NCBI RefSeq assembly: GCF_026616195.1
Contig: NZ_JANHDH010000003.1
Location: 620,001-684,000, forward strand
Length of the DNA stretch: 64,000 nucleotides
Source: Haloarchaeobius amylolyticus
Lineage (GTDB): Archaea > Halobacteriota > Halobacteria > Halobacteriales > Natrialbaceae
Direction of reading: 5' to 3'
Below are positions 1 to 64,000 of the stretch, one piece after another. Each line of letters begins with the position of its first letter. The stretch's first letter is position 1. The notes under the pieces were generated by a model. That model saw only the letters and a list, made by a program, of their open reading frames with translations, made no database searches and was not told where the DNA came from. A program made the translations under genes and the position numbers.

Positions 1-1196
1 TCGCCATCGCCCGCCCGCCGTTCAGCGACGACTGGGAGATCACGGCGGTCCGCGCGCTCGTCCAGACCGACCTCGACGAGTACGACCACGCCGCGGAACT
101 GGAGTCTCGCCTGCTCGAAGGCAAGCGCGGCGTCCTCGTCGCGGGCGCACCCGGCGCCGGGAAGTCCACGCTCGCCCAGGCCATCGCGCGCTTCCTCGGC
201 GACAACGGGAACGTCGTGAAGACGATGGAGAAGCCCCGCGACCTGCAGGTCGGGCCCGAGATCACCCAGTACACCGCCCTCGGCGGTCGGATGGACAGGA
301 CCGCCGACTCGCTCCTGCTCGTCAGACCCGACTACACCATCTTCGACGAGGTCCGCAAGACCAGCGACTTCCGGGTGTTCGCCGACATGCGACTCGCCGG
401 CGTCGGCATGGTCGGCGTCGTCCACGCCTCCCGGGCCATCGACGCCCTCCAGCGCCTCGTCGGTCGCGTCGAGTTCGGCATGATCCCCCAGATCGTCGAT
501 ACCGTGGTGTACGTCGAGGACGGCCGCATCCAGACCGTCTACGACATCGAGACCGAGGTGAAACTCCCCGAGGGGATGACCTCGATGGACCTCACCCGGC
601 CCGTCATCACGGTCCGGGACTTCGAGACGGAGGCGCTGGCGTACGAACTCTACCTCTTCAGCCGGCAGGTCGTCACCGTCCCGGTCGCTGGCGAACCGGA
701 GACGGAATCCGAATCCGGTGTCTCCCGGCTCGCCCGACGAGAGATCGAGCGCGAGATACGGTCGATGGCGCGCGGGCACGTCGTGGTCGACCTGCAGTCA
801 GACGACCGCGCCGTCGTCTACGTCGATGCCGACGACATCGCCGCGGTCATCGGTCCCGGCGGGGACCGCATCGACGCGGTCGAGGACCGCCTGGGGCTGG
901 ACATCGACGTCCGGACCCACGAGGAATGGCAAGGCCCGAAAGCCGCCCTCGACGAGGACGAGACCGTCAGCCAGTCCGCGGTCTCGCCCGAGTTCACCCC
1001 CCACCACGTCGTCCTCCCGACGCCGGTCTCGACCGGCGAGACCGCCGACGTGTACGTCGATGAGACCTACCTTCTCACGGCGACGGCCGGCCGAGGCGGC
1101 GAGATTCGCGTCTCCCGCGGCAGTGACGTCGGCGAACGACTGGAAGACGCCATCGACGACGGCCGCCACGTCAGCGTCCGGTGGGAAGCGGAGTAG
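1..1196 (+). CDS. PINc/VapC-type ATPase with KH domain, 3' part (5' end outside window)
   Basis: The reading frame is open from the left edge, so the N-terminal part (a PIN domain in this family) lies outside the window. A Walker A loop GAPGAGKST is encoded near 141-170, followed by a PilT/VirB11-like secretion-ATPase fold. A KH-like GPGG loop is encoded around 850-865, before a variable acidic C-terminal section. Archaeal PIN-ATPase-KH proteins are thought to act on RNA or nucleoprotein; the exact substrate is not known. Stop codon is TAG at 1194-1196. Architecture is clear; biological role is inferred from family only. Confidence 0.85.
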   Translation, partial: AIARPPFSDDWEITAVRALVQTDLDEYDHAAELESRLLEGKRGVLVAGAPGAGKSTLAQAIARFLGDNGNVVKTMEKPRDLQVGPEITQYTALGGRMDRTADSLLLVRPDYTIFDEVRKTSDFRVFADMRLAGVGMVGVVHASRAIDALQRLVGRVEFGMIPQIVDTVVYVEDGRIQTVYDIETEVKLPEGMTSMDLTRPVITVRDFETEALAYELYLFSRQVVTVPVAGEPETESESGVSRLARREIEREIRSMARGHVVVDLQSDDRAVVYVDADDIAAVIGPGGDRIDAVEDRLGLDIDVRTHEEWQGPKAALDEDETVSQSAVSPEFTPHHVVLPTPVSTGETADVYVDETYLLTATAGRGGEIRVSRGSDVGERLEDAIDDGRHVSVRWEAE

Positions 1197-1274
1197 CTGG
1201 CACCCTGTGGCGTGATTCGCCAGTCCAGCGACATCCTGCGGCACGCTCATTCCGTCAGGTAGCGTAGTTCCCGC

Positions 1275-2213
1275 ATGGTATTCGCAGACGTATGGCAAGA
1301 GCTGACGGCTGCCTGCCGGTCGCTCGACCCCGAGACCGTCTTCGTCACACCGAACTCGGAGCGTCCCTTCAGGGTCTCCTCGGTCGATTCGACACGGCTC
1401 GTCGCCTCCTTCGTGGACTCGGACGAACGCCAGACGCTCGACAGGGACCAGTTCTCGGTCCTGTACGACCGGCTCCGCGACGACGGCGAGGCGATCGACC
1501 TCTCGGACGTCCCCCGCGGTGTCGAACCGTACGTCGCGGTGCTGAGTCTCTCGCCCCGCTACGTCTACGACGAGGAGACCGACTCTCTGCGAGAATCGGC
1601 TGAAGGCGAACACACCGACACGCCGTTCCTGCGACCACGCTGGGAGGTCCGGACGCCGGTCGAGCGCGTCCACGACGACACGCTCTTGCTCGCGGACATG
1701 CTCGACCGGCTGACCGACACCGACTTCGACCGCGTCCCCGACGACCAGCTCGTGGACCTCTACGTCCTCCTCTCGGACGTCCAGCGCGGCGCTGACGACC
1801 TCCGGCAGGCCGTCGGCTCCACCCTGCTCGACCACGTCGGCCCCTCGGGCGCGCTTCACGGCCCCTTCGGGACGGTGTCCCGGACCAGTCGGACGGTCCG
1901 GTCCCTCAAGAGCGAGGAGGATATCCTCCCGGAACTCGACGCCCACGGTGTGCCCCGGGACTGGGTGCTGGGCGTCGTCCCGGACAAGCTCGACGTGGTC
2001 GTCGCCGCGACCGACGTCGACGAGTCGGCGGTGTACGACCTCGACACCATCGAGTACGTCCAGAAGACCGCCAGCGAATCCGCACGCAAGCAGTCCCGGC
2101 TCCAGGGTATCGAGGACAGGGTCGCCGCCCTCCAGTCCGAGGAAGCCGACGCCCTCCGCGAGGAGCTGGCCGACCTCGAGGAGAGACTCGACGACCTGCT
2201 CGCGGCGAGGTAG
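1275..2213 (+). CDS. Conserved haloarchaeal protein of unknown function, coiled-coil C-terminus
   Basis: 312 residues, cytoplasmic (no signal or membrane segment). I do not recognise a characterised family; it may be one of the haloarchaeal DUF71xx families. The N-terminal third looks like a small beta-rich domain. Residues about 150-265 hold a helical region (LVDLYVLLSDVQRGADDLR, then a TSRTVRSLKSEEDIL segment), and the last about 45 residues form a charged Leu-heptad coiled coil ending LEERLDDLLAAR. The central and helical part is recognisably homologous to the convergent neighbour at 2324-3103. ATG start at 1275. Confidence 0.8.
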   Translation: MVFADVWQELTAACRSLDPETVFVTPNSERPFRVSSVDSTRLVASFVDSDERQTLDRDQFSVLYDRLRDDGEAIDLSDVPRGVEPYVAVLSLSPRYVYDEETDSLRESAEGEHTDTPFLRPRWEVRTPVERVHDDTLLLADMLDRLTDTDFDRVPDDQLVDLYVLLSDVQRGADDLRQAVGSTLLDHVGPSGALHGPFGTVSRTSRTVRSLKSEEDILPELDAHGVPRDWVLGVVPDKLDVVVAATDVDESAVYDLDTIEYVQKTASESARKQSRLQGIEDRVAALQSEEADALREELADLEERLDDLLAAR

Positions 2214-2272
2214 CTCGTGGCGGGGAGCTCGTGGCGAGGGAGCTCGTGGCGAGGGAGCTCGTGACGAGGGAG
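2214..2272. repeat. 15-bp tandem repeat between convergent genes
   Basis: About four copies of CTCGTGGCGAGGGAG (copy 1 is one base shorter; copy 4 has GTGAC for GTGGC) follow directly on the stop codon of the preceding gene. A degenerate fifth unit runs on to about 2287. Confidence 0.85.
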
Positions 2273-2323
2273 CGCTCGGCGAGAGAGCCCTCGCCGGACC
2301 GTGCGGGGAGAACGGTCCCCGGG

Positions 2324-3103
2324 TTACTCGCCTCCGCTCGCCCTGTCGTCTCTGCCCTTCTCGACCAGCCGGTCCAGTGCCGCCTCGTTCACTCCTGCCT
2401 TCCGGACGTAGGTGGCCCTCTCGACGTTGAACACCGCCCCCGTGTCGAGGTCGTTCGACTCGACGGCCTCTGCTACCTTCTCCTCGTCGAGGCCCATGAC
2501 CTCCTGCGGGGAGACCCCGGCAGCCGCCAGTTCCGCGAAGACCGCCTCCTCGTCCCGGAGCGTCCGGCGTTCCCGGGTCGCCCGCGCCACCTCGCCGCAA
2601 TCACTCTCCAGCGTCCCGTCTTCGGGGACACGAGAGACAAGTCCGTCGCGGACCTGCTTCCGCAGGCTGCCCGCGGCGCGTTCGAGTTCGGAACTGAGCG
2701 TGTAGAGGTCGACGAGGTCATGGTCGTCGGCGTCGTCGAGGGACGAGAGGTCACGCTGGTCCAGGAGCGTGGACAGTGCTTGCGCGACAGCCAGGAACTC
2801 CCGGTCGATGTCGGTAGCTGATTCGCCTTCCCCGTCGGAATCGCGGTCCTCTCGGGACTCTCGGTCCTCGCCGTCGGTGGTAGCCTGGCTGGGCTGTCCG
2901 GAATTCGATTCGCCAGCCTTCCCGGAGTCGCTCCCCGATGAGCCACCGGCCTCGATGAACTCTCTCGCCCCGTCGAAGGGCAGCGACTCCCAGTCGTGTG
3001 CCCCATCGTGGGTGCTGGAGATGTGCGTGGCGACCATGGCAGGCGCGTCACTGTACGAGCACTCCGCGACCGGACAGGTGATCTCTCGAGGCACGGCGTT
3101 CAC
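2324..3103 (-). CDS. Zinc-finger paralog of the protein at 1275-2213
   Basis: 259 residues from a GTG start at 3103. This start is chosen because it keeps a Cys2His2-like finger intact (CPVAEC, then HISSTH) and because the frame upstream runs into origin repeats. After the finger comes a Ser/Asp/Gly-rich disordered linker, then a domain with DLVDLYTLSSELERAAGSLR, TRERRTLRDEEAVF and VFNVERATYVRKAGV blocks. These align by eye with the matching blocks of the convergent upstream gene. Function unknown; the finger suggests nucleic-acid or protein binding. An internal ATG at 3037 is a possible but less likely start because it would remove the finger cysteines. Confidence 0.75.
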   Translation of the reverse strand: MNAVPREITCPVAECSYSDAPAMVATHISSTHDGAHDWESLPFDGAREFIEAGGSSGSDSGKAGESNSGQPSQATTDGEDRESREDRDSDGEGESATDIDREFLAVAQALSTLLDQRDLSSLDDADDHDLVDLYTLSSELERAAGSLRKQVRDGLVSRVPEDGTLESDCGEVARATRERRTLRDEEAVFAELAAAGVSPQEVMGLDEEKVAEAVESNDLDTGAVFNVERATYVRKAGVNEAALDRLVEKGRDDRASGGE

Positions 3104-3174
3104 TCTGGTCGTGAGTCGATGGCCACCGACAAAGACCCGTCGGCGGCTGGGCGACACCGGGCCGGCGGCTGGGA

Positions 3175-3573
3175 GACACCGGGTTTCCGGTGGAATCCCG
3201 TCGGCGTCCTTCCCGACCGGGAGTCCGGAATCCGCGACACCCGCGTTCGCTCGCACGGCTGGTCGCATAGTCAGCCCACAGCAGGCCACATGGCCTGTCG
3301 ACCATCCAGTAGCACACCCCGTTTCCGATGAATTCTGGCCAGAAAGCGCGTTCCAGACCCTATCGTGTCTGTTCAGGAGAGGCCCGAATCACAGCCGTGG
3401 TCTCGCACACACCGTGTTTCCGGTGGAATCCGAGCTGGCTCACCGCCCACGGCAACCCCACACCTCGTTTCCGGTGAAATCGGCCAGCCACGACGCCCGA
3501 CAGCCCGAACCCACACACCTCGTTTCCGGTGAAGCGACGGCTCGACGGGCGCACACCGGGTTTCCGGTGAAAT
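3175..3573 (+). repeat. Outer left ORB array (six origin recognition boxes)
   Basis: Six copies of a box reading ACACC-N2-3-GTTTCCGGTGAAAT start near 3176, 3313, 3407, 3459, 3514 and 3552. All read the same way. They lie 3' of orc1, between orc1 and the zinc-finger paralog. The second copy has GTTTCCGATGAAT, and the first and third end GTGGAAT. The core with its G-string matches the archaeal ORB bound by Orc1/Cdc6. Confidence 0.85.
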
Positions 3574-3636
3574 CCAGATCCGAAAATCGGTCGGCAATCG
3601 CGGGGAACTCCTCTCGGTCCGCTGCTTTCGGTACCG

Positions 3637-4842
3637 TTACTCCTCGTCTTCGGTCTCCGTCAGCACCTTCCGCAGGACCTCGGGGTCCTCCAGCAACTGG
3701 TGCTCGGTGTAACTGCCCTCCGCACTTCCGCCGCTGTGGCGCGACTGCTCGATGATGTCGAGGAAGGCGTGCTCCTTCAGGAGGTCCCGGACCCGACGCA
3801 GGGACAGCGCCGACGTGCCGGCCTGGCGGCAGATCTGCTCGTACATGTCGTAGATACGCGTCGTCCGGAAGCCGCCCTCGTCGGGTTCGTTCAGCGAGAG
3901 GACGGTCAGCGCCTGCAACACGTATCGCGAGTGTGGGGTGGACCCGCGGATGAGTTCGCGGAAGCGGTCCGTCTCGGCACGCTCGCGCGCCTCGGTCACG
4001 TACCCCTCCTGGACAGTCTCCGCGCCCTTCGACTGGGCGATCTCGCCCGCGTACCGGAGCATGTCGATGGCCTTCCGGGCGTCACCGTGCTCGCGTGCCG
4101 CCAGCGCGGCCGCCCGCGGGATGACCCCGTCGTCGAGCACGCCCTGTTTGAACGCGTCGCGACGCGCGGTCATGATCTCGCGGAGCTGGGAGGCGTCGTA
4201 GGGTGGGAAGACGTACTCGCGTTCGCAGAGACTGGACTTGACGCGCTCGTCCATCCGGTCCTTGTACTTGATCTTGTTACTGATGCCGATGACGCCGATC
4301 TTGCAGTTGGTGATCTTCCCGGCTTCGCCGGCGCGCGAGAGCTGCATCAGGATGTCGTCGTTGTCGAGTTTGTCGATCTCGTCGAGGATGACGAGGGAGA
4401 CGTCGTAGAGCTGGTCCAGGATGACCCAGAGTCGCTTGTAGTACGTCGAGGTGCTGATACCCTTGTCGGGGATGGTGATGTCCGTCTCGTCGGGGTCGTT
4501 CAGGGACTTCGCGATGGTCTGGACCGCCTGCGTCTCCGTGGAATCCTGCGCGCAGTCGACGTAGGCGTACTCCGCGTTCACCCCTTCCTCGCCCGCGGTC
4601 TGGGTGAGGCGGTTCGAGACGTACTTCGCACACAGCGACTTCCCCGTCCCCGTCTTCCCGAAGATGAGCACGTTGCTCGGGCTCTGGCCGAATATCGCCG
4701 GGTTCACCGCGTTCGCGAGGTTGGATATCTCCTCGTCCCGCCCGACGATGCGACCCTCGTCCGGCAGGTGGTTGATCTCGAGGAGTTCCTTGTTGGCGAA
4801 GATAGCGTCCTCCCGGACGAATAGGTCATCCGCGTTCGTCAT
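3637..4842 (-). CDS. orc1: Orc1/Cdc6 replication initiator
   Basis: 401 residues, AAA+ ATPase that binds origin boxes and licenses initiation. Walker A GKTGTGKS is at residues 62-69 and Walker B LVILDEID at about 150-157. A sensor-1 Asn sits in GISNK, and an arginine-containing sensor-2 helix lies near GDARKAIDML. The last about 100 residues form the winged-helix domain (RYVLQALTVLSL to LLEDPEVLRKVL). Length is normal for haloarchaeal Orc1. ATG at 4842 lies only about 8 bp from an ORB at 4851, so the initiator probably occupies its own promoter, which suggests autoregulation (inference). ORBs flank the gene on both sides. Confidence 0.97.
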   Translation of the reverse strand: MTNADDLFVREDAIFANKELLEINHLPDEGRIVGRDEEISNLANAVNPAIFGQSPSNVLIFGKTGTGKSLCAKYVSNRLTQTAGEEGVNAEYAYVDCAQDSTETQAVQTIAKSLNDPDETDITIPDKGISTSTYYKRLWVILDQLYDVSLVILDEIDKLDNDDILMQLSRAGEAGKITNCKIGVIGISNKIKYKDRMDERVKSSLCEREYVFPPYDASQLREIMTARRDAFKQGVLDDGVIPRAAALAAREHGDARKAIDMLRYAGEIAQSKGAETVQEGYVTEARERAETDRFRELIRGSTPHSRYVLQALTVLSLNEPDEGGFRTTRIYDMYEQICRQAGTSALSLRRVRDLLKEHAFLDIIEQSRHSGGSAEGSYTEHQLLEDPEVLRKVLTETEDEE

Positions 4843-4850
4843 CTTGCTTG

Positions 4851-5074
4851 GACACCACGTTTCCGGTGAAACGACTTGGCTGTTTCCCCATGCCCGTCAG
4901 GATTTTTCGAGGGAGGTCGTTCGGTGAAGGATGGACGAGACACACACACCGGGTTTCCGGTGAAACGGGGCGAAGGGGTGGGTGGGGTGCAGTCGAAGCG
5001 GGGGTTTCGGGAGGTAATCGCGGTACGTGGGTGGGGGCCCCGTCGAGAGACACACACCGGGTTTCCGGTGAAAT
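4851..5074 (+). repeat. Inner left ORB array (three boxes)
   Basis: Copies at about 4851-4872, 4945-4966 and 5053-5074 read (A)CACC-N2-3-GTTTCCGGTGAAA. The last two are preceded by extended CACACACC, and all share the orientation of the outer left array. The first copy sits in the orc1 promoter/leader. Confidence 0.9.
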
Positions 5075-5462
5075 GGTGCTCGAAGGTGGGGGAGGGTTCC
5101 AGTTGATGCAGGGGAAACACTGGAAGCAGAGGTGTGGCCGGGAGGGGGGTCGGGGCTGGTACCGGGCACGGGACTGCAGGGGAGATCACGACTGAAGGGA
5201 GGGTCAGAACTGGACGGAGACACGTGCGGACACTAGTCTCGTGAGATCCGGTCGTGAGTTCCCGTGAGATGTAGTCCGTGCCCAGCCACCACGCCGTGCC
5301 CAGCCGCCACGCTTCCAGAGAATGCCGGTCTCCAAGCCAACGATTTCCTGGCAACGATCGATCGGTCGGTAGTCTTCGATGGGACGACGAGCTTCAACAG
5401 GATAGCAGTCACCGACCGACCGCAAACGGGTGCAACTAAACACGACCGAAGAGCAACCGCCG

Positions 5463-5504
5463 GTGAGTTAGTCTCCGTGAGTCAGTCTCCGTGAGTCAGT
5501 CTCC
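5463..5504. repeat. Three 14-bp direct repeats beside the AT-rich element
   Basis: Units GTGAGTTAGTCTCC, GTGAGTCAGTCTCC and GTGAGTCAGTCTCC are contiguous at 5463, 5477 and 5491. Related CGTGAGTTCCCG strings occur at about 5252 and 5756, on either side of the AT-rich element. Confidence 0.8.
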
Positions 5505-5585
5505 TTCGTTTCGTCTGCTCGCAGTACTGCCTGCCGCGAGCAGAGCTCGCTTTACTAGCTTGCGAGTCAATCACTGGACTGTTCT

Positions 5586-5622
5586 CCCTATTATTATTTA
5601 AAACCATCTATTTTAAACATCC
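5586..5622. other. AT-rich duplex unwinding element
   Basis: A short A/T tract (TATTATTATTTAAAA, then CTATTTTAAACAT) stands out in otherwise GC-rich DNA and marks the point where ORB orientation flips. This is the probable melting site of the origin. Confidence 0.8.
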
Positions 5623-5678
5623 GAAGAACGACAGTTCTAGCGCCGCTCTCAGAATCTTTCCCCTCCCCTCGGACCCTG

Positions 5679-6730
5679 TTTCACCGGAAACCCGGTGTGT
5701 GTGTCTACACGTCCTCCCCCTATCTAGACCAGTCTCGTGACCTATCGTGACGGCTCGTGAGTTCCCGCGACCGGTGGCGACCGACTCGGCAGCGTTACCC
5801 GGCCAGCGTTATCCAGCCCGTCTACAGCTCATCCCACCCTGAAGACGACGCTCTCTGCCAGCAGGGCGGGTATTCGAACTCACCGGCGACCTCACCGTGA
5901 TCCCGTGTGATTTCACCGGAAATGAGGTGTCCGTCCAGGCGACGGGATTGCGGTTCTCGTGTCCATTCCCGCCCTCCTCCTCGGTAGCTCGGACCGACTC
6001 ACCACCGCCGAGACCATTTCCTCTATCCACCCCCCGGTGCCTCCGAGTCCCATTTCACCGGAAACCCGGTGTGTGTCCCTGCCCTCCAGAGCAGGCTCGC
6101 ACGCTTCCCTCTTCTCGAAGGACGATTTCACCGGAAACGAGGTGTCCGTCTTCACCGTCACCGCGACTGCCTCATCGTTTCTGGCTCATTGCTTCTACTC
6201 CATCGACTCTGACTCCTGCCTCACCGCTTCCGCCACGAAGCACCTCTGCCACGTCATGCTCCGACCACGTCGCGTTTCTACCACGTCGCGTTTCTACCAC
6301 GTCGTGCTCCTGTCCCGCTACAGCATTCGACACCGCCGTTTCACTGCTCCGTACCTGGCGCACCAGACCTCGGCCCGTTTCACCGGAAACACGGTGTGCC
6401 ACCGGGTGTGGACTCCTCCGAGGCACTCCCTATCGAGTACCCCGAAAACTCCGTCCCTCCAGTCAGGTCCATCGAGTTCCATCGACCGTACACTGCCTCG
6501 GAACGGGGCCGAAAATCGACAGGCTGGAAGGACACTACCCGCGGTTTTCACCGGAAACGTGGTGTCGGTCCAGCCGCGCGCTGAGAGTGAGAGAGTGACA
6601 GAGAGCGAAATCGTGTGCCAATCCGGTTCAGGTGGAGGGCCGACATCGTTGGACCGAGACGCACCCCTCGGTAGTCGTAGCGGAGAGGGAGAGGGACGAC
6701 GTCCCTGATTTCACTGGAAACGAGGTGTGT
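5679..6730 (-). repeat. Right ORB array (seven inverted boxes)
   Basis: Copies of TTTCACCGGAAAC-N3-GGTGT start at about 5679, 5910, 6052, 6125, 6378, 6546 and 6708, all in mirror orientation to the left arrays. Variants: 5910 has GGAAATGAGG and the last has TCACTGGAAAC. Full-length CCCGGTGTGTG versions (5679, 6052) mirror the 4945 and 5053 copies on the left. Confidence 0.9.
6264..6306. repeat. 16-bp direct repeats inside right ORB array
   Basis: The unit ACCACGTCGCGTTTCT occurs twice in tandem (6264, 6280) and a third partial copy follows at 6296. It is unrelated to the ORB core. Confidence 0.75.
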
Positions 6731-6837
6731 CTCTCGCCGGGGCGTCGCACTCTCGAACGAGACCACCCGGCATGGTATCAGACGGCTATCACGGTTTGGC
6801 GAGAATACTTATTAAGACACATTTCCGAGTGATTGTC

Positions 6838-7626
6838 GTGAGCCTACTCGAGTTCATTCACGACCTCGGTGACGTCGACCGGACGTTGACAGTCGTGAAT
6901 AGAACCGAGACAGACATCGTCCAGAGCATGCTGGAGGAACTCTTCGAGGGGCAGCCGGTCACCGTCACCGAGTCGGGTTCGGGACCGGCAGCCGAAGAGG
7001 ACCGCGTGCTCGTCGACGGCGGCGGCGAGGGCGACGGCGGACCACCGGTGTCCTCGTCGCTCGAATCCATCGGAAACGCGGTGTTGTTCGTCAACTCCGA
7101 CACCTACATCTCCGGGTCCCGGTCGCTGGACGAGGTGGAGACACCCGAGGCGATCCTGAAACTCGCAGACACCCCGTTCTCCATGGTCGGCTATCCCGAC
7201 ACGCGCAAACAGAAGTTCCTGCTCATCGAGATCTCGCGCTACATCGAGGCGAAAGCGTGGCAGGCCGGGACGGGCGCCATCCACTCGGGGTTCCAGACGC
7301 TCTCGCGCATCAACGACGAGCGCGGGACGCGACAGGTGTACGACAAGCTCGCCTCGACAGGACTCGACGTCCACGTCTACGGCATTCCGAACTGGACACC
7401 AGGCCCCGACTCTCCTCTCGAACCGCATGGCGAGGACGGAGACGAAGAGCTCCGCCGGTCCTGGTTCGTCATCTTCCAGCACCCGACCGACCCCGCACAG
7501 GACGCGGGGCTGGTCTGCTACGAGGTCGGCCGCAACGAGTGGCAGGGGTTCTGGACGTTCGACCACGAGCGCGTCGATACCGTCCTGGACTACGTCACGA
7601 CGCGCTTTCACTACGGTTCTTCCTGA
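6838..7626 (+). CDS. DICT sensory domain protein
   Basis: 262 residues from GTG 6838. A TATA-like ACTTATTAAG lies about 25-30 bp upstream, so the transcript is probably leaderless. The frame is open further upstream only across an ORB, which argues against a longer start. The protein has an N-terminal helical segment (LLEFIHDLGDVDRTL), an acidic linker, and a C-terminal region with SMVGYPDTRKQKF, ISRYIEAKAWQAG and LVCYEVGRNEWQGFWTFD as in DICT-domain signalling proteins. No output domain is visible. Its position directly beside the origin may be conserved in haloarchaea, but the link to replication is only positional. Confidence 0.75.
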   Translation: MSLLEFIHDLGDVDRTLTVVNRTETDIVQSMLEELFEGQPVTVTESGSGPAAEEDRVLVDGGGEGDGGPPVSSSLESIGNAVLFVNSDTYISGSRSLDEVETPEAILKLADTPFSMVGYPDTRKQKFLLIEISRYIEAKAWQAGTGAIHSGFQTLSRINDERGTRQVYDKLASTGLDVHVYGIPNWTPGPDSPLEPHGEDGDEELRRSWFVIFQHPTDPAQDAGLVCYEVGRNEWQGFWTFDHERVDTVLDYVTTRFHYGSS

Positions 7627-7723
7627 CGGGGCCAGCACGGTCACGGGCCGCCCGAAGCTCGCGACTGTCGGGCACGGGATGCCACATTCTATACGCCACC
7701 ACCTCCTACCTTCCCACTCTGAG

Positions 7724-8470
7724 ATGACCGACGACCACCCGCTGTTCGCGGCGCTCTACGACCCGCTGACGAAGCCGGCGGAAACGGTGTTCGCGCCGCA
7801 CCGTGAATGGCTCGCGAAGGACCTCTCCGGACACGTCCTCGACGTCGGAACCGGGACGGGTGCGATGTTCCCGTACTACGCGGCGGCCCGAAACTCGGCC
7901 CACCAGACTCCAGACGACACTTCGGCCGGGGACCGCCCGTCGCTCACCGTCTCGGCGGTCGAACCGGACCGCCACATGCGCCGGCGCGCCGTGACACGCG
8001 CCGAGGAGGCGGGACTGGACGTGACCATCTACGACGCGGGTGCCGAGTCGATTCCGCTCGCGGACGACTCGGTCGACGTCGCCGTGGTCTCCCTCGTCCT
8101 CTGCACCGTCGACGACCTCGACGCGAGTATCGACGAACTCGCGCGGGTCCTCAGACCGGGCGGCGAGTTGCGGATTCTCGAACACGTCCACGCTGGCGGT
8201 GTCACGGGTTCCGTCCAGTCGGCGGTCACACCGGCGTGGAAGCGGGTCGCCGCGGGCTGTCACCTCGACCGCGAGAGCGGCGACCGGCTCCTGGCCGACG
8301 ACCGCTTCGAGACCCTCGAGTTCGAGCGCCTCGATTCCTCGTTCCCGCTGGTCACCCCACTCGTCAGGGGCCGGTTCAGGCGCAAGCGGGACCGGGACGC
8401 TTCCACCGGGCTCGATGCCCTCGCAAGCGAACTCCGTGCCGCCGTCGATACCCTCTTGCCGACGGGGTGA
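7724..8470 (+). CDS. Class I SAM-dependent methyltransferase
   Basis: 248 residues from ATG 7724, just downstream of a purine-rich leader. Motif I VLDVGTGTG (about residues 36-44) binds the methyl donor. The acidic motif around AVEPDRHMRRRA, motif IV VDVAVVSLVLCTVDD and post-motif LRPGGELRILEHV are in order, as in the UbiE/phospholipid-methyltransferase-like group. The substrate cannot be read from sequence. It lies 12 bp upstream of the next gene and is likely cotranscribed with it. Confidence 0.85.
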   Translation: MTDDHPLFAALYDPLTKPAETVFAPHREWLAKDLSGHVLDVGTGTGAMFPYYAAARNSAHQTPDDTSAGDRPSLTVSAVEPDRHMRRRAVTRAEEAGLDVTIYDAGAESIPLADDSVDVAVVSLVLCTVDDLDASIDELARVLRPGGELRILEHVHAGGVTGSVQSAVTPAWKRVAAGCHLDRESGDRLLADDRFETLEFERLDSSFPLVTPLVRGRFRRKRDRDASTGLDALASELRAAVDTLLPTG

Positions 8471-8482
8471 AGACGGACTGGT

Positions 8483-9958
8483 ATGTCCCGCGCCGACCCG
8501 GCCCGTGTGCTCGCCCTGCCGCCCCGGTTCGTCGCGGACGCGCCGGACGCCGCACTCCGGGACCCGTTCGAGCACTTCGACCCGGACGCCGTGTTCCTCA
8601 CCGGCGAGTCGCCGGACCGGCGCGCTCAGGCTGCCCTCGTCGTCACCGCCGACGACCGACCGCTGTTGATCCCTGGCGACCCGTCGCACCAGGGCGGGCC
8701 AGTCACGGTCGGCGGTATCGAGCTGTTCGTCGCGCCCGACCACGAGACGCTGGCGACCATCGCGGACCACGAACGTTGTGACCACGAAGGGGAGGGGACC
8801 CTCGATACCGCCACCGAGACGTTCGTCGTGAGCAATCTCCTCGACGTCTCGGTCGACACGACGACCCTCTCGGCCAGCCTCGACGGCCGCGAACCGTACG
8901 AAGCCGCGCTCGGAGACGCCTCGGGTTCCTATACGCACATCTCGGGCGCACTCCCGAGCGACTACCGTCGGGAGTGGGATTCGAGCGATGCAGACGACAC
9001 ACCGAACCGAAATCCGAACGCCCTCACGGTCCACGGGGCCGGTACCGCGGACGACGACGCAGTCACGTGTCTCGACCTCTACCCCGACGGGACGGTCTCT
9101 GTCGAGACGCTCTCGACGGCCCGCCTCGGCCTCAGGGCCATCTCCGGCGTCGGCGAGACCCGCGCAGATGCCCTGCGCCGCGCCGGCTACCGGACCCGGG
9201 CCGACGTGGCCGACGCGACGCCCGGTGACATCGAGACGCTCGACGGTTTCGGTGCCTCGACCGCCAGAAGCGTGGTCGAGGCGGCTGCAGCCATGACCGA
9301 GGGTCGGGTCGTGCTCACCGCGGACGCGTCGCTCCCGACCGGCGACCCCGTCTTCATCGACGTGGAGACGGACGGTCTCGCGCCGAGTGTCATCTGGCTC
9401 GTCGGGGTCCTCGACCCCACGACCGGGAACTACATGAGCTTCCGCCAGCGCGACCCCGACGCGCCGGGCGAGCCGATCGAGGCGTTCATGTCCTGGCTGG
9501 TCGCCAACGCCCGCGGCCGCCCTATCGTGGCCTACAACGGGTGGAACTTCGACTTCGGTGCCATCCACGACCAGGTCGTCGAGCACTGCCCGCGCTACGT
9601 CGACGACTGGACCTCGACCTACCGGTTCGACCCGTACGAGTGGGCCGTCAAAGATGGCAACGCCGTCCTTCCGGGGCTCACCAACCGCCTGCCCGACGTG
9701 GCCGAGGCTCTTGGCTGGCCCGGTGACGAGACCGGCCTGACCGGCGCGACGGTCGCGAGACGATACCGAGAGTGGGTCGCCGACCCAGACGAGTGTTCAC
9801 CCGACTGGGAATCGTTCGAAGCCTATTGCGAGGACGACGTGCGCGCCCTCGCACACGTCTACGACGAACTCGCCAACTCGAACCGGCTACTGAGCACGGG
9901 AAGCGACGGGTCCACCGACCGCGACACCGGGACCCAGGGGTCGCTCTCTGACTGGTAG
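8483..9958 (+). CDS. RNase H-like DEDD exonuclease with helix-hairpin-helix (MrfB/YprB-like)
   Basis: 491 residues. The N-terminal about 200 residues resemble a nuclease-associated domain without clear motifs. A helix-hairpin-helix pair spans about 217-268 (LRAISGVGETRADALRRAGY and IETLDGFGASTARSV). A DEDD-type 3'-5' exonuclease fold follows: FIDVETDG (D293, E295), YNGWNFDFGAI and YCEDDVRALAHVY supply the metal-binding acids. It is followed within 93 bp by an MrfA-type helicase. In Bacillus subtilis the MrfA helicase and MrfB exonuclease act together on mitomycin-C adducts; a shared DNA-repair role here is inference from this pairing. Confidence 0.8.
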   Translation: MSRADPARVLALPPRFVADAPDAALRDPFEHFDPDAVFLTGESPDRRAQAALVVTADDRPLLIPGDPSHQGGPVTVGGIELFVAPDHETLATIADHERCDHEGEGTLDTATETFVVSNLLDVSVDTTTLSASLDGREPYEAALGDASGSYTHISGALPSDYRREWDSSDADDTPNRNPNALTVHGAGTADDDAVTCLDLYPDGTVSVETLSTARLGLRAISGVGETRADALRRAGYRTRADVADATPGDIETLDGFGASTARSVVEAAAAMTEGRVVLTADASLPTGDPVFIDVETDGLAPSVIWLVGVLDPTTGNYMSFRQRDPDAPGEPIEAFMSWLVANARGRPIVAYNGWNFDFGAIHDQVVEHCPRYVDDWTSTYRFDPYEWAVKDGNAVLPGLTNRLPDVAEALGWPGDETGLTGATVARRYREWVADPDECSPDWESFEAYCEDDVRALAHVYDELANSNRLLSTGSDGSTDRDTGTQGSLSDW

Positions 9959-10051
9959 TGCGGTCAGCGCGCTCCCGGACGACGATTCCCGGCCATCCGG
10001 CGTGCGAGCGTTGAAGACACACCGCGAACAAGAACCGACACCCGACGCCAG

Positions 10052-12520
10052 ATGAGTTCCGATACACCACAGCGAGACCTGCCCATCACCGGCCGTACCC
10101 TGGCCGACTCCTTTCCAGACTACGACGACCAGATCGTCCACGTCGCCATCCAGGAGGCCCGCGACGCCCAGCGCGTCCCCGCCGCCGAGGTGCTCCGTCC
10201 CGAACTCGCCCGGCGACTCCCCTTCGACCCGTACACGCATCAGGCGAAGGCACTGGACCGCCTCGAGTCTGGCGAGAACGTCTGTGTCGCCACGTCGACC
10301 TCGTCCGGCAAGACCTGGGTGTACGCCCTCCAGATTGCCCGGAACTACCTCGAGAATCCCGACTCCACCGCACTGCTGGTCTACCCGACGAAGGCGCTCT
10401 CTCGCGACCAGGAACGCCAGCTCTCGGACCTCTTCGACGACCTCGAACTCGACCTGACGGTCGCGGTGTACGACGGCGACACGCCCCGGGACCGGCGCAA
10501 GCACATCCGCGAGCACGCCGACGTCGTCATCACGAACTTCGCCGGCGTGAACGTCTACCTCGGCCACCACCGGCGCTGGCACGACTTCTACGCCGACTGC
10601 TCGCTCCTCGTGGTGGACGAATCGCACTCCTACACCGGCGTCCACGGGATGCACGTCGCCTGGACCATCCGGCGGCTCCGGCGCGTCCTCGCGCACAACG
10701 ACAGCGACCCACAGCTCGTCTGTACGAGCGCGACCATCGGGAACCCGGCCGAGCACTCCCGCCGGCTCACGGGCGCGCCGTTCTCGGTGGTGGCCGAGGA
10801 CGGCAGTCCCCACGGCCGCCGCGACATCGTGTTCTGGAACCCGCCACTGGACACCGACGCCCTTCCCGAGGACGCCGACCTGGAAGAGTACAAGCAGGCC
10901 CGCGCCAGCGCCGGGGACCAGGCAGCGTCACTCACGGCCCACCTCGGCCTCCACGGCGTCCAGACCCTCACCTTCACCCGGTCCCGCCAGGGGACCGAGA
11001 TCGGCGCGAAGCAGGCCGTCAACGCGGCCCGCGACCACCCCCTCTCGGGGTACCTCTCGGTCGAGCCGTACCACGCCGGCCACGGCAAGGAGACCCGCCG
11101 GGGGACCGAGTACGAACTCAAATCGGGCAGCCTCGACGCGGTCATCTCGACCAACGCGCTCGAACTCGGCATCGACATCGGGAGCGTCGACGCGACCGTC
11201 CTGACGGGCTATCCCGGCACCAGACAGTCGTTCTGGCAGCAACTCGGTCGCTCCGGGCGGGGCGACTCGGACGCCCTCTCGGTGCTCGTCGCCCGGGCCG
11301 ACGCCATCGACCAGTACATCCTCGACGAGCCGACGTACCTCCTCGGCGACAACGTCGAGGACGCGGTCGTCGGCCTGGAGAACAACCCGGTGTACGCCCA
11401 GCACGTCCGCTGTGCCGCCCACGAACTGCCCCTCACGACCGAGGACCGCGAGTGGTTCGACGGCGAGCGCCTCGACCGCGCCGTCGAGATGTTCAAAGAC
11501 GCGGGTGAGTTCGTCGGCGACCTCGACCACGGCGTCACCTACGACGGCGGCCCGCGCCCCCAGATGGACATCTCGATGTACAACACCGGCGGCACGCAGT
11601 TCGACGTGCGCCGCCGGGACGGCGACATCGACATGGAGCCCATCGACAGGGAGCGGGCCTACCGGGAGTTCCACAAGGGGGCGCTGGTCCTTCACGCGGG
11701 CGTCGAGTACGAGGTGGTCGCCTTCGAGGAGGACCGCCCGAACCCATACGTCGAACTCCAGTCGGTCCAGACCAACGAGTACTCCGAGACCCTCTCGGAC
11801 ATCGACATCCACGACCTCGAAGAGGAACACACCCAGGACCTCGGCGACGGCTGGCGCGTGTGCTGGGGGACTGGTGTCGTCGACGTCCACTACAGCCACT
11901 TCCGCCGCCGGGACATCGACAGCGGGGAGATCACCCAGCCCCTTCGACCCACCGGCCTTGGACCCCTCTCGATGCGGACCCAGCTCATGTGGGTCGAACT
12001 CCCGCAGGGGATGCGCGAAGCGTGTGTCGAGCGCGTCGTCTTCGGGGACGGGGACGCTCAGGGGCACGACGATGGGGAAGACGACGGGGACCGGGACCTC
12101 CCGGAGGACGCACAGACCGTCGACGACCTCCCCGGCTCGAAGGTCGACCAGATATTCATGGGCGGCCTGCACGGCGCCGAACACGGGATGATCAAACTCG
12201 CCCCACTGGAACTCCGGATGGACAAGTCCGACCTCGGCGGCCTCTCGGTGAGCCAGCACGCCGAGACCGGGAAACCGACCTGGTTCATCTACGACGGCGT
12301 CTCGGGCGGCCTCGGGTTCTCGAAGGCGATCTACGAGGTGGTCGAGACGCTCGCGACGACCACGCGGAACCGCATCGACGGGTGTGCCTGCAAGGGCACC
12401 CGCGGCTGCCCGTCCTGTGTGATGGACAGCCAGTGCGGGAGCGACAACGAACCGCTGCACACCGACGCGGCGGTCGATGTCCTCACCGAACTTCTGGGTC
12501 GGCTTCCCGACGACGACTGA
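10052..12520 (+). CDS. DEAD/DEAH helicase with DUF1998 zinc site (MrfA/YprA-like)
   Basis: 822 residues, SF2 helicase. Q-like FDPYTHQAKAL precedes Walker A TSTSSGKT (81-88). Motif II DESH is at 189-192 and motif III SAT in CTSATIGN. The second RecA domain has ISTNALELGIDIG and QQLGRSGRGD. A DUF1998 C-terminus ends with a Cys cluster (C778, C780, C786, C789, C795) that matches the zinc-binding end of MrfA. Product is full length for the family. The exonuclease gene just upstream makes a probable two-gene repair operon. Confidence 0.88.
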   Translation: MSSDTPQRDLPITGRTLADSFPDYDDQIVHVAIQEARDAQRVPAAEVLRPELARRLPFDPYTHQAKALDRLESGENVCVATSTSSGKTWVYALQIARNYLENPDSTALLVYPTKALSRDQERQLSDLFDDLELDLTVAVYDGDTPRDRRKHIREHADVVITNFAGVNVYLGHHRRWHDFYADCSLLVVDESHSYTGVHGMHVAWTIRRLRRVLAHNDSDPQLVCTSATIGNPAEHSRRLTGAPFSVVAEDGSPHGRRDIVFWNPPLDTDALPEDADLEEYKQARASAGDQAASLTAHLGLHGVQTLTFTRSRQGTEIGAKQAVNAARDHPLSGYLSVEPYHAGHGKETRRGTEYELKSGSLDAVISTNALELGIDIGSVDATVLTGYPGTRQSFWQQLGRSGRGDSDALSVLVARADAIDQYILDEPTYLLGDNVEDAVVGLENNPVYAQHVRCAAHELPLTTEDREWFDGERLDRAVEMFKDAGEFVGDLDHGVTYDGGPRPQMDISMYNTGGTQFDVRRRDGDIDMEPIDRERAYREFHKGALVLHAGVEYEVVAFEEDRPNPYVELQSVQTNEYSETLSDIDIHDLEEEHTQDLGDGWRVCWGTGVVDVHYSHFRRRDIDSGEITQPLRPTGLGPLSMRTQLMWVELPQGMREACVERVVFGDGDAQGHDDGEDDGDRDLPEDAQTVDDLPGSKVDQIFMGGLHGAEHGMIKLAPLELRMDKSDLGGLSVSQHAETGKPTWFIYDGVSGGLGFSKAIYEVVETLATTTRNRIDGCACKGTRGCPSCVMDSQCGSDNEPLHTDAAVDVLTELLGRLPDDD

Positions 12521-12569
12521 CCGAAGTCGACCAGTTCTGGTGCCCCCCGGCTGTCCACCGACACTGCCT

Positions 12570-12610
12570 ACACAGCCTGCACATTCTACACAGTCTACAC
12601 CGTGTACACA
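12570..12610. repeat. Short CTACACAG-like direct repeats
   Basis: CTACACAG occurs at about 12570 and 12589, with related TCTACACCGTGTACAC after it, just before the promoter of the permease gene. It is possibly a binding site; no function is assigned. Confidence 0.4.
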
Positions 12611-12651
12611 TCCTGCTTGGTTTTAACATGCGCAGCGACGAACAGGTCACC

Positions 12652-13821
12652 ATGGTCCCCGACACAGAATCCGGCGAAGACGCCGCTCCCCCCGGCGGCC
12701 CCAGACCTCTCACCAGAGACGAACCAGATGCCGTCCCGGTCGGCACTCGCATCCACAACCTTCTGACGAGACGGACCGTATCGAGACGGGCCCTCGTCGC
12801 AGGGGCGTCCCTGTTGAGTGCACTCCTCGCCGCGTTCTTCGTCCTCCGACGCGGCCCCCTGAGTCCCATCGACACCATCTACTTCGGGTACCCGGAGTCC
12901 CGGGAGGTGGTCCAGCAGACGACACGCACCCTCGGCATGGAGACGCCCATCCTCGCGCACCTGGTCGAGTACCTCGCCCAGCTGCTCGTGCTGGAGTTCC
13001 CCCACTCGTACGTCCTGCAGACCGACCCGGCTCCTGCCTCGACCTGGTCGGTGGTCGCGACCCACGTCGGGCCGACGCTCTGGCTGGCCTTCTGGGGCTT
13101 CACCGCGGGAACACTCGCTGCCGGGACGCTCGCCCTTCTCGCGGGGCGACGCCCGGGAAGCCTCCTCGACAGGGCGCTCGGCGTGATCGCCAGGACGACG
13201 AGAGCGACCCCGACGTTCTTCGTCGCGGCCGTGGCGCTCGTCGTGGCCAGCCCAGAGCTAGCAGACGGCGGATTCGCCCGCGAACCCGCCTTCTCCCTCG
13301 ACTTCTACCGGAGCGCCGGCGAGACACCTCTCGTCCTCGCGGAGCGAACCCTCGTCGTGCTGCCGTTCCAGTTCTCGCTGGACGCCTTCGTGGGCGCACT
13401 CACGGGCGTCGCGGTCCCGGCAGCCGTCGTCGCGCTCGCCTGCTTCGGGTGCCAGTTGCCCACCTGGCGGCGCGTCGTCAACGAGACCAGCCAGGAGACG
13501 TTCGTGACCGCCGCGAAGACGCGGGGGCTTCCGGCGACCACGCTGGTCGGCCGACACCTCGCGCCCGTCGTCCTCGCACGGGTGAGCCGGTCGCTGGACC
13601 GCTTCCTCGTCGTGCTCCTCGGCTCGGTCCTCGTCGTCGAGGTCCTCTTCGGCGTCCACGGACTCGCGGACGTCTTCTTCCAGGCCGCACTCCAGGGCGA
13701 CCTTCCCCTCACCGAGGGGCTGTTCGTCCTGCTGACGGCGACGGTCGTCGGCGTCCGGTTCGCGGCCGACGTGGTGGCCGACGTCGTGCCACTGCCGACC
13801 CGGTCACGGACCCCACGATAG
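12652..13821 (+). CDS. ABC transporter permease, DppB-like, orphan
   Basis: 389 residues from ATG 12652. A TTTTAA box at 12621-12626 lies at leaderless spacing from this ATG and only 2 bp from the ATG at 12628, so I choose 12652. There is one N-terminal membrane segment (ALVAGASLLSALLAAFFVL), a periplasm-side stretch, then a five-helix BPD_transp_1 domain. The EAA-like loop is AAKTRGLPATTLVGRHLAP. It resembles DppB/OppB peptide or nickel permeases, but no DppC, ATPase or binding protein gene is adjacent, so its partners must be elsewhere or its role differs. Confidence 0.8.
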   Translation: MVPDTESGEDAAPPGGPRPLTRDEPDAVPVGTRIHNLLTRRTVSRRALVAGASLLSALLAAFFVLRRGPLSPIDTIYFGYPESREVVQQTTRTLGMETPILAHLVEYLAQLLVLEFPHSYVLQTDPAPASTWSVVATHVGPTLWLAFWGFTAGTLAAGTLALLAGRRPGSLLDRALGVIARTTRATPTFFVAAVALVVASPELADGGFAREPAFSLDFYRSAGETPLVLAERTLVVLPFQFSLDAFVGALTGVAVPAAVVALACFGCQLPTWRRVVNETSQETFVTAAKTRGLPATTLVGRHLAPVVLARVSRSLDRFLVVLLGSVLVVEVLFGVHGLADVFFQAALQGDLPLTEGLFVLLTATVVGVRFAADVVADVVPLPTRSRTPR

Positions 13822-13973
13822 CGGGAGGCCGTCTACCGAGTGCCGCGGCTCGCCGGTTCGTGGTGTCGAAAGAATCGGGGGGTGCCTTGCGACGCGTGAG
13901 CGCCGCACTTCGTCAGTCGAAGCGAGTTACCGGGCCCTCGCTGTCTGTCGGCAGCGGGACCGGATGTACGACG

Positions 13974-14267
13974 TTACGCTTCTGCGCGGGCGAGTTCGTC
14001 CAGATACTGTGCTTCCCACTCCTGGCGCGCCTCGATCTCGCGGCGACCGCGGCGGGTCAGGGTGTAGAAGTTCGTCCGGCGGTCGAGTTCACCCTTCTCG
14101 ACGAGGCCCTTGTCGACGAGGGTGTCGAGGTTCGGGTAGAGTCGGCCGTGGTGGATCTCTGATTCGTAGTAGTTCTCGAGCTCGTCCTTGATGGCAAGCC
14201 CGTGCGGTTCGTCGAGCCCTGCGATGACGTACAACAGGTCCCGCTGGAATCCAGTCAGGTCGTACAT
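13974..14267 (-). CDS. PadR-family transcriptional regulator
   Basis: 97 residues: LTGFQRDLLYVIAGLDEPHG, GRLYPNLDTLVDKGLVEK and RRTNFYTLTRRGRREIE give a complete PadR winged helix plus a short C-terminal dimer helix. It is close in sequence to the second PadR at 15063-15374 on the same strand, so the pair are probable tandem duplicates. Target unknown; the halolysin gene upstream of the pair is a candidate by position only. Confidence 0.9.
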   Translation of the reverse strand: MYDLTGFQRDLLYVIAGLDEPHGLAIKDELENYYESEIHHGRLYPNLDTLVDKGLVEKGELDRRTNFYTLTRRGRREIEARQEWEAQYLDELARAEA

Positions 14268-15062
14268 GAATGGGACAAAGTATCGGGGGAAAAAGAGTGT
14301 TTTGATTTTTGAATCTAGAACCGGGCAACCTTTCGCTCACAGACTCCGCAGTCTGGTTTCATCCCAGTCTCGTGTGTCTGGACTGGAATACGTTCGGAGA
14401 GAGGTAATCGCGGATGGATATTCGACGGATTGTCTTGATCACGATTGCCGAGAACGGGAGCGCTGGCGTCGAGTGCACCGCCGAGACGGTCGTGACGACG
14501 GGATGCACCGGGTGCCGTGGAACAGGTATCCGTTACTGAGGAAAGCGATACGTAAAAGGCTCTGGTTTGTACCGGTAGCCATCATGCCCGGATGTTCGAC
14601 GATTGTCGGGGTAGAAACCGGGTTTCTCTGTCGAACCGGGAGTAAATACAGAGAGGGATACGCGTTTCTATACAAACATGGACGAATATCTCGGTCGATA
14701 CGGCCCAGCACCGTCATATCATCACCGTGGAAAACGACGATTGTCTAACCTCGATTACTACGAACCGGGGACCGGTGCACAGACACACCGTACTCGATGC
14801 GTCTCGGGCCATCGTGATGCGTTCCAGGCCGTCGGCGATGCGTCTCGGCGATGGTGTCTCGTGGCTTCGTCATGATGTAGAGAACGCGGCAGTCGCCGGA
14901 ATACGAACCGGCGCTGCCGGGCCTCTATCGGAATAGGTGGTACGCACGCGAGGCGCGCTACAGCCGCGACGCGGCTGCACTACGGGGCCAGCTGGGATGC
15001 TGTCACGTGGTGACCGCGACCGTTCGTGCGGTCGCCACGGTGACGTTCTACAGCAGTCCCCG
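14268..15062. other. Long intergenic region between two PadR genes
   Basis: About 800 bp with a locally lower GC stretch (14280-14760). It contains no reading frame with haloarchaeal composition or recognisable domains. The only clear structure is the hairpin listed at 14961-14977. The poly-A/T-rich part next to 14267 probably holds the promoter of the downstream PadR gene. Confidence 0.5.
14961..14977. terminator. Perfect hairpin downstream of second PadR gene
   Basis: CAGCCGCG-A-CGCGGCTG is a perfect 8-bp inverted repeat about 85 bp past the stop of the minus-strand PadR gene. It could be a transcript-end hairpin, but no T-tract follows, so it may instead be a protein site. Confidence 0.35.
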
Positions 15063-15374
15063 TCACTGCGTCTTCGCTTCCTTGCCTTCGAACTCTTCGA
15101 CGTTCTCCAGCTTCGTAGCCTCCCATTCGTGTCGCGCCAACAGGTCGTCGACTCCCGTCCGTGTCAACTCGTAGTAGTTCGTTCTGCGGTCCTTCTGTCC
15201 TTTCCGGACGAGGTCCTCTTCGACGAGCACATCGAGGTTCGGATACAACCGTCCCTCGTTGATGCGCTTGCCGTAGTACCGCTCTAGCTCTCGCTTGATG
15301 GCCAGACCGTGTGGCCGGTCGAGGCTGGCGATAACGTAGAGGAGATCTCGCTGGAATCCACTTAGATCTTGCAT
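15063..15374 (-). CDS. PadR-family transcriptional regulator (second copy)
   Basis: 103 residues, sharing LSGFQRDLLYVIASLDRPHG, EGRLYPNLDVLVEEDLV and RRTNYYELTRTG with the PadR gene at 13974. The C-terminal helix differs (ATKLENVEEFEGKEAKTQ). A TAAATATACTT TATA-like box lies about 25-30 bp upstream, and an inverted repeat sits between it and the ATG, which suggests self-repression. It is divergent from the halolysin gene. Confidence 0.9.
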   Translation of the reverse strand: MQDLSGFQRDLLYVIASLDRPHGLAIKRELERYYGKRINEGRLYPNLDVLVEEDLVRKGQKDRRTNYYELTRTGVDDLLARHEWEATKLENVEEFEGKEAKTQ

Positions 15375-15382
15375 CCACTTCG

Positions 15383-15399
15383 ATACTAGTCACAAGTAT
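15383..15399. promoter_or_regulatory. Inverted repeat at PadR promoter
   Basis: ATACT-AGTCACA-AGTAT lies between the TATA-like box and the ATG at 15374, a typical position for an autorepressor operator. It also contains the palindrome ACTAGT. Confidence 0.45.
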
Positions 15400-15762
15400 A
15401 TTTAGCACCCTACCCAGTCTCAGACCACCGAATAACAGTTTCGTACCCGTGTTACCCGCGGTTTACCCGGTTTCTAATGCGTGGTTACCGCCGCCGTAAG
15501 AGAGTAAGTTACACGTTACCAAGAGACGTACGTGACGTAGCCGCCGGCCGTTCGGCCATAAGTGTGAATACGAATAACAAACTAAGACGACACGATTTCC
15601 CCAGTAATATATGATTTTTGGCCAACTTATTTCAGAAAATGTGACTTTCTGTGAAATAGACTTAAGACATCCGGGTCGATAACCCCAGAGTAGCTCAGTA
15701 GCAAGCTGAGACAAACACCACGGTTGCCCGAATCCCCCCTGGGCGACCGGTGCAAGCACACA
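15400..15762. promoter_or_regulatory. AT-rich upstream region of the halolysin gene
   Basis: Non-coding. It contains an AT-rich tract (about 15590-15665), an imperfect inverted repeat TTTCAGAAA / TTTCTGTGAAA at 15630-15656 and a CTTAAG box at about 15660 that could be the TATA box, giving a leader of some 70 nt. Confidence 0.4.
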
Positions 15763-18171
15763 ATGAGCAGCAAGCGAATCTCGCGACGACGGATACTGCA
15801 AAGTATAGGTGGCGGTGTGGTCGCCGCCGAAGGTATTGGTACAGCTCTCGCCGCAGAGGCGGACACACGACGGAAACGTCGTGTGGTAGGAACGAAATCA
15901 CTGTTCGGCATCGAGGTTGCGAAGAAGAAGGCTGCATCTATCGACAAGGAACTCGACTTCGGTGACCGTGGGAACGCGCTGGTCGGAAACTTCTCGGACC
16001 AGGCCATCAAGAGCCTCCAGCGCAACAACGACGTCCGGTACGTCGAGGAAGACGTGACCGTGCACGCGTTGGCCCAGTCCAAGCCGTGGGGCATCGACCG
16101 GGTCGACGCCGACGTGGTCCACAGCAACGGCCAGACGGGTGAGGGTGCACACATCGCCATCCTCGACACGGGTATCGACGCGGACCACCCCGACCTGCAG
16201 CCCAACCTCGGGAAGGGCTACGCGGTCGAGAACTGTTCGGGCACCGACTGTGTCGAGGACTGGGACGACGACCACAGTCACGGCACGCACTGTGCCGGTA
16301 TCGCGAACGCCGTCAACAACGACGAGGGTGTCATCGGCGTCTCGACGCAGGCGACCCTGCACGCGGTGAAGGTTCTCTCCGGGTCCGGGTCCGGGTCCGC
16401 GAGCGGCGTCGCAGAGGGCATCAAGTGGGCCGCCGACCAGGGCTACGGCGTCATCTCGATGAGTCTGGGTGCCTCCTCGGGGTCCTCGACCATCCGCGAC
16501 GCGCTCCAGTACGCACAGGACCGCGACGTCATCATCATCTCCGCGGCGGGCAACGAGGGACCGTGTACCGACTGTGTCCACTACCCCGGTGCTTACCCCG
16601 AGTCGATGGCGATCGGTTCGACGGCCTCCGACGACTCGATGTCGAGTTTCTCCTCGACCGGTCCGGAGGTCGAGATGTGCGCACCCGGTAGCGACATCCT
16701 CTCCTGTGTCAAGGGCGGCGGCTACCAGAAGTACTCCGGGACGTCGATGGCGACCCCCCACGTCTCCGGTGCTGCTGGACTGCTCCGTGCACAGGGTCTC
16801 AGCGCGTCCGAGACGCGCAAGCGCCTGACCGACACCGCCGAGGACCTCGGCCACGCGGACAACGAGCAGGGTGCGGGCCTGCTCGACGTCGAGGCCGCGG
16901 TCGGCGACGGCGGCGGCGGTGGCGACGAGCCGGCGACCTTCGCGGTCGAGACGCGCTCCGTCACCGACCTCGGCACGACCCAGGCGACGCTCAACGGCGA
17001 GCTGACCGGCCTCGGCGACGCGAGCTCCGCCACGGTCGGCTTCAAGTACTGGCAGTCCGGTGACCGCAGCGGCACCGAGCAGACCGTCGAGGTCGGCTCG
17101 AAGTCCGCCGCCGGCACCTTCTCCTCCAGCGTCTCCGGCCTGACCGAGGGCGTCACCTACCAGTTCCTCGCGTACGCGGTCGACGACAGTGGCACCGAGG
17201 TCACGGGCGCCGCACGCGAGTTCACCACGACCGGCGCACTCAGCGTCACCACGGCACCCGTCGCGGACGTCGGGGACAACACGGCGACGCTCACGGGCAA
17301 CCTCCAGAGCCTCGGGAACCACGACGAGGCCGACGTCGGCTTCCACTGGTGGGCCGAGGGCATGAAGGACGCGACGCTCGAGCGCCGCGAGGTCGGCGAG
17401 AAGACCGCGACGGGCGAGTTCTCGCTCTCCGTCAGCGAGCTCCGCGCCGACACCACCTACGTCGTGCAGGCCTACGCCAACCCCGACTGGGACACCGACG
17501 AGGACTTCGGCTCGCAGGTCACGTTCACGACCGGCAACACGCCGTCCCTCGGCGTCAAGACCGGCTCCGCGAGCAACGTCACGGACTCCGGCGCGACCCT
17601 CTCGGGCGAGGTCACGAGCCTCGGCGAGAGCGGCTCGGCCGACGTGGGCGTGAACTACTGGGTCGCGGGCGACCGCTCGGGCACCGAGCAGTCCGCCTCC
17701 GCCGGTAGCCAGTCCTCGACCGGGAGCTTCTCGGTCGACGTCAGCGGCCTCGACGCCTCGACCGGCTACGAGTTCGAGGCGTACGCCGACGACGGCACCT
17801 CCTCGGTCTCCGGTGCCGCCACGTCCTTCACGACGGGCGACGCGCCCGAGCAACCGGACGGCCCGTTCGCCGTGACCATCAACGACTCGCCCGACTGGTC
17901 CACGTCCTACGCCGCGAAGCTCAGCGGCGAGATCACCAGCATCGACAGCGGCGTCGGTGAGGTCTACACCGAGTTCCAGTTCTGGGAGAAGGGCAACAAG
18001 GCGAACACGTTCGCGGTGGACGACTCCGACACCCGCACGACGCCGGGTGAGGTCGACGAGATGATCTGGGGCCTCGCGGCCAGCACGACGTACGTCTCGG
18101 TCATCCGTGCCTTCGACGACGCCGGCAACGAGGTCTTCAGCGGTCAGATGGAGTTCACGACCTCGGCCTGA
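15763..18171 (+). CDS. Halolysin-like subtilisin protease (S8), Tat-exported, with four C-terminal repeats
   Basis: 802 residues from ATG 15763. A TTG 39 bp upstream is in frame but would bury the signal peptide. Tat signal SRRRILQ with Ala-rich h-region ends around ALAAEA (28-33). An inhibitor-like propeptide spans about 40-105. The catalytic triad is visible: D135 (AILDTGID), H173 (HSHGTHCAG), S328 (GTSMATPHVSG); the oxyanion Asn is N264 (AAGNEGP). Several Cys in the catalytic domain could form disulfides. After a short Gly linker (about 395) come four about 95-residue Fn3-like units with recurring LTGLG, GFKYWQSGDRSGTE and TGAAREFTTTG blocks. Extracellular protein degradation is the expected role. 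PadR regulators sit just upstream. Confidence 0.93.
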   Translation: MSSKRISRRRILQSIGGGVVAAEGIGTALAAEADTRRKRRVVGTKSLFGIEVAKKKAASIDKELDFGDRGNALVGNFSDQAIKSLQRNNDVRYVEEDVTVHALAQSKPWGIDRVDADVVHSNGQTGEGAHIAILDTGIDADHPDLQPNLGKGYAVENCSGTDCVEDWDDDHSHGTHCAGIANAVNNDEGVIGVSTQATLHAVKVLSGSGSGSASGVAEGIKWAADQGYGVISMSLGASSGSSTIRDALQYAQDRDVIIISAAGNEGPCTDCVHYPGAYPESMAIGSTASDDSMSSFSSTGPEVEMCAPGSDILSCVKGGGYQKYSGTSMATPHVSGAAGLLRAQGLSASETRKRLTDTAEDLGHADNEQGAGLLDVEAAVGDGGGGGDEPATFAVETRSVTDLGTTQATLNGELTGLGDASSATVGFKYWQSGDRSGTEQTVEVGSKSAAGTFSSSVSGLTEGVTYQFLAYAVDDSGTEVTGAAREFTTTGALSVTTAPVADVGDNTATLTGNLQSLGNHDEADVGFHWWAEGMKDATLERREVGEKTATGEFSLSVSELRADTTYVVQAYANPDWDTDEDFGSQVTFTTGNTPSLGVKTGSASNVTDSGATLSGEVTSLGESGSADVGVNYWVAGDRSGTEQSASAGSQSSTGSFSVDVSGLDASTGYEFEAYADDGTSSVSGAATSFTTGDAPEQPDGPFAVTINDSPDWSTSYAAKLSGEITSIDSGVGEVYTEFQFWEKGNKANTFAVDDSDTRTTPGEVDEMIWGLAASTTYVSVIRAFDDAGNEVFSGQMEFTTSA

Positions 18172-18452
18172 ACTCCCCGGCCCGGCTGTCATTCCCCTGT
18201 TTCTCGCTGTCGCGGCGCTACCCGTTACGCCGTTATTTGTGTAACGCGCTCGTTAGTCGCGTACCTCGAAGACAGGTTTCCGTTAAATCAGTCCAGCGCA
18301 TACTTCAGTGTGAGGGTTAGTCCCATGGGGGTTGTAGGGGACGTCCCTCTCAGGGACTGCTGGACGGCGTCTCCAACGACCACACGATGCTGTGGGGTCA
18401 TCCCGGGACGCCGCCCAGCGGTCACCGACAGACCGAGTACGGTGAGACGTTG
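18172..18452. other. Intergenic region after halolysin
   Basis: No gene seen. GTCCCTCTCAGGGAC near 18341-18355 can form a short hairpin. GTAACGC and GTTACGC strings around 18223-18246 may belong to a promoter. Confidence 0.3.
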
Positions 18453-18683
18453 ATGGTATCAGGAAGCGATTCGCCGGGGGTTCGCAAGACCGCGTACCGC
18501 CGGCTGTCGCCTTCGCGTGTTCTCATGTGGGTCGCGTTCTGGCTCGCTATCGTATTGCCCTTCGTGCTCGTCTTTATCATCGTCGTCGGTATCGGCTCGA
18601 CGACGAGTTTCCTCGTGTTCTGTGGCACGCTCTCTGTGAACGTCGTTGCACTCTTGCTCGGCCACGGACACGGCCTGCGGTGA
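18453..18683 (+). CDS. Small two-helix membrane protein
   Basis: 76 residues from ATG 18453. A basic N-terminus (VRKTAYRRLSPSRV) is followed by two hydrophobic segments (MWVAFWLAIVLPFVLVFIIVVGIG and LVFCGTLSVNVVALLLG) and a short GHGHGLR tail. The positive-inside rule puts the N-terminus in the cytoplasm. No family recognised. It is small, but composition and start context are gene-like. Confidence 0.5.
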   Translation: MVSGSDSPGVRKTAYRRLSPSRVLMWVAFWLAIVLPFVLVFIIVVGIGSTTSFLVFCGTLSVNVVALLLGHGHGLR

Positions 18684-18761
18684 GGCAGGCACGCCCACCT
18701 TTCGAGCGCGTTACTGCCGCGGTTATACTTCTTCGACGACTAGTACCACCGAGGAGAATCT

Positions 18762-19265
18762 ATGACTTCCAAGCGCACAGCATGGGTGAAACTGGAGAAC
18801 AGGGAGGTGCCCCTCGCACAGTCGGTCGCGGCGGGCATGGTCGGCGGGTTCGTGATGGGCCTGCTGATGCAGTACTCGACCGGGACGATGACGACGGTCG
18901 CCGGGCTCGTCGGGCAGGAATCGCTCGCCGTCGCCTGGGCCGTCCACCTCGTCGTCAGCGTCGTCTTCGGGCTCGTCTTCGGCCTCCTGCTGACGTTCAC
19001 GTCCGCGGGCCGGTACCTGGTCTCGACGCTCGCGATGGGCCTGCTCGGGATGACCTACGGTATCGTGCTCTGGTTCGTCGCCGCCGGCGTCGCGATGCCG
19101 GTCTGGCTCTCGTCGATGAACGTCGTCAGCAACCCGACCATCCCGACCCTCGACACGACCGGGCTCATCATCCACGTCCTCTACGGCCTCGTCATGGCCG
19201 GGACGTACGTGCTCGTCTACACCATGGGCCGCGAGGAATCCTCGCAGCTCGTCGGTGACGCCTGA
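18762..19265 (+). CDS. Four-helix membrane protein, possibly DUF6789-like
   Basis: 167 residues. A TATA-like TTATACTT lies about 35 bp upstream and a GAGGAG ribosome site just before ATG 18762. Four hydrophobic helices run from AQSVAAGMVGGFVMGLLMQ through IIHVLYGLVMAGTYVLVY, with conserved small residues. Homologs in haloarchaea are often mis-named histidine kinase although no kinase motif is present. Function unknown. Confidence 0.75.
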   Translation: MTSKRTAWVKLENREVPLAQSVAAGMVGGFVMGLLMQYSTGTMTTVAGLVGQESLAVAWAVHLVVSVVFGLVFGLLLTFTSAGRYLVSTLAMGLLGMTYGIVLWFVAAGVAMPVWLSSMNVVSNPTIPTLDTTGLIIHVLYGLVMAGTYVLVYTMGREESSQLVGDA

Positions 19266-19362
19266 TCCGTTCTCGCTATCTGCTCGTTCTCGACCGCGTC
19301 GTCCCACCCAGCGACATGGTCGCTCCCCGACACTTTTCTGGGTCCGTCGAATAGCCTCGCGC

Positions 19363-19926
19363 ATGGTCTGGGTACTCCACGGGGACGCTCCCGACTACTG
19401 CCCGCGCTGTGGCGAACCGCTGACGCGCCGCGACACCGACGACGGCCCCCGGCCACACTGCAGCGACTGTGGCGTGACCATCTACCACAACGCCAGCGTG
19501 ATGGCCAGGACCGCCGTCCTCGACGGCGACCGTGTGCTCCTCATCGAGCGTGGTGCAGCCGACGACATCGGCGCCTGGGCGACCCCCGGCGGATACGTCG
19601 AGGCCGGCGAACGCGCCCGGCAGGCGGCCGCTCGGGAACTCGAAGAGGAGACCGGCCTCGCTGCCGCACCCGGGGCACTCACGCTCGTCTGTGACGGCTT
19701 CCTCGATTACGGGTCCGGCGAGACCGACGTGGCACTCGTCTACGCCGTCGCCAGCACGGAGACGACCGGCACCATCCAGGCCGCCAGCGATGCGGCCGAC
19801 GCCCGCTGGTGGACCCGAGCCGAGATAGCGGCCGAACTCACCGACGAGGAGGGCCACCTCCGCGCGGTCGGGGTGGACACGCTTCTGGGGTTGCTCGACG
19901 GGTCAGGCGAGGCTCTTCGCAAGTAG
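19363..19926 (+). CDS. Nudix hydrolase with N-terminal zinc ribbon
   Basis: 187 residues from ATG 19363. A Cys4 zinc ribbon (CPRCG near residue 13, CSDCG near 34) precedes a Nudix fold. The Nudix box is intact: GGYVEAGERARQAAARELEE then ETGL, with the metal-binding Glu residues. The zinc ribbon resembles NudC-type NADH pyrophosphatases, but the NudC SQPWPFP signature is absent, so the substrate is open. Stand-alone gene. Confidence 0.88.
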   Translation: MVWVLHGDAPDYCPRCGEPLTRRDTDDGPRPHCSDCGVTIYHNASVMARTAVLDGDRVLLIERGAADDIGAWATPGGYVEAGERARQAAARELEEETGLAAAPGALTLVCDGFLDYGSGETDVALVYAVASTETTGTIQAASDAADARWWTRAEIAAELTDEEGHLRAVGVDTLLGLLDGSGEALRK

Positions 19927-20063
19927 CAACTGCGAGCCCCTATCCCTGCGAGTATCTGTCCGAATCAGTCCGAGCCACTGCTCTTCGGACCCAGCAACAC
20001 GGAAACAGCAGGAAGGGAAAACAGCAGAGAACAGACGCAGGTGCGACTACGCGAAACCGCGGC

Positions 20064-21191
20064 TCAGAGCCCGAACGTCATCGCCACGAGCACCTGGACG
20101 CCCGTCACGAGCCCGAAGGCGACCACCGCGGTCAGGAGCAACAGCGCGGGCGTGGTCGTCGTCACCTCCGACTCCTCGAAGCTCGACGCGACCACGATGC
20201 CGATGCCGAGCTGGACGAGCAGGTAGGGCCACGCGGTGCCGAGCCCACTCGGCAGCAGGGCCGCCGTCAGGGCGACGACGATCTGCCCGACGAAGTTCGG
20301 CGTGAACCCGACCGATTCGATGCCGAACACGCCGGCCCAGTCGAGGGCGACGACGGTCGCCACCCCGTTGAGCAGGAACGCCCAGAACACGACGAGCCCC
20401 ATCGCGCCGATACCGGTCACCACGTCGGGCATCGCGCGTGCGAGCCCGGCCCAGACCACGACCGCGAGCACCGTCGTCAGGACGAGCACGACCGCCATCC
20501 CGGCCATCGAGCCGACGGTGAGGCGCCCGACCTCCGTCGTCAGCGCCAGCACGACACCGAGCAGCAGCGCCACAGCCAGGCCGGCAGCACCGACGCTGGC
20601 GGCGAACTGGTGGAAACTCGGCACCCGGTCGTGGCGTTCAAGGAACACCCCCAGCGCGATGACGAGGACCGTCAGCGTGACCGCCGAGAGGTAGACGACC
20701 GACGTGACCAGCCCGAGGTTGAACGGGAACGGGAGCAGGTCGAGCGGGCCGTTCGGGAGCCGGCTCGCGCCCTGCCCGATGGCGAGCAACACGCCGGTCA
20801 GCGCCATGAAGGGCACGACCGCGTAGAAGAACTCCCGCGTCTCGCGGGCGTCGAGCGTCTCCAGCAGGAGCAACGCCCCCACCACGAAGAAGCCGAGCAC
20901 CAGCGCGAGCATGCCCGCCCCGAGGACGGTCAGGTCCGGGCCGGCGGCGACGGCACCGGCCGGCGCGACGCACTCGCCCGACGGGACGGTCACCCGCCCG
21001 TCCGTGAGCACGACGCACTCCGAGTTGGAGCCGCGGGCGACGATGGGGCCGAGCACATTGGGCCACAGGAACCCCAGCACCGCCGGTCTTGTCGTCTGGT
21101 AGACGGCCGTCGCCGAGAGCGCGAGCACTCCCAGCAGGGCCGCCGCGATCCACACCGCGAACGGGTCGATTCTGTGTCGTAGCTGTTGCAT
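20064..21191 (-). CDS. DUF63-like multi-pass membrane protein
   Basis: 375 residues from ATG 21191, which has an AGGTGA ribosome site 5-6 nt upstream; the TTG at 21212 is less likely. It has about eight to nine membrane helices. The C-terminal half, with FWAFLLNGVATVVALDWAG followed by a loop and a further helix, recalls archaeal DUF63 proteins. It resembles the other DUF63-like gene at 37728. Last gene of a three-gene operon after the coiled-coil and beta-repeat genes. Role unknown. Confidence 0.65.
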   Translation of the reverse strand: MQQLRHRIDPFAVWIAAALLGVLALSATAVYQTTRPAVLGFLWPNVLGPIVARGSNSECVVLTDGRVTVPSGECVAPAGAVAAGPDLTVLGAGMLALVLGFFVVGALLLLETLDARETREFFYAVVPFMALTGVLLAIGQGASRLPNGPLDLLPFPFNLGLVTSVVYLSAVTLTVLVIALGVFLERHDRVPSFHQFAASVGAAGLAVALLLGVVLALTTEVGRLTVGSMAGMAVVLVLTTVLAVVVWAGLARAMPDVVTGIGAMGLVVFWAFLLNGVATVVALDWAGVFGIESVGFTPNFVGQIVVALTAALLPSGLGTAWPYLLVQLGIGIVVASSFEESEVTTTTPALLLLTAVVAFGLVTGVQVLVAMTFGL

Positions 21192-21233
21192 AGTGTCACC
21201 TGACTGGTTCAAAAGAGCTGAAGGAACGGGTGC

Positions 21234-22274
21234 TCACTCACGCGATTCGTCGCCGGTGAGCGGGGTGTCTGGGTCGAGCGGTTCGTCGGGGGTGACCCGG
21301 ATGGCGGTCGCCATCGTCTCGGCGAGGTTGCGCTGCCAGCCGAGGAGCCGGGCCACCTGGCGGCGGTTCTCCTCGACCGCCGCGTCGGCGTCCCTGACCT
21401 GGCCGTCGAGCCGGTCGACGCTGTCGGAGACGGTCAGGAGCGCCTCGCGCATCGACCGCTCGATGCGGTCCAGCCGGTCGTCCACGCGGTCGACCCGGTC
21501 GTCCATGTCGGCGACGCGGGTCGCGAGCTGTGCGTCGGCGACGGAACTGGCGAGTTCCGTCTCCAGCACGTCCGCGTAGGTCTCCAGCGCGACGACGCGC
21601 TCCTGGAGCGACTGTACCTCCTCGGCGACCGCCGCGTCGACGCCGACCCCGAGGTGCGATTCGAGCACCTCGCGTGTCTCGTCGTCGACGGTCCCGGCGG
21701 TCAACTCGGCCGCGAGCGCGGCCGCGACCCCTGCTGGGGCGGCCGCTGAAGCGGCCGAATCGCTGGCGCGAACCTCGCCGACCGTGACGGGGCTCTGCCT
21801 GCTGTCCCCAGCCGATTCCGCGTCGGACGGGCCCTCGGCCTCCTCGACCATGGGCTGGTCGGCCGCGATTCGCTGCCACGCGTCGTCGCTGACTGCGCCT
21901 GCAGTCGCCACGCTCTCGTCGGTCGCCGCGTCGGGCGATTCGGCATCGCCGGGCGATTCGGCGTCGACCGCCTCGTCATCGACGGTCCGTCGCTGACTCG
22001 GGTGCGGCGCGGCTTCGTCGTCGAAGGCGAACCTGATCCCGTCGTCCTCGTCTTCCTCGTCCGCCGACTGGCTCGACCCGACCCTCGGCGACCGGTCCAT
22101 GTCAGAGGCACTGGTCGCCGTCTCGTCGGTGGTCGAGCCCTCGCGCGGCCGAGACGCGCGCTCGTCGTCGCCGTCGGCTGCTGCGTCTCCGATGAGCCCG
22201 CGGTGGAGCCGCTCGATGAACCCGAGGGGCTCCGCGTGCTCCTCAGAGGAGCCGGGCTTCGAAGTCACCGTCAC
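21234..22274 (-). CDS. Acidic coiled-coil protein of unknown function
   Basis: 346 residues from GTG 22274. The first about 190 residues are acidic, Asp/Ser/Ala-rich and probably disordered in low salt, apart from a short LGFIERLHRGLIGD helix. Residues about 190-320 form a long coiled coil (VQSLQERVVALETYADVLET, MDDRVDRVDDRLDRIERSMR). The start overlaps the end of the preceding beta-repeat gene by 32 bp, implying translational coupling. No membrane segment. It might bridge the surface protein upstream and the membrane protein downstream, but that is only context. Confidence 0.75.
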   Translation of the reverse strand: MTVTSKPGSSEEHAEPLGFIERLHRGLIGDAAADGDDERASRPREGSTTDETATSASDMDRSPRVGSSQSADEEDEDDGIRFAFDDEAAPHPSQRRTVDDEAVDAESPGDAESPDAATDESVATAGAVSDDAWQRIAADQPMVEEAEGPSDAESAGDSRQSPVTVGEVRASDSAASAAAPAGVAAALAAELTAGTVDDETREVLESHLGVGVDAAVAEEVQSLQERVVALETYADVLETELASSVADAQLATRVADMDDRVDRVDDRLDRIERSMREALLTVSDSVDRLDGQVRDADAAVEENRRQVARLLGWQRNLAETMATAIRVTPDEPLDPDTPLTGDESRE

Positions 22275-23148
22275 TCTCCCATTCGAGTTTGACGCCGATG
22301 CCCCGGAACTCGAGGTCGAGGTCGTCCCCGTCGTAGTCGAGCTTGAACAGCCCTTTCACGTCGAGTTCGCGGTTCTCCGGGTCCCACTCGAGGCTGGTGT
22401 ACACGCCACGGTACTCGATCTCGCCGTCGTCGTCCTCGAACTTGTAGCCGGCCCCGTCGGACTCGAACTCGACGTCGTCGTAGTCGACCTCGAGGTCCAT
22501 GTAGTCGGTCCGGCTCTCGATGGTCACCTCGAGGCCGTCACCGGCGTCGTGGACCTCCAGGTCGATGTAGTAGTCCGGCGTCGAGACGACGAACTCCAGG
22601 TCGAGGTCGCCGTTCGAGGTCTCGAACTCGATACCGTCCCAGTAGAACTCGATGTCACCGTTGTCATCGCGTTCGTAGTCCAGGTAGTCGCCGGAGACGT
22701 AGCCACCCGGGCCGCCGTGGCCGGGGCTGCCGCCGTCGCCGGGGTCACCGACGCCGCCGGAGCCGCCGTCTCCCGGGTCGTCGACGCCACCGGCACCGCC
22801 GTCGCCGCCGGGGCCACCGTCGACGCCGCCGGAGCTGCCATCGCCGCCGGGGCCGCCGTTACCGCCGTCGACGCCGCCGGAGCCCCCATCACCGCCGGGG
22901 CCACCGCCGCCGCCACCACCGACGCCGCCGGAGCCCCCGTCACCGCCGGGGCCGCCGCCGCCACCGATGCCACCGGACCCACCGCCTGGGCCGGGCGGGG
23001 TCACGTCGGGAGTCGTACCGGGTTTGTCGGTCGCGGCCGGCTTGTTGTTCGAGATGAGCAAGCCACCGGTCGCGAGTGCGAGAGCACCCAGTGAAGCTCC
23101 TGCTAGCTTCAGGTAATCGCGTTTCGTAAGTTGGTCAAGTTCCTCCAT
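22243..23148 (-). CDS. Acidic beta-repeat protein with collagen-like Gly linker (family A, copy 1)
   Basis: 301 residues. The N-terminus LTKRDYLKLAGASLGALALA is a Tat-like signal with KR in place of RR. Residues about 50-145 are a Gly-rich run of GGPGGDGGSGGV-type units. Then comes the family-A domain: YLDYERDDNGDIEFYWDGIE, followed by alternating hydrophobic/acidic strands, ending SDGDFEARLL. It is the only copy outside the 27.7-36.4 kb array, the only one with the Gly linker and the only one in an operon. Function unknown; an extracellular or surface location is predicted. Confidence 0.8.
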   Translation of the reverse strand: MEELDQLTKRDYLKLAGASLGALALATGGLLISNNKPAATDKPGTTPDVTPPGPGGGSGGIGGGGGPGGDGGSGGVGGGGGGGPGGDGGSGGVDGGNGGPGGDGSSGGVDGGPGGDGGAGGVDDPGDGGSGGVGDPGDGGSPGHGGPGGYVSGDYLDYERDDNGDIEFYWDGIEFETSNGDLDLEFVVSTPDYYIDLEVHDAGDGLEVTIESRTDYMDLEVDYDDVEFESDGAGYKFEDDDGEIEYRGVYTSLEWDPENRELDVKGLFKLDYDGDDLDLEFRGIGVKLEWESDGDFEARLL

Positions 23149-23180
23149 ACTCTACCATCCGGAGATAGGCCAGTGCCGGC

Positions 23181-23200
23181 AATAAACAATCAACTACCTG
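23181..23200 (-). promoter_or_regulatory. Probable promoter element of family-A copy 1
   Basis: On the plus strand AATAAACAATCAACTACCTG sits 33 bp from the start codon, the same place as the conserved element of the array copies. It is the most divergent version, with no GTTAC box at the expected distance. Confidence 0.45.
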
Positions 23201-23368
23201 TCAGGTAATAACGGGTGCTCCCGGTGGGCTTCCTACGGCCCGGAATGCGTCTGAGCGCCGAGTGAGGGGGTTACGCCCTGGTCGACCTCTCAGGGGGTTG
23301 AGCACCGCCTGAGCCGGGGGTACTTACCGGAGCCTCGCAGGGACGGGGACCGCTTTTTAGCTAATCAG

Positions 23369-23384
23369 CACTAGTCCTCTAGTG
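23369..23384. promoter_or_regulatory. Perfect palindrome at HxlR start, candidate operator
   Basis: CACTAG-TCCT-CTAGTG ends two bases before ATG 23386 and lies about 10 bp after a TTTTTA TATA-like box. It therefore covers the expected transcription start of a leaderless message. Confidence 0.55.
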
Positions 23385-23385
23385 T

Positions 23386-23772
23386 ATGGAGGAGACGACA
23401 AAGAAATCAGAACTCTGGTATCGGAGCGACGACTGGTGCTCCATCACCGCAGCCAGTAACGTCCTCGGCAAGAAGTGGGTGCCAGCGATCGTGCACCGAC
23501 TGCTGAAGAACGAGGCACTGGGGTTCTCGGCGTTGCGCGAGGAGATATACGGCGTCTCCAGCAAGGTGCTCTCGGAGAACCTGAGCGAGATGGAGCGGCT
23601 CGGGCTCGTCGAGCGCCGGATCATCAGCGACCGCCCCTTCCGGGTGGAGTACCGGCTGACAGAGCGCGGGAAGGACCTGGAAGCGGTCATCGACAGCATG
23701 GCCGAATGGGGGGACAAGCACCTCGTCCCGGAGATGCTCACCGAAGAACAACAGGACATGCGGGAGTTCTGA
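23386..23772 (+). CDS. HxlR-type winged-helix regulator
   Basis: 128 residues. The N-terminal WCSITAASNVLGKKWVPAIV and wing GFSALREEIYGVSSKVLSEN, SEMERLGLVERR and FRVEYRLTERG are diagnostic of HxlR. It has a Cys at the usual sensory position (DWCS), which in some HxlR proteins senses electrophiles or oxidants. Probably autoregulated through the palindrome at its start. Convergent with a second HxlR gene. Confidence 0.9.
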   Translation: MEETTKKSELWYRSDDWCSITAASNVLGKKWVPAIVHRLLKNEALGFSALREEIYGVSSKVLSENLSEMERLGLVERRIISDRPFRVEYRLTERGKDLEAVIDSMAEWGDKHLVPEMLTEEQQDMREF

Positions 23773-23924
23773 TCCACGACCACGGATTCTTTCTCTGCCG
23801 TCTCGATTTCGACACTGCGCTCCCGGAGCGTGGGCTCACGTGCGCGACACTGCACTGTCGGCGAAAAAACGTAGTCGCAGGTTCGTACGCGGTCGATACA
23901 GCCGGGTCGGACCGTCTCGGGTCG

Positions 23925-24290
23925 CTAGACCGAACTCTCCCGTGCGGCCTCGATGACCGGCTGGAGTGCCTCCCCCCGTTCGGTCAACGAGTACTCCACT
24001 CGGAACGGTTTCTCACAGACGACCGCCCGCGAGATGAGTTCTTTCTCCTCGAGGTCGCTCAGGCTCTCCGACAGCACCTTGCTCGAGATTCCCCCGATCT
24101 GTCGCTGCAGTGCACTGAACCCCTGCGGTCCCCCCTCGAGCAGCTCGTCGAGGATGACGAGGTGCCACTTCCGCCCGAGCAACGTCGCGACCGCCGTCAA
24201 CGGGTTCGCGGTCTCGAACGACTCTCGTGCAGCTGCCTCCGCGGCAGCACGGTCCCGGATCGAATTGTAATCGCCAAATGACCTGTTCAT
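23925..24290 (-). CDS. HxlR-type winged-helix regulator, no N-terminal Cys
   Basis: 121 residues with TAVATLLGRKWHLVILDELL, GFSALQRQIGGISSKVLSES, LSDLEEKELISR and FRVEYSLTERGEAL. The Cys before the first helix seen in the convergent paralog is absent here. The minus-strand TATA box is about GGTTATATGG at 24304-24314, so the message is short-leader or leaderless. Target unknown. Confidence 0.9.
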   Translation of the reverse strand: MNRSFGDYNSIRDRAAAEAAARESFETANPLTAVATLLGRKWHLVILDELLEGGPQGFSALQRQIGGISSKVLSESLSDLEEKELISRAVVCEKPFRVEYSLTERGEALQPVIEAARESSV

Positions 24291-24569
24291 GCCGATCTCT
24301 CGTTACCATATAACCTCCGAATCCCCATGAACTAGGAACCCACACTTCTCGGTACCGTCCTGACAACACTCCTGATAACCTGCGGAATCTCCGCGATGTT
24401 ACCTAGAGGAGTCGGTAGTGCGAACCGATATGTTGTGTTGAGCTATCACGCCGTCCGGGGAAACCGACGTGACACGGGTATTCCGGGTCGGTCGCTGCGA
24501 AACGTATCAGTAGAATAGCTGGTCGGGTGGTTCGTGGCTCACATCACGGTGGTTCCGTGGGAGCCACGC

Positions 24570-27500
24570 TCACTCCTCATCGAACAGGGCAGAGAGCACC
24601 TTCTGGAGGGCGATCCTGACGTGCTGGTGAAAGGTCGAGGAGGCGATGTCGAGCCGGTCGGCGACCTCCTCGGCGGTGCTCCGGCGGGGCCAGTCGAAGT
24701 AGCCCTCGACGTAGGCCGTCTGCAGGGTCGCGTGCTGGCGGTCCGTGAGGTCGCCCAGCAGGATGTCCCGGCACTCGTTCGCCGTCCGGACGGGCCGGTC
24801 GCGTTCGAGGACCGAGACGACGTCGGTCTCGGGGAACTCCTCGACCAGCAACTCGACCACGTCGCGCACGTCGTCCTGCGTCGGGGCCTCGACGACGACG
24901 GTCGCCCGGCCGTCGTCGACGGTCTGCTCGCGGACCCGGACCCCGTACTCGACGAGCGACTGCACGAGCGACCCGCCCGACAGCTCGATGGCGATGAGCG
25001 ACTCGTTCACGCGCTCGCTGATGACCTCGACGTCCTCGACGCCGCGGTAGCGCCAGAGTGCGGCGACGACCGTGGCCGCGGGCGCGTCCTCGACCAGGTA
25101 GTAGTACCGCCGTCCGTTCTGGTTGTTGTCGACGATGCCAGCCAGGGTCAGCCGGCAGCCCACCTCCGCGGAGAGATCGACGAGCGCGGCGTTCCGGTCC
25201 GTACTCACGACCTCGACCTCGATGATTGAGTCGCTGAGCAACAGTGCCCGGTCGGTCGTGGCCCGGATGGCGAAGGCGACCAGTTCGCCGAGCACGGAGA
25301 ACGCGCGCGTCTCGAACTCGCCGAAGGCGTCGGCGTGGCTCGCGATGACGACCAGTCCGCCGTAGTTCCGGCCGGCGTAGGTGAGCGGCACCGCGATGGC
25401 CGCCTCGAACCCGCGCTCTGACGCTGCCCGCCGGACCGGTTCGTGCAACTCGACGTCGCCGTCCTGCTTGCGGACGACCTGTGCCTCGCCGGTCTCAATC
25501 GACTCGTCGATGGCGCCGCGTTCGAGTTCGGTCGGGGTGATCTGGGCGATCTCGTCGAGGACGCCCTCGTCCAGCCCGGCCGCGGCCCGGGGGACGATGC
25601 GCCCGCGCCCGAGGCTGTAGTTGCCGATCCACGCGAAGTGGTACAGTTCCGACGAGGCGATGGTCTCGCAGACGGCCTGCTCTATCTCCTCGCGCGATTT
25701 CGAGTGTACGGTCGCGTCGGTAATCTCCTGAACGAGCGAGCTGATACCGAGCAGAATCTCCTGGCGGTCGTGCTGGCGGCGCAACACGTCCTGTTTGCGC
25801 GTGAGGTCGGCCTGCATCTCGCGGAGCTGGCGGTCCCGCCGGGCCCGGGTGAACGCGACGGTCAGGTTCGCGCCGAGCAACTCGGCGAGGTCGACCTCCT
25901 CCCGGCTGAACCCGTGCGGGTCGGTGGTCCCGACGCTCATGACGCCGTGCTCGCCGAGTGGCACGTACATCGCCTCCGAGAGCGGGTACCGGCCGTAGGG
26001 GTCAGCCTCGTTGACGACGGTGATGACGGTCTCGCCGGTCTCGAACGCACGACCCGCAGGCGTCGTCTCCACGTCGTATCGCGGGCGGGGCCCGAGGACC
26101 TCCATCGTGCTCTCGGGCGCCTCGGTGAGCACGAGGTCGTTCGACTCCGGGTCGTGGAGCCGGATGGCGTTCAGGGGCAGGCCGACGACCTGCCCGACGG
26201 CCTCGCACCCGATGGTCGCGATCTCGGTGTCGCTCCGCGCGCTCATCAACCGGTGGGTGATGACGTTCAGGTCGCGCAGGCGCCGGGAGTAGTGCTTCTG
26301 TGCGCTGAGGTCGTGGACGACCGCGACGAGGCCGCCGCCACCGACCGTGCTCAGCGAGAGCGACTGCGGGAAGGTCTCGCCGTCGGCGCGGCGCCCGGTC
26401 GCCTCCCCGCGCCAGGTCCCCTCGCGCTCGACCGCGGGGAGGACCTGCCACGAGAGCTTTCGCCACTCCTCGTCGGTGTAGAACTCCTGCCACTCCGACC
26501 CGACGGTCTCGTCTACGGTCGTGTCGTGGAGCGACGCGAACTCCTCGTTCGCGTACGTCACCCGGTACTCCTCGTCGAGCGTGGCGATGCCTTCGAGGGC
26601 CGCATCCATCGCGGCGACGCGGTCCGTCTGCTCGGTCTCGCGTCGTCGTCGGTCGGTCACGTCCTGGACGGCGACGGCCAGCCGGACGTCTCCCGACCTG
26701 ACAACCGACTTCACGACCACGGTGATGGGGCTCCCGTCGGTCCGCCGGCAGGGCAGGTCCTCGTTCGCCGTCACCTCGCCCGCGAGCAGGCGAGCGGCGG
26801 TACCACGACCCGCTGACCCGTCACCGTCCCCATCCGTGTCGTCACGGAACAACCGCGACGCGTGGGTGCCGACGAGTTCCGCCTTCTCGTCCTGTTCGGC
26901 GCCGAGGAGTCCGACCGCCCGGTCGTTGGCGTCGACGAGTCGGCCGGTCTCCGTGTCGAAGATGACGATGGCGTCGTGGCTCTGGTCGAACAGTTCCCGG
27001 TACAGCGTGTCGGTGGCCCTCCCGGCGGTCGTGTCGTCGGCCGCGTCGGAGGGCCCGGTTTGGTCGGGTTCCGGGACGTGGTCAGGTCGCTCTCCCGGGG
27101 AGCGAACATCGGTGGACCGAGTTTCGCCTGTCTGCCGGTCCGGTGTCTCCGCGGGTGCGAGGACGCGGTCGCTACCTGCATCGGTGTCACCCTCGTCCGC
27201 AGAAACGCCCTCGAAGTCCCGGACGACCTCGACGTAGGTCACCTGCTCTTCGGTCTCGACGCGGTGGACGGAGACCGGCAGGGCGACCTCGTTCCCGTCC
27301 TTGCCGCGATGGCGGACCACCCGCACGTCGTCGTCGTCCGCGAGTTCGGCCAGCAGGTCGAGCACCGACTGGACCTCGGACTCGGGGAACAGGCGTGTCG
27401 AGGACTGCCCGACCAGCGGTTCCGACGTGTAGCCGAGTGTGTCCGCGACCGACGGTGTCGCGCCCACGATGGTTCCCGTCTCGTCGACCTCGACGAGGCC

Positions 27501-27605
27501 GAAGCCGGCCTCGGTGAGCGCCTGCCACGCGGTCGCACTCCCGTACCTATCCGGTAGACCGAGCGATTCCTCCCCCCGGCGGTCGCTGTTGATTTCCTCC
27601 TCCAA
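24570..27605 (-). CDS. PAS/GAF sensor with Bat-type HTH_10 output
   Basis: 1011 residues from TTG 27605 (purine-rich leader; no better ATG before the first PAS domain). There are three PAS domains at about 28-130, 195-315 and 330-430. A GAF domain follows at about 440-595, then a coiled linker and a second GAF at about 625-790. A bacterio-opsin-activator-type domain precedes the C-terminal HTH_10 (LTDRQHATLQTAYVEGYFDW, AEEVADRLDIASSTFHQHV). It has no kinase, so it should act as a one-component transcription factor sensing light, redox or a small ligand. It is transcribed away from, and is the nearest regulator to, the family-A array. Confidence 0.87.
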   Translation of the reverse strand: MEEEINSDRRGEESLGLPDRYGSATAWQALTEAGFGLVEVDETGTIVGATPSVADTLGYTSEPLVGQSSTRLFPESEVQSVLDLLAELADDDDVRVVRHRGKDGNEVALPVSVHRVETEEQVTYVEVVRDFEGVSADEGDTDAGSDRVLAPAETPDRQTGETRSTDVRSPGERPDHVPEPDQTGPSDAADDTTAGRATDTLYRELFDQSHDAIVIFDTETGRLVDANDRAVGLLGAEQDEKAELVGTHASRLFRDDTDGDGDGSAGRGTAARLLAGEVTANEDLPCRRTDGSPITVVVKSVVRSGDVRLAVAVQDVTDRRRRETEQTDRVAAMDAALEGIATLDEEYRVTYANEEFASLHDTTVDETVGSEWQEFYTDEEWRKLSWQVLPAVEREGTWRGEATGRRADGETFPQSLSLSTVGGGGLVAVVHDLSAQKHYSRRLRDLNVITHRLMSARSDTEIATIGCEAVGQVVGLPLNAIRLHDPESNDLVLTEAPESTMEVLGPRPRYDVETTPAGRAFETGETVITVVNEADPYGRYPLSEAMYVPLGEHGVMSVGTTDPHGFSREEVDLAELLGANLTVAFTRARRDRQLREMQADLTRKQDVLRRQHDRQEILLGISSLVQEITDATVHSKSREEIEQAVCETIASSELYHFAWIGNYSLGRGRIVPRAAAGLDEGVLDEIAQITPTELERGAIDESIETGEAQVVRKQDGDVELHEPVRRAASERGFEAAIAVPLTYAGRNYGGLVVIASHADAFGEFETRAFSVLGELVAFAIRATTDRALLLSDSIIEVEVVSTDRNAALVDLSAEVGCRLTLAGIVDNNQNGRRYYYLVEDAPAATVVAALWRYRGVEDVEVISERVNESLIAIELSGGSLVQSLVEYGVRVREQTVDDGRATVVVEAPTQDDVRDVVELLVEEFPETDVVSVLERDRPVRTANECRDILLGDLTDRQHATLQTAYVEGYFDWPRRSTAEEVADRLDIASSTFHQHVRIALQKVLSALFDEE

Positions 27606-27761
27606 CCCCCTTCCCCCCTCTCCCTGTAAGTAGTCTCCTCAGATACTTAAGTGTAGTATGCTGAGTTATCGCAATTTCAGGATAACTGTCCGGGGGTTTG
27701 AACCGGAGAAATTGTGGAAAAAGAAGAAATAAGGTTATTTATATCACTGGCACAGGATAGC

Positions 27762-28541
27762 CTACAGGCGGCGAGCCTCGAAGTCGCCGTCGCTGTGGTA
27801 GCCGAGGCCCTCCCATTCGATCTGGACCTCGATGCCGCGGTACTCGAGCTCGCGGGTGGACTGGTCCTTCGCGCTCCATTCCAGGCGCGCACCGGCGATC
27901 TTGAGGTCGAGTTCGAGCGACTCGGGGTCCCACTCGAAGTCGACGAGTCGGCCGCGGTACTCGACCTCGTTTCCGTCGTCCTCGAACTTCGTCCCGAGGT
28001 CCGAGGCCGCCTCGAACTCCACGTCGTACAGGTGGTCGACCTCGAAGTCGATGTAGTCGCCGTCCGCGACGGCGCTCAACTCGACGCTCTCGCCGCCGTC
28101 TTTGGTCTCGAACTCGATGTAGATGCCGTAGTCGTTGACCTCGAACTCCACGTCGAGGTCGCCGCCGTGGGTCTCGAACATGAGCCCGCCCCACTCGAAC
28201 TCGACGTCCCCGTTGTCGTCGCGCTCGTAGTCGAGCAGGTAGCCGCTCCCGGCAGGCCCGAGTATCGGTTCGTTCGTCTCGTCCGGGGCACCGACGGCCG
28301 GGTCCGCCGGGGCCGCGTCGGGGCCGGGTGATGCGGCCGGTGTCTCGGCACCCGCACTCGGGCCCGGGCTCGCGGCGGGCGATTGCCTGCCCGGGTTGGC
28401 CGCGGGCGAGACCTCGCGCGTGTTCTCGACGTTCGACTGCAGGGCACCGTCTGCCGCGAGTTTCCCGCCGACGCCCATCGAGAGTGCTGCGAGCGCAGTG
28501 CCCGCGTACTTGAGATACTGCCGCTTCGAAGTAGCTGCCAT
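27762..28541 (-). CDS. Acidic beta-repeat protein (family A, copy 2)
   Basis: 259 residues. Tat-like signal TSKRQYLKYAGTALAALSMG (KR, not RR) without AxA-Cys lipobox. A Pro/Ala/Ser-rich linker (about 35-90) leads to the repeat domain starting YLLDYERDDNGDVEFEWGG and continuing with alternating acidic/hydrophobic strands. The tail is SDGDFEARRL, closest to copy 1. First gene on the left of the nine-copy array; its 3' end faces the large Bat-type regulator gene. Function unknown. Confidence 0.8.
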   Translation of the reverse strand: MAATSKRQYLKYAGTALAALSMGVGGKLAADGALQSNVENTREVSPAANPGRQSPAASPGPSAGAETPAASPGPDAAPADPAVGAPDETNEPILGPAGSGYLLDYERDDNGDVEFEWGGLMFETHGGDLDVEFEVNDYGIYIEFETKDGGESVELSAVADGDYIDFEVDHLYDVEFEAASDLGTKFEDDGNEVEYRGRLVDFEWDPESLELDLKIAGARLEWSAKDQSTRELEYRGIEVQIEWEGLGYHSDGDFEARRL

Positions 28542-28576
28542 TGAATTGCCTCCACTGTATACCAGGCGGGTATGCG

Positions 28577-28610
28577 CTATAAGGTATCAAATTACTGTCT
28601 GGTGTGGACG
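28577..28610 (-). promoter_or_regulatory. Promoter of family-A copy 2
   Basis: Plus-strand CTATAAGGTATCAAATTACTG begins 36 bp from the start codon. The box at GTTAC spacing is degenerate (GTAGG). Confidence 0.6.
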
Positions 28611-28709
28611 TAGGCTCGGGTCATATCGTTACCATCCCGGTACGACTACGATTACGTGGAGTGTTCACGGAACAAAGGAATCCGGTTGGGACGGTGGCTG
28701 ACAGCGTCC

Positions 28710-29411
28710 TCAGACGCGCCGGGCCTCGAACTCGCCCTCGCCCGAACCGCCGTGGTACTGGCCGTACGCGGGGTTGTTGTGGGTGCTGGCGTCCCACTCG
28801 AGCAGGACGTTGCGACCCCGGTAGTCGAACTGGTCGCCGTCCCAGTCGAGGTAGACCGCACCGCGGATCTCGAGTTTGTGGTCGTCGGGTTCCCACTCGA
28901 ACTTGATGCGCGAGGCGTGGAACTCGATGTCCCCGTCGTCCTCGAACTTCCGGCCGTCGGCGACGGCCTCGAAGTCCACGTCGTAGTTGCCCCGGACCTC
29001 GAACTCGATGACGTCGCCGTCGACGACGAGCTCCAGGTCGAGGTCGTCGCCGAACTCGTCAGTCTCGAAGTCGATGTAGACGCCCGGCTCGTTCGCCGTG
29101 AACTCGATGTCCTGGTCGTTGTTCTCTGTCTCGAACTCGACGCCGTCCCAGTAGAACTCGATGTCACCGTTGGGGTCGCGCTCGTACTCGAGGGCCGCGC
29201 CGACGGCTGCGCCGAGCAGCGGTTCGCTGGCCGACTCCGGTGTCGCGGCGGGTGCCGCGTCACTGCCGGTTCTGGTCGCGGTCGCCACCGTCGACTCGGG
29301 GGCCACGTTCGGCACCGTCGAGCCCGCGAGCTTCCCGCCCAGTGTGAACGAGGCTGCCGCGAGCGAGGCACCGGCGTACTTCAGGTACTGTCGCTTGGAT
29401 AGGTCTGCCAT
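28710..29411 (-). CDS. Acidic beta-repeat protein (family A, copy 3)
   Basis: 233 residues from ATG 29411, which places LSKRQYLKYAGASLAAASFT at the N-terminus; an in-frame upstream start at 29447 would cross the promoter. The linker is short. The domain begins LEYERDPNGDIEFYWDGVEF. Before the terminal GEFEARRV there is a small Asn/Tyr/Gly insert (HNNPAYGQYHGGSG) that recalls the Tyr/Gly-rich proteins at 42.6-48.3 kb. Confidence 0.78.
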   Translation of the reverse strand: MADLSKRQYLKYAGASLAAASFTLGGKLAGSTVPNVAPESTVATATRTGSDAAPAATPESASEPLLGAAVGAALEYERDPNGDIEFYWDGVEFETENNDQDIEFTANEPGVYIDFETDEFGDDLDLELVVDGDVIEFEVRGNYDVDFEAVADGRKFEDDGDIEFHASRIKFEWEPDDHKLEIRGAVYLDWDGDQFDYRGRNVLLEWDASTHNNPAYGQYHGGSGEGEFEARRV

Positions 29412-29444
29412 AGTCCTCCTGTACGTACAGATGCGCGGTTCGTA

Positions 29445-29481
29445 CATTAAGCATCAAATTACTGAAAACTCGTCTCGTTAC
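29445..29481 (-). promoter_or_regulatory. Promoter of family-A copy 3
   Basis: Plus-strand CATTAAGCATCAAATTACTG is followed after 12 bases by GTTAC (29477-29481) within CGTCTCGTTAC. It lies 34 bp from the start codon. Confidence 0.7.
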
Positions 29482-29564
29482 AGGGGTGAGAGGACCGGGT
29501 GGTTCGATGCCTACCGGAACGGTACGATTCGGTGGAGACCGGGACCCACGTGCCCCAGCACGCG

Positions 29565-30251
29565 TCAGCCCACGTACCGGGCCTCGAAGGTCCCGGGTCT
29601 GTCCGGGGTCCCGCGCCGCCAGTCGATGCGGACCAGCCGGTCCCGGTACTCGAACTCGTCGCCGTCCCAGTCGAGGTGGGCCGGGCCGCGTATCTCCAGG
29701 TCGACCCGGCGCGGGTCCCACTCGACCCGGAGCAGGTCGCCCGCGTACTCGATGGCTCCACGGTCGTTCTCGAAGGAGCGGCTGGGGCCGATGGTCGCCA
29801 CGTCCACGTCGTCGGGGCCGGCGACCTCCAGGTCGAGGCCGACGCCGCCGACCAGCACCGTCAGTTCCAGGACGCTCCCGTCCCCGGCGGCCTCGAGGTC
29901 GAGGGAGAACTCGCCGTCCTCCACGAGGAACTCCACGTCGCGGTCGCCGTCCTCGCTCTCGAACTCGACGCCCGCCCAGCGGAAGTCCACGTCGCCGTTC
30001 TCGGCGCGGTCGAACGCGAGCGCGTCGCCGGGTCGGAGCCCGGCGAGGTCTGTGGGCCTTCTGGGCGGCTCCCGGGCGAACGCCGGGGGATCACCCGGCT
30101 CGGCACCACCATCACCGGCAGTCGGGTCCTGCTCGCTTGTTGTGGGACCGCCAGACCCGTCCAGGGCCACCAGCCCGCCGACACCCAGTGTGAGCAGGGT
30201 CAGCCCTGCCCCGGTGTACTGCAGGTACGCGCGTCTGGAGATGTTTCCCAT
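29565..30251 (-). CDS. Acidic beta-repeat protein (family A, copy 4, divergent, true RR signal)
   Basis: 228 residues from ATG 30251. It is the only family-A copy with a classical Tat motif, ISRRAYLQYTGAGLTLLTLG. The domain start is altered to LAFDRAENGDVDFRWAGVEF and the tail to GTFEARYVG. It has more Arg and Pro and fewer Asp/Glu alternations than its neighbours, so it is the most diverged array member. Same strand and spacing as the others. Confidence 0.75.
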   Translation of the reverse strand: MGNISRRAYLQYTGAGLTLLTLGVGGLVALDGSGGPTTSEQDPTAGDGGAEPGDPPAFAREPPRRPTDLAGLRPGDALAFDRAENGDVDFRWAGVEFESEDGDRDVEFLVEDGEFSLDLEAAGDGSVLELTVLVGGVGLDLEVAGPDDVDVATIGPSRSFENDRGAIEYAGDLLRVEWDPRRVDLEIRGPAHLDWDGDEFEYRDRLVRIDWRRGTPDRPGTFEARYVG

Positions 30252-30692
30252 ACCCTCGACTCCGTGCAGACTACGACGCTCGCCGAACCGATAAGCTATC
30301 AGATAACTGGTTCGTGGGTCGGTTACCGCCCCGAAACGTGCTCGCAAGTGACCGGCTGGAGTCCTGCGTGATTCCGGGGTGGTACACGCCGAACAGGCCC
30401 TCCATCCCGGATATCACTAAAAAGAAAGGGCGGCTTATGCGGCGGCCAGAGTGGCGCGTCAGACGGAGAATTCGACCGCGAGACCGTTCAAAGCCGCGTA
30501 ACCCCTGGTTACTCGGTCACCGGGAGGGAGTTCCCGGGTGGCCACCGGCGGGCACCAGCGACGGCCCGGTGACAACTCCTCGGCTGGGGACGGTACGATG
30601 CGGCCATCTGGCACGCACTGGGGAATCCTGTCGAAAAAACGGTGTCTGCTGTGTCAGCAGTCGATATGGCCTGGTCGAGTGTGGGAGTCGAG
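30252..30692. other. Intergenic region with promoter of copy 4
   Basis: 440 bp without a credible gene. Plus-strand CGATAAGCTATCAGATAACTG (30289-30309) followed by GTTAC at 30322 is the promoter of copy 4. An A-rich stretch (CACTAAAAAGAAAGG) lies near 30416-30430. The remainder, about 30440-30680, shows nothing recognisable and lies downstream of copy 5. Confidence 0.5.
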
Positions 30693-31448
30693 TTAGATGC
30701 GGCGTGCCTCGAACTCGTCGTCGCTGCCGTTGCCCCATTCCCACTCCATCAGGACGTCCTCGCCGGCGTACTCCAGCTCGGTCTCGTCGAAGTCGATCAT
30801 GATACGGCCGTCGGCGTACTCGAAGTCGAGGCCGTTGTCCATCTCGAGCTCGAGCTTGACCGCGCCCTTGATCTCGAGTTCCTGGCTGTCCTCGTCGTAC
30901 TCGAAGTCGAGGAAGCGTCCGCGGTACTCGATGTCGCGGCGGTCGTCCTCGAACTGGTGACCCTGGCCGTCGGACTCGAACTCGACGTCGCCGTCGTCGT
31001 ACTCGAAGGAGATGTACTCGTTGCGGAACGCGATGTCCAGCTCGACGTGGTCGCCGTCGTCGTCCATCTCGAGGTCGACGTAGACTTCACTGTCTTCGAC
31101 GGTCAGCTCGAGGCTCTCACCGTACATGTCGGTCTCGAAGTCGACGCCAACGTCGTCGAGATCGATGTCACCGTTGTCGGTCTCGAACGAGAGGTACGCC
31201 CAGTCGAACTCGATGTTGCCGTCGTCGTCGCGCTCGTAGTCGAGGATGTCACCGACGCCGGCGGGGCCCAGGATGGGCTCCGGGGCTGCTTCGGCGCTCG
31301 GCTTCGCTGCGGGTGCGACCTCGGTGGTCGACTGGACGCTCGACTGGAGCGAACCATCCGCGGCGAGCTTGCCACCGACGCCCAGCGAGAGGGCGGCGAG
31401 GGATGCGCCGGCATACTTCAGGTACTGTCGCTTGGAAAGGTCTGCCAT
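30693..31448 (-). CDS. Acidic beta-repeat protein (family A, copy 5)
   Basis: 251 residues. LSKRQYLKYAGASLAALSLG signal, Ala/Pro linker, then ILDYERDDDGNIEFDWAYLS and strands such as VYVDLEMDDDGDHVELDIAF and ISFEYDDGDVEFESDGQG. The block after EDDRRDIEYRGRFLDFEYDE is shared almost word for word with copies 7 and 10. It ends DDEFEARRI. The GAGG leader is about 8 nt before ATG. Confidence 0.8.
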   Translation of the reverse strand: MADLSKRQYLKYAGASLAALSLGVGGKLAADGSLQSSVQSTTEVAPAAKPSAEAAPEPILGPAGVGDILDYERDDDGNIEFDWAYLSFETDNGDIDLDDVGVDFETDMYGESLELTVEDSEVYVDLEMDDDGDHVELDIAFRNEYISFEYDDGDVEFESDGQGHQFEDDRRDIEYRGRFLDFEYDEDSQELEIKGAVKLELEMDNGLDFEYADGRIMIDFDETELEYAGEDVLMEWEWGNGSDDEFEARRI

Positions 31449-31482
31449 TTCAGTGCCTCGTTCTAACGAAGGTCGGCTTCAG

Positions 31483-31520
31483 GTATTAAGCATCAAATAA
31501 CTGTAAGGTCGTCTCGTTAC
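31483..31520 (-). promoter_or_regulatory. Promoter of family-A copy 5
   Basis: Plus-strand TATTAAGCATCAAATAACTG is followed after 12 bases by GTTAC at 31516-31520, inside GGTCGTCTCGTTAC. It is 35 bp from the start codon and a near-consensus member. Confidence 0.72.
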
Positions 31521-31728
31521 GTCTGCGAGATTCCGCGAAGAAAACGAACGTACCTGGGGTGGAGTCGACCGTGTGGCCGACACGCCGGCTTCACCCGGCC
31601 GTCGGTGTCGGAACCGGTGTCGTGACCGCTCGGGATGGGCCCGCATCGACGCAGTAGTCAGGAGGCAATCGGTGTCCGTGCGTCTGGGCCGGTCCCGGGC
31701 CACGCGCGGGCCGGGTTCTGCTGCGGGC

Positions 31729-32508
31729 TCAGATACGACGTGCCTCGAACTCGTCCTCCGAGTGCGACTGGCCGTAGCCGTGGCTGCCGCCGCGCCACTC
31801 CCACTCGAAGATGACGTCCTCGCCGGCGTACTCGAGTTCGGTCTCGTCGAAGTCGACGACGATGCGGCCGTCTGCGTACTCGAAGTCGAGGCCGTCGTCG
31901 ACCTCGAGTTCGAGCTTGATGGCGCCCTTGATCTCCAGTTCGCCGGAGTCCTCGTCGAACTCGAAGTCGAGGAAGCGTCCGCGGTACTCGATGTCGCGGC
32001 GGTCGTCCTCGAACTGGTAGCCGCCACCGTCGGACTCGAACTCGACGTCGCCGTAGTCGTACTCGAAGGAGATGTACTCGTTGCGGAACGCGATGTCCAG
32101 CTCGAGCTGCTCGCCGTAGTCGTTGAACTCGAGGTCGACGTAGACCTCGCTGTCCTCGACCGTGAACTCGAGGCTCTCCTTGCCGAGTTCGGTCTCGAAG
32201 TCGACGCCGACGTCGTCGAGGTCGACGTCACCGTCGTCGGTCTCGAACGAGAGGTAGACCCAGTCGAACTCGATGTTGCCGTAGTCGTCGCGCTCGTAGT
32301 CGAGGATGTCCCCGACGCCGGCGGGGCCGAGGATGGGCTCGGGTGCCGCCTCGGTGCCGGGCTTGGCCGCGGGCGCGACCTCGGTTGTCTCCTTGACGCT
32401 CGACTGGAGCGAGCCGTCCGCGGCGAGCTTGCCGCCGACGCCCAGCGAGAGGGCGGCGAACGACGCACCCGCGTACTTCAGATACTGACGTTTGCTGATG
32501 TCTGCCAT
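31729..32508 (-). CDS. Acidic beta-repeat protein (family A, copy 6)
   Basis: 259 residues, close to copies 5, 7 and 10. The signal is ISKRQYLKYAGASFAALSLG and the domain starts ILDYERDDYGNIEFDWVYLS. A short insert GGSHGYGQSHS precedes the EDEFEARRI tail. It has strongly alternating strands with one acidic residue facing each hydrophobic one, and no Cys. Confidence 0.8.
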   Translation of the reverse strand: MADISKRQYLKYAGASFAALSLGVGGKLAADGSLQSSVKETTEVAPAAKPGTEAAPEPILGPAGVGDILDYERDDYGNIEFDWVYLSFETDDGDVDLDDVGVDFETELGKESLEFTVEDSEVYVDLEFNDYGEQLELDIAFRNEYISFEYDYGDVEFESDGGGYQFEDDRRDIEYRGRFLDFEFDEDSGELEIKGAIKLELEVDDGLDFEYADGRIVVDFDETELEYAGEDVIFEWEWRGGSHGYGQSHSEDEFEARRI

Positions 32509-32542
32509 TTCAGTGCCTCGTCCGTACAGACGGGTGTATCAG

Positions 32543-32580
32543 ATATTAAGTATAAAATAACTGGCCTGAACTTACGTAAC
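32543..32580 (-). promoter_or_regulatory. Promoter of family-A copy 6
   Basis: Plus-strand ATATTAAGTATAAAATAACTG has a box GTAAC at 32576-32580 at the same 12-base distance. It is 35 bp from the start codon. Confidence 0.68.
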
Positions 32581-32770
32581 TGGGCCGCAAGTACCCGGTA
32601 CTGGACATGTCTGTTTCCTTGCTGTCACGCTCGTCGTAAGTTCAGGCGCGTTCCCGGAGGCGGACGCCGGCGGAGTTCGGGCCGACGCGGTCGCTCGTGG
32701 TCGGGGGAAAGCTCGAAAAATACCGGGTCTCCGCGGTCGCGAAGAGGGAGTGGCTGGTGTGCGGGGGTGT

Positions 32771-33550
32771 TCAGATACGGCGGGCTTCGAACTCGTCCTC
32801 GGAGTAGCGCCGTCTGAGAGCGTTGTTGCCACCGCGGTACTCCCACTCGAACATGACGTCTTCGCCGACGTACTCGAGTTCGGTCTCGTCGAAGTCGACC
32901 GCGATGCGGCCGTCTGCGTACTCGAAGTCGAGGCCGTTGCCGACCTCCAGCTCGAGCTTGATGGCGCCCTTGATCTCGAGTTCCTGGCTGTCCTCGTCGT
33001 ACTCGAAGTCGAGGAAGCGTCCGCGGTACTCGATGTCGCGGCGGTCGTCCTCGAACTTGTGGCCACCACCGTCGGACTCGAACTCGACGTTGCCGTAGTC
33101 GTACTCGAAGGAGATGTACTCGTTGCGGAACGCGATGTCCAGCTCGAGCATGTCGCCGTAGTCGCTGAACTCGAGGTCGACGTAGACCTCGCTGTCCTCG
33201 ACCGTGAACTCCAGGTGCTCCTGGCCGAGTTCGGTCTCGAGGTCGACACCCACGTCGTCGAGGTCGACGTCACCGTCGTCGGTCTCGAACGAGAGGTAGA
33301 CCCAGTCGAACTCGATGTCACCGTCGTCGTTGCGCTCGTAGTCGAGGATGTCACCGACGCGAGCGGTGCGCAGGATGGGCTCCGGCGCTGCCCCGGCTCC
33401 CGGCTTCGCTGCCGGTGCCAGTTCGGTGGTCGACTGGACGCTCGACTGGAGTGTGCCATCCGCGGCGAGCTTGCCACCGACGCCCAGCGAGAGGGCGGCG
33501 AGGGACGCGCCGGCGTACTTCAGATACTGTCGCTTGGAAAGGTCTGCCAT
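32771..33550 (-). CDS. Acidic beta-repeat protein (family A, copy 7)
   Basis: 259 residues. It has the LSKRQYLKYAGASLAALSLG signal and ILDYERNDDGDIEFDWVYLS. An arginine-containing insert GGNNALRRRYS precedes EDEFEARRI. Most of the domain is the same as copies 5 and 6, so recent duplication or gene conversion is likely. The insert before the tail is the most variable part among copies 3, 6 and 7. Confidence 0.8.
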   Translation of the reverse strand: MADLSKRQYLKYAGASLAALSLGVGGKLAADGTLQSSVQSTTELAPAAKPGAGAAPEPILRTARVGDILDYERNDDGDIEFDWVYLSFETDDGDVDLDDVGVDLETELGQEHLEFTVEDSEVYVDLEFSDYGDMLELDIAFRNEYISFEYDYGNVEFESDGGGHKFEDDRRDIEYRGRFLDFEYDEDSQELEIKGAIKLELEVGNGLDFEYADGRIAVDFDETELEYVGEDVMFEWEYRGGNNALRRRYSEDEFEARRI

Positions 33551-33584
33551 TTCAGTGCCTCACACTATGGAAAGCCGGATTCGG

Positions 33585-33622
33585 ATATGAAGTATCAGAT
33601 AACTGTGTGGTCGTCTCGTTAC
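33585..33622 (-). promoter_or_regulatory. Promoter of family-A copy 7
   Basis: Plus-strand ATATGAAGTATCAGATAACTG is followed after 12 bases by GTTAC at 33618-33622, inside GGTCGTCTCGTTAC as in copy 5. It is 35 bp from the start codon. Confidence 0.7.
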
Positions 33623-33791
33623 CGGCCGGAGAGTCCGTCAGGGTGCACCAGAACCCACAGAAGGCATCCGATTCGCGGCCAGTGAGAGGACATGTCGGGG
33701 GCCGTCGCTACTCGTGCTGGGACGACCGGCAAAAGAACTCGTGTGGACCGCACACGTCGTCACGAGGCCGCAAGCGTTCCGGACGGGTCGC

Positions 33792-34598
33792 TCAGATGCG
33801 GCGGGCCTCGAACTCGTCGTCGGTGCCGTAGTCGACGTACTCCCACTCGAACATGACGTCCGTGCCGGCGTACTCCACGTCCAGCGAGCTGACGTCGATG
33901 TCGACGGCGATGCGCCCGTCGACGTAGTCGACGTCGAGCTCACCGCTCTCGGTCCATTCGATGTCGGCGCGGATGGCACCCGATATCTCCAGTTCCCACT
34001 TGTCGCCGCCGTCGGTCTCCTTGAACTCGAACTTGAGGCGGCGGCCCTGGTACTCGATGTCCCGGCTGTCGTCCTCGGCCTCGAACTGGTGACCGCTCCC
34101 GTCGGACTCGAACTCGACGGTCGGCCCGTCCGCGTCGAACTCGAAGGAGACGTACTCGTCGCGGAGCGCGAAGTCGAGCTCCACCGAGTCGATACCGCCG
34201 CTCTCGAGCACTTCGAGGTCGAAGTAGAGTTCGCTGTCCTCGACGAGCATCTCCAGTGCGTCGAAGTCGTCACCGCCGTCGACGGTCGCTTCGATGTCGA
34301 CGCCGACGTCCTCTATCTCGAACGAGCCGTCGCCCTCGGATTCGAACGAGAGGTAGCCCCAGTCGAACTCGACCGCGCCGTCGTCCTTGCGCTCGTAGTC
34401 GAGGATGTCTCCCACGCCCGCGCCGCGGAGGATGGGCGTCGCTTCGGGGTTCGCCCCTGCCGAGGGGGCGAGTCCGGTCGTCTCACCGACTGCAGCCAGC
34501 GGGCCGTCCGCTGCTAGCTTGCCACCGACGCCCAGCGAGAGGGCGGCGAGGGATGCGCCGGCATACTTCATGTATTGTCGCTTCGATAGGTCTGCCAT
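33792..34598 (-). CDS. Acidic beta-repeat protein (family A, copy 8)
   Basis: 268 residues from ATG 34598, matching the LSKRQYMKYAGASLAALSLG start of its neighbours; a longer start at 34646 would run through the promoter. The domain starts ILDYERKDDGAVEFDWGYLS and has small insertions between strands (for example EVLESGGIDSVELDFALRDE), which make it the longest array copy. It ends DDEFEARRI. Confidence 0.78.
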   Translation of the reverse strand: MADLSKRQYMKYAGASLAALSLGVGGKLAADGPLAAVGETTGLAPSAGANPEATPILRGAGVGDILDYERKDDGAVEFDWGYLSFESEGDGSFEIEDVGVDIEATVDGGDDFDALEMLVEDSELYFDLEVLESGGIDSVELDFALRDEYVSFEFDADGPTVEFESDGSGHQFEAEDDSRDIEYQGRRLKFEFKETDGGDKWELEISGAIRADIEWTESGELDVDYVDGRIAVDIDVSSLDVEYAGTDVMFEWEYVDYGTDDEFEARRI

Positions 34599-34631
34599 TT
34601 CAGTGCCTCGCGTGGAGACTAGCCACCTTCG

Positions 34632-34670
34632 GATATCAAACCTCAAATAACTGAGTGGTCGTCTCGTAAC
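34632..34670 (-). promoter_or_regulatory. Promoter of family-A copy 8
   Basis: Plus-strand ATATCAAACCTCAAATAACTG is followed after 12 bases by GTAAC at 34666-34670 within GTCTCGTAAC. It is 34 bp from the start codon. Confidence 0.68.
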
Positions 34671-34702
34671 CGCCCCGGAACGTCCGGTCGACCCGGAACC
34701 GC

Positions 34703-35479
34703 TCAGATACGGCGCGCCTCGAACTCGTCGTCGCCGTTCTCACGCCACTCCCACTCGAAGGCGACACCCTCGCCGCTGTACTCGAGTTCCGTGGTGTCGA
34801 AGTCGATGAAGACGCGGCCGTCTGCGTACTCGAAGTCGAGCCCGTCGTCGACCTCGAGTTCGAGCTTGATGGCGCCCTTGATCTCCAGTTCGCCCTTCGC
34901 CTCGTCGTACTCGAAGTCGAGGTAGCGACCCTTGTACTCGATGTCGCGTCTGTCCTCCTCGTACTGGTAGCCGGTCCCGCTGGATTTGAAGTCCGTGTCG
35001 CCCGCGTCGAACTCGAAGTCGATGTACTCGTCGCGGAACGCGATCTCGATCTCGCAGTAGTCGCCCTCGCGGTCGAACTCCAGGTCGACGAACACCTCGC
35101 TGTCCTCGACGGTCAACTCGACGAAACTGCTGTCGAGGTCGGTCTCGAAGTCGACCCCGATGTCGTCGAGGTCGATGTCGCCGTCGTCGGTCTCGAAGGA
35201 GACGAACTCCCAGTCGAACTCGATGTTCCCGTAGTCGTCGCGCTCGTAGTCGAGTACCTCGCCGATACCGACGGGGCCGACGATGGGTTCGGGGACCGCC
35301 TCGGTGTCGGGGGTGGCCGCGGGGGTGACCTCGCTGGTCTCCACGACGTTCGCGGTCTGTTCGTCCACGCTGGACTGGAACGCGCTCCCGGCCGCGAGTT
35401 TCCCGCCGACACCGAGCGAGATCGCGCCGAGTGACGCCCCAGCGTACTTCAGGTACTGCCGCTTGGAAAGGGCTGCCAT
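34703..35479 (-). CDS. Acidic beta-repeat protein (family A, copy 9)
   Basis: 258 residues. It has the LSKRQYLKYAGASLGAISLG signal and a longer Thr/Val/Ala linker (TANVVETSEVTPAATPDT). The domain starts VLDYERDDYGNIEFDWEFVS. It carries a single Cys in GDYCEIEIAF, unusual for the family. It ends DDEFEARRI. Spacing to copy 8 is only about 100 bp and contains just the copy-8 promoter. Confidence 0.8.
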   Translation of the reverse strand: MAALSKRQYLKYAGASLGAISLGVGGKLAAGSAFQSSVDEQTANVVETSEVTPAATPDTEAVPEPIVGPVGIGEVLDYERDDYGNIEFDWEFVSFETDDGDIDLDDIGVDFETDLDSSFVELTVEDSEVFVDLEFDREGDYCEIEIAFRDEYIDFEFDAGDTDFKSSGTGYQYEEDRRDIEYKGRYLDFEYDEAKGELEIKGAIKLELEVDDGLDFEYADGRVFIDFDTTELEYSGEGVAFEWEWRENGDDEFEARRI

Positions 35480-35512
35480 ATCGATTCCTCAGAGCAACAG
35501 AAGAACCGCAGG

Positions 35513-35551
35513 GTAATCAACTATCAAATTACTGTGACGTACGGTCGTTCC
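35513..35551 (-). promoter_or_regulatory. Promoter of family-A copy 9
   Basis: Plus-strand GTAATCAACTATCAAATTACTG has a one-mismatch box GTTCC at 35547-35551 at the conserved 12-base distance. It is 34 bp from the start codon. Confidence 0.62.
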
Positions 35552-35676
35552 GCCCCCGGAGGTACGTCGCCGAAGGTGGCTTACCTGGCGGTAGACGACG
35601 TCTCGTCGTCGGGTCGGAGTGTCCTGAAAAAACGGCCGAAGGATGCCAGAGTGTCGGAAGGGGTTGCTCGTGGGGT

Positions 35677-36432
35677 CTAGATGCGGCGGGCCTCGAACTC
35701 GTCGTCGCTGCCGTTGCCCCATTCCCACTCCATCAGGACGTCCTCGCCCGCGTACTCGAGCTCCGTGGTGTCGAAGTCGATGGCGATGCGGCCGTCGGCG
35801 TACTCGAAGTCGAGACCGTTGTCGGTCTCCAGTTCGAGCTTGATGGCGCCCTTGATCTCGAGTTCCTGGCTGTCCTCGTCGTACTCGAAGTCGAGGTAGC
35901 GGCCGCGGTACTCGATGTCGCGGCGGTCGTCCTCGAACTGGTAGCCGCCACCGTCGGACTCGAACTCGACGTCGCCGTACTCGTACTCGAAGGAGATGTA
36001 CTCGTTGCGGAACGCGATGTCCAGCTCGAGGTTGCCTCCGTTGTCGTTCATCTCGAGGTCGACGTAGACCTCGCTGTCCTCGACTGTCAGCTCGAGGTGG
36101 TCGCTGTAGACGTCGGTCTCGAAGTCGACGCCGACGTCGTCGAGGTCGACGTCACCGTCGTCGGTCTCGAACGAGAGGTACGCCCAGTCGAACTCGATGT
36201 TCCCGTAGTCGTCGCGCTCGTAGTCGAGGATGTCACCGACGCCGGCCGGGCCGAGGATCGGCTCGGGAGCGGCTTCGGTTCCGGGCTTGGCCGCGGGTGC
36301 GACCTCCGTGGTCTCCTTCACACTGGACTGGAGTGTCCCGTCGGCGGCGAGTTTGCCGCCAACGCCCAGGGAGAGAGCCGCGAGAGATGCACCGGCGTAC
36401 TTCAGATATTGTCGCTTGGAAAGGTCTGCCAT
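35677..36432 (-). CDS. Acidic beta-repeat protein (family A, copy 10)
   Basis: 251 residues, last copy on the right and nearly the same length and layout as copy 5. The signal is LSKRQYLKYAGASLAALSLG and the domain starts ILDYERDDYGNIEFDWAYLS. Its strands and the EDDRRDIEYRGRYLDFEYDE block are shared with copies 5 and 7. It ends GNGSDDEFEARRI. Beyond it the array stops and a winged-helix gene follows. Confidence 0.8.
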   Translation of the reverse strand: MADLSKRQYLKYAGASLAALSLGVGGKLAADGTLQSSVKETTEVAPAAKPGTEAAPEPILGPAGVGDILDYERDDYGNIEFDWAYLSFETDDGDVDLDDVGVDFETDVYSDHLELTVEDSEVYVDLEMNDNGGNLELDIAFRNEYISFEYEYGDVEFESDGGGYQFEDDRRDIEYRGRYLDFEYDEDSQELEIKGAIKLELETDNGLDFEYADGRIAIDFDTTELEYAGEDVLMEWEWGNGSDDEFEARRI

Positions 36433-36465
36433 GTTTCCTCCACTCTATACCCAGGCCGGTTTCGG

Positions 36466-36503
36466 ACATATAGTGAATAATTACTGTCAGTAAATCACGT
36501 TTC
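36466..36503 (-). promoter_or_regulatory. Promoter of family-A copy 10
   Basis: Plus-strand ACATATAGTGAATAATTACTG has a degenerate box GTTTC at 36499-36503 at the conserved distance. It is 34 bp from the start codon. Confidence 0.58.
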
Positions 36504-36689
36504 CCCAACGTCACCCGGTTTCCCCTCGCGTGCGTATCCAGCGCTTGGACCGGCTGGCGTACCTCTCAGGTGCTTCTGGTGCCCACCAGCTCGGGGGCGA
36601 TCCTGGGCCCACGCGATGCTGTGGTTACCTGTCGGTTGTCCGGGGCGAGAACAGAGAGAAGACGGTCGTCGGGGTCGGTCTCGGCCGGC

Positions 36690-36971
36690 TCAGGCCCGCT
36701 GTCGCATCTGTGCCGGGTTCGTCGGGGTCACCTTCCACGTCGTCCCCGAGGAGTATCCCCACTTCTCGATGTCGAGGCCGACGTCGCGGTTGCTCTGCAG
36801 TATCTGTGCGAGGTTCGACCCGACCTCCTTGGCGGAGAGGCCGACCGCCTCCCCGATGAGTCGCGATTTGAAGTAGGTCTGGTAGCCCACCTGCGCCGAC
36901 AGGTACTGCAGGATTCGCTGTTGTTTCTCGTTCAACCCCGGAATCGGTGCGCTGCTGTTCGTATCGTGCAT
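36690..36971 (-). CDS. Small winged-helix protein, DUF7123-like
   Basis: 93 residues from ATG 36971. It has a helical LNEKQQRILQYLSAQVGYQT, a recognition-like FKSRLIGEAVGLSAKEVGSN, and the wing LDIEKWGYSSGTTWKVT. Near-identical small proteins are widespread in haloarchaea. A DNA-binding role is predicted from the fold; the targets are unknown. It sits next to the right end of the family-A array and is transcribed in the same direction. Confidence 0.75.
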   Translation of the reverse strand: MHDTNSSAPIPGLNEKQQRILQYLSAQVGYQTYFKSRLIGEAVGLSAKEVGSNLAQILQSNRDVGLDIEKWGYSSGTTWKVTPTNPAQMRQRA

Positions 36972-37727
36972 GTTGTTTCCCCCACGGCGACGGCCCCCCA
37001 CGGACCGACACCGTTGCTAGGCTGATATTCGCGTTACAAGAACATAACGTTCGTCTTACCTGTGTGCCACTGAGTCGCTGGTAACCGACGCGGCTCGCCG
37101 GCTCGCCACGGACGTCTCGCGAGCGATACGGGACGAAGAGAACACGGGACCAGGGGCCTCCACACCGAACAGATGTGTGACACTGCGGGCGAACGCTGCG
37201 TGAGACGGACTGCTGTCCGTGGCTGCCGACCCCGCCACACGTCCTCGTGCGGCCGGACCGGCGTCGACGAACAGCAGCCACATTGACCGACCCCCGACGT
37301 GGGGGTCGGCGCCTCGTACGAACGGCGGTAACCGGCACGACCGTCGCGCATTTGACGACCGGATGAACTGGCCACAACGTGTGTACCGGGCACCGAGACG
37401 ACAGGCGGTCTTGCGACTTGGAGGCGCAGACGTCCGGTGACGCTGCTCCCCCGTTTACTAGGTGGCCACGACCGGGTTTAAGACCGCGCGAACCCCCGAG
37501 TCAATCCATAACACCCGTGTTAATCGGTCCGGTGGAAGGTCCACCCGACTGGGGCCTCGACCATCCGTGCCGGCCGACACATCGCCGCGGTGAGGGAACT
37601 ACGCTCACGTAAGGCGAACCCCATATAGCTGTACGTCGTATGATAGGCTGAATACGCGTGGCCGCCGGGGTGCCGAACCAGGGCAGTCGGCGACCGACCC
37701 GGGCCACGCAGTCCGAGGAACTACACG
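36972..37727. other. Long intergenic region
   Basis: About 750 bp with no reading frame I would call a gene: the open frames are Arg/Pro/Ser-rich shadows. The right end (TATAGC near 37625, ATGATAGGC near 37640) probably holds the promoter of the DUF63-like gene at 37728. Nothing else seen. Confidence 0.5.
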
Positions 37728-38636
37728 ATGTCAGGATACGAACTGTTGCTGTCCGGGGCCGTACCGCGGTCGACGGAACTGGGAGGCGTCGCGCTCCCCA
37801 CGAGCGGTGACCTCGGCGGCCTCGTGCTCGTCGGCTCGTTCGACCCGGTTCTCATGCATCCCTTCCACACGCTGGCGCTGCTGCTGGCGGTGAGCCGAAT
37901 CTTCGTCCTCATGAAGGCACGGAACCTCTACGCGACCGAGGAGCTGGTCATCGGCTTCTTCCCGTGGGTCGCCGTCGCGGCGGCGCTCTCGGTCTTCGGG
38001 CAGGTCGTCGTGCTGCCCGAGCAGGTCATCCCGTTCCTGTCGTCGCCGCTGGTCTACCTGACCGCGTTCGCCATCGGCGGGCACCTCTGGCTCCACCTGG
38101 CCGCGCCCGACCGACGCTCGTCCCGGGAGGCGGCCGAATCGGTCGCCCTCAGCGGCATCCTCTTCCTGGCGCCCATCGCGGGCGCGACCATCGCCCTGAG
38201 CGGGCGGGAGGTCCACCCGCTCTGGTCGCTCGTGGCCGTCCTGGTCGCCGTGTCGCTGTCCATCCTCATCTGGGCGTACGTCGACCAGTTCCACCCCGGC
38301 GTCACCGGGAACGCCGGCCTCCTCGGGTTCGCGGTCCTGCTCGGCCACCTGCTCGACGCGAGCACGACGCTCATCGGCATCGATATCTTCGGGCTCGCCG
38401 AGCAGACGCCGCTCTCGCGGGACATCATGGAGTTCGCGGCGACCCTGCCGACGGCCGACCTGCTCGGCATGGCGTGGCTGTTCGTGGTCGTGAAGGTCCT
38501 CATCGCGCTCGGCATCGTCTACGTCTTCAGCCACGCCATCACGGACGCCAGACACCGCAGCATCGTCCTCGGTATCGCGGCCACGACCGGGTTCGGCCCG
38601 GCCCTGCACAACCTGTTCCTGTACACGATTCTCTGA
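37728..38636 (+). CDS. DUF63-like multi-pass membrane protein
   Basis: 302 residues from ATG 37728. It has about seven helices and a conserved motif region LLGHLLDASTTLIGIDIFG followed by a loop and a terminal helix with FGPALHNLFLYTIL, as in archaeal DUF63. It is shorter than the DUF63-like protein at 20064-21191. Function unknown. Single gene, bounded by non-coding DNA on both sides. Confidence 0.75.
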   Translation: MSGYELLLSGAVPRSTELGGVALPTSGDLGGLVLVGSFDPVLMHPFHTLALLLAVSRIFVLMKARNLYATEELVIGFFPWVAVAAALSVFGQVVVLPEQVIPFLSSPLVYLTAFAIGGHLWLHLAAPDRRSSREAAESVALSGILFLAPIAGATIALSGREVHPLWSLVAVLVAVSLSILIWAYVDQFHPGVTGNAGLLGFAVLLGHLLDASTTLIGIDIFGLAEQTPLSRDIMEFAATLPTADLLGMAWLFVVVKVLIALGIVYVFSHAITDARHRSIVLGIAATTGFGPALHNLFLYTIL

Positions 38637-39213
38637 GCTCGGGTCCCTCGACGGGCCCGCCTGCTGTGACCCATTCTCGCTGATTCGACCCCGATAGCTA
38701 TCCAGCGCGTGCTCGTTCTCTTCGCGGATTCGCCCTCCAGTTTCCTCGTTCGATCGATGCTCGGCTTCGACTCGCGGCTGACTGGTCGGCTGGCCCGGTG
38801 GTCGTCTCGCTACGCACTGGTGGTGGTCAGGTGTGACGGACTGGTCCGGCAGACTGGCTCGGCGGTCTGGCCCGGTCGAGAGGAGAGTGCGGCCGTGCGG
38901 ATAGGAGGGTAGCGAGAAGCGGGCGGTCGAGAGAACTGGACAGTCGAGATACTGGCGGCTGGAGATGGCCCACGAGCCGCGAGCCGACACTCCAGACACG
39001 ACACGTGCGACCAGTCCCCCAGCGTCCGGGGAGGGTTCGGGCGTTCGTCCGAGTCCACACAGTCACTGCCCGCGAGCCAGCGACTGCCGAGGCTGCTCCA
39101 CGCTGATACTGGAAGACTCACTACCGGCCGGAACTGAAACGAGAGCTCTGACGCTCTCCAGGCAATCGAGCGTACGAAGAGAGGGGGGACGCGATGGGTC
39201 GGGACTGGTCGAG
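38637..39213. other. Intergenic region between convergent genes
   Basis: About 575 bp holding the 3' sides of the DUF63-like gene and the TFB gene. Only low-quality frames are present; short recurring CTGG/GTCGAGA strings (38770-38960) look like simple-sequence drift. No terminator hairpin is evident. Confidence 0.45.
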
Positions 39214-40173
39214 CTACTGCGTGAAGCTACTGTACTCGGGGGTGGCGTTCAGGAGTTCCTTGTACCGCGTCCGGATGGTCACGGTGCTCATGTTCGCCAC
39301 CTCGGAGACGTCGCGCTGGGTGATGTCCTCCGCGGTCACCACGGACGCGGCGTAGACCGCCGCGGCCGCGAGGGTCACGGGGCTCTTGCCGCTGTCGATG
39401 CCCTTCTGCTGGGCGTTCTCGAGCAGCTGGTACGCGATGCGCTCGCCCTCCGAGGAGAGGCCGAGCGAGGAGGCGTACCGGCGGACGTAGTCCTTCGGGT
39501 CGGCCAGCTGGACGACGAGGTTCAGCTCGCGGACGAGCGTGCGATACGCCCGCCGGAAGTCGCTGTCCTGGATGCGGCTGACCTCGATGACCTCGTCGAT
39601 GGTCCGCGGGATGCCCACCTGTCTGGCGGCGATGTAGAGCGACGCCGTCGCGATGGACTCGATGCTGCGCCCCGGGAGGAGGTCCTCCTTCAGGGCGCGC
39701 CGATAGATGACCGAGGCGGTCTCGCGCACGTCGGTCGGGAGCCCGAGTGCGCTGGCCATGCGGTCGATCTCGCCGAGTGCCTGGCGCAGGTTGCGCTTCT
39801 TGGAGTTCTCCATGGTGAAGCGCTGGTTCCACACGCGGAGCCGCTCCATCTGGCGGCGCTGGTTGTGGCTCAGCGGGGCGCCGCTGCTGTCTGCGTTCTT
39901 CCAGTCGATGGTGGTCGACAACCCCTTGTCGTGCCAGAGGACCGAGACGGGCGCGCCGACGCGGCTCCGCTGGTCCGCCTCGTCCGAGGAGAACGCCTGC
40001 CACTCCGGGCCGCGGTCGATCTCGTCCTCGGCGACGACCAGTCCACAGTCCATACAGACCGTCTCACCGTGTGTCTCGTCGTTGCGAACGCTGCCACCGC
40101 ACTCCGGACACTGGAGCGGTGCGTTCTCCCGACCCGACGGGACGTCGCTTCCGATGCTGTCCTTTCGTGTCAT
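39214..40173 (-). CDS. tfb: Transcription initiation factor IIB (TFB)
   Basis: 319 residues from ATG 40173. An N-terminal zinc ribbon (C22, C25, C40, C43: CPECGG and CMDCGL) is followed by the B-finger/linker (EWQAFSSDEADQRSRVGAP). Two cyclin repeats follow (IDRMASALGLPTDVRETASV and KDYVRRYASSLGLSSEGERI), each with a helix-turn-helix-like end such as DITQRDVSEVANMSTVTIRT. It recruits RNA polymerase to TATA/BRE promoters. Haloarchaea encode many TFBs with different promoter preferences. This one lies between the two surface-protein arrays, so it is a candidate for their shared promoters (inference). Confidence 0.96.
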   Translation of the reverse strand: MTRKDSIGSDVPSGRENAPLQCPECGGSVRNDETHGETVCMDCGLVVAEDEIDRGPEWQAFSSDEADQRSRVGAPVSVLWHDKGLSTTIDWKNADSSGAPLSHNQRRQMERLRVWNQRFTMENSKKRNLRQALGEIDRMASALGLPTDVRETASVIYRRALKEDLLPGRSIESIATASLYIAARQVGIPRTIDEVIEVSRIQDSDFRRAYRTLVRELNLVVQLADPKDYVRRYASSLGLSSEGERIAYQLLENAQQKGIDSGKSPVTLAAAAVYAASVVTAEDITQRDVSEVANMSTVTIRTRYKELLNATPEYSSFTQ

Positions 40174-40585
40174 AGTATATCTGCCTTGAATCGGGATGGT
40201 CGACACTCCGGACCGGAGCATCTCCCCCCTCGCGCGGTGGCGCGTTCGCGTCCCCGGCCGACCACACCCGTCGCTGCTGCGATGTCGAGTGGCGACCGGG
40301 CGGACGTCTGAACGGCCTCTCCGCCCTTGCGACCATTTGGCTACAGAGCGTCTTAACGTTCTTCTAACGTGTCGGAAGGTACCCGACCTCGAGTTCGTCA
40401 CGTGGAGGAAGCGGGATAACGCCGGTTCGCCGGGATGTCCCCGGTTCGTGGTGATATGTTTCACCCGGGTAAGGGAGACGGAGGTGCCTCGCTAACACTG
40501 TTGTAAGCTAGCAGTTATCATGGTCTGCACCGTAGTATGTGTAACGCGCGAAGCGACACGCGCTCGGCGTTACACAGGGGGGACC
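40174..40585. other. Divergent promoter region of TFB and small DUF7331-like gene
   Basis: No gene seen. TTAACGTTCTTCTAACG around 40352-40370 may be the TFB core promoter. AAGCTAGCAGTTATC near 40505-40520 and GTTACAC near 40569 lie ahead of the small gene. Confidence 0.4.
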
Positions 40586-40771
40586 ATGAGATACTCAAAG
40601 AAGGAACGAGAGGACGCACCGACGCTCGAGGCGAACGCGGGACTGCCGACGACCGCACCCGCGTACGCCGCGTTGCTCCTGACCCAGGGCGAGGTCATCA
40701 TCTACGACACGGCGAACCACAGGGCGTGGATCCAGTCGACGTGTGCCGTGGGCCTCGAGGACGCACTCTGA
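40586..40771 (+). CDS. Small DUF7331-like protein
   Basis: 61 residues from ATG 40586, which follows a CAGGGGGG ribosome site. MRYSKKEREDAPTLEANAGL is followed by VIIYDTANHRAWIQSTCAVG; the YD-AWIQS pattern is typical of a short haloarchaeal family of unknown function. The ATG at 40520 upstream lacks similar support. Confidence 0.65.
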   Translation: MRYSKKEREDAPTLEANAGLPTTAPAYAALLLTQGEVIIYDTANHRAWIQSTCAVGLEDAL

Positions 40772-40948
40772 GCCGGCGAGACGAACGGACGAGCGTGGCC
40801 GACTATTCTTCATCACCGTGACGTGAGCGACCCGCCAGAAGCGGGGGCGTCCAGTGCCTGTTCCACGAGACCTATCCGGGATCCGCCGCCGGTCCATGTC
40901 GTGGTAACACACACCTCAGCGTTACAAAGTTACGTCTGTAACGGGATG

Positions 40949-41578
40949 TCAGCGTTCGTCACGCGTGCAGCGACAGCCACCGCGCTCCAGGAGCGTCGAG
41001 AACTCGGCCGACTGGCCACAGCTGGTACACAGGACGGTGATGTCGACCAGTATCTCGAAGTCGGAGACGGAGACGTGGCCCGCGTCGTCCAGTCGCTCGA
41101 GGTTCGAGTTCGCGACCGCGTTCGTGCGACTCCGGAGGCGCTGGATGGCCTGGCTCGCCGTCTCCACCGGGTCGGACGCCGTCGTCTCGTGGGAGGCCCC
41201 GCGGTGGTTCTTGAGGTACCGGTAGATGGCCTGGTGGGAGACGAAGTCTCCCGTCACGTCGTCGATGTCGACGCCGTCCTTCTCGAGGCTACGCACCGCC
41301 TGCATCCGGGTGCTCTCGCTCGCGTCGTCGTCCGTCAGTAGCTCGTACTTGGCCTCGAGTTCGCGCTCGGAGAGGTAGACGCCCGCCGCCTCGAGGGCGG
41401 CTCGCAACACGGCGAGGTTGAACAGCGCCGCCAGCTCGCGGAGGCTGTACTGGTCGTCACCGTCTGCCGTCCAGCGGCGTTCGAGGTCGTCCCCGAGTCC
41501 CCCGAGGTCGTACGTCTCGATGACGCGACGGACCTTGCTCCTGGCCGTGGTGCTCGACGAGGTGGTCGGGGAAGTCAC
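40949..41578 (-). CDS. RdfA-like protein (rod-determining factor family)
   Basis: 209 residues from GTG 41578, leaderless with GGTTTTAATCC about 25 bp upstream. KVRRVIETYDLGGLGDDLER, YSLRELAALFNLAVLRAALE, LLTDDDASESTRMQAVRSLE and DFVSHQAIYRYLKNHRG resemble haloarchaeal RdfA-like proteins, which influence rod shape in Haloferax. A C-terminal CTSCG...CRC pair could bind zinc. Function by family resemblance only. Confidence 0.6.
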   Translation of the reverse strand: MTSPTTSSSTTARSKVRRVIETYDLGGLGDDLERRWTADGDDQYSLRELAALFNLAVLRAALEAAGVYLSERELEAKYELLTDDDASESTRMQAVRSLEKDGVDIDDVTGDFVSHQAIYRYLKNHRGASHETTASDPVETASQAIQRLRSRTNAVANSNLERLDDAGHVSVSDFEILVDITVLCTSCGQSAEFSTLLERGGCRCTRDER

Positions 41579-41653
41579 GGTGATTACTATCCGGCAAGGG
41601 GATTAAAACCTACCGCCGATGAGAAGAATCGTTGAGATGTCGGTGCTGCCCGG

Positions 41654-42391
41654 TCAGATGTCGAATTCGACGACCGTCCCGGCACCGATACCCAGTTCGT
41701 CAGCGTAGCCCTGGTTCACCGCGATGACGTACTTCACCGGCGCGTCGCTCTCGTAGCGTGCCAGTTCGTCGTCGCTCGCGCCCGGTTGCGGGTCGGCCTG
41801 TGCGACGTTGACGACCGTGTTGTCGGCCCCGACGAAGATGAGGTCGAGCGGGATGGTCGTGTCCTTCATCCACATGGAGACGTAGTACTCCTGGTCGAAG
41901 ACGAAGGCCATGCCGGCCTCGTCGGGCAGGGAGCTCCGGCCGCTCAGGCCGGCCTCCTGTTCTGCGGCCGTGTCGGCGACCTCGAGGGTCGCGCTGCCGA
42001 CGGTGAAGCCGTCGACGACGAAGATGGCGGTCCCGTCGTTGGTGAACTCGCTGTCACCGCCAGCGTCAGGGGTGGTGGTGGGCGGGCTCGTGGTCGGGGG
42101 CTCGGTGGTCGGCGGGGCCGTCGTCGGCGGCGCGGTGGTGCCGTCACCGTCGCCAGCAGGCGGTGTCACGTCCGGTCCGAAGTCGTCGTCCGGGCTGGTC
42201 GGGGACTCGTTCCCCTCGTCACCGATCGGAGGCAGGACGATATCGCCCGAGTCGTTCACGCCCGGGTCCGTCACCGGGTCGGTCGTGTCGCCGGGGTTCA
42301 CGGCCGCCTGGCCGCCGCCCTGGAGCACGACGGCCGCGACCAGTACGACGACGATGGCGACGAGTATCAGGGACTCGCTTCGCACGTTCAT
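41654..42391 (-). CDS. DUF192 domain protein, membrane-anchored
   Basis: 245 residues from ATG 42391. An N-terminal membrane anchor (SLILVAIVVVLVAAVVLQ) is followed by about 100 residues of Pro/Thr/Asp-rich linker (TAPPTTAPPTTEPPTTSPPT, likely O-glycosylated). The DUF192 domain has AEQEAGLSGRSSLPDEAGMA, MWMKDTTIPLDLIFV and VKYVIAVNQGYADELGI. The domain is probably outside the cell. Biochemical role of DUF192 is unknown. An upstream in-frame start at 42412 is less likely. Confidence 0.88.
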   Translation of the reverse strand: MNVRSESLILVAIVVVLVAAVVLQGGGQAAVNPGDTTDPVTDPGVNDSGDIVLPPIGDEGNESPTSPDDDFGPDVTPPAGDGDGTTAPPTTAPPTTEPPTTSPPTTTPDAGGDSEFTNDGTAIFVVDGFTVGSATLEVADTAAEQEAGLSGRSSLPDEAGMAFVFDQEYYVSMWMKDTTIPLDLIFVGADNTVVNVAQADPQPGASDDELARYESDAPVKYVIAVNQGYADELGIGAGTVVEFDI

Positions 42392-42576
42392 GCAAGTACA
42401 GAGACGCAGCAAGGGGAAAAGTTCTCTATAACTGGGAGGTCACGGAGTCACGTCGGAAACACGAGTGACCCGACGGCGTGGAGAATGGCAGGTCATGTCA
42501 CAGCGACTACGGCCGTCGGGCGGGTCAGGTCGGACCACGCGTCTACGCGTGTGGTGTCGGCCAGGTACCGGTGTGG

Positions 42577-43131
42577 TCAGTACCAGTAGCGGCGGCCGTA
42601 GTAGCCGTCGTTGCTGTCGACCTTGATGAAGCCGCCGTCCGCGTAGCGGATGTCCAGTTCGCCGTTGTACTCGTCCACGTCGAAGTTGACGACCGGGCAG
42701 CGCGCGTTGTCGATGAGGCGCACGTCGAAGTCGTTGTAGTCGCAGTCGATGTAGACGGTCGGGCTCTGGAACTCGAAGCCGCCCCAGTCGTAGGCTCTGT
42801 AGTACGCCGAGCCGTAGGGCCCGACGAACTCCACCTCGGTGTCGCCGGCCAGCCACGCGTCGTACGAGTCGAAGTCGAACGTCGTCCCGGTGCCACAGTA
42901 GTCGTGGACGGTCAGCTGGAAGTCACCGAACCGGCCGAACCGGCGGCGACGGAAGTACGGTCGATAGACGTTGCTGCGCGCGAAGCTACTGCCGAGGTCG
43001 GCAGAGGTGTCCCCCACGTCCCCGATCTTCGCAGCGGCCGGGGCCGCAAGGGCCGCGGTACTGACGAGCCCGGTGCCGAGGGCCTTGAGTAGCGTGCGTC
43101 GCGAGGTTCCTGAGTTGGTAGTGCTGTCCAT
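42577..43131 (-). CDS. Tat-exported aromatic/acidic protein (family B, copy 1)
   Basis: 184 residues. The Tat signal TSRRTLLKALGTGLVSTAAL ends in APAAAK. The mature part begins Arg/Phe-rich (YRPYFRRRRFGRFGDF), then holds acidic strands (TEVEFVG, VYIDCDYNDFDVRLIDNARC) and ends DSNDGYYGRRYWY. Its three Cys and low Gly content make it the most folded-looking member. It resembles family A in its strand pattern and family B in its Tyr/Trp end. Confidence 0.78.
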   Translation of the reverse strand: MDSTTNSGTSRRTLLKALGTGLVSTAALAAPAAAKIGDVGDTSADLGSSFARSNVYRPYFRRRRFGRFGDFQLTVHDYCGTGTTFDFDSYDAWLAGDTEVEFVGPYGSAYYRAYDWGGFEFQSPTVYIDCDYNDFDVRLIDNARCPVVNFDVDEYNGELDIRYADGGFIKVDSNDGYYGRRYWY

Positions 43132-43667
43132 TGGGTGATTTCCTCCTTCTCACTAACCCATAGGTGGGCTCTACAGATAACACGTCTACTATCCAACCAG
43201 TGACGATACTACGACGAAGTTGACCGATGGTATGGAAGTTCAGCAGTGACGAAAGGTCGATACATCGGGCACGGGAGAGGCCGAACCGTCGGTTCGGGAG
43301 CGAGGGTGACCGACCAGCCGGCGACTCACGCTCCGGGAATGGCCGTGCCTGCGACCGGTGCGGTGCGCAGGGCGGGCCTCGAGGGCGCATCGAGAGTCAG
43401 GCCGGGGCCTCTCGGGGCGGCGCCCGTGTCGTCTGTCAGGGAAAAGCGCCCGGCTCTGGCTCGTGGCTGCGAGTCTGGTAATGACCAGTTCGGCGCGCCA
43501 GACCCGCACCTGGACAGCTCGGTGGGAACTGCGTGGTCGCTGGACGGGACACGTGAGAAACAGTCGACAGAATCGGGACACCGCGAAAAAGTGACGACCG
43601 GCTATGGTTCAGCCAGTGGGTCGGAGAGTACTATCGACCGGGTCGCCCCGGTCGCCCCCGGCACAGC
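43132..43667. other. Intergenic region upstream of family-B copy 1
   Basis: Near the gene, plus-strand GTGAC-N6-ACGACGAAGTTG (43200-43222) is the weakest copy of the family-B promoter box. The remaining about 440 bp contain only low-quality frames and appear to be untranslated DNA downstream of family-B copy 2. Confidence 0.5.
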
Positions 43668-44255
43668 TCAGTAGCAGGCGCCGAAGTCGGCCTCGAGGTC
43701 GTCGCCTTCGACCTCGAACTTGATGACGTCACAGCGCCCGAAGGTTTCGAACTCCATGTCGCCGTAGGCGTAGTCGTACTCGAAGTCGATCTCGGCGCTC
43801 TCGAACTCCACGTCGCCCGTGTAGTCGTCGCGCTCGTACTCGAAGCCGCCGGCGAGGATGTCACCGCGAGCCTCGACCTCGCCGTGGTCGAACTCGAACT
43901 TGCCGCCGTAGTACGGGCCGTAGCCGCCGTAGCCGCTCCCGTAGTACGGGGCGGGTGCGCCGTGGGTCGCCGCCTCGATGCTCTGGCTGCCGGCCGGCCC
44001 GGCGCCCGAGCTGAAGCTCCGGCTGGGGCCACCGCGACGGTAGCTCCGGCTGCGGCTGTAGCCACGGTAGCTGTTGCTGCGCCTGTAGCCACGGGTATCG
44101 TAGCTGCGGCGGTTCCGCCGGAAGTACGGGCTCCGGGAGCCGGTGTTGTCGGACGCGGCGACCGCCTGGGAACCCACCCCGATGGTGAGCAGGCCCGTGC
44201 CGATGGTCTTGAGCAGGGTCCGTCGCGTGCTTTGGGTCGAGGAATGTTGTTTCAT
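43668..44255 (-). CDS. Tat-exported Tyr/Arg/Ser-rich protein with acidic strands (family B, copy 2)
   Basis: 195 residues. The Tat signal is STRRTLLKTIGTGLLTIGVG with an AVAAS cleavage site. Residues about 45-125 are Arg/Ser/Tyr/Gly-rich (RGYRRSNSYRGYSRSRSYRR, YYGSGYGGYGPYYGG). The C-terminal third switches to family-A-like strands: FEYERDDYTGDVEFESAEID and EYDYAYGDMEFETFG. It ends with a Cys pair (RCDVIKFEV, FGACY). This hybrid directly joins the two families. Confidence 0.78.
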   Translation of the reverse strand: MKQHSSTQSTRRTLLKTIGTGLLTIGVGSQAVAASDNTGSRSPYFRRNRRSYDTRGYRRSNSYRGYSRSRSYRRGGPSRSFSSGAGPAGSQSIEAATHGAPAPYYGSGYGGYGPYYGGKFEFDHGEVEARGDILAGGFEYERDDYTGDVEFESAEIDFEYDYAYGDMEFETFGRCDVIKFEVEGDDLEADFGACY

Positions 44256-44591
44256 GGTGGTAGTTCCCTCTCAGCCACTATCTAGGGAGTGTCCGGGAAT
44301 ATAATGTTAGCTAATAAACTGGTTACGCGGATACCACGAAGTTGTGTGGCGAGATTGACTTACCAGTCCGGGAAGAGATTACGGGAGCGCCGTAACTGGG
44401 GCGCCACGAGTCCGGAGTCACGGGCGTTCCGGGACCGGGGTAGATCGCAGGACGGGGACACGGCAGTCCGTCGGCGGAATCGACAGAGTTGACTCTCGAC
44501 AGGTCGGCTGTCGGTCGAAAACGGTCGGCTGGCGGTTCTGGGTGCGCACGGGCCGGCCCGCGTCGAGTGCGGGTCGGGCCCGGGGACCCGG
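44256..44591. promoter_or_regulatory. Promoter of family-B copy 2 and downstream region of copy 3
   Basis: Plus-strand TATAAT and GCTAATAAACTGGTTAC are followed by GCGGAT and ACCACGAAGTTG (44322-44344), with TTACCAG at 44370. From about 44390 to 44591 nothing recognisable is seen. Confidence 0.6.
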
Positions 44592-45047
44592 TCAGTACCA
44601 GTACCAGTAGTACGGGCGGTAGTACGGCCCGTAGTAGGGGTCGTAGTAGTACGGGCGGTAGTAGTACGGCCGGTAGTACGGGTAGTAGAACCGGAACTCG
44701 AAGTCGTCGTCATCGTCGTCGTACCGGCGACGACCCCGGCGTCCGCGGCGACCACGCCGCCTGCGCCAGCCATCGTCGTCGTCCCGGCGGCCTCTGCGAC
44801 CACGTCTCCCCCGCCCGTCATCGCCGTCGCCGCGCCGACGACCCCGACGGCCATCGCCACCGCGCCGACCCTCGTCACGCTGGTACTGGCCGCCCTCGGT
44901 CGGTCCGGCCTGTCCCACCGCGGGGGTGCCTGCGCGACCACCGTCCGCGGCGGAGGCGACTCCACTGCCGAGGCCCACGGTCACCAGCCCGAGGCCGACG
45001 GTCTTCAGCAATCGTCGTCGATACACGCGTCTATGGTTGCTGGTCAT
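44592..45047 (-). CDS. Tat-exported Arg/Asp/Tyr-rich low-complexity protein (family B, copy 3)
   Basis: 151 residues from ATG 45047, so that YRRRLLKTVGLGLVTVGLG is the signal; the upstream in-frame start would cross the promoter. The mature chain has a central arginine/aspartate region (GRRGRRGRRDDDDGWRRRRG) and an acidic run (DDDDDDFEFRF). Its tail is almost only Pro and aromatic residues in PYY steps (YYRPYYYRPYYYDPYYGPYY), ending YWYWY. The extreme charge blocks followed by the aromatic tail suggest self-association or adhesion. Confidence 0.75.
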   Translation of the reverse strand: MTSNHRRVYRRRLLKTVGLGLVTVGLGSGVASAADGGRAGTPAVGQAGPTEGGQYQRDEGRRGGDGRRGRRRGDGDDGRGRRGRRGRRDDDDGWRRRRGRRGRRGRRRYDDDDDDFEFRFYYPYYRPYYYRPYYYDPYYGPYYRPYYWYWY

Positions 45048-45106
45048 GCTTTCTCCCCTCGGTCGAGGGTAGGCTACATCGAAAAATAACGCCACGGTAA
45101 TACCTG

Positions 45107-45157
45107 GGTTACCGGACTACCACCGAGTTGCACGACGACACGGAGTTACCAGTCGGG
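45107..45157 (-). promoter_or_regulatory. Promoter box of family-B copy 3
   Basis: Plus-strand GGTAA-N8-TTACC overlaps GTTAC-CGGACT-ACCACCGAGTTG, followed by GCACGACGACACGG and TTACCAG. Confidence 0.68.
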
Positions 45158-45214
45158 AACGTCATCACGCCGACCCGTCCCCGTGTCGCCTCCGGCGACC
45201 TCGACCAGCGACGC

Positions 45215-45655
45215 TCAGTCGAAGTCGACCCTGACGTACCCGTCGGGACCGTAGTAGACGTACTCGTCGTCGTCCACGAAGAACGGGCCGTAGTAACCGC
45301 CGTAGTACGGGCCGTAGCCGTAGCCGCCGTAGTAGCCGGAGTAGTACGGGTCGCCGTAGATGCGGATCTCCACGTCGTCGCCGTAGTAGCCGCGCCGGCC
45401 GTACCAGCGCCGACCGTACCCACGCCGGTGGTACCGGCGGAAGCGCCGCCGACCGTATCGGCGCCGCCCGCGACGGTACCGGCGACCGTGATACGCCTCC
45501 ATCGGCGACTCGCCGGCCTGGACGGTCTCGCTGCTCGGGTCCGGTCGTCCGGCTGCGGCGGCGACGCCGCTTCCGACGCCGAGCGTGAGCAGGCCCACGC
45601 CGGCCGCCTTGAGAACAGTTCGTCGGGACGTTCCGTCGGTGAAATTTCGTTTCAT
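45215..45655 (-). CDS. Tat-exported Tyr/Gly/Arg-rich protein (family B, copy 4)
   Basis: 146 residues. The signal is TSRRTVLKAAGVGLLTLGVG with GVAAAA. The mature part starts with a short polar segment (VQAGESPMEAYHGRRYRRGR). A run of Arg/Tyr/Gly units follows (RRYGRRRFRRYHRRGYGRRW), then a Tyr/Gly/Pro stretch (YSGYYGGYGYGPYYGGYYGP). It ends with two short acidic strands FFVDDDEYVYYGPDGYVRVD F. No Cys. Confidence 0.78.
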   Translation of the reverse strand: MKRNFTDGTSRRTVLKAAGVGLLTLGVGSGVAAAAGRPDPSSETVQAGESPMEAYHGRRYRRGRRRYGRRRFRRYHRRGYGRRWYGRRGYYGDDVEIRIYGDPYYSGYYGGYGYGPYYGGYYGPFFVDDDEYVYYGPDGYVRVDFD

Positions 45656-45716
45656 GGATGAAACCCTCTCCCGTAGAAGCTATGCCGGGCTCGAATATAT
45701 CTCTGAAGTGATGATT

Positions 45717-45770
45717 GGGTTACCGGGACACCACGAAGTTGCCCGGGGACACGTAATCTCCTGCTGAAAC
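45717..45770 (-). promoter_or_regulatory. Promoter box of family-B copy 4
   Basis: Plus-strand GTTAC-CGGGAC-ACCACGAAGTTG, with AATATAT (about 45694-45700) as the probable TATA box toward the gene. Confidence 0.68.
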
Positions 45771-45876
45771 GTCTGCGTGGTAACGGCGAAGCGGTCGCTC
45801 ACGGTGTGAGAAAACGGATGGAAGAAACGACGACTGGACAGCTCCAGTCGCTACCTGACAGGCCTACGCGACGGCG

Positions 45877-46395
45877 TCAGTAGAGGAACCGGCGGCGGTA
45901 GAGGCCGCGGTTGTAGATGCCACGACCGTAGAAGCCCCGGCGGTACAGGCCACCGGCGCACGGGTCGGCACACGGGTCGATGTCCGCACACGGGTCGACG
46001 GCGCACGGGTCGACGTCGGCACACGGGTCGACGTCAGCACACGGGTCGGCGCACGGATCGATGTCCGCACACGGGTCGACGGCACACGGGTCGACTCCAC
46101 AGGGGTCGACGCCGTAGTAGCCGAAGCGACCGCGGTAGCCGTACGGGCGGTAGCCGGTGCGGAACCGGATGCGGCTGCCGTGGTAGCGGCGGCCGTAGAA
46201 CCCGCGGCGACCGTAGAAGCCACGGCGGTAGCGCAGGCGGCGCCCGTACAGTCCTTCCTTCCCGGTCCCGGTGATGTTCGCGGACCCCTCCTTCGCGGAG
46301 ACGGCCTGCGAGCCGACACCGACCGCGACCAGCCCGACGCCGACGGTCTTCAGAAGCTTTCGTCGATACATCCCTCGAGAGTTATCTTGAGTCAT
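45877..46395 (-). CDS. Tat-exported Cys-repeat protein (family B, copy 5)
   Basis: 172 residues. The signal is YRRKLLKTVGVGLVAVGVGS ending AVSAK. After a Tyr/Arg/Gly segment (RRYHGSRIRFRTGYRPYGYR) there is a run of about ten DPC units (DPCGVDPCAVDPCADIDPCA, then DPCADVDPCADVDPC and so on) at about 95-145. The chain then returns to RRGFYGRGIYNRGLYRRRF. The regularly spaced Cys and Asp could bind metal or form intermolecular disulfides. The DNA encoding this run is a near-perfect short-period repeat and prone to length change. Confidence 0.78.
   Translation of the reverse strand: MTQDNSRGMYRRKLLKTVGVGLVAVGVGSQAVSAKEGSANITGTGKEGLYGRRLRYRRGFYGRRGFYGRRYHGSRIRFRTGYRPYGYRGRFGYYGVDPCGVDPCAVDPCADIDPCADPCADVDPCADVDPCAVDPCADIDPCADPCAGGLYRRGFYGRGIYNRGLYRRRFLY
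45950..46110 (-). repeat. Coding short-period repeat for DPCA units
   Basis: CACACGGGTCG recurs with 12-21 bp periods through this stretch of the gene at 45877-46395, in register with the reading frame. Confidence 0.8.
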
Positions 46396-46722
46396 TTGGA
46401 GTTCAACCCCCGTGCTTCGATATGAGTTAATAAAATATAGCCTCGCGGTAATAATTCTGTTACTTCAGTACTACGAAGTTGCACAACGTGACGGAACTAC
46501 CAGTGCGAACGACCACCGCGGAATCACGTTTCGGTGGGGAAATCACCCCGCGGCGATTACGAGCGAGCGATCACCACGGCCGGCAACCACGGTGCGAAGG
46601 CAGCGTCAGCGAGGAGACGCCGTGCCGGCGCGGAGACGACGGCCGGAGAGACCGTCCGGTCACCAGTCGGGATAGCTCGAAAACGCGGGACGGACCAGGG
46701 TCGATTCCCCGACCCGGCCGGC
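46396..46722. promoter_or_regulatory. Promoter of family-B copy 5 and intergenic DNA
   Basis: Plus-strand AATAAAATATAG (46430-46441) is the TATA region. GGTAA-N8-TTACT with GTTAC-TTCAGT-ACTACGAAGTTG spans 46447-46481, and CTACCAG ends at 46503. The rest (to 46722) shows no gene. Confidence 0.62.
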
Positions 46723-47097
46723 TCAGTAGTAGTAGTCGACCTCGATGGAGCCGTCCTTGTCGCGCTCGTAGCTGAAGTACGACGGGCCGTAGCCGTAGCC
46801 ACCGTAGTACGGGCCGTAGCCGTACCTGCGACCGTAGAACCGGCGGCCGTAGTACCCGCGGCCGTAGTACCCACGGTAGCCGTACCTGCGACCGTAGAAC
46901 CGGCGGCCGTAGTACCCGCGGCCATAATACCCGCGGTGATACGGCTGGGCACCGGTGGCTGCGCCGGTGCCGACGCTGGCCGAGGTGCCCTGGTTCGCGG
47001 AGACGGCTCCGGTGCCGACGCCGAGGGCCAGCAGGCCGACACCGACGGTCTTCAGCAACTTGCGACGATACATACTCCCGATTCCGTTGTGAGTCAT
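46723..47097 (-). CDS. Tat-exported Tyr/Gly/Arg-rich protein with YERD tail (family B, copy 6)
   Basis: 124 residues from ATG 47097 (MTHN, as in copies 7 and 8). The signal is YRRKLLKTVGVGLLALGVGT with AVSAN. The mature chain is built of YGRGYYGRRFYGRRYGYRG units and includes a 20-residue exact tandem duplication. It ends FSYERDKDGSIEVDYYY, whose YERD-DG-IE pattern is the opening motif of the family-A domain. Confidence 0.78.
   Translation of the reverse strand: MTHNGIGSMYRRKLLKTVGVGLLALGVGTGAVSANQGTSASVGTGAATGAQPYHRGYYGRGYYGRRFYGRRYGYRGYYGRGYYGRRFYGRRYGYGPYYGGYGYGPSYFSYERDKDGSIEVDYYY
46816..46935 (-). repeat. 60-bp tandem duplication inside family-B copy 6
   Basis: The sequence from 46816 repeats at 46876 with an exact 60-bp period. 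The two units differ at only a few bases, near their ends. Confidence 0.85.
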
Positions 47098-47148
47098 GAT
47101 TTGCAACCCCTCGGCCGGTATCTACGAGTTATTACGGAATAATCTCGA

Positions 47149-47212
47149 GGTAATAATCCCGTTACCGGGGCACCACGAAGTTACACGACGACACGTACTT
47201 TCCAGCGGAAAC
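47149..47212 (-). promoter_or_regulatory. Promoter box of family-B copy 6
   Basis: Plus-strand GGTAA-TAATCCCG-TTACC, then ACCACGAAGTTA, ACGACGACACG and TTTCCAG. This is the cleanest palindrome of the set. Confidence 0.7.
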
Positions 47213-47343
47213 GAGCGTCCGGCAAGCAGGTTCCCCCGTCGATATCACCCGCGGGTGACCGAGGCTCGACGAGCTGGCCGCGAAAAAACAGGTGGCGATC
47301 GGGTGGTCTCCCACCCCGTTGGTCGTTCGATTACGCCGACCCG

Positions 47344-47736
47344 TCAGTAGGTGCGGAACCGGATGCCGCGCCCGCGGAACCGGACGTACGGGCCGTAGCC
47401 GTAGCCGCGGTAGAAGCCGCGACCGTAGAACCGGCTGCCGTAGTAGCCACGGCCGTAGAACCGGCCGCGGTACCCGCCGCTACGCCAGAACGCGTAGCCC
47501 GCGCACGGGTCACAGTGCGGGTCGTACAGGCCACCGGTGCGCCAGTACTCGCCCCACGGGCCGCCCCAGTAGGCGCCGAACTGCTCCTCGGTGGGCTTCT
47601 GTCCCGGGGCGACCGCCGGCGACTGTCCCTGTTTGGCGGAGACGGTCTGGCTGCCGACCGCGACGGCGGCGAGGCCGACGCCGACGGTCTTCAGCAGTTT
47701 GCGGCGATACACTCCTCGAGGTTCGGTATGAGTCAT
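47344..47736 (-). CDS. Tat-exported Tyr/Gly/Arg-rich protein (family B, copy 7)
   Basis: 130 residues. The signal is YRRKLLKTVGVGLAAVAVGS, TVSAK. The mature chain has a less repetitive start (FGAYWGGPWGEYWRTGGLYD), a Cys pair CDPC, then RGRFYGRGYYGSRFYGRGFY and an end of alternating Arg/aromatic residues (YVRFRGRGIRFRTY). The CDPC motif links it to the DPC run of copy 5. Confidence 0.78.
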   Translation of the reverse strand: MTHTEPRGVYRRKLLKTVGVGLAAVAVGSQTVSAKQGQSPAVAPGQKPTEEQFGAYWGGPWGEYWRTGGLYDPHCDPCAGYAFWRSGGYRGRFYGRGYYGSRFYGRGFYRGYGYGPYVRFRGRGIRFRTY

Positions 47737-47783
47737 GGTTTCAACCCCCTCGGTGGAGGTAGGCGTGTGAGCCGCATAATTTC

Positions 47784-47842
47784 GCGGTAGTGACGACGTT
47801 ACGGCCGTACTACGGAGTTGTTCGACGAAACGTAATCACCAT
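47784..47842 (-). promoter_or_regulatory. Promoter box of family-B copy 7
   Basis: Plus-strand GTTAC-GGCCGT-ACTACGGAGTTG, preceded by GGTAG at palindrome distance. A GCATAAT box (47773-47779) lies toward the gene. Confidence 0.64.
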
Positions 47843-48001
47843 CCGATACGAGCGCCGGGAAACGAGGTTTCGCTGCGGAAAGCGGTGCGCAGGACGGCTG
47901 TCGGGGCGAACGCGTGCCGCAGCTACCGGACGGTCTCGGTCGGTAGTTCGCAAAGAAGCGCGCCGGCGCTGGTGGCCGGCGGGTGGTCGACGACGGGTCG
48001 G

Positions 48002-48337
48002 TCAGTACCAGTACCGGAAGCGGAACCCGTCGCCGCGGAACCGGATGTACGGGCCGTAGCCGTAGCCGCGGTAGTAGCCACGGTAGTACGGGCGGTAGTA
48101 GCCGCGATAGTAGCCACGGTAGTACGGACGGTAGTAGCCGCGGTAGAAGCGGCGCCGGTAGTACCCGCCGTAGTGGTACGGTTGCTCGCCCTCGGGCTGC
48201 TGGCCGGCGGCGACGCTGGGCTCGACACCTTCCTTCGCGGAGACGGCCTGGCTGCCGACCGCGACGGCGGCGAGGCCGACACCGACGGTCTTCAGGACTT
48301 TGCGACGATACACTCCTCGAGAGACGTTGTGAGTCAT
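48002..48337 (-). CDS. Tat-exported Tyr/Arg-rich protein (family B, copy 8)
   Basis: 111 residues from ATG 48337; the longer frame to 48427 spans the promoter. The signal is YRRKVLKTVGVGLAAVAVGS with AVSAK. The mature chain is RRRFYRGYYRPYYRGYYRGY repeats, then YGPYIRFRGDGFRFRYWY. It is the smallest member, with no Cys and almost no acidic residues. Its signal is almost the same as that of copy 7. Confidence 0.78.
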   Translation of the reverse strand: MTHNVSRGVYRRKVLKTVGVGLAAVAVGSQAVSAKEGVEPSVAAGQQPEGEQPYHYGGYYRRRFYRGYYRPYYRGYYRGYYRPYYRGYYRGYGYGPYIRFRGDGFRFRYWY

Positions 48338-48696
48338 GTTTTCCAACCCCCTCGGGAAGGCATAGGAGACATCCGAATATAGCGACGAGGTAGTAACGTC
48401 GTTACGCCCGTACCACGACGTTTTCAACCGAAACGAAAGTACCAGTCGAACTGAGCGGACGGTAGTATCGTTTCCTCGGTCTCTCAGGACGTCGAGACTC
48501 CCACGGATCGACCGTCTGTGCGCGGGAACACCCGGATTCGACGGTTCCCGCCCCGGTCGTGACAGTCTCGGGGAGAGTCCCGAACCCGGCGTGCTGAGGT
48601 GTCGAGGGACCCGAACGACCGGTCTGGCGCCCGACGGCTCTCACCAGTCTCGTGGAACATTATACTTCCCGCGTACACCCCTACTCTCCCGTGACC
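48338..48696. promoter_or_regulatory. Divergent region: family-B copy 8 promoter and HdeD promoter
   Basis: Plus-strand GGTAG-N8-TTACG overlaps GTTAC-GCCCGT-ACCACGACGTTT (48401-48423), followed by GTACCAG. ATTATACTT at 48660-48668 is the TATA box of the HdeD-like gene. The sequence between (48450-48655) shows no gene. Confidence 0.6.
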
Positions 48697-49329
48697 ATGA
48701 GTCCAGAAACCGGTGATATCGGCGAGAGTAGTATCGAAGAGCGCATCGACGAGCCGACGATGGCCACGCTCGAGGGTGACTGGCGGCCGCTGTTCCTCGC
48801 GGGTATCGCGCTCGCCATCGGTGGCATTCTCGCGATCGCGTTCCCCTTCGTCACGAGCATCTCACTGTCGCTCCTCTTCGGGGCCGTGCTGGTCATCGGC
48901 GGGCTGGTGAACGTGGCACACAGCATCTCGCAGATGAAGTGGACCGGGTTCGTCAGCCAGGCGTTGCTCGGGGTCCTCTACACGGTGGCGGGTATCTTCC
49001 TCATGGCGAACCCGCTGCTTGGGCTCGCCTCGCTGACGCTCCTGCTGGTGGGGTTCTTCCTGTTGAACGGGATCGTCGAGATATTCCTCGGCTTCAAGCT
49101 CCGCGAGGAGCCGAACTGGGGCTGGGTGGTCGCCAGCGGCGTCGTCTCGCTGGTGCTCGCCTCGCTCGTCCTGGCGAACTTCCCGAGCAGCGCGCTGTGG
49201 GCCATCGGTCTGCTCTTCGGCGTGAACCTGCTCTCGACCGGCATCTCGTTCGCGCTGTTCGCCGTCGGCGCGCGGGACGCGGCCGAGAAGGAGACGACCC
49301 CGCCGGTGTCGAAACCGGGCCAGGCCTGA
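48697..49329 (+). CDS. HdeD-like membrane protein
   Basis: 210 residues from ATG 48697. About six hydrophobic helices in three similar pairs (RPLFLAGIALAIGGILAIAF, LLFGAVLVIGGLVNVAHSIS, LGVLYTVAGIFLMANPLLGL) and the short charged loop FLGFKLREEPNWGW fit the DUF308/HdeD family, linked to acid resistance in enterobacteria; the archaeal role is unknown. Convergent with the LonB gene. Confidence 0.85.
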   Translation: MSPETGDIGESSIEERIDEPTMATLEGDWRPLFLAGIALAIGGILAIAFPFVTSISLSLLFGAVLVIGGLVNVAHSISQMKWTGFVSQALLGVLYTVAGIFLMANPLLGLASLTLLLVGFFLLNGIVEIFLGFKLREEPNWGWVVASGVVSLVLASLVLANFPSSALWAIGLLFGVNLLSTGISFALFAVGARDAAEKETTPPVSKPGQA

Positions 49330-49347
49330 GCATCGCTCGCCGTCTGG

Positions 49348-49366
49348 TATCTTTTATAAAACAGGA
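49348..49366. terminator. Possible transcript end between convergent genes
   Basis: TATCTTTTATAAAACAGG gives T-rich sequence for the plus-strand transcript and, on the other strand, TTTTATAAAAG for the LonB transcript. Confidence 0.4.
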
Positions 49367-49389
49367 CAGCAGGGCCGATCAGCCCGCGG

Positions 49390-51417
49390 TCACTGCGTGC
49401 CCGAGTCGTGTTCGCTCTCGACGCGGGCCTCGCCCGCGCCCGAGCCGAAGGTGAACTCGCCGAAGGTCTCGCTGGCGGCCTTCGAGAGCTTCTCCAGCAT
49501 GGAGTGCTTGACCGTCTCGGTGACCAGCGCGGCGTCCAGCACCTCGCCGATGTGCCGGACGGGGATTATCTCGATCTGCTCCAGCACCTCGGGGTCGACG
49601 AGCACGTCGCGCTCGTTCGCGGCCGGGATGATGACCGTCTTGCTCCCGGCCTTCACCGCCGCCTCGACCTTGTGGGTGACCCCGCCGACGGGGAGCACGT
49701 CGCCCCGGACCGACAGCGAGCCGGTCATCGCGACGCTCTGGTCGACCGGCACGTCGGTCAGCGCCGACAGGATGGCGGTCGCGACCGTCACGGAGGCCGA
49801 ATCGCCCTCGACGCCGTCGTACGCCTGCACGAACTGGACGTGGATGTCCTTGTTGTCGAGGCTCTGGTCGGAGTACTTCTTCACGACCGCGGAGACGTTG
49901 TGGACGGACTCCGTCGCTATCTCCTGGAGTTTGCCGGTCGCGATGACCTGGCCGGGCCCCTGCGAGGGAGCGATCTCGGCCATGACGGGCATCACGATGC
50001 CGGAGTCCTCGCCCATGACCGCGAGGCCGTTGACCCGCCCGACGACCGCGCCCTCGTTGACCGTGAGGTCGTACTCGCGGCGGCGCTCGATGTAGTCGTC
50101 GGCGATCTGCTGCTCGATGGAGCGCGCCCGGCGCTTTGCCTGCAGGACGTGCTGGCGCGTGGTATAGGGTGCGTCCTCGTCGCGGGCGATGTCACCGGCG
50201 ACGCGGACGAGCCCGCCGAGGTCGCGGAACCGCAGCGTCAGGTGGTCCTGGCGGCCGGCGCGGCGCTGGGCCTCGCGGACGACCTCCGCGATGGCACCCC
50301 GGGTGAAGTGGGGCAGGCGGCCGTCGTTGGCGACCTCCTGGGCCACGAACCGGACGTACTTCTGGCGGATCTCCGGCGTCTCCTCGATGGTGTCGTCCAT
50401 GTACACCTCGTACCCGTAGCCCTTGATGCGGCTCCGGAGCGCGGGGTGCATGTTCTCCATCGCGTCGAGGTTGCCCGCGGCGATCATGATGAACTCACAC
50501 GGCACCGGCGCGGTGTGGACCATCGCGCCCGAGGACGTGTCGGACTGGGCCGTGATGGAGTACTCGCGCTCTTGCAGCGCGGTCAGCAGTTTCTGCTGGG
50601 TGCGGATCTCGAGCGTGTTGATCTCGTCGATGAACAGCACGCCCTTGTTCGCCTTGTGGATGGCGCCGGGTTCGACGCGGTCGTGACTCGGCGTCTCCAT
50701 CCCACCGGACTGGTACGGGTCGTGGCGCACGTCGCCCAGCAGCGCGCCGGCGTGGGCGCCGCTCGCGTCCTGGAACGGCGCACTCGTCCGGTCGCTGTTG
50801 TCGATGAGGATCTTCGGAACCATCCGGTTGCGGTTGCGCGCGCTGCTGCGGAAGATGTAGTAGACGACCGCGATGGCGAGGATGCCGAGCAACAGCTGCC
50901 CGACGATGATGGTGTAGATGAAGACGAGGATTATCGTCGTCCACATCGCGAACCAGCGGAGCTGGAGGCCCTTGCGGGCGCGCTGGCGGTGTTCCTGTAC
51001 CACCATCTCGCCGCCGCCGGCGGGCACGACCTCGACCTTCGGGCGGTTCCCGTCGTCCTCGTTGTGCATGACGAGCACGTCCGGGAGGTCGCTACTGGGT
51101 AGCAGTTCGGCCATCGCCTTCGACAGCATCGACTTGCCGGTCCCGGGCGAGCCGATCATCATGACGTGGCGGCGCTGTGTCGCCGCCTTCTCGATGATGT
51201 CCCGCGCGCGGTCCTGCCCGATGACCTGGTCGATGAGCAGTCGCGGGACCTCCACGTCGGCGGTGCTCTCGATGTCCAGCCCGCCGAGGAGCTGGGCCGT
51301 CTCCTCGTCGGAGTCGTCCATCGGCGACTCGGGCGGCAGGAACGGCCCGTACTCCCCAGCGTCGCTAGAGGACTCGGTGCTAGCAGTCAACTCAGAGGTG
51401 TCCTTCTCGGTTTCCAT
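49390..51417 (-). CDS. lonB: Archaeal LonB membrane protease
   Basis: 675 residues, ATP-dependent protease anchored to the inner face of the membrane. Walker A GSPGTGKS is at 89-96. Two membrane helices (about 148-190) are inserted between the Walker motifs. Walker B is [12 protein letters not shown]. The C-terminal Ser-Lys dyad is S540 (GDSASVT) and K583 (THKVEAA). Full length for LonB, which is essential and controls lipid/carotenoid enzymes in Haloferax. Divergent from the surface-protein gene at 51557. Confidence 0.96.
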
Positions 51418-51556
51418 GGTCTGATCGGCTCATCACTCGTGTGTGATATAGACGCACAGGCTTCATATCCTTTCTACCTACGTGATAGCTTTCTGTCGTT
51501 ACCCGGTTACGGCGCGGGTTGAAAGCCTTATCAGGAAAAATACCTTCCACTAGCGC

Positions 51557-53425
51557 ATGAAGGGGGCTCCAGCAGTGCTACTCGCACTCCTCGTGTTGCT
51601 CTCGGGGACGGTCGTCTTCGTGTCGTTCGAAGACGCCCCCGTGAGCGCCGTACCAGACGACGACTATCCACCGGTCGTCGACGACCCGTCGCCCACCCCG
51701 GACGTGACACCGCCCGCGGGGGACGGCACCGACGGTGAGACCCCCGACGTGGAACCCCCGGAGCCGACCGCTCCCGACGTTCCAGCACCCGATTCCGACG
51801 GCCCCACCAGTCCCGACGCGGACGGCGGCAGCGATGCTGGCGACCCCGCAGTCGACCCGTCGCCCGGTGACGGCGGGGATGGCGACCCCGCGGTCGACCC
51901 CACGCCCGGTGACACCCCGGACACCGACGGCCCGTCGGACGGCTCCGACGCGCCCAGCAACGGCGGTGGGCCCGATGCGCCCAGCAACGACGGCGGCTCC
52001 GACGCCGGCCAGCAGGACGGTGACGCCGGCGGCGACCCCGACGTCACGCCCGGTGACGACGACGGGACGACCGACGGCGGCGTCCCGGTCGACGACGGCG
52101 GCGAGCCCCACCCCGTCGGCAGCGAGGACGACGGCATCATCGGCTACGAGGCCGGCTACTGGTACAACCAGACCGTCGTCATCGACCAGAGCGACGGCGT
52201 CTCCGACGCGGAACTCGACGCCCTCGTCGCCGTGACGATGGCGCGGGTCGAGTACATCCGCGGGCTGGAGTACCTCGAACCGGTCGACGTGAAGATCATC
52301 TCGCGGGCGGACTACCGTGCCCAGCTCGCCGAGGGCACCAACGAGACGCTGGACCACTCGCTGTGGAACAACCAGGTCTGGGAGGCGCTGTTCATCGTCG
52401 GTGAGGACGCGAACGTCTCCGACGAGTTCACCAAACTGTTCGGCTCGAACGTGCTCGGCTACTACGCCCCGAAGACCGACGAGATGGTCATCGTCTCGAC
52501 CGACGCGGACCAGCCGACGGTCGACCCGAACGTGCTCGTCCACGAGATGGTCCACGCGCTGCAGGACCAGCACTTCGACCTCACCGCGTCGCTGAAGGAC
52601 GTACAGGACGAGCAACTCGCCCGCAACGGCATCGTCGAGGGCGAGGCGAACTACATCACGGCGCTGTACAAGCAACACTGCGGGACGACGTGGACCTGCA
52701 CGCCCAGTCCGTCGAACACCGGCGCCGACACCAGCGGCGAGTCCCCGGCGACCGGCCTGCTCATCGCCATCTTCCAGCCGTACTCCGACGGCCCCGTCTG
52801 GATGGAGTACATGGTCGAGCGCAAGGGCTGGGAGGCCGTGACCACCTCGTTCGAGAACATGCCCACGACCACGGAGACGTTCATCCACCCGGAGAAGGAC
52901 GACGCCCCGACCATCGTCCGGGTCGATGACGCCACCACTGGTGGCTGGGCCCGCTTCGAGTCGGGCCAGGACGGCGCCGACGTGCTCGGCGAGGCGTCCA
53001 TCTACGCGATGTTCTACCACCTCGCGAAGGAGGAGAACTCCCGCGTCATCAGCGCCTACGACATCAACCGCGTCGAGTCCGAGTTCGACACCTACAACTA
53101 CGTCAGCACGCCCTCCGAGGGCTGGGCGGGCGACCGCATCGTCCCGTACCAGAAGGACGGCGAGTACGGCTACGTCTGGGTGACCGAGTGGGACAGCACC
53201 CGCGACGCCCAGGAGTTCTACGAGGCGTACACCGACGTCTTAGAGGAGTTCCGAGCCGACCGCGTCGGGCCCGACACCTGGGTCGTCGACCGCGGCCCGT
53301 TCGCCGACGCCTTCCACGTCACCCTCGACGGGACCCGCGTCACCATCGTCAACGCCCCGACCGTCGAGCAACTGTCCGAGATCCGCATGGACATCGACGT
53401 GACGCTGTACCAGCGCTGGCGCTGA
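51557..53425 (+). CDS. Hvo_1808-like surface protein with HExxH site
   Basis: 622 residues. A Sec-type signal (VLLALLVLLSGTVVFVS) is followed by about 165 residues of Pro/Asp/Gly/Thr-rich stalk. A folded domain then starts GYEAGYWYNQTVVIDQ. It contains a gluzincin-like site: LVHEMVHALQDQHFDL and, about 32 residues on, NGIVEGEANYITALY, whose Glu could be the third zinc ligand. An extracellular metallopeptidase is plausible but no activity is established for this family. Divergent from lonB. Confidence 0.87.
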   Translation: MKGAPAVLLALLVLLSGTVVFVSFEDAPVSAVPDDDYPPVVDDPSPTPDVTPPAGDGTDGETPDVEPPEPTAPDVPAPDSDGPTSPDADGGSDAGDPAVDPSPGDGGDGDPAVDPTPGDTPDTDGPSDGSDAPSNGGGPDAPSNDGGSDAGQQDGDAGGDPDVTPGDDDGTTDGGVPVDDGGEPHPVGSEDDGIIGYEAGYWYNQTVVIDQSDGVSDAELDALVAVTMARVEYIRGLEYLEPVDVKIISRADYRAQLAEGTNETLDHSLWNNQVWEALFIVGEDANVSDEFTKLFGSNVLGYYAPKTDEMVIVSTDADQPTVDPNVLVHEMVHALQDQHFDLTASLKDVQDEQLARNGIVEGEANYITALYKQHCGTTWTCTPSPSNTGADTSGESPATGLLIAIFQPYSDGPVWMEYMVERKGWEAVTTSFENMPTTTETFIHPEKDDAPTIVRVDDATTGGWARFESGQDGADVLGEASIYAMFYHLAKEENSRVISAYDINRVESEFDTYNYVSTPSEGWAGDRIVPYQKDGEYGYVWVTEWDSTRDAQEFYEAYTDVLEEFRADRVGPDTWVVDRGPFADAFHVTLDGTRVTIVNAPTVEQLSEIRMDIDVTLYQRWR

Positions 53426-53539
53426 CCGCCCCCGACCATTCGTTCTCCACACCTTCGACGGCGTTAGGACCTGAGCCGGGAGTTATCTCCTTGCCTCGGT
53501 AGAAGGGTTATCACCGAGCATCGCCTCTCTGAGTATAGA

Positions 53540-53905
53540 ATGGTGACGATACCGCTGTTCATCGGAGGCATCGGCGGCCCCGAACTCATCGTCGTCTTCC
53601 TGCTCGTCATCCTCCTCTTCGGCGCGGACAAACTGCCGAAGTTGGCGCGTGCGAGCGGTGAGGCCATGGGTGAGTACCAGAAGGGGCGAGAGAAGCTCGA
53701 GGCAGAGATCACGGGCGTGAAAGAGGAGACCCGCCGCGCCGTCGTCGGCGACGAGATGGACGACGAGCCGCAGGCCGCATCCACGGCGACGGCCGAGGAG
53801 CCCGCCGGCGTGGTCGACGAGTCCACGGAACCGGCCGCCGAAGCGGTCGAGTCCGAGGACACCGAGTCCGAGCTGGAGACCGAGACCGACCGCGCGTCGG
53901 ACTGA
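53540..53905 (+). CDS. tatA: Twin-arginine translocase subunit TatA
   Basis: 121 residues: a short extracellular N-terminus, membrane helix GPELIVVFLLVILLFGADKL, the hinge KLPKLARASGEAMGEYQKG, amphipathic helix and an acidic disordered tail. This is the normal TatA/TatB-type layout. It forms the pore for folded proteins. About 20 predicted Tat or Tat-like substrates lie in this window, including the nearby family-B array. Confidence 0.92.
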   Translation: MVTIPLFIGGIGGPELIVVFLLVILLFGADKLPKLARASGEAMGEYQKGREKLEAEITGVKEETRRAVVGDEMDDEPQAASTATAEEPAGVVDESTEPAAEAVESEDTESELETETDRASD

Positions 53906-54115
53906 CCGGGACGACCACGGACACGAACCATACGGAAATCTACCCTTCTGTTTCTCTCCTTGCTCACGACCTCTTTGATTAACAAATCAGTTTACAGTTC
54001 TCGAGTCTTGAACCGCCAAAATCGGACTTCAGTACGGTGTAGTGGACATTCACGCCTTCCCACAGGATGAATTAGTTAACAACGTCTTCGTTATCGAAAT
54101 CTGCCAGTACCGTCG

Positions 54116-55714
54116 TCAGTCGGCCCGGTGACCGTGGACCCGTTCCACCGCCGACTTCGCCGCGTTCCGCACCCGGGACTCGGTGTCGGTCTGGCACTCG
54201 TAGAGGTCGTCGAGCGCGGTCTGGACGCCGAGGTTCCCGAGCGCGGTACACGCGTTCGCCCTGACCCGCGGGTCCCCGGACGAGAGCAGGTCGAGGACCG
54301 CGTCGACGGGGAGGTCCCCGGCCGAGGCCTCCGTACTGGCCCCGGTCAGCTCCACGAGGCCCCTGCTCGCGAGGCGGACGTCGTTCGGCTCGTCGCCGTC
54401 GGCGAGCAGGTCGAGGACCGCTCCCACGGCGGCCTCCGGCGGTGCATCCAGCAGGCCGAGGGCGATACCGGCGTTCCCGCGCACGCCGGGGCACTCGTGG
54501 TCGAGCGCGGCCAGCAGCGCGGGGCGGTGCCCCTCGACGGCAGCCGGCTGCTCCTCCGCCACGACGGCGACCGCCCAGGCCGCGTTCCTGGCGACGCGGG
54601 CTTCCCCCTCTTCTACCAGTTCTACCAGCGCGTGGAGGTGGTCCGCGACGACGACCGGGAACGTCTCGGCGACCACCCCGAGCAGGTAGGCCGCGTTGTG
54701 GCTCACGTCGGGGCCGCGGTCGAGGCTCGCCGCGAGGGCGTCGAGGTGGTCGACCATCGCCTCCGGCTGCGTCCAGGCCGCCGAGGCCAGGCCGAGCAGG
54801 AGGTTCGCCGCCACCCGTCCGTCCTCGTCACGGGTGGCCCGGACCAGCGGGTCGACACGGTCGGTCAACTCGGCCGGGCGATAGTCCGCCAGCGCCGTGA
54901 GCACGTTCGAGGCACTCGTGCGGGTCTCCGCGTTCTCGTCGTCGAGCAGCGCGACGAACCGGTCCCGGTGGTCGAGCGAGACCTCCGGGTAGGCCTTGAC
55001 GACCTGCTGGACGACGGCGGCGACGTTCTGGCGAACCCGCCCGTCGGCGTCGTCCAGGCAGCGGACGAGCCGCGGGACCGCCGGCTCGACGCGGCCCGGG
55101 AACGCGGTCGCCAGCGGGCCGAGCGCGGCTGTCGCCATCACCCTGACGTTCTGGTGGCGGTCGAAACATCGGTCGACGAGTCCCTCGACCGCCGGCACGC
55201 TGGCCTCGGGGTGTTCGGCGGCGATACCGCGCAGGACCGCCACGGCGCTCAACCGGGTCGCCTGCTCGGGTCGGTCGAGGAGGCCACGGAGTGGGTCGAC
55301 GGCCTGGACGACCGCCTCGGGCGTGGTCCACGCGATGGGCCACAGCGCCACCGCGGCCGCTTCGCTGGTGCCTCGTCGGTCCTCCTCCAGGAGGCGACAC
55401 AGGTCCGGCGCGACGGGGCGCGCGAGCGACGGGTCCTCGTCGCTGACGATGGCGACCGCGTTCACGGCAGCCCGGGCCGTCTCCGGGTCGCTGTCGTTCA
55501 GGGCCGCGAACACCACGTCGAGCACCGGTTCGACGGTGTCGACGCTTCGCTCCGCGAGGTCGCACAGACCCTCGACCGCGAGACGACGGACCGACGGGTC
55601 GTCGTGCGTCCCGAGCGTGGCGAGGTCGCTCGCCAGCCCAGCGGGGTCGTCCGGTGCATCGCCGGCCGCTGCTCGCAGCCGCTCCGCCCGCCGCTGGTCG
55701 TCGTCTGGACCCAT
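54116..55714 (-). CDS. HEAT-repeat protein
   Basis: 532 residues made almost entirely of about 35-40-residue helical pairs, for example DPSVRRLAVEGLCDLAERS, DPETARAAVNAVAIVSDED and DPRVRANACTALGNLGVQT. This is the HEAT/armadillo scaffold pattern with Asp-x-x-Val-Arg turns. No catalytic motif or export signal, so it is probably a cytoplasmic protein-protein scaffold. Confidence 0.85.
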   Translation of the reverse strand: MGPDDDQRRAERLRAAAGDAPDDPAGLASDLATLGTHDDPSVRRLAVEGLCDLAERSVDTVEPVLDVVFAALNDSDPETARAAVNAVAIVSDEDPSLARPVAPDLCRLLEEDRRGTSEAAAVALWPIAWTTPEAVVQAVDPLRGLLDRPEQATRLSAVAVLRGIAAEHPEASVPAVEGLVDRCFDRHQNVRVMATAALGPLATAFPGRVEPAVPRLVRCLDDADGRVRQNVAAVVQQVVKAYPEVSLDHRDRFVALLDDENAETRTSASNVLTALADYRPAELTDRVDPLVRATRDEDGRVAANLLLGLASAAWTQPEAMVDHLDALAASLDRGPDVSHNAAYLLGVVAETFPVVVADHLHALVELVEEGEARVARNAAWAVAVVAEEQPAAVEGHRPALLAALDHECPGVRGNAGIALGLLDAPPEAAVGAVLDLLADGDEPNDVRLASRGLVELTGASTEASAGDLPVDAVLDLLSSGDPRVRANACTALGNLGVQTALDDLYECQTDTESRVRNAAKSAVERVHGHRAD

Positions 55715-55869
55715 TTCTCAAATTTCACTCCGGGGAGTGACTTAATTCTGCGCATTACATAGTTAGGTATCGACTCGCATGGGTCCCTCAGACGGTGGGG
55801 TCGCGGCCACGCCCGCCCCGTCTTTCCGCTGCCTGTGTGTCTTTACCCTTCGAGGACGTAGAGGGGCGC

Positions 55870-56400
55870 ATGACGACCGAGACTGCCACCTTCGGCGGTG
55901 GCTGCTTCTGGTGTATCGAGGCGGCGATGAAGGAACTCGACGGCGTCGAGTCCGTCACCTCCGGCTACGCCGGCGGCCACGTCGAGAACCCAACCTACGA
56001 GCAGGTCTGCTCGGGCGACACCGGCCACGCCGAGGTCGTCCAGGTCGAGTACGACACAGCCGTCCTCGGCTACGAGGACCTGCTCAAGGTCTTCTTCACC
56101 GTCCACGACCCGACCCAGCTGAACCGGCAGGGACCCGACGTGGGCACCCAGTACCGGTCGGCCATCTTCACCCACGACGACGACCAGCAGGAACTCGCCG
56201 AGGCGTTCATCGCCGAACTCGAAGCCGAGAACGCCTACGACGACGACATCGTCACCGAGGTAGAGCCACTGGAGACGTTCTACGAGGCGGAGGCGTACCA
56301 CCAGGACTACTACGAGAAGAACCCGAACGACACCTACTGTACCTTCCACGCGCAGCCGAAGATCGAGAAGGTCCGCGAGAAGTTCGCGTCGAAGCCGTAG
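55870..56400 (+). CDS. msrA: Peptide methionine sulfoxide reductase A
   Basis: 176 residues from ATG 55870. The catalytic motif is GGGCFWCIEAA (Cys13), followed by VTSGYAGGHVENPTYEQVC, GHAEVVQVEYD, FFTVHDPTQLNRQGPDVGTQ and YRSAIF. All MsrA active-site elements are present, with YCTFHAQPKIEK at the C-terminus. It repairs oxidised methionine. Frames starting further upstream lack a leader. Confidence 0.95.
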   Translation: MTTETATFGGGCFWCIEAAMKELDGVESVTSGYAGGHVENPTYEQVCSGDTGHAEVVQVEYDTAVLGYEDLLKVFFTVHDPTQLNRQGPDVGTQYRSAIFTHDDDQQELAEAFIAELEAENAYDDDIVTEVEPLETFYEAEAYHQDYYEKNPNDTYCTFHAQPKIEKVREKFASKP

Positions 56401-56508
56401 CGCGGCCGGGTCGCCCTCGTTCCGGTCGACGGTTCTGGAACCGTCACTGTAAAATCGCGTGACAGCTAGGCTTCTCGTTCATAAGTGTCGCTGGATTGAA
56501 TGTCGCAC

Positions 56509-57159
56509 ATGAGCACCATCGTCGAAGCGGTCGTTCCGGCGGAGGAGTTCGCGCTCGCCGAGGCGATGCGCCGGGTGTCGGACGTACACTTCGAGTTCGT
56601 GCGTTTCGCCGCCCAGCGGACCGACGGTATCCTCCCGTACCTCTGGGCGGAGGGGGCACCGGGAGACACGCTCCCCCGGACCGTCGCGTCGGACGAGACG
56701 ACGACGGACGTCTCCGTCCTCGCGGCACTCGAGGACGGCTACCTGCTGGACGTGGACTGGCACGCGAGCGCCCGCATCGTCGCGTCGGTCCTGCTCGAGG
56801 AGGGTGCGACAATCGTGGACGCCGTCGCCCGGGACGGTGTCTGGCGGTTCCGGCTGCTCTTTCCGGGCCGGGACGCCGTCTCGCGAACCTACGACAGGTG
56901 CGAGGAGAACGACATCGACCTCGAGATACGACGGCTCTCGGAACTCACGGACTCCTTCCAGCGGGGGCTGTTCGGGCTCACCGAAGAACAGTACGAGACC
57001 ATCTCGAACGCCCACGACGAGGGCTACTACGAGATTCCGCGCGAGTCCGACCTGACGGAACTCGCGAACGAGAGCGAGGTCTCCCATCAGGCGCTCTCGG
57101 AACGGCTCCGCCGCGGGCACGAACGCCTGATAGCCAACGCGCTGTTCACCGAGAGCTGA
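56509..57159 (+). CDS. Bat-type HTH_10 transcription regulator
   Basis: 216 residues from ATG 56509; a TTCATAAG box at 56477-56484 fits a leaderless message from this ATG rather than the one at 56500. It has an N-terminal bacterio-opsin-activator-like sensor domain (AEEFALAEAMRRVSDVHFEF). It ends with HTH_10: LTEEQYETISNAHDEGYYEI, TELANESEVSHQALSERLRR. It is a short one-component regulator, of unknown target. Confidence 0.88.
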   Translation: MSTIVEAVVPAEEFALAEAMRRVSDVHFEFVRFAAQRTDGILPYLWAEGAPGDTLPRTVASDETTTDVSVLAALEDGYLLDVDWHASARIVASVLLEEGATIVDAVARDGVWRFRLLFPGRDAVSRTYDRCEENDIDLEIRRLSELTDSFQRGLFGLTEEQYETISNAHDEGYYEIPRESDLTELANESEVSHQALSERLRRGHERLIANALFTES

Positions 57160-57165
57160 GGGCGG

Positions 57166-57756
57166 TCAGTCGCCCGCGGCGACCGCCTCGTCGGCGGAGG
57201 CGCTCGTCTGGTCGTCGTCTTCGCTCTCGTCCGTGGTCGACGAGCTACCACTGTTGCGCCGGCGGCGGGCGAGTGCGGCCGCGCCGATGGCCGTTCCGAC
57301 CCCGAGCGCGGTCTTCTTCCCGAGCGACCGGCCGGCAGCGTCGTCGGTCGTCGTGCCGCCCAGTTCTTCGGCGTCGTCCTCGTCGGCCGTGTCCTCGTCG
57401 GTCCCGGCCTCGGCCTCGTCGTCGGTCACGGCGCCAGTCTCCGACTCGGCCTCAGCCTCGGTCTCGTCTTCGCCTTCGGACCGGCGATTCCGCCGTCGTC
57501 GCAGTACGATGGCACCTGCGAGTGCAGCGATTCCGACGAGGAGCCGCCGGCCACGGGAGCGGCCGCTGGACGCCTCGGTGTCGTCCTGCGCCGTCTCCGA
57601 CGCCGTCGAGTCCTCGTCTGTCGTCGTGACCGTCTCGCCCTCGGACTCGCGTTCGTCCAGTGCCTCGTGGACGGCCTCCTTCACGGGTCGTTCGAGTGCT
57701 GCGCCAAGTATCGCTGTGAGCGGCGATCGCTCGCCGTCGGTCGGTGTGTTCGACAT
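57166..57756 (-). CDS. Acidic protein with two short hydrophobic segments
   Basis: 196 residues. Two weak membrane segments, each bounded by Arg (RRLLVGIAALAGAIVLRRRR and LGKKTALGVGTAIGAAALAR), separate very acidic linkers. No family recognised. It precedes the gas vesicle operon and lies on the same strand, but is separated from gvpM by the operon end, so the association is uncertain. Confidence 0.6.
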   Translation of the reverse strand: MSNTPTDGERSPLTAILGAALERPVKEAVHEALDERESEGETVTTTDEDSTASETAQDDTEASSGRSRGRRLLVGIAALAGAIVLRRRRNRRSEGEDETEAEAESETGAVTDDEAEAGTDEDTADEDDAEELGGTTTDDAAGRSLGKKTALGVGTAIGAAALARRRRNSGSSSTTDESEDDDQTSASADEAVAAGD

Positions 57757-57814
57757 GCATCCCTGCTAGCGCCTTCCCACCCGAGAACCTCCGCCTTGCC
57801 TGTGCGCGCCCTTT

Positions 57815-58045
57815 TCAATCCCTGCCCGCTCGCTCGGCCTCTCGCCGGACCTCGCGGTCCCAGTCCGCCAGGAGGCCGTACTCCCGCATCGTCGCCAGTC
57901 CGGCGACCGCCGCCCGGAGTTCGATTCCCACGAGCGGGATGTCGGCGACGCTGACGAGCACGTCGGCCTGCACGAGGACGCCCTCCGCGAGCAACACGTC
58001 GACGAGGTCCACGAGGGCGTCGTCGGGATCCCGGGTCGGCTTCAC
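57815..58045 (-). CDS. gvpM: Gas vesicle protein GvpM
   Basis: 76 residues from GTG 58045, whose GTGA overlaps the TGA of gvpL by four bases. LVDLVDVLLAEGVLVQADVL, VSVADIPLVGIELRAAVAGL and a charged end is the GvpA/J/M fold. GvpM belongs to the accessory set needed for vesicle assembly. Last gene of the minus-strand operon. Confidence 0.88.
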   Translation of the reverse strand: MKPTRDPDDALVDLVDVLLAEGVLVQADVLVSVADIPLVGIELRAAVAGLATMREYGLLADWDREVRREAERAGRD

Positions 58046-58887
58046 TGGTCCTCCTCGAACGACGGCGTGAACGAGTACGGCGGCCACGGCCCGGTGTACC
58101 GGACCGTGACGCCCGGCCGCGCGGCGACCTCGTCCAGTCTGTCGCCGATGGCCTCCTCGTGCTCGGGCGCGGCGAGGACGGTCAGGCTCTCCGACACCGT
58201 CTCGTCGGCGGACTCGCCCGCCGCCTCGAGGCTCGAGACCGACTGCTCGACCGTGGTGATGGCGCGGGCTTGCGCGTCGAGGTCGGCTCGCAGGGCCGCC
58301 ATCACCGACGACCGGTGGTCGGCCGTCGCCGCGGACAGGGCGCGCTCGTACTGCTTGTCGAGCAGGAACGCGGTGCCCTCCGACGCCCCGGCCCGCCGGT
58401 CCGCGAGCGCGGCCAGTTCGTCGTCGTCGGCCGCGACCCGGTCGGCGAGGCGTGTCTCGTCCCAGCGGACCTCTATCCGGTACTCCCACGCCCCGGCGAC
58501 CCGGTCGAGCGCGTCCCGGAGCCGGGCGCCGTTGTCGTGCATCCACGTCGCGACCCGGGCGTCGTCACCGCGGACCACGGTGTCGAACCGGAACGGGAGG
58601 GGCGTCCCGAAGGCTTCCCCGGCCGCGTCGACGACCGACTGGTGTGCGAGGAGCCAGCAGCGGACCGTCCGCTCGTCGGTGGCGTCGTAGACCCCGTCGC
58701 ATTCGTGGACGACGGCGGCGAGGTCGGTGGCGTCGCCAGGTCCGTAGCTCCCATCGGCCGCCACCAGCGAGACGGGTTCCCCATCGACGCCCTCGGTCTC
58801 TAACGTGGGTTCGTCGGGGGCCGGCGCGCCGCCCTCCCTGTCGACGATACAGTACACGTACCGGCCGTCGTCGACCGATTCACTCAC
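58042..58887 (-). CDS. gvpL: Gas vesicle protein GvpL
   Basis: 281 residues from GTG 58887, overlapping gvpK by eight bases. [12 protein letters not shown] at the N-terminus and the terminal [20 protein letters not shown] are the GvpF/GvpL signature; the position after gvpK makes it GvpL. It probably helps nucleate the vesicle together with GvpF and GvpM. Confidence 0.9.
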
Positions 58888-59224
58888 GCTCGGCCACCCC
58901 GGTTCCCGGCTGGTCGGCCATCCCGGGATAGCCGTCCTCGGGGGCGGCGGTCCGGACCGCGTCCGAGACCAGCCCGTCGAGTTGCGCCCGGAGGTCGTCG
59001 ACCGCGTCCTCGACGCCCTCGCGCTCTTTCATGTCGGCCACCTCGGCCTCCAGGGTCGCGAGTTGCGAGCCGAGGCGTTCGATCTCGGCGTCCGAGAGGT
59101 TCCCCGACTCCATCCGGCGGATGGCCTCGCGTTCCAGGGCCTCGACCAGCAGTTCGACCACGGCGACGACGACCGCGACCAGGCCGTTCGAGGCCTCCGA
59201 GCCGCCGACGTCAATCGTCGTCAT
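58880..59224 (-). CDS. gvpK: Gas vesicle protein GvpK
   Basis: 114 residues with [40 protein letters not shown] and [17 protein letters not shown], as in GvpK. Overlaps the end of gvpJ by 14 bases and the start of gvpL by eight. It is an accessory assembly protein. Confidence 0.92.
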
Positions 59225-59633
59225 CGGTCACCTCCGGCTGTTCCGGTTCTGCTGACTCGGCCGGTGGCTCTCGCTCCGCCGGTTCCTGCGACGACTCCGT
59301 CTCGTCCGGGTTGCCCGCGAGCTCCGGATGGGGCGGCCGCCGCCCCCGTGGCGACCGCCCCGGGACCTTCGCGGGGCCGACGGCAGCCGGGTCCAGTGCC
59401 TCCCGGTCGGCCGCGGCGTCGACCCGCCGCATGTCGGTCCCGGACGGGAACTCCAGGCCGTACTCCGCCGCGGTCTCGAACGACGCCACCGCGGCCCGCA
59501 GCCGGATACCGAGGAGTTCCGTGTCGCCCACGGAGACGGCGATGTCCGCGTTGATGACGACCCCCTTGTCGAGGAGGAGTTCGACCACGTCCGCGAGGTC
59601 GTTCGTCGACCGGGTCGGGCCGGCGTCACTCAT
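59211..59633 (-). CDS. gvpJ: Gas vesicle protein GvpJ
   Basis: 140 residues from ATG 59633. The N-terminal GvpA-like domain is [41 protein letters not shown] long Pro/Glu/Arg-rich tail follows, longer than the compact GvpJ of Halobacterium. Overlaps the previous gene by eight bases. It is a minor structural or nucleation protein. Confidence 0.9.
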
Positions 59634-60468
59634 CGGTCCCTCCGGTCGCCTCGTCGAAGCGCCCGCCGTAGATGCGCTTGCGGTTCGGGGCGGTCGAGCA
59701 GCGCGTCTCCTCCGGGACCGTCGAGTGGCGGAGCGCCCCGCCCGACGACCCGGGCATCGTGGAGACGGCCGTGGGATTGCGGGAGCTGTCGGTGCTGCCG
59801 TGTCGGCTCTCCGCTGTCTCCTGGTTCTCCTCGAACTTCTCGCGGAGGCGGACGTGCGCCTCGAGGATGGACGCCCGGAACTCGCCGACCGCGTCCGCCA
59901 CCTCGGACTGCACCGCGTTCTCCACCGATTCGGCGTCGGCGTCGAGGACTCCGCCCCCCGCGTCGATACCGCCGACGTCGAGGCCGCCGTCGTCTCCCTC
60001 GTCGCTTGCCTCGTCCGCCTCGTCGGCTCCGACGAGTTCCGACACCGCCTCGTCGAGTTCTCGCTGTTGCCGCCAGAACGCCCGCACGTCGGCCGCCTCC
60101 CACACGTCAGAGAGGTCGAGCAGGCGAGCCAGCGCCCGGAGCCGGACCGCGTCGCCCGGGTCACCGTCGCCGACCGCATCCGGCAGTTCGTCCAGGTCGA
60201 CCACGTCCGGGGCGGTCTCGGGGAGCGCGTCCCAGTCGACCGCCGAGAGCACGCCGGTCACGTCGACCGTCTCGAGTACGTCCTCGGCCTCGTCGGCCAC
60301 CTCGACGAGGTCGTCGACGGGGTCGACCATCTCGGTCGGCAGGGCGTCGCTCTCGTCCTCGCCGCCGTCAGAACCCTCGCGTCCGTCCTCGTCCGACCCG
60401 AGGTCGTCGACGGCGTCCTCGGCGCGCGAGAAGAGCTCGTCGACCGGGGCCGGCAGGGCGGGCGTCAT
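59626..60468 (-). CDS. Gas vesicle cluster protein at gvpH/gvpI position
   Basis: 280 residues. The first about 165 residues are acidic and Asp/Val-rich with several predicted helices (DDLVEVADEAEDVLETVDVT, LARLLDLSDVWEAADVRAFW). The last about 90 contain VADAVGEFRASILEAHVRLR and a more basic end (TCSTAPNRKRIYGGRFDEA-like; RCSTAPNRKRIYGG). I do not see the Hsp20-like fold of GvpH. A single gene replaces the usual gvpH and gvpI between gvpG and gvpJ; it could be one of them, a fusion or an unrelated gene. Confidence 0.6.
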   Translation of the reverse strand: MTPALPAPVDELFSRAEDAVDDLGSDEDGREGSDGGEDESDALPTEMVDPVDDLVEVADEAEDVLETVDVTGVLSAVDWDALPETAPDVVDLDELPDAVGDGDPGDAVRLRALARLLDLSDVWEAADVRAFWRQQRELDEAVSELVGADEADEASDEGDDGGLDVGGIDAGGGVLDADAESVENAVQSEVADAVGEFRASILEAHVRLREKFEENQETAESRHGSTDSSRNPTAVSTMPGSSGGALRHSTVPEETRCSTAPNRKRIYGGRFDEATGGTDE

Positions 60469-60481
60469 CGGCGGCCCCCAC

Positions 60482-60733
60482 TCATCCCTTCACCTCCACG
60501 CGGTCGCCGAGCTGTTCGCGCGCCTCCTTCGCCAGCGCCAGTTCCGCCTCCAGTTCCTCCCGGCGGGCCTCGTACTCGGCCGTCGACCGCTGCCCGAGTT
60601 CGTACAGCAGCTGGTTCTCCTTGATGTCGTCCCGGATGGCGTCGACGTCGTAGAGCTCCTCGAGCGCCATGTCGTGCAGGACGCCGACGAGGGAGACGAA
60701 CGGCCGGACGAGAAGGTCGTCCACGAGCAACAT
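60482..60733 (-). CDS. gvpG: Gas vesicle protein GvpG
   Basis: 83 residues: LLVRPFVSLVGVLHDMALEE, LYDVDAIRDDIKENQLLYEL and YEARREELEAELALAKEARE are the GvpG pattern, a small helical protein essential in haloarchaea. It starts six bases after gvpF. Confidence 0.92.
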   Translation of the reverse strand: MLLVDDLLVRPFVSLVGVLHDMALEELYDVDAIRDDIKENQLLYELGQRSTAEYEARREELEAELALAKEAREQLGDRVEVKG

Positions 60734-60739
60734 CGCGGG

Positions 60740-61393
60740 TCACCGCTGGGCCCCGATCTGGATGTCGACGAAGTTGTAGGGTGCCCACGGCCCGGTGTAC
60801 TGGACGAGCAGCGACTCGTGGCGGTCCTCGATGCGGTCGACGGCATCGTCGAAGGCGGGGCGCTCCTCGCGCTCGACGAGGTACGAGCGATTGAGGACCA
60901 GCCGGTCGCTGAAGCGGTCGCCCTCGGTGCGCTCGACGTGGTGGTCGGCGAGTTCGGACGCGACCGACTCGCGGACCGCCTGCTGGTCGAGGGACTGTGC
61001 CTCCTCCTCGACCAGTTTCAGGCCGACCTCCACGCGGCCCTCGACCGACCGGAGTGCCCTGGTGAACGCCGGGCGGGCGCTCCGGAGGACGTTGCTGACG
61101 GCGGGGTCGCTCTCGAACACCATCCCGAAGCGCATCGGGACGACGGCGTGTCCGTCCCCGACCGTCATGACCGCCCGCAACACCTCGTCGTGGCGGCGGG
61201 AGTTCTCGTCGGAATCGTCCGGCTCGAGCGTGTCGATCTCGCTCACGACCGCCGCGAGCGGGCCCTGCTGTAGCAGCTCCACGGGGCCGCCGCCGTCGAC
61301 GGCGTCGACGCCGTCCAGCGTCTCGGTGAGTGTGGCTTCGTCGTCACCGAACTCGCCGGCATCGACGACGCCGTAGGTGTAGCGTTTGCTCAT
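60740..61393 (-). CDS. gvpF: Gas vesicle protein GvpF
   Basis: 217 residues from ATG 61393; frames upstream are not coding. [11 protein letters not shown] opens the family fold, with [13 protein letters not shown] in the middle. The protein ends [17 protein letters not shown], the GvpF/L terminal signature. First gene of the F-to-M operon, divergent from gvpA. Confidence 0.93.
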
Positions 61394-61554
61394 CGTCGGT
61401 GACCCCACGTTCGCTGGAGACGTCCCTAACGCCAGTGCTGGCGCCCGCAAGTGACTCAAGTACCCGAGGGCGTGGCCACGGGGCCATAGCCGGCGCGACC
61501 GCCGCGCCTGCAAGCACTATCGCCATCTATGCCGTGGGCGAAGCCAAGAGTACA
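61394..61554. promoter_or_regulatory. Divergent gvpF/gvpA promoter region with palindrome
   Basis: The 161-bp gap holds the perfect palindrome CGCCAG-TG-CTGGCG at 61430-61443 but no consensus TATA box. No gvpD or gvpE gene is in this window, so regulation is unlike the Halobacterium and Haloferax plasmid clusters. Confidence 0.45.
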
Positions 61555-61839
61555 ATGGCACGACCAGACTCTTCCAGTCTCGCCGAGGTACTCGACCGCA
61601 TCCTTGACAAGGGCATCGTCGTCGACGTCTGGGCCCGCATCTCGGTCGTCGGTATCGAGATACTGACAGTCGAGGCCAGGGTCGTCGCGGCCTCGGTCGA
61701 CACGTTCCTCCACTACGCCGAGAGCATCTCCAAGGTCGAACAGGCGACACAGTCCGGTGACCTCGAGGACATGCAGGACATCGACATCGAGAAGCCGACC
61801 CGCCCGAACGAGTACGAGAACGCACCCACCCCGAACTGA
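61555..61839 (+). CDS. gvpA: Major gas vesicle structural protein GvpA
   Basis: 94 residues from ATG 61555. [40 protein letters not shown] and [15 protein letters not shown] is the GvpA core. It has an extended acidic tail compared with the usual about 76 residues. It assembles into the ribs of the vesicle wall. Followed nine bases later by gvpO. Confidence 0.96.
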
Positions 61840-61848
61840 GGTCTCCAG

Positions 61849-62298
61849 ATGCCACAACTGGACGACCCAGAGCGCTGTCGGGCCTACACGCGAGACGACG
61901 AACGGTGCGAACGAACAGCCGGCGACGGTGATTACTGTTACCAGCACGACTCGGACGACCCGACGGTCGGGACGGACGGGCCGACTGGCGAGCAGCGACC
62001 CGACGCGTCGACCGCCGGAGAGGGCCCACTCGGGGGCGCCGATTCGGTGGTCGACGTCAGGCGGGCCGTCGTCGCCACCGCGGAGGGACTCGTCGGCAAC
62101 GAGTGCGACAGCGTCATCGAGGTGATGAACACCGGCGACGGCTGGCTGGCGACCATCGAGGTCGTCGAACGCCACGCCGTCCCGGACACGCAGGATATCC
62201 TCGGGCGGTACGAGATCACGCTCGACGACACGAGGAGCGTGACGGGGTACGAGCGCATCGGGCGCTACCGTCGGAGCGACACCGACCCCTTCGAGTGA
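61849..62298 (+). CDS. gvpO: Gas vesicle protein GvpO
   Basis: 149 residues. The N-terminus has a small Cys/His motif (RCRAYTRDDERC, YCYQH) that may bind zinc, then a Gly/Asp linker. The C-terminal GvpO domain follows: SVVDVRRAVVATAEGLVGNE, WLATIEVVERHAVPDTQDIL and YEITLDDTRSVTGYERIGRY. GvpO is required for vesicles in haloarchaea. gvpC and gvpN, normally between A and O, are absent here. Confidence 0.92.
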   Translation: MPQLDDPERCRAYTRDDERCERTAGDGDYCYQHDSDDPTVGTDGPTGEQRPDASTAGEGPLGGADSVVDVRRAVVATAEGLVGNECDSVIEVMNTGDGWLATIEVVERHAVPDTQDILGRYEITLDDTRSVTGYERIGRYRRSDTDPFE

Positions 62299-62333
62299 CC
62301 GAGAACCCCTGACCCGCCTCGGGCCGGCGACCG

Positions 62334-64000
62334 TCAGTCGTCGGCCTCCGCGTCTTCTTCCGTCTCCGAGTCGCTGACCGACCGGCCCCCGGCCGCCCCG
62401 TCCTCGGTGGCGGACGCGACCGGGAGCGTCATCCGGACGTGCGCCCCGTCGTCGTTCCAGATGTCGAGTTCGCCGCCGGACCTGGCGACGAGCCAGTGCA
62501 CGAACCAGAGGCCGAGGCCGTTCGAGTGCTCCAGTGGCGTCTCCTCCATCGACTCCAGCACCGCGACCTCGGCCTCGGGGATGCCCGGGCCGTCGTCGCT
62601 GACCGTGACGGCGACGTGGGCGTCGTCGACCTGTTCGATCGCGACCCGGACCGTCGGCGACCCGGACTCCGAGTGGGTGACCGCGTTGTCCAGCACCTGG
62701 TCGAGTGCGAGTCGGAACCGGACGTGGGTCGACACCGGCGGGACCGCCTCGCCGTCGACGACGACCGTCGCGGACGGGTGCTGTTCCCGGGCGGCCGCGG
62801 CGGCCTTCTCGACCAGTTCGTCGACCTCGACCGTGACCCGCCCGGACCGCTCGAAGGCCTGCTCGATGTCGCGCGCCTGCTTGCTCACCTCGTCGAGGTG
62901 GTCGATGGCGTGACGGATGGTCTCGACGTCGTCCGGGCGGACCTCGTCACGCTCCTCGATGAGGTCGAGCACGCCCCCGATGATGGTGAGGTTCGTCCGC
63001 AGGTCGTGGCGCAGCACGCGGTTCAGGACGCTCACGCGCTCTGCCTGGTTCTGGAGGGCGCGCTGGCGCTCCTTCTGGGCCGTGATGTCCGTGAACGAGA
63101 TGACGACCTCCGACCCCGCCGAGATGTCGACCGGGGCGGCGTTGACCAGCAGCCACTGGCGCTCGCCCGACGGCCGCGTCACGATGCGGACCTCGTTGAA
63201 CACCGGCTCGCCGGTCCGCCTGACCGAGGGGAACAGGAGGTCCTCCTGTGCGATGGGTTCGCCGTCCTCGTCGGTCACCAGCCACGACTGCGTCTCGTAC
63301 GCCTCCGTGATGCTGCCGTCCGGGTCGATGCCGAGCATCTCGCGGCTCCGGCGGTTCTCCCGTATCACGTACCCGTCCGGGCCGACGACGATGATGCCGA
63401 CCGGACTCGTCGCCAGGATGCGGTCGAGGCGGTTGCGCTCGGCCTCGAGGTCGTCCTGTGCGAGGCGGCGCTGGAGGACGACCCCGAGGTGCGTCGAGAT
63501 GGACCGGAGCAGTTTGAGGAACCGTTCGTCGCGGTCGGTCCGCCTGTCCGTCATGAACACGAGGACGGCGACCGGGCGCTCGTCCTCGCCGAGGATGGGG
63601 ATGCCGACCGCGGACGCCAGCTCGCCGGCCGCGGCCAGTCTCGACCGCAGGAAGGGTCGCTCCCCCTCGGTGGAGAGGTCGACCAGCCATTCCGGCTCGC
63701 GAGCGGTCCAGACCCGCCCGGGGAGTCCCTCACCGCGTTCGAACTCGACGGTCTCGCTTCGCTCCCCGAACGCGGTGGCCGCCTCGGTCGCCCCGTACCA
63801 CGAATCGGCCAGCGAGAGGGTGTCGTCGGTCGCGACCCACGCCTCCCCGTACACCATGTCCGTCGTCTCGACGACGCGCTCTATCGTCTGCTCGAGGGCG
63901 TTCTCGAAGGTGGTGGCCTGCGCCGCCGCCTGAATCGTCTCCAGCAGGAGTTCGCGCTCGCGGGTCGCGAGCACCTGCTCGGTGATATCGATGCCCTCCG
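62334..64000 (-). CDS. GAF-PAS histidine kinase, 3' part (5' end outside window)
   Basis: The frame continues past the right edge (the window's last codons read GIDITEQVLATRERELLLE, an upstream PAS end). In order: a GAF domain (FENALEQTIERVVETTDMVY to STHLGVVLQRRL), a PAS domain with PAC end (RILATSPVGIIVVGPDGYVI, VVISFTDITAQKERQRAL) and an H-box RVLRHDLRTNLTIIGG. N-box DQVLDNAVTHSE, G1 VSDDGPGIPEAE and G2 NGLGLWFVHWLV follow. There is no receiver domain. Typical soluble haloarchaeal sensor kinase; it lies convergent to gvpO. Confidence 0.93.
   Translation of the reverse strand, partial: EGIDITEQVLATRERELLLETIQAAAQATTFENALEQTIERVVETTDMVYGEAWVATDDTLSLADSWYGATEAATAFGERSETVEFERGEGLPGRVWTAREPEWLVDLSTEGERPFLRSRLAAAGELASAVGIPILGEDERPVAVLVFMTDRRTDRDERFLKLLRSISTHLGVVLQRRLAQDDLEAERNRLDRILATSPVGIIVVGPDGYVIRENRRSREMLGIDPDGSITEAYETQSWLVTDEDGEPIAQEDLLFPSVRRTGEPVFNEVRIVTRPSGERQWLLVNAAPVDISAGSEVVISFTDITAQKERQRALQNQAERVSVLNRVLRHDLRTNLTIIGGVLDLIEERDEVRPDDVETIRHAIDHLDEVSKQARDIEQAFERSGRVTVEVDELVEKAAAAAREQHPSATVVVDGEAVPPVSTHVRFRLALDQVLDNAVTHSESGSPTVRVAIEQVDDAHVAVTVSDDGPGIPEAEVAVLESMEETPLEHSNGLGLWFVHWLVARSGGELDIWNDDGAHVRMTLPVASATEDGAAGGRSVSDSETEEDAEADD

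Follow-up and report, generated by a model that had tools for sequence, protein, structure and literature searches.

We describe a family of ten minus-strand genes, nine in tandem (27762-36432) and one separate (22243-23148), in the window, that is, the whole 64,000-nucleotide stretch of DNA analysed. The genes share a promoter-like block, a conserved export signal and a conserved neighbourhood, and their domain yields a confident beta model. With a probability of about one half, we read them as encoding co-regulated, non-identical subunits that would be exported in the folded state and build an acidic surface or extracellular structure. One private promoter, present in a separate copy for every gene, would drive transcription, probably under control of the locus TFB, the HxlR pair or the PAS/GAF/BAT/HTH_10 regulator. 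The products would leave the cell folded by the Tat route via a conserved K-R variant signal, possibly assisted by a linked TatA. Once mature, the protein would consist of a flexible linker and a beta domain, hydrophobic inside and with Asp/Glu outside, and would act beyond the membrane as the building block of this structure.

Gene array and promoter-like block

All ten open reading frames were confirmed at the positions listed below, with GC3 values of 0.83-0.93, the haloarchaeal codon signature. The copy at 27762 is denoted copy 1 and the separate gene member 10; the starts of copies 2, 3 and 7 were revised via the aligned starts MADLSKR / MGNISRR.

22243..23148, minus: member 10, short domain, long Gly/Asp linker (alignment and AF2)
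27762..28541, minus: member 1, short domain (alignment); sister-species ortholog, dN/dS 0.05
28710..29411, minus: member 2, short domain, start corrected
29565..30251, minus: member 3, short domain, start corrected; sole window copy with RR in the signal
30693..31448, minus: member 4, long domain (alignment)
31729..32508, minus: member 5, long domain (alignment)
32771..33550, minus: member 6, long domain (alignment)
33792..34598, minus: member 7, long domain, start corrected
34703..35479, minus: member 8, long domain (alignment)
35677..36432, minus: member 9, long domain (AF2 of the domain)

The ten proteins align end to end, in agreement with the initial annotation of nine tandem paralogs plus a tenth, and an eleventh, distant member is found elsewhere in the same genome (G000:C2:515682). 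A scan of genome contigs returned only Halobium salinum. Four copies had been singled out as very close; their closeness is real (82-89% domain identity), and those then numbered 5, 6, 7 and 10 are copies 4, 5, 6 and 9 here. The recent amplification that had been proposed did not hold. A second species of the genus carries ten copies in identical order, most of which are paired one to one with those of the window by tree and identity, so that the array is older than the split of the two species. Domain dN/dS values between positional counterparts range from 0.05 to 0.40, which indicates that the copies have been kept separately under purifying selection.

These observations also bear on the idea of a variable surface coat, in which copies would be exchanged or amplified as decoys or to escape viruses. 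Such a coat would suit tandem paralogs on a secondary replicon, where the array sits, and the patchy distribution of the family. However, the positional correspondence between species, the low domain-wide dN/dS and the diverged silent sites of the signal region argue against shuffling and against diversifying selection on the whole domain, and we regard this explanation as very improbable indeed. A defence or phage origin was likewise considered and rejected, with no PADLOC match for the two copies scanned and no PHROG match for the five copies scanned.

At every copy, a promoter-like block lies 33-39 nt upstream of the start codon.

23182..23200, minus: block of member 10, 2 mismatches to CAGTWATTTGATNNTTNAT
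28579..28597, minus: block of member 1, match to CAGTWATTTGATNNTTNAT
29446..29464, minus: block of member 2, exact match to CAGTWATTTGATNNTTNAT
30291..30309, minus: block of member 3, match to CAGTWATTTGATNNTTNAT
31485..31503, minus: block of member 4, exact match to CAGTWATTTGATNNTTNAT
32545..32563, minus: block of member 5, match to CAGTWATTTGATNNTTNAT
33587..33605, minus: block of member 6, match to CAGTWATTTGATNNTTNAT
34635..34653, minus: block of member 7, match to CAGTWATTTGATNNTTNAT
35516..35534, minus: block of member 8, exact match to CAGTWATTTGATNNTTNAT
36468..36486, minus: variant block of member 9 (CAGTAATTATTCACTATAT), 35 nt before the ATG; the sister species has a near-identical variant

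A search of the window with CAGTWATTTGATNNTTNAT yielded nine matches, all nine at family members (0 expected by chance); allowing at most one mismatch, the 4.6-Mb genome contains one further site beyond the array. The block is retained in the sister species and occurs in a related form in Halobium. As a point against the main reading, each promoter may have been copied along with its gene.

Domain sequence and predicted fold

The short FEAR-containing tail ascribed to each copy was borne out: F-E-A-R is invariant in an alignment of 15 domain sequences, as are G1, L4, R8, F16, F23 and W171. The YERD..G.IEF opening is the majority form rather than a constant one, with the variants FDRAENGDVDF in copy 3 and YERKDDGAVEF in copy 7. 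Long domains (186-206 aa; copies 4-9) differ from short ones (149-163 aa; copies 1, 2, 3 and 10) in two insertions, each roughly two strands long, which always co-occur (28 of 28 sequences).

Structure prediction, the check suggested in the initial annotation, gave confident all-beta AlphaFold2 (AF2) models for the domains of copy 9 (pLDDT 91.5, pTM 0.88) and copy 10 (pLDDT 94.6, pTM 0.88). The inner face of the strands is occupied by L/F/V/Y/I/W/M at 46 of 56 positions, and the outer face by D/E at 45 of 63. No window member reaches the cut-off of any Pfam or NCBIfam profile, a PDB sequence search with the family returned no match, and fold searches of the AF2 models against the PDB and BFVD gave no hit with E < 1e-3 or Z >= 8, in keeping with the original description of an undescribed acidic beta family. 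Literature searches found nothing on DUF4097 together with haloarchaea or on HxlR together with Haloferax and Tat signals, and broader ones nothing on the family.

For both model halves, the neighbours in these searches are single-layer meander sheets. A solenoid and a sandwich had both been suggested. We favour a sandwich, since each half of the model resembles a meander sheet and the paired insertions would fit two facing sheets; the amphipathic hydrophobic/acidic strands stood as described, and the beta-solenoid is disfavoured by the structural neighbours of the models. The packing of the sheets, and any self-assembly surface, are putative.

Beta-rich repeats are also common to the family and to DUF4097/Toastrack proteins (PF13349; LiaG, LiaF-type), and the family could represent a haloarchaeal branch of these that senses or buffers envelope stress like bacterial LiaG/LiaF-type proteins. 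Two relatives score barely above the DUF4097 cut-off of 22.9 bits (24.7 and 23.1, by 1.8 and 0.2), the one from Halomarina carries the DUF4097 annotation, and regulators adjoin family genes. Yet no window copy exceeds the gathering cut-off, and the relatives' matches span 34-66 of 247 profile positions. Among the immediate neighbours, Pfam scans showed HxlR, BAT/HTH_10, DUF63, TFB and RdfA rather than PspC or LiaI-LiaF domains. Moreover, the Toastrack domain forms a right-handed beta-helix, is reported to be intracellular and goes together with PspC/LiaF membrane domains (PMC11237479), whereas the present family combines an export signal with meander-like model halves. The beta-helix structures 4QRK and 4OPW are missing from the neighbour lists of the models, where meander sheets appear instead, an absence that is no proof. 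We consider this kinship quite improbable and do not claim DUF4097/Toastrack membership.

Export signal and fate of the mature protein

The canonical Tat motif is RR. The family signal reads S-K-R-Q-Y-L-K. Nine of the ten window copies have K-R where a canonical Tat substrate has its twin arginine; only copy 3 has RR. The Tat-like N-terminus noted earlier stands in its layout, a charged n-region followed by a weakly hydrophobic core. Four genomes together contain 15 occurrences of the pattern S-K-R-x-[YF]-L-K, every one of them in an array. Mean identity among window paralogs is 77% for the signal versus 55% for the domain. At the shared signal residues, only 50% of third codon positions match, so that the constraint acts on the protein, and gene conversion is ruled out as the source of the conservation. 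A K-R signal that evolves at a lower rate than its cargo casts doubt on the rule of RR in haloarchaeal Tat substrates, and predictors requiring RR would overlook such proteins. Counting against the Tat route, Tat substrates of Hfx. volcanii are affected by a twin-Lys replacement (PMC2945643), a change that differs from K-R. Judged from sequence, export of the family members is well supported; we infer the Tat route and the place of the protein after export.

53540..53905, plus: TatA paralog on the same replicon as the array (TIGR01411, 55.7 bits; cut-off 53.9)

All four array genomes encode a TatA paralog no more than about 22 kb from the array, and Halobium and the Halomarina plasmid also have TatC genes nearby. 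The linked TatAs do not form one clade, which rules out a single dedicated TatA inherited with the module.

No lipobox Cys follows the hydrophobic core, and eight of the ten open reading frames lack Cys altogether (the exceptions are copy 2, with a Cys before the true start, and copy 8, with one inside the domain). The archaeosortase signal PGF-CTERM is absent, as the C-termini have no transmembrane segment and run only two or three residues past FEAR. With neither a C-terminal anchor nor a lipobox Cys, retention at the surface is not accounted for, which counts against a surface structure built of these subunits. Alternatively, the K-R signal might stay uncleaved as a membrane anchor, and the domains be tethered outside as a brush beneath the S-layer. 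The hydrophobic segment is near-invariant across copies, a degree of conservation not usually seen in signals that are only removed, there is no alternative anchor, and AxA-type cleavage sites are not clear in several copies; several relatives, however, have plausible AxA sites (GTVSAAAPAP, GTAAAQRA), and we hold such tethering to be unlikely.

The lack of a membrane anchor would equally suit secreted, soluble polyanions that act near the cell as buffers or scavengers of cations (Mg, Ca, metals) or of basic peptides, halocins for example, and do not assemble into an ordered structure. Outer strand faces made up mainly of Asp/Glu, pI values of 4.05-4.4 across the ten members and Arg-rich exported proteins encoded nearby are consistent with this role. 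But haloarchaeal proteins are acidic as a rule, no constant acidic site motif is apparent, and bulk buffering would not need ten distinct, separately maintained copies, which renders the proposal doubtful.

Neighbourhood and comparison with known systems

20064..21212, minus: DUF63-like membrane protein (PF01889, 24.1 bits, just under the cut-off of 25)
21234..22274, minus: acidic coiled-coil protein; in the sister species and Halobium, a positional counterpart adjoins the family member
23386..23772, plus: HxlR-type regulator (PF01638, E 2.5e-22); homologs by arrays in Halobium and Halomarina
23925..24290, minus: second HxlR-type regulator (PF01638, E 4.7e-23), on the strand opposite to the first
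24570..27605, minus: PAS/GAF/BAT/HTH_10 (bacterio-opsin-activator-like) regulator, 1011 aa (BAT PF15915, 5.7e-38; HTH_10, 1.4e-19)
37728..38636, plus: DUF63 membrane protein at the array border (PF01889, 3.1e-17); also in Halobium
39214..40464, minus: TFB (TFIIB-type) paralog (PF00382, 3.3e-39)
40949..41578, minus: RdfA (rod-determining factor) family (PF21811, 1.7e-70); shared with the sister species and the Halomarina plasmid
42577..45655, minus: Tat-type exported proteins containing Arg/Tyr/Gly-rich segments (42577-43131, 43668-44255, 45215-45655)

Halobium and the Halomarina plasmid share this neighbourhood of HxlR pair, BAT/HTH_10 regulator, TFB and DUF63. The PAS/GAF/BAT/HTH_10 regulator has a homolog at the equivalent position in Halobium, and homologs of the TFB are 69% identical in Halobium and 61% in Halomarina; the N-terminal extension of the listed TFB frame is probably non-coding. 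The Arg/Tyr/Gly-rich proteins have a distant relative in Halobium. The sister species and Halomarina have an SMC-like neighbour. Any pairing of regulator and promoter is putative, as is the assembly of the subunits.

The locus looks like a dedicated, possibly mobile module for building at the cell surface. Tentatively, and with less conviction, it may be a dedicated, horizontally spread haloarchaeal system for a surface structure, with heteromeric subunits of an acidic beta-meander type whose fold is possibly absent from the PDB so far, a private core promoter read by the locus TFB, and a K-R class of Tat signal served by a linked Tat component. With one family, a promoter-like block, a signal type and candidate regulators, the locus offers a defined module for the way in which accessory envelope structures might be built in haloarchaea.

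The RdfA gene on the island provides a positional link to the rod/disk switch. The RdfA/Sph3 locus of Hfx. volcanii has a demonstrated role in cell shape (PMC10869688), and an RdfA family gene adjoins the array too; the gene set described there differs, and the link to shape here is one of gene proximity only. The long acidic repeat proteins of Hfx. mediterranei pHME505 (E6P09_RS15765/15770 etc.) are likewise exported, with alternating hydrophobic and acidic residues, and their genes lie beside one lone member of the family and HxlR-like genes. They differ in length (about 460-540 aa), in their Sec-like signals and in lacking the FEAR tail, and the similarity may be compositional.

The best structural neighbour is the TCP (G-box) domain of CPAP/SAS-4, with its about 20 consecutive antiparallel strands; the match (Z 7.8, 84 residues, 4.2 Å) covers only half of the model at 8% identity, and a Z below 8 may reflect a mere common arrangement. 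The TCP sheet is single and open and lacks a hydrophobic core (PMC3776556), whereas the family strands have one hydrophobic face. The single-layer beta-sheet of OspA, an exported bacterial surface meander, aligns with half of the family model (Z at most 6.5, 90 residues) without sequence similarity; OspA differs in being a lipoprotein and in its end-capping domains. Haloarchaeal Tat substrates share the signal layout, and folded export would be expected as for them; from these the family is set apart by the lack of a lipobox, by K-R in nine of ten copies and by a signal more conserved than its cargo.

Family members and predicted domain

Ten minus-strand genes, located where the initial annotation had placed them, encode a single protein family that is real and better organised than that annotation recognised:

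27762-36432 (-), nine tandem genes, copies 1-9 (copy 9 at 35677-36432)
22243-23148 (-), copy 10

The genes display haloarchaeal codon bias and their products have pI values of 4.05-4.4. Alignment revealed the common layout of an N-terminal export-type segment, a linker, a domain that starts with G..L.YERD..G.IEF in the majority of copies, and a C-terminal FEAR tail, broadly as originally described. Linker length differs strongly between copies, with long Gly/Asp repeats in copy 10; the true starts of copies 2, 3 and 7 correspond to an aligned Met downstream of the listed ones. Scans of Pfam and NCBIfam placed none of the window proteins above cut-off, and the family profile matched no PDB sequence; within the libraries and literature searched, the family is undescribed, in agreement with the earlier remark that no described function was known. 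A second branch with RR signals and Cys in the domain (loci L046:4018-4689 and L112, and G000:C2:515682-516227 in the window genome) lies outside tandem runs; its members are single genes, located elsewhere in genomes or bordering the Halobium array.

Structure prediction, which the initial annotation had proposed as a check, gave confident all-beta AlphaFold2 models from alignments of 15 relatives, both for the long form (copy 9; ∼20 strands, pLDDT 91.5, pTM 0.88) and for the short form (copy 10; ∼15 strands, pLDDT 94.6, pTM 0.88). Every member shows a period-two alternation of hydrophobicity (lag-2 z 3.5-6.1). The inner face carries L/F/V/Y/I/W/M at 46 of 56 residues and the outer face D/E at 45 of 63; for each strand, the phase with the higher hydrophobicity was designated inner, a partly circular choice, and the autocorrelation is free of this circularity. 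As a rival reading, such proteins could be secreted polyanions. Both long-form insertions are present or absent together in 28 of 28 sequences, as expected for two facing sheets; a small number of evolutionary events may be an alternative cause. Collectively, the models point to a putative sandwich fold.

Age of the array, export signal and linked Tat genes

A second species of the genus (the sister species) possesses counterparts of all ten copies in conserved order. Copies 1, 2, 3, 4, 6, 7, 8 and 10 pair by position in the domain tree, with 5 and 9 grouping loosely; dN/dS of the domain between counterparts is 0.05-0.40. Judged from these comparisons, the array predates the species split, its copies being kept distinct by purifying selection; the conserved order and the tree pairing contradict the proposed recent amplification. 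A variable coat has been considered as a rival, but subunits with different tasks fit separately kept copies better than dosage or variation.

The motif S/T-K-R-Q/D-Y-L/M-K is found in nine of the ten window copies. Searched as DNA, S-K-R-x-[YF]-L-K yielded 15 matches in four genomes, all 15 in arrays; the S-R-R-x-[YF]-L form, a looser pattern whose counts are not directly comparable, was found elsewhere in each of the four. Identity among window copies is 77% for the signal versus 55% for the domain. Third positions of shared residues agree in only 50% of cases in the signal and in 80% in the domain, where two-fold codons raise the value; the former figure makes gene conversion an unlikely cause of signal conservation. 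Protein-level constraint is stronger on the signal than on its cargo, pointing to a specific partner or to a permanent function as an anchor. A related rival holds that the signals stay uncleaved and the proteins form a tethered brush.

A TatA paralog lies near the array in all four array genomes: the distance is ∼17 kb in the window (measured from copy 9), ∼22 kb for the sister species, ∼14 kb for Halobium salinum and ∼5 kb on the Halomarina plasmid. TatC genes are close to the array in Halobium (∼5 kb) and are also carried by the plasmid of Halomarina. The local TatAs do not form one clade in the tree, and the linkage therefore probably has more than one origin. Given three to four TatA genes in a genome of 4 Mb, chance proximity at three independent loci is unlikely (order 1e-4, a rough estimate made after the fact).

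Promoter-like block, neighbourhood and replicons

All ten copies have the block CAGTWATTTGATNNTTNAT, or a close variant of it, 33-39 nt upstream of the start codon. At up to two mismatches, nine sites were found in the window, every one at a family member, and none in 100 shuffles; a genome-wide scan allowing one mismatch at most recovered seven of these window sites and one other. The block is conserved in the sister species, takes the related form CGGTTATNTGAY... in Halobium and is weaker in Halomarina. By its position it could include a BRE and a TATA box. The TFB (TFIIB-type) paralog, two HxlR regulators and a BAT/HTH_10 regulator, all encoded at the array locus, are candidate actors at the block.

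The window gene order is subtilase, DUF63-like, coiled-coil protein, member 10, HxlR(+), HxlR(-), BAT/HTH_10 regulator, members 1-9, DUF63, TFB, RdfA, DUF192, exported Arg-rich proteins, Hvo_1808-family surface protein and TatA. Neighbouring features are:

13974-14267 and 15063-15374, two mutually similar small regulators near the subtilase, presumably PadR-like
15724-18171, exported protein with C-terminal repeats, which we take to be a subtilase
40949-41578, RdfA
42577-43131, 43668-44255 and 45215-45655, three exported proteins that combine RR signals with Arg/Tyr/Gly-rich stretches
57166-61513, several consecutive small acidic genes, presumably gas vesicle-like, with an assumed GvpF/L-like gene at 58042-58887

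Homologs of 15724-18171 occur near family members in Halobium and in genome G368. At its C-terminus, the 43668 protein has a small YERDDYTGDVEF... domain that contains a Cys pair; small look-alikes of the Arg/Tyr/Gly-rich proteins are present in Halobium and Halomarina, and electrostatic pairing of these proteins with the acidic family is conceivable. Across the compared part, the order in the sister species is the same, and there an SMC-like gene separates RdfA from TFB; Halobium mostly preserves the order, and Halomarina has much of the gene set, RdfA and SMC-like genes included, in a different one. The window RdfA lacks its usual adjoining SMC-like partner, which the sister species retains (L043:6512-8539, at its array locus). 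Rods in Hfx. volcanii require RdfA and Sph3 (PMC10869688); the connection of the array to RdfA and shape is one of proximity only.

The window contig comprises 753,550 bases of a 4.6-Mb genome and the sister-species array lies on a 674,682-base contig alongside one of 3.49 Mb, so a secondary replicon is likely. Among 391 genomes drawn from the class, eight gave a family match (E <= 1e-6). Arrays or multiple copies occur in four genomes: that of the window, that of a single congener out of five, Halobium salinum and Halomarina sp. BCD28 (three copies on a 94.5-kb plasmid), and Hfx. mediterranei has one distant member on pHME505. Three weaker matches are or resemble long acidic repeat proteins, and their similarity may be compositional. 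Family-level (125 genomes) and phylum-level (295 genomes) draws added no genome at their cut-offs. This patchy occurrence suggests horizontal spread on secondary replicons. Exported proteins consisting almost wholly of alternating hydrophobic/acidic repeats cluster near HxlR-like genes on pHME505 (L054 5714-8672 and 16048-19173) and, similarly, at locus L050 (1908-8963).

Preferred reading and comparison with known folds

Taken together, the best reading, to which we give roughly even odds, is that of co-regulated exported acidic beta subunits that build or decorate an extracellular structure; we consider export far more probable than assembly. In keeping with the earlier view of an undescribed family, Foldseek returned no match at E < 1e-3 against PDB (both models) or BFVD (short model). 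The best aligned structural neighbours are the TCP domains of CPAP/SAS-4 and OspA, mostly over about half of the model and all with Z < 8, which may reflect merely a common arrangement. A Toastrack-type stress protein is a further rival, and we do not claim DUF4097 membership: two relatives marginally pass the Pfam cut-off, but none of the window copies does. Published work moreover describes Toastrack as an intracellular beta-helix domain (PMC11237479), whereas the family analysed here carries export-type N-terminal segments.

Follow-up and report, generated by a model that had tools for sequence, protein, structure and literature searches.

In Bacillus subtilis, TatAd-TatCd forms a dedicated Tat translocase that is encoded with its substrate PhoD. 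The locus described here, in a 64,000-nucleotide window of Haloarchaeobius amylolyticus DNA, likewise has accessory Tat components that share a neighbourhood with signal-bearing substrates. However, the substrates here are novel proteins encoded in large tandem arrays rather than a cofactor enzyme, and only TatA is local in this genus, with TatC encoded elsewhere. The small Tyr/Gly/Pro-rich proteins of Paraburkholderia and other Proteobacteria are also exported, short and rich in GYY, PYY and RGYY, a likeness of composition rather than demonstrated homology. They differ in having Sec-like signals, in being neutral or His-rich, and in being single genes in the loci seen, without an acidic partner array. 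The sulfur globule envelope proteins SgpA/B/C are small exported structural proteins too, and presumably resemble our basic array in composition. Unlike the basic array, they have Sec signals, are extremely hydrophobic (PMC10386293) and are tied to sulfur oxidation. FUS and the Arg-rich PR25 share Arg- and aromatic-rich chains with it and form condensates unaided in 2.7 M KCl (PMC7889641); being an intracellular eukaryotic protein or a synthetic peptide, they offer an analogy of chemistry only.

The basic array consists of eight minus-strand open reading frames, confirmed between positions 42577 and 48337, and is the only such array in its own genome:

42577..43131, minus strand: g1, Tat signal, short RY-rich stretch, conserved acidic C-terminal module, end YGRRYWY; mature pI 4.3
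43668..44255, minus strand: g2, Tat signal, middle part rich in RG/RSY; C-terminal half acidic, with homology to the acidic array
44592..45047, minus strand: g3, Tat signal, Arg/Asp/Gly blocks, PYY aromatic tail, end YWYWY
45215..45655, minus strand: g4, Tat signal, RRRYGRR blocks, then YGGYGYGPYYGG
45877..46395, minus strand: g5, Tat signal, RGFYGRR and 10 DPC units
46723..47097, minus strand: g6, Tat signal, GYYGR repeats, end YERDKDGSIEVDYYY; the end motif resembles the acidic family
47344..47736, minus strand: g7, Tat signal, GW/GY/RF-rich chain
48002..48337, minus strand: g8, Tat signal, RGYY/RPYY repeats; AlphaFold2 pLDDT 48, no fold

All eight proteins carry a twin-arginine motif of the SRRT/YRRK type together with a hydrophobic stretch and, as read from the sequence, an AxA-type cut site; RR, L15, K16, G19, G21 and L22 are invariant across the signals. 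Only g7 passes the cut-off of the NCBIfam Tat-signal model (17.8 vs 16.7), the other seven matching weakly. As the first-pass annotation had noted, the mature chains are very different. They fall into no known family: Pfam and NCBIfam gave no family for any of the eight besides weak Tat-signal matches, PHROGs gave none for the four searched or for a9 of the acidic array described below, and a PDB sequence search with g1 had no match. The same annotation's picture of eight Tyr/Gly/Arg low-complexity chains fits g3-g8, which are Tyr/Gly/Arg-rich and basic (mature pI 9.0-10.0), and its DPC repeat is indeed present in g5. The picture fails for g1 and g2, which are acidic (mature pI 4.3-4.7) with a conserved, non-repetitive C-terminal part; the g1 ortholog in a second species of the genus (G002) is 66% identical. 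The chains of g3-g8 are probably floppy. AlphaFold2 found no fold for g8, the sole basic-array chain modelled, although its low pLDDT is not proof of disorder.

A copy of one conserved element precedes each of the 19 genes in the basic arrays of the two species, at 81-90 bp from the start codon. Its 22-bp consensus has 10 matches in the 4.6-Mb genome of the window, 7 of them in this array, and 8 in G002, again with 7 in the array:

48401..48422, minus strand: g8 upstream element, AACnnCGTnGTn6GTnAC
47798..47819, minus strand: g7 upstream element
47161..47182, minus strand: g6 upstream element
46459..46480, minus strand: g5 upstream element
45719..45740, minus strand: g4 upstream element
45108..45129, minus strand: g3 upstream element (variant)
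44322..44343, minus strand: g2 upstream element
43200..43221, minus strand: g1 upstream element

Open frames overlap g1-g8 on the opposite strand, as might be seen if the genes were spurious, untranslated reading frames of a GC-rich repeat region. Against this, g1-g8 have a third-position GC of 0.79-0.93, compared with 0.95 in LonB and 0.90 in TFB, and the array is kept in order in G002, where it has 11 genes. In every ortholog pair between the two species, dN is below dS (dN/dS about 0.14-0.53), codon position 3 is the most changed, and length changes are in-frame. Together with the start-linked upstream elements, these patterns lead us to reject spurious frames, an explanation to which we give almost no credence. 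Judged by such sequence comparisons, the eight genes are real and translated.

By sequence search the basic array is confined to two species of one genus. We found no g8 relatives in named plasmids, nor in a profile search of the genome contigs with the array alignment. Among 85,000 species genomes, matches to a GYYRGYY DNA pattern came mainly from bacteria, with no haloarchaeon among the matches listed, and were mostly unrelated or in other frames.

Signals are better conserved than mature parts: the g2/h2 signals are 100% identical, and g5/h5 share 97% in the signal vs 72% in the mature part. Small, cationic, fast-changing mature parts behind conserved signals would suit secreted antimicrobials, a diversifying arsenal exported, as halocins are, through Tat. 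A bacteriocin or nematode NLP-type cluster would likewise show repeated genes whose signals agree while their mature parts differ, and the replicon is accessory and found in few species. However, purifying selection acts on the mature parts (dN<dS in all), Pfam and NCBIfam revealed no immunity gene among the neighbours scanned, and a conserved link with LonB, TFB and a large acidic family is untypical of bacteriocins. Cationic peptides, moreover, bind poorly in 4 M salt. We consider an antimicrobial role unlikely.

Both arrays sit in a conserved island on this accessory replicon, which also contains MsrA and the following genes:

24570..27605, minus strand: BAT-type PAS/GAF/HTH_10 regulator, adjoining the acidic array
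37728..38636, plus strand: DUF63 membrane protein
39214..40326, minus strand: TFB (archaeal TFIIB) paralog
40949..41578, minus strand: RdfA-family protein
41654..42412, minus strand: DUF192 protein with Pro/Thr-rich linker
48652..49329, plus strand: DUF308/HdeD-like membrane protein
49390..51417, minus strand: second LonB-type membrane protease
51557..53425, plus strand: Hvo_1808-family surface protein, HEMVH motif
53540..53905, plus strand: TatA homologue

Island synteny is kept in G002, and two other haloarchaeal families (G398 and Halomarina) have related islands, the Halomarina one on a plasmid. TatA is present in all four islands. TatC adjoins substrate genes in G398 and Halomarina; in the window genome (G000) and G002 it is found only on C1, outside the island, and the general Tat receptor must therefore serve there. 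Predicted Tat export of the basic array, as first proposed, is well supported because the signals are accompanied by this TatA/TatC linkage, with TatC beside the substrates in two other families. The first-pass annotation had called disordered Tat cargo odd. That objection is weakened, since Tat is the predominant haloarchaeal secretion route and some studies suggest that it handles intrinsically unfolded proteins (PMC2910488); it keeps some force in that long unfolded regions reduce Tat efficiency (PMC13186574).

The island genes scanned included no identifiable cross-linking enzyme (peroxidase, tyrosinase or sortase), and the window's island has no metal transporter, a single P-type ATPase lying within the Halomarina stretch. 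The latter result speaks against metal or mineral handling, in which DPC repeats, Arg/Asp blocks and acidic sheets would bind metals or template mineral in the manner of shell-matrix proteins, as does the restriction of the Cys repeat to just one or two members. Such a role would account for the 10-12 Cys in regular DPC units of each g5-type protein, conserved in G002 (two DPC-repeat genes, with 10 and 11 copies), and for the Asp/Arg blocks in g3 and in h9 of G002, but we think it highly unlikely.

The second tandem array lies about 6 kb from the first and encodes nine acidic proteins of beta-repeat type, whose signals resemble those of the basic array:

27762..28541, minus strand: a1, acidic beta-repeat protein, KR-type Tat-like signal
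28710..29411, minus strand: a2, acidic beta-repeat protein
29565..30251, minus strand: a3, acidic beta-repeat protein, RR signal
30693..31448, minus strand: a4, acidic beta-repeat protein
31729..32508, minus strand: a5, acidic beta-repeat protein
32771..33550, minus strand: a6, acidic beta-repeat protein
33792..34598, minus strand: a7, acidic beta-repeat protein
34703..35479, minus strand: a8, acidic beta-repeat protein
35677..36432, minus strand: a9, acidic beta-repeat protein; AlphaFold2 model with 20 strands, mean pLDDT 80

Tat use by these proteins is less certain because their signals are mostly KR (8 of 9) and not RR (a3), KR being a known tolerated variant of the twin-arginine motif. 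By profile comparison g2 contains a segment of the acidic family (22.3 bits against its HMM, best of 50 shuffles 2.5; BLAST 2e-5), and an Arg-rich protein of G398 scores 16.9 bits (shuffles 5.8). The acidic sister array, the g2 link, the island TatA and the shared upstream element were all absent from the first-pass annotation. A PDB sequence search with the acidic family had no match. The a9 model is all-beta, and its best structural neighbours are the single-layer sheets of CPAP G-box and OspA (Z up to 7.7, partial cover). One distant acidic protein occurs in a further genome (G365), where the 27 kb examined had no Tat, TFB or LonB match.

With their acidic beta-strand repeats, these proteins resemble DUF4097/Toastrack (PF13349): 6 of 25 family members have weak Pfam matches (best 1.7e-5), and PGAP named one Halomarina member DUF4097. 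The locus might then be an envelope-stress system, its acidic proteins acting as sensors or shields (cf. LiaX for daptomycin and LL-37) and its basic chains as ligands or co-factors at the membrane; BAT, TFB, LonB, DUF308 and MsrA would suit a stress regulon. However, a9 reaches 12.8 bits, under the gathering cut-off of 22.9, and known Toastrack domains are predicted to be intracellular (PMC11237479), whereas the acidic-array proteins bear predicted export signals. Toastrack structures were absent from the a9 neighbour list, which excludes nothing. On balance an envelope-stress role appears improbable.

The reading we prefer, with a probability of roughly 0.4, is that the basic array supplies the cationic part of an accessory island for Tat secretion and that its chains form an extracellular coat or matrix in molar salt. 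The arrays and island may together build such a structure outside the cell. The upstream element would be the target of a shared regulator that switches on the basic array, whose proteins would exit by Tat, be cut by signal peptidase and remain outside. The Arg/Tyr-rich chains may self-associate there through aromatic, cation-pi and hydrophobic contacts, because multi-molar salt screens charge repulsion; the likeness to phase-separating proteins proposed earlier is physically plausible in brine, given the behaviour of PR25 and FUS (PMC7889641). Alone or with the acidic proteins, these chains would be deposited as a coat or matrix, the weakest step of the proposed mechanism. The acidic beta proteins would be a soluble partner or scaffold, g1 and g2 possible bridges between the arrays, and LonB and the Hvo_1808-type protein may provide quality control and remodelling. 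More tentatively, and with some doubt, we suggest a two-component extracellular archaeal material of Tat-exported disordered Arg/Tyr chains and acidic beta-sheet partners, one accessory-replicon locus encoding both material and exporter and including Tat, protease and transcription components of its own.

If this is true, archaea deliberately export arrays of low-complexity, condensate-type chains by a route believed to favour folded cargo, and do so alongside a family of acidic, folded partner proteins. The locus would then be a natural test of the Tat cargo range and of extracellular protein condensation at molar salt, and would show how an accessory replicon carries a surface programme together with its exporter. 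Whatever the function, two uncharacterised protein families and a conserved Tat/LonB/TFB island in three haloarchaeal families are new leads.

The eight minus-strand genes that the first-pass annotation had read as tandem Tat substrates (g1 to g8, the basic array; 42577-48337) were all found, and each encodes a twin-arginine signal of the common form M-x(7-9)-[SY]RR-x-[LV]-L-K-[TA]-x-G-x-G-L; a hydrophobic stretch and an AxA-like cleavage site come next. The RR pair, L15, K16, G19, G21 and L22 are invariant. Comparison with known families returned weak matches to Tat signals and nothing else. The array is single-copy in the 4.6-Mb genome and occurs in one of 100 relatives' genomes, that of a second species of the genus (G002), where it comprises 11 genes in the same order and neighbourhood. 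This two-species restriction may be overstated, since sequence searches find low-complexity relatives poorly. The annotation had named untranslated frames as something that would refute its reading; dN is below dS in all eight ortholog pairs (dN 0.069-0.304, dS 0.367-1.292), most differences fall at codon position 3, length differences are whole codons, and third-position GC is high, like that of neighbouring genes. These patterns indicate that the frames are translated and maintained by selection.

The proposed Tyr/Gly/Arg low complexity holds for g3 to g8 (mature pI 9.0-10.0; Tyr+Gly+Arg about 40-64%) but not for g1 and g2, whose pI is 4.3-4.7 and whose C-terminal part is conserved and non-repetitive. 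Tyrosine is the last residue in 15 of the 19 basic-array proteins of both species. G002 encodes an extra member with long Arg/Asp blocks and a mature pI of 11.3 (L022:12540-13268), which lacks a counterpart in the window. One protein of each array was modelled. The AlphaFold model of g8, based on 10 homologous sequences, has a mean pLDDT of 48 and nothing structured beyond the signal helix, which is compatible with disorder but no proof of it. Paraburkholderia and a Burkholderia (loci L048, L054, L055, L060, L065, L069, L070, L072 and L073) have small exported proteins, apparently uncharacterised, whose tails read PVYYAPPP and GYYRGYYGHGYYRR.

An upstream element, AAC-N3-G...GTNAC, begins 81-90 bp ahead of the ATG in all 19 basic-array genes of the two species and is followed by a TATA-like stretch. 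The pattern AACNNCGTNGTN6GTNAC has 10 matches in the window's genome (7 inside the array) and 8 in G002 (7 inside its array); the reversed pattern, used as a control, has 0. Because every gene carries the element and intergenic gaps are 167-536 bp, each looks like its own transcription unit within one regulon.

Elsewhere in the window lie a second array and several other genes:
27762-36432, minus strand (as the basic array): acidic array, nine paralogs (a1 to a9)
3637-4842: Orc1/Cdc6 replication initiator
55795-56400: MsrA, peptide methionine sulfoxide reductase (Pfam 4.5e-70)
56500-57159: small protein of the BAT/HTH_10 type, close to the gas-vesicle-like genes
57000-61500: gas-vesicle-like genes
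58042-58887 and 60740-61513: two GvpF/L-looking proteins
59211-60179: GvpA-type domain (Pfam 1.2e-12)

The acidic proteins (mature pI near 4.1 and a net charge between -28 and -60) carry SKRQYLKYAGASLAALSLGVGG signals, SRRAYL in one member, and most end in EFEARRI; their genes share a promoter region distinct from the basic-array element. AlphaFold predicts about 20 beta strands in a9, with high confidence past residue 60. Its partial, middling matches to the CPAP G-box and OspA single-layer sheets (Z at most 7.7) may reflect just a common arrangement. An acidic-family HMM built without signals, with 50 shuffles as control, scored g2 at 22.3 bits (best shuffle 2.5) and its G002 ortholog at 23.3 (2.0). 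A g2-a9 pairwise BLAST gave 2e-5, and the similarity firmly supports a relationship of g2 to the acidic family. Scores for g1 (8.1 bits; best shuffle 2.8) and g6 (7.0; -0.4, via its YERDKDGSIEVD tail) are suggestive of the same, and the signal-less HMM gave no link for g3, g4, g5, g7 or g8. An Arg-rich protein of G398, a carrier from another family, reached 16.9 bits (best shuffle 5.8), and 4e-9 with the full profile including the signal.

Both arrays lie in an island ordered BAT regulator, acidic array, DUF63, TFB, RdfA, DUF192, basic array, DUF308, second LonB, Hvo_1808 surface protein and TatA, and the block is syntenic in G002. The other four genus members have one LonB and neither array. 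A single-member query detected the acidic family in 4 of 392 genomes from the order, and a profile query in 5 of 391 from the class; two of the carriers, G398 and G369, come from other families. In G398 the order is LonB, a lone Arg-rich Tat protein, double TatC, single TatC, DUF192, TFB, DUF63, acidic array, BAT. A 94,505-bp contig of G369 agreed in length and coordinates with Halomarina sp. BCD28 plasmid unnamed4 (NZ_CP100452.1), whose island encodes acidic proteins, double TatC, TatA, TFB, BAT, RdfA, Hvo_1808 and MsrA; the MsrA gene of the window lies close to its island. Acidic-family members also occur on the large contig of G369 (L102, G369:C1:588001-606000), where the stretch covered showed none of the Tat genes that were looked for. 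TatA is present in all four islands (window, G002, G398, Halomarina); TatC adjoins the substrates in G398 and Halomarina, and in the window's genome and G002 it is on contig C1 only. The arrays' contigs measure 753 kb (window) and 675 kb (G002), and the island probably resides on an accessory replicon, which the nearby Orc1/Cdc6 gene fits. Tat components encoded alongside their substrate are known from Bacillus. The substrate families, paired arrays and LonB/TFB neighbourhood appear to be new; no literature on such arrays or Tat islands was found, which is weak evidence of absence because the literature was covered only in part.

Translation, common signals, the common upstream element, island linkage and the g2 relationship can be regarded as established at the sequence level. 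The mature chains (about 80-165 residues) are presumably within the size range that Tat tolerates. Tat is the predominant route in haloarchaea and, per some studies, may carry intrinsically unfolded proteins (PMC2910488); long unfolded regions reduce its efficiency (PMC13186574). Export of the basic-array proteins by Tat is strongly suggested, and the exported proteins would, with moderate confidence, be held outside the cell. An antimicrobial arsenal, an envelope-stress system, or metal or mineral handling are possible alternative roles. Condensation of the proteins into a coat or matrix is a more tentative step, and its chemistry in brine is plausible by analogy, since at 2.7 M KCl hydrophobic and non-ionic contacts let PR25 and FUS condense unaided (PMC7889641).
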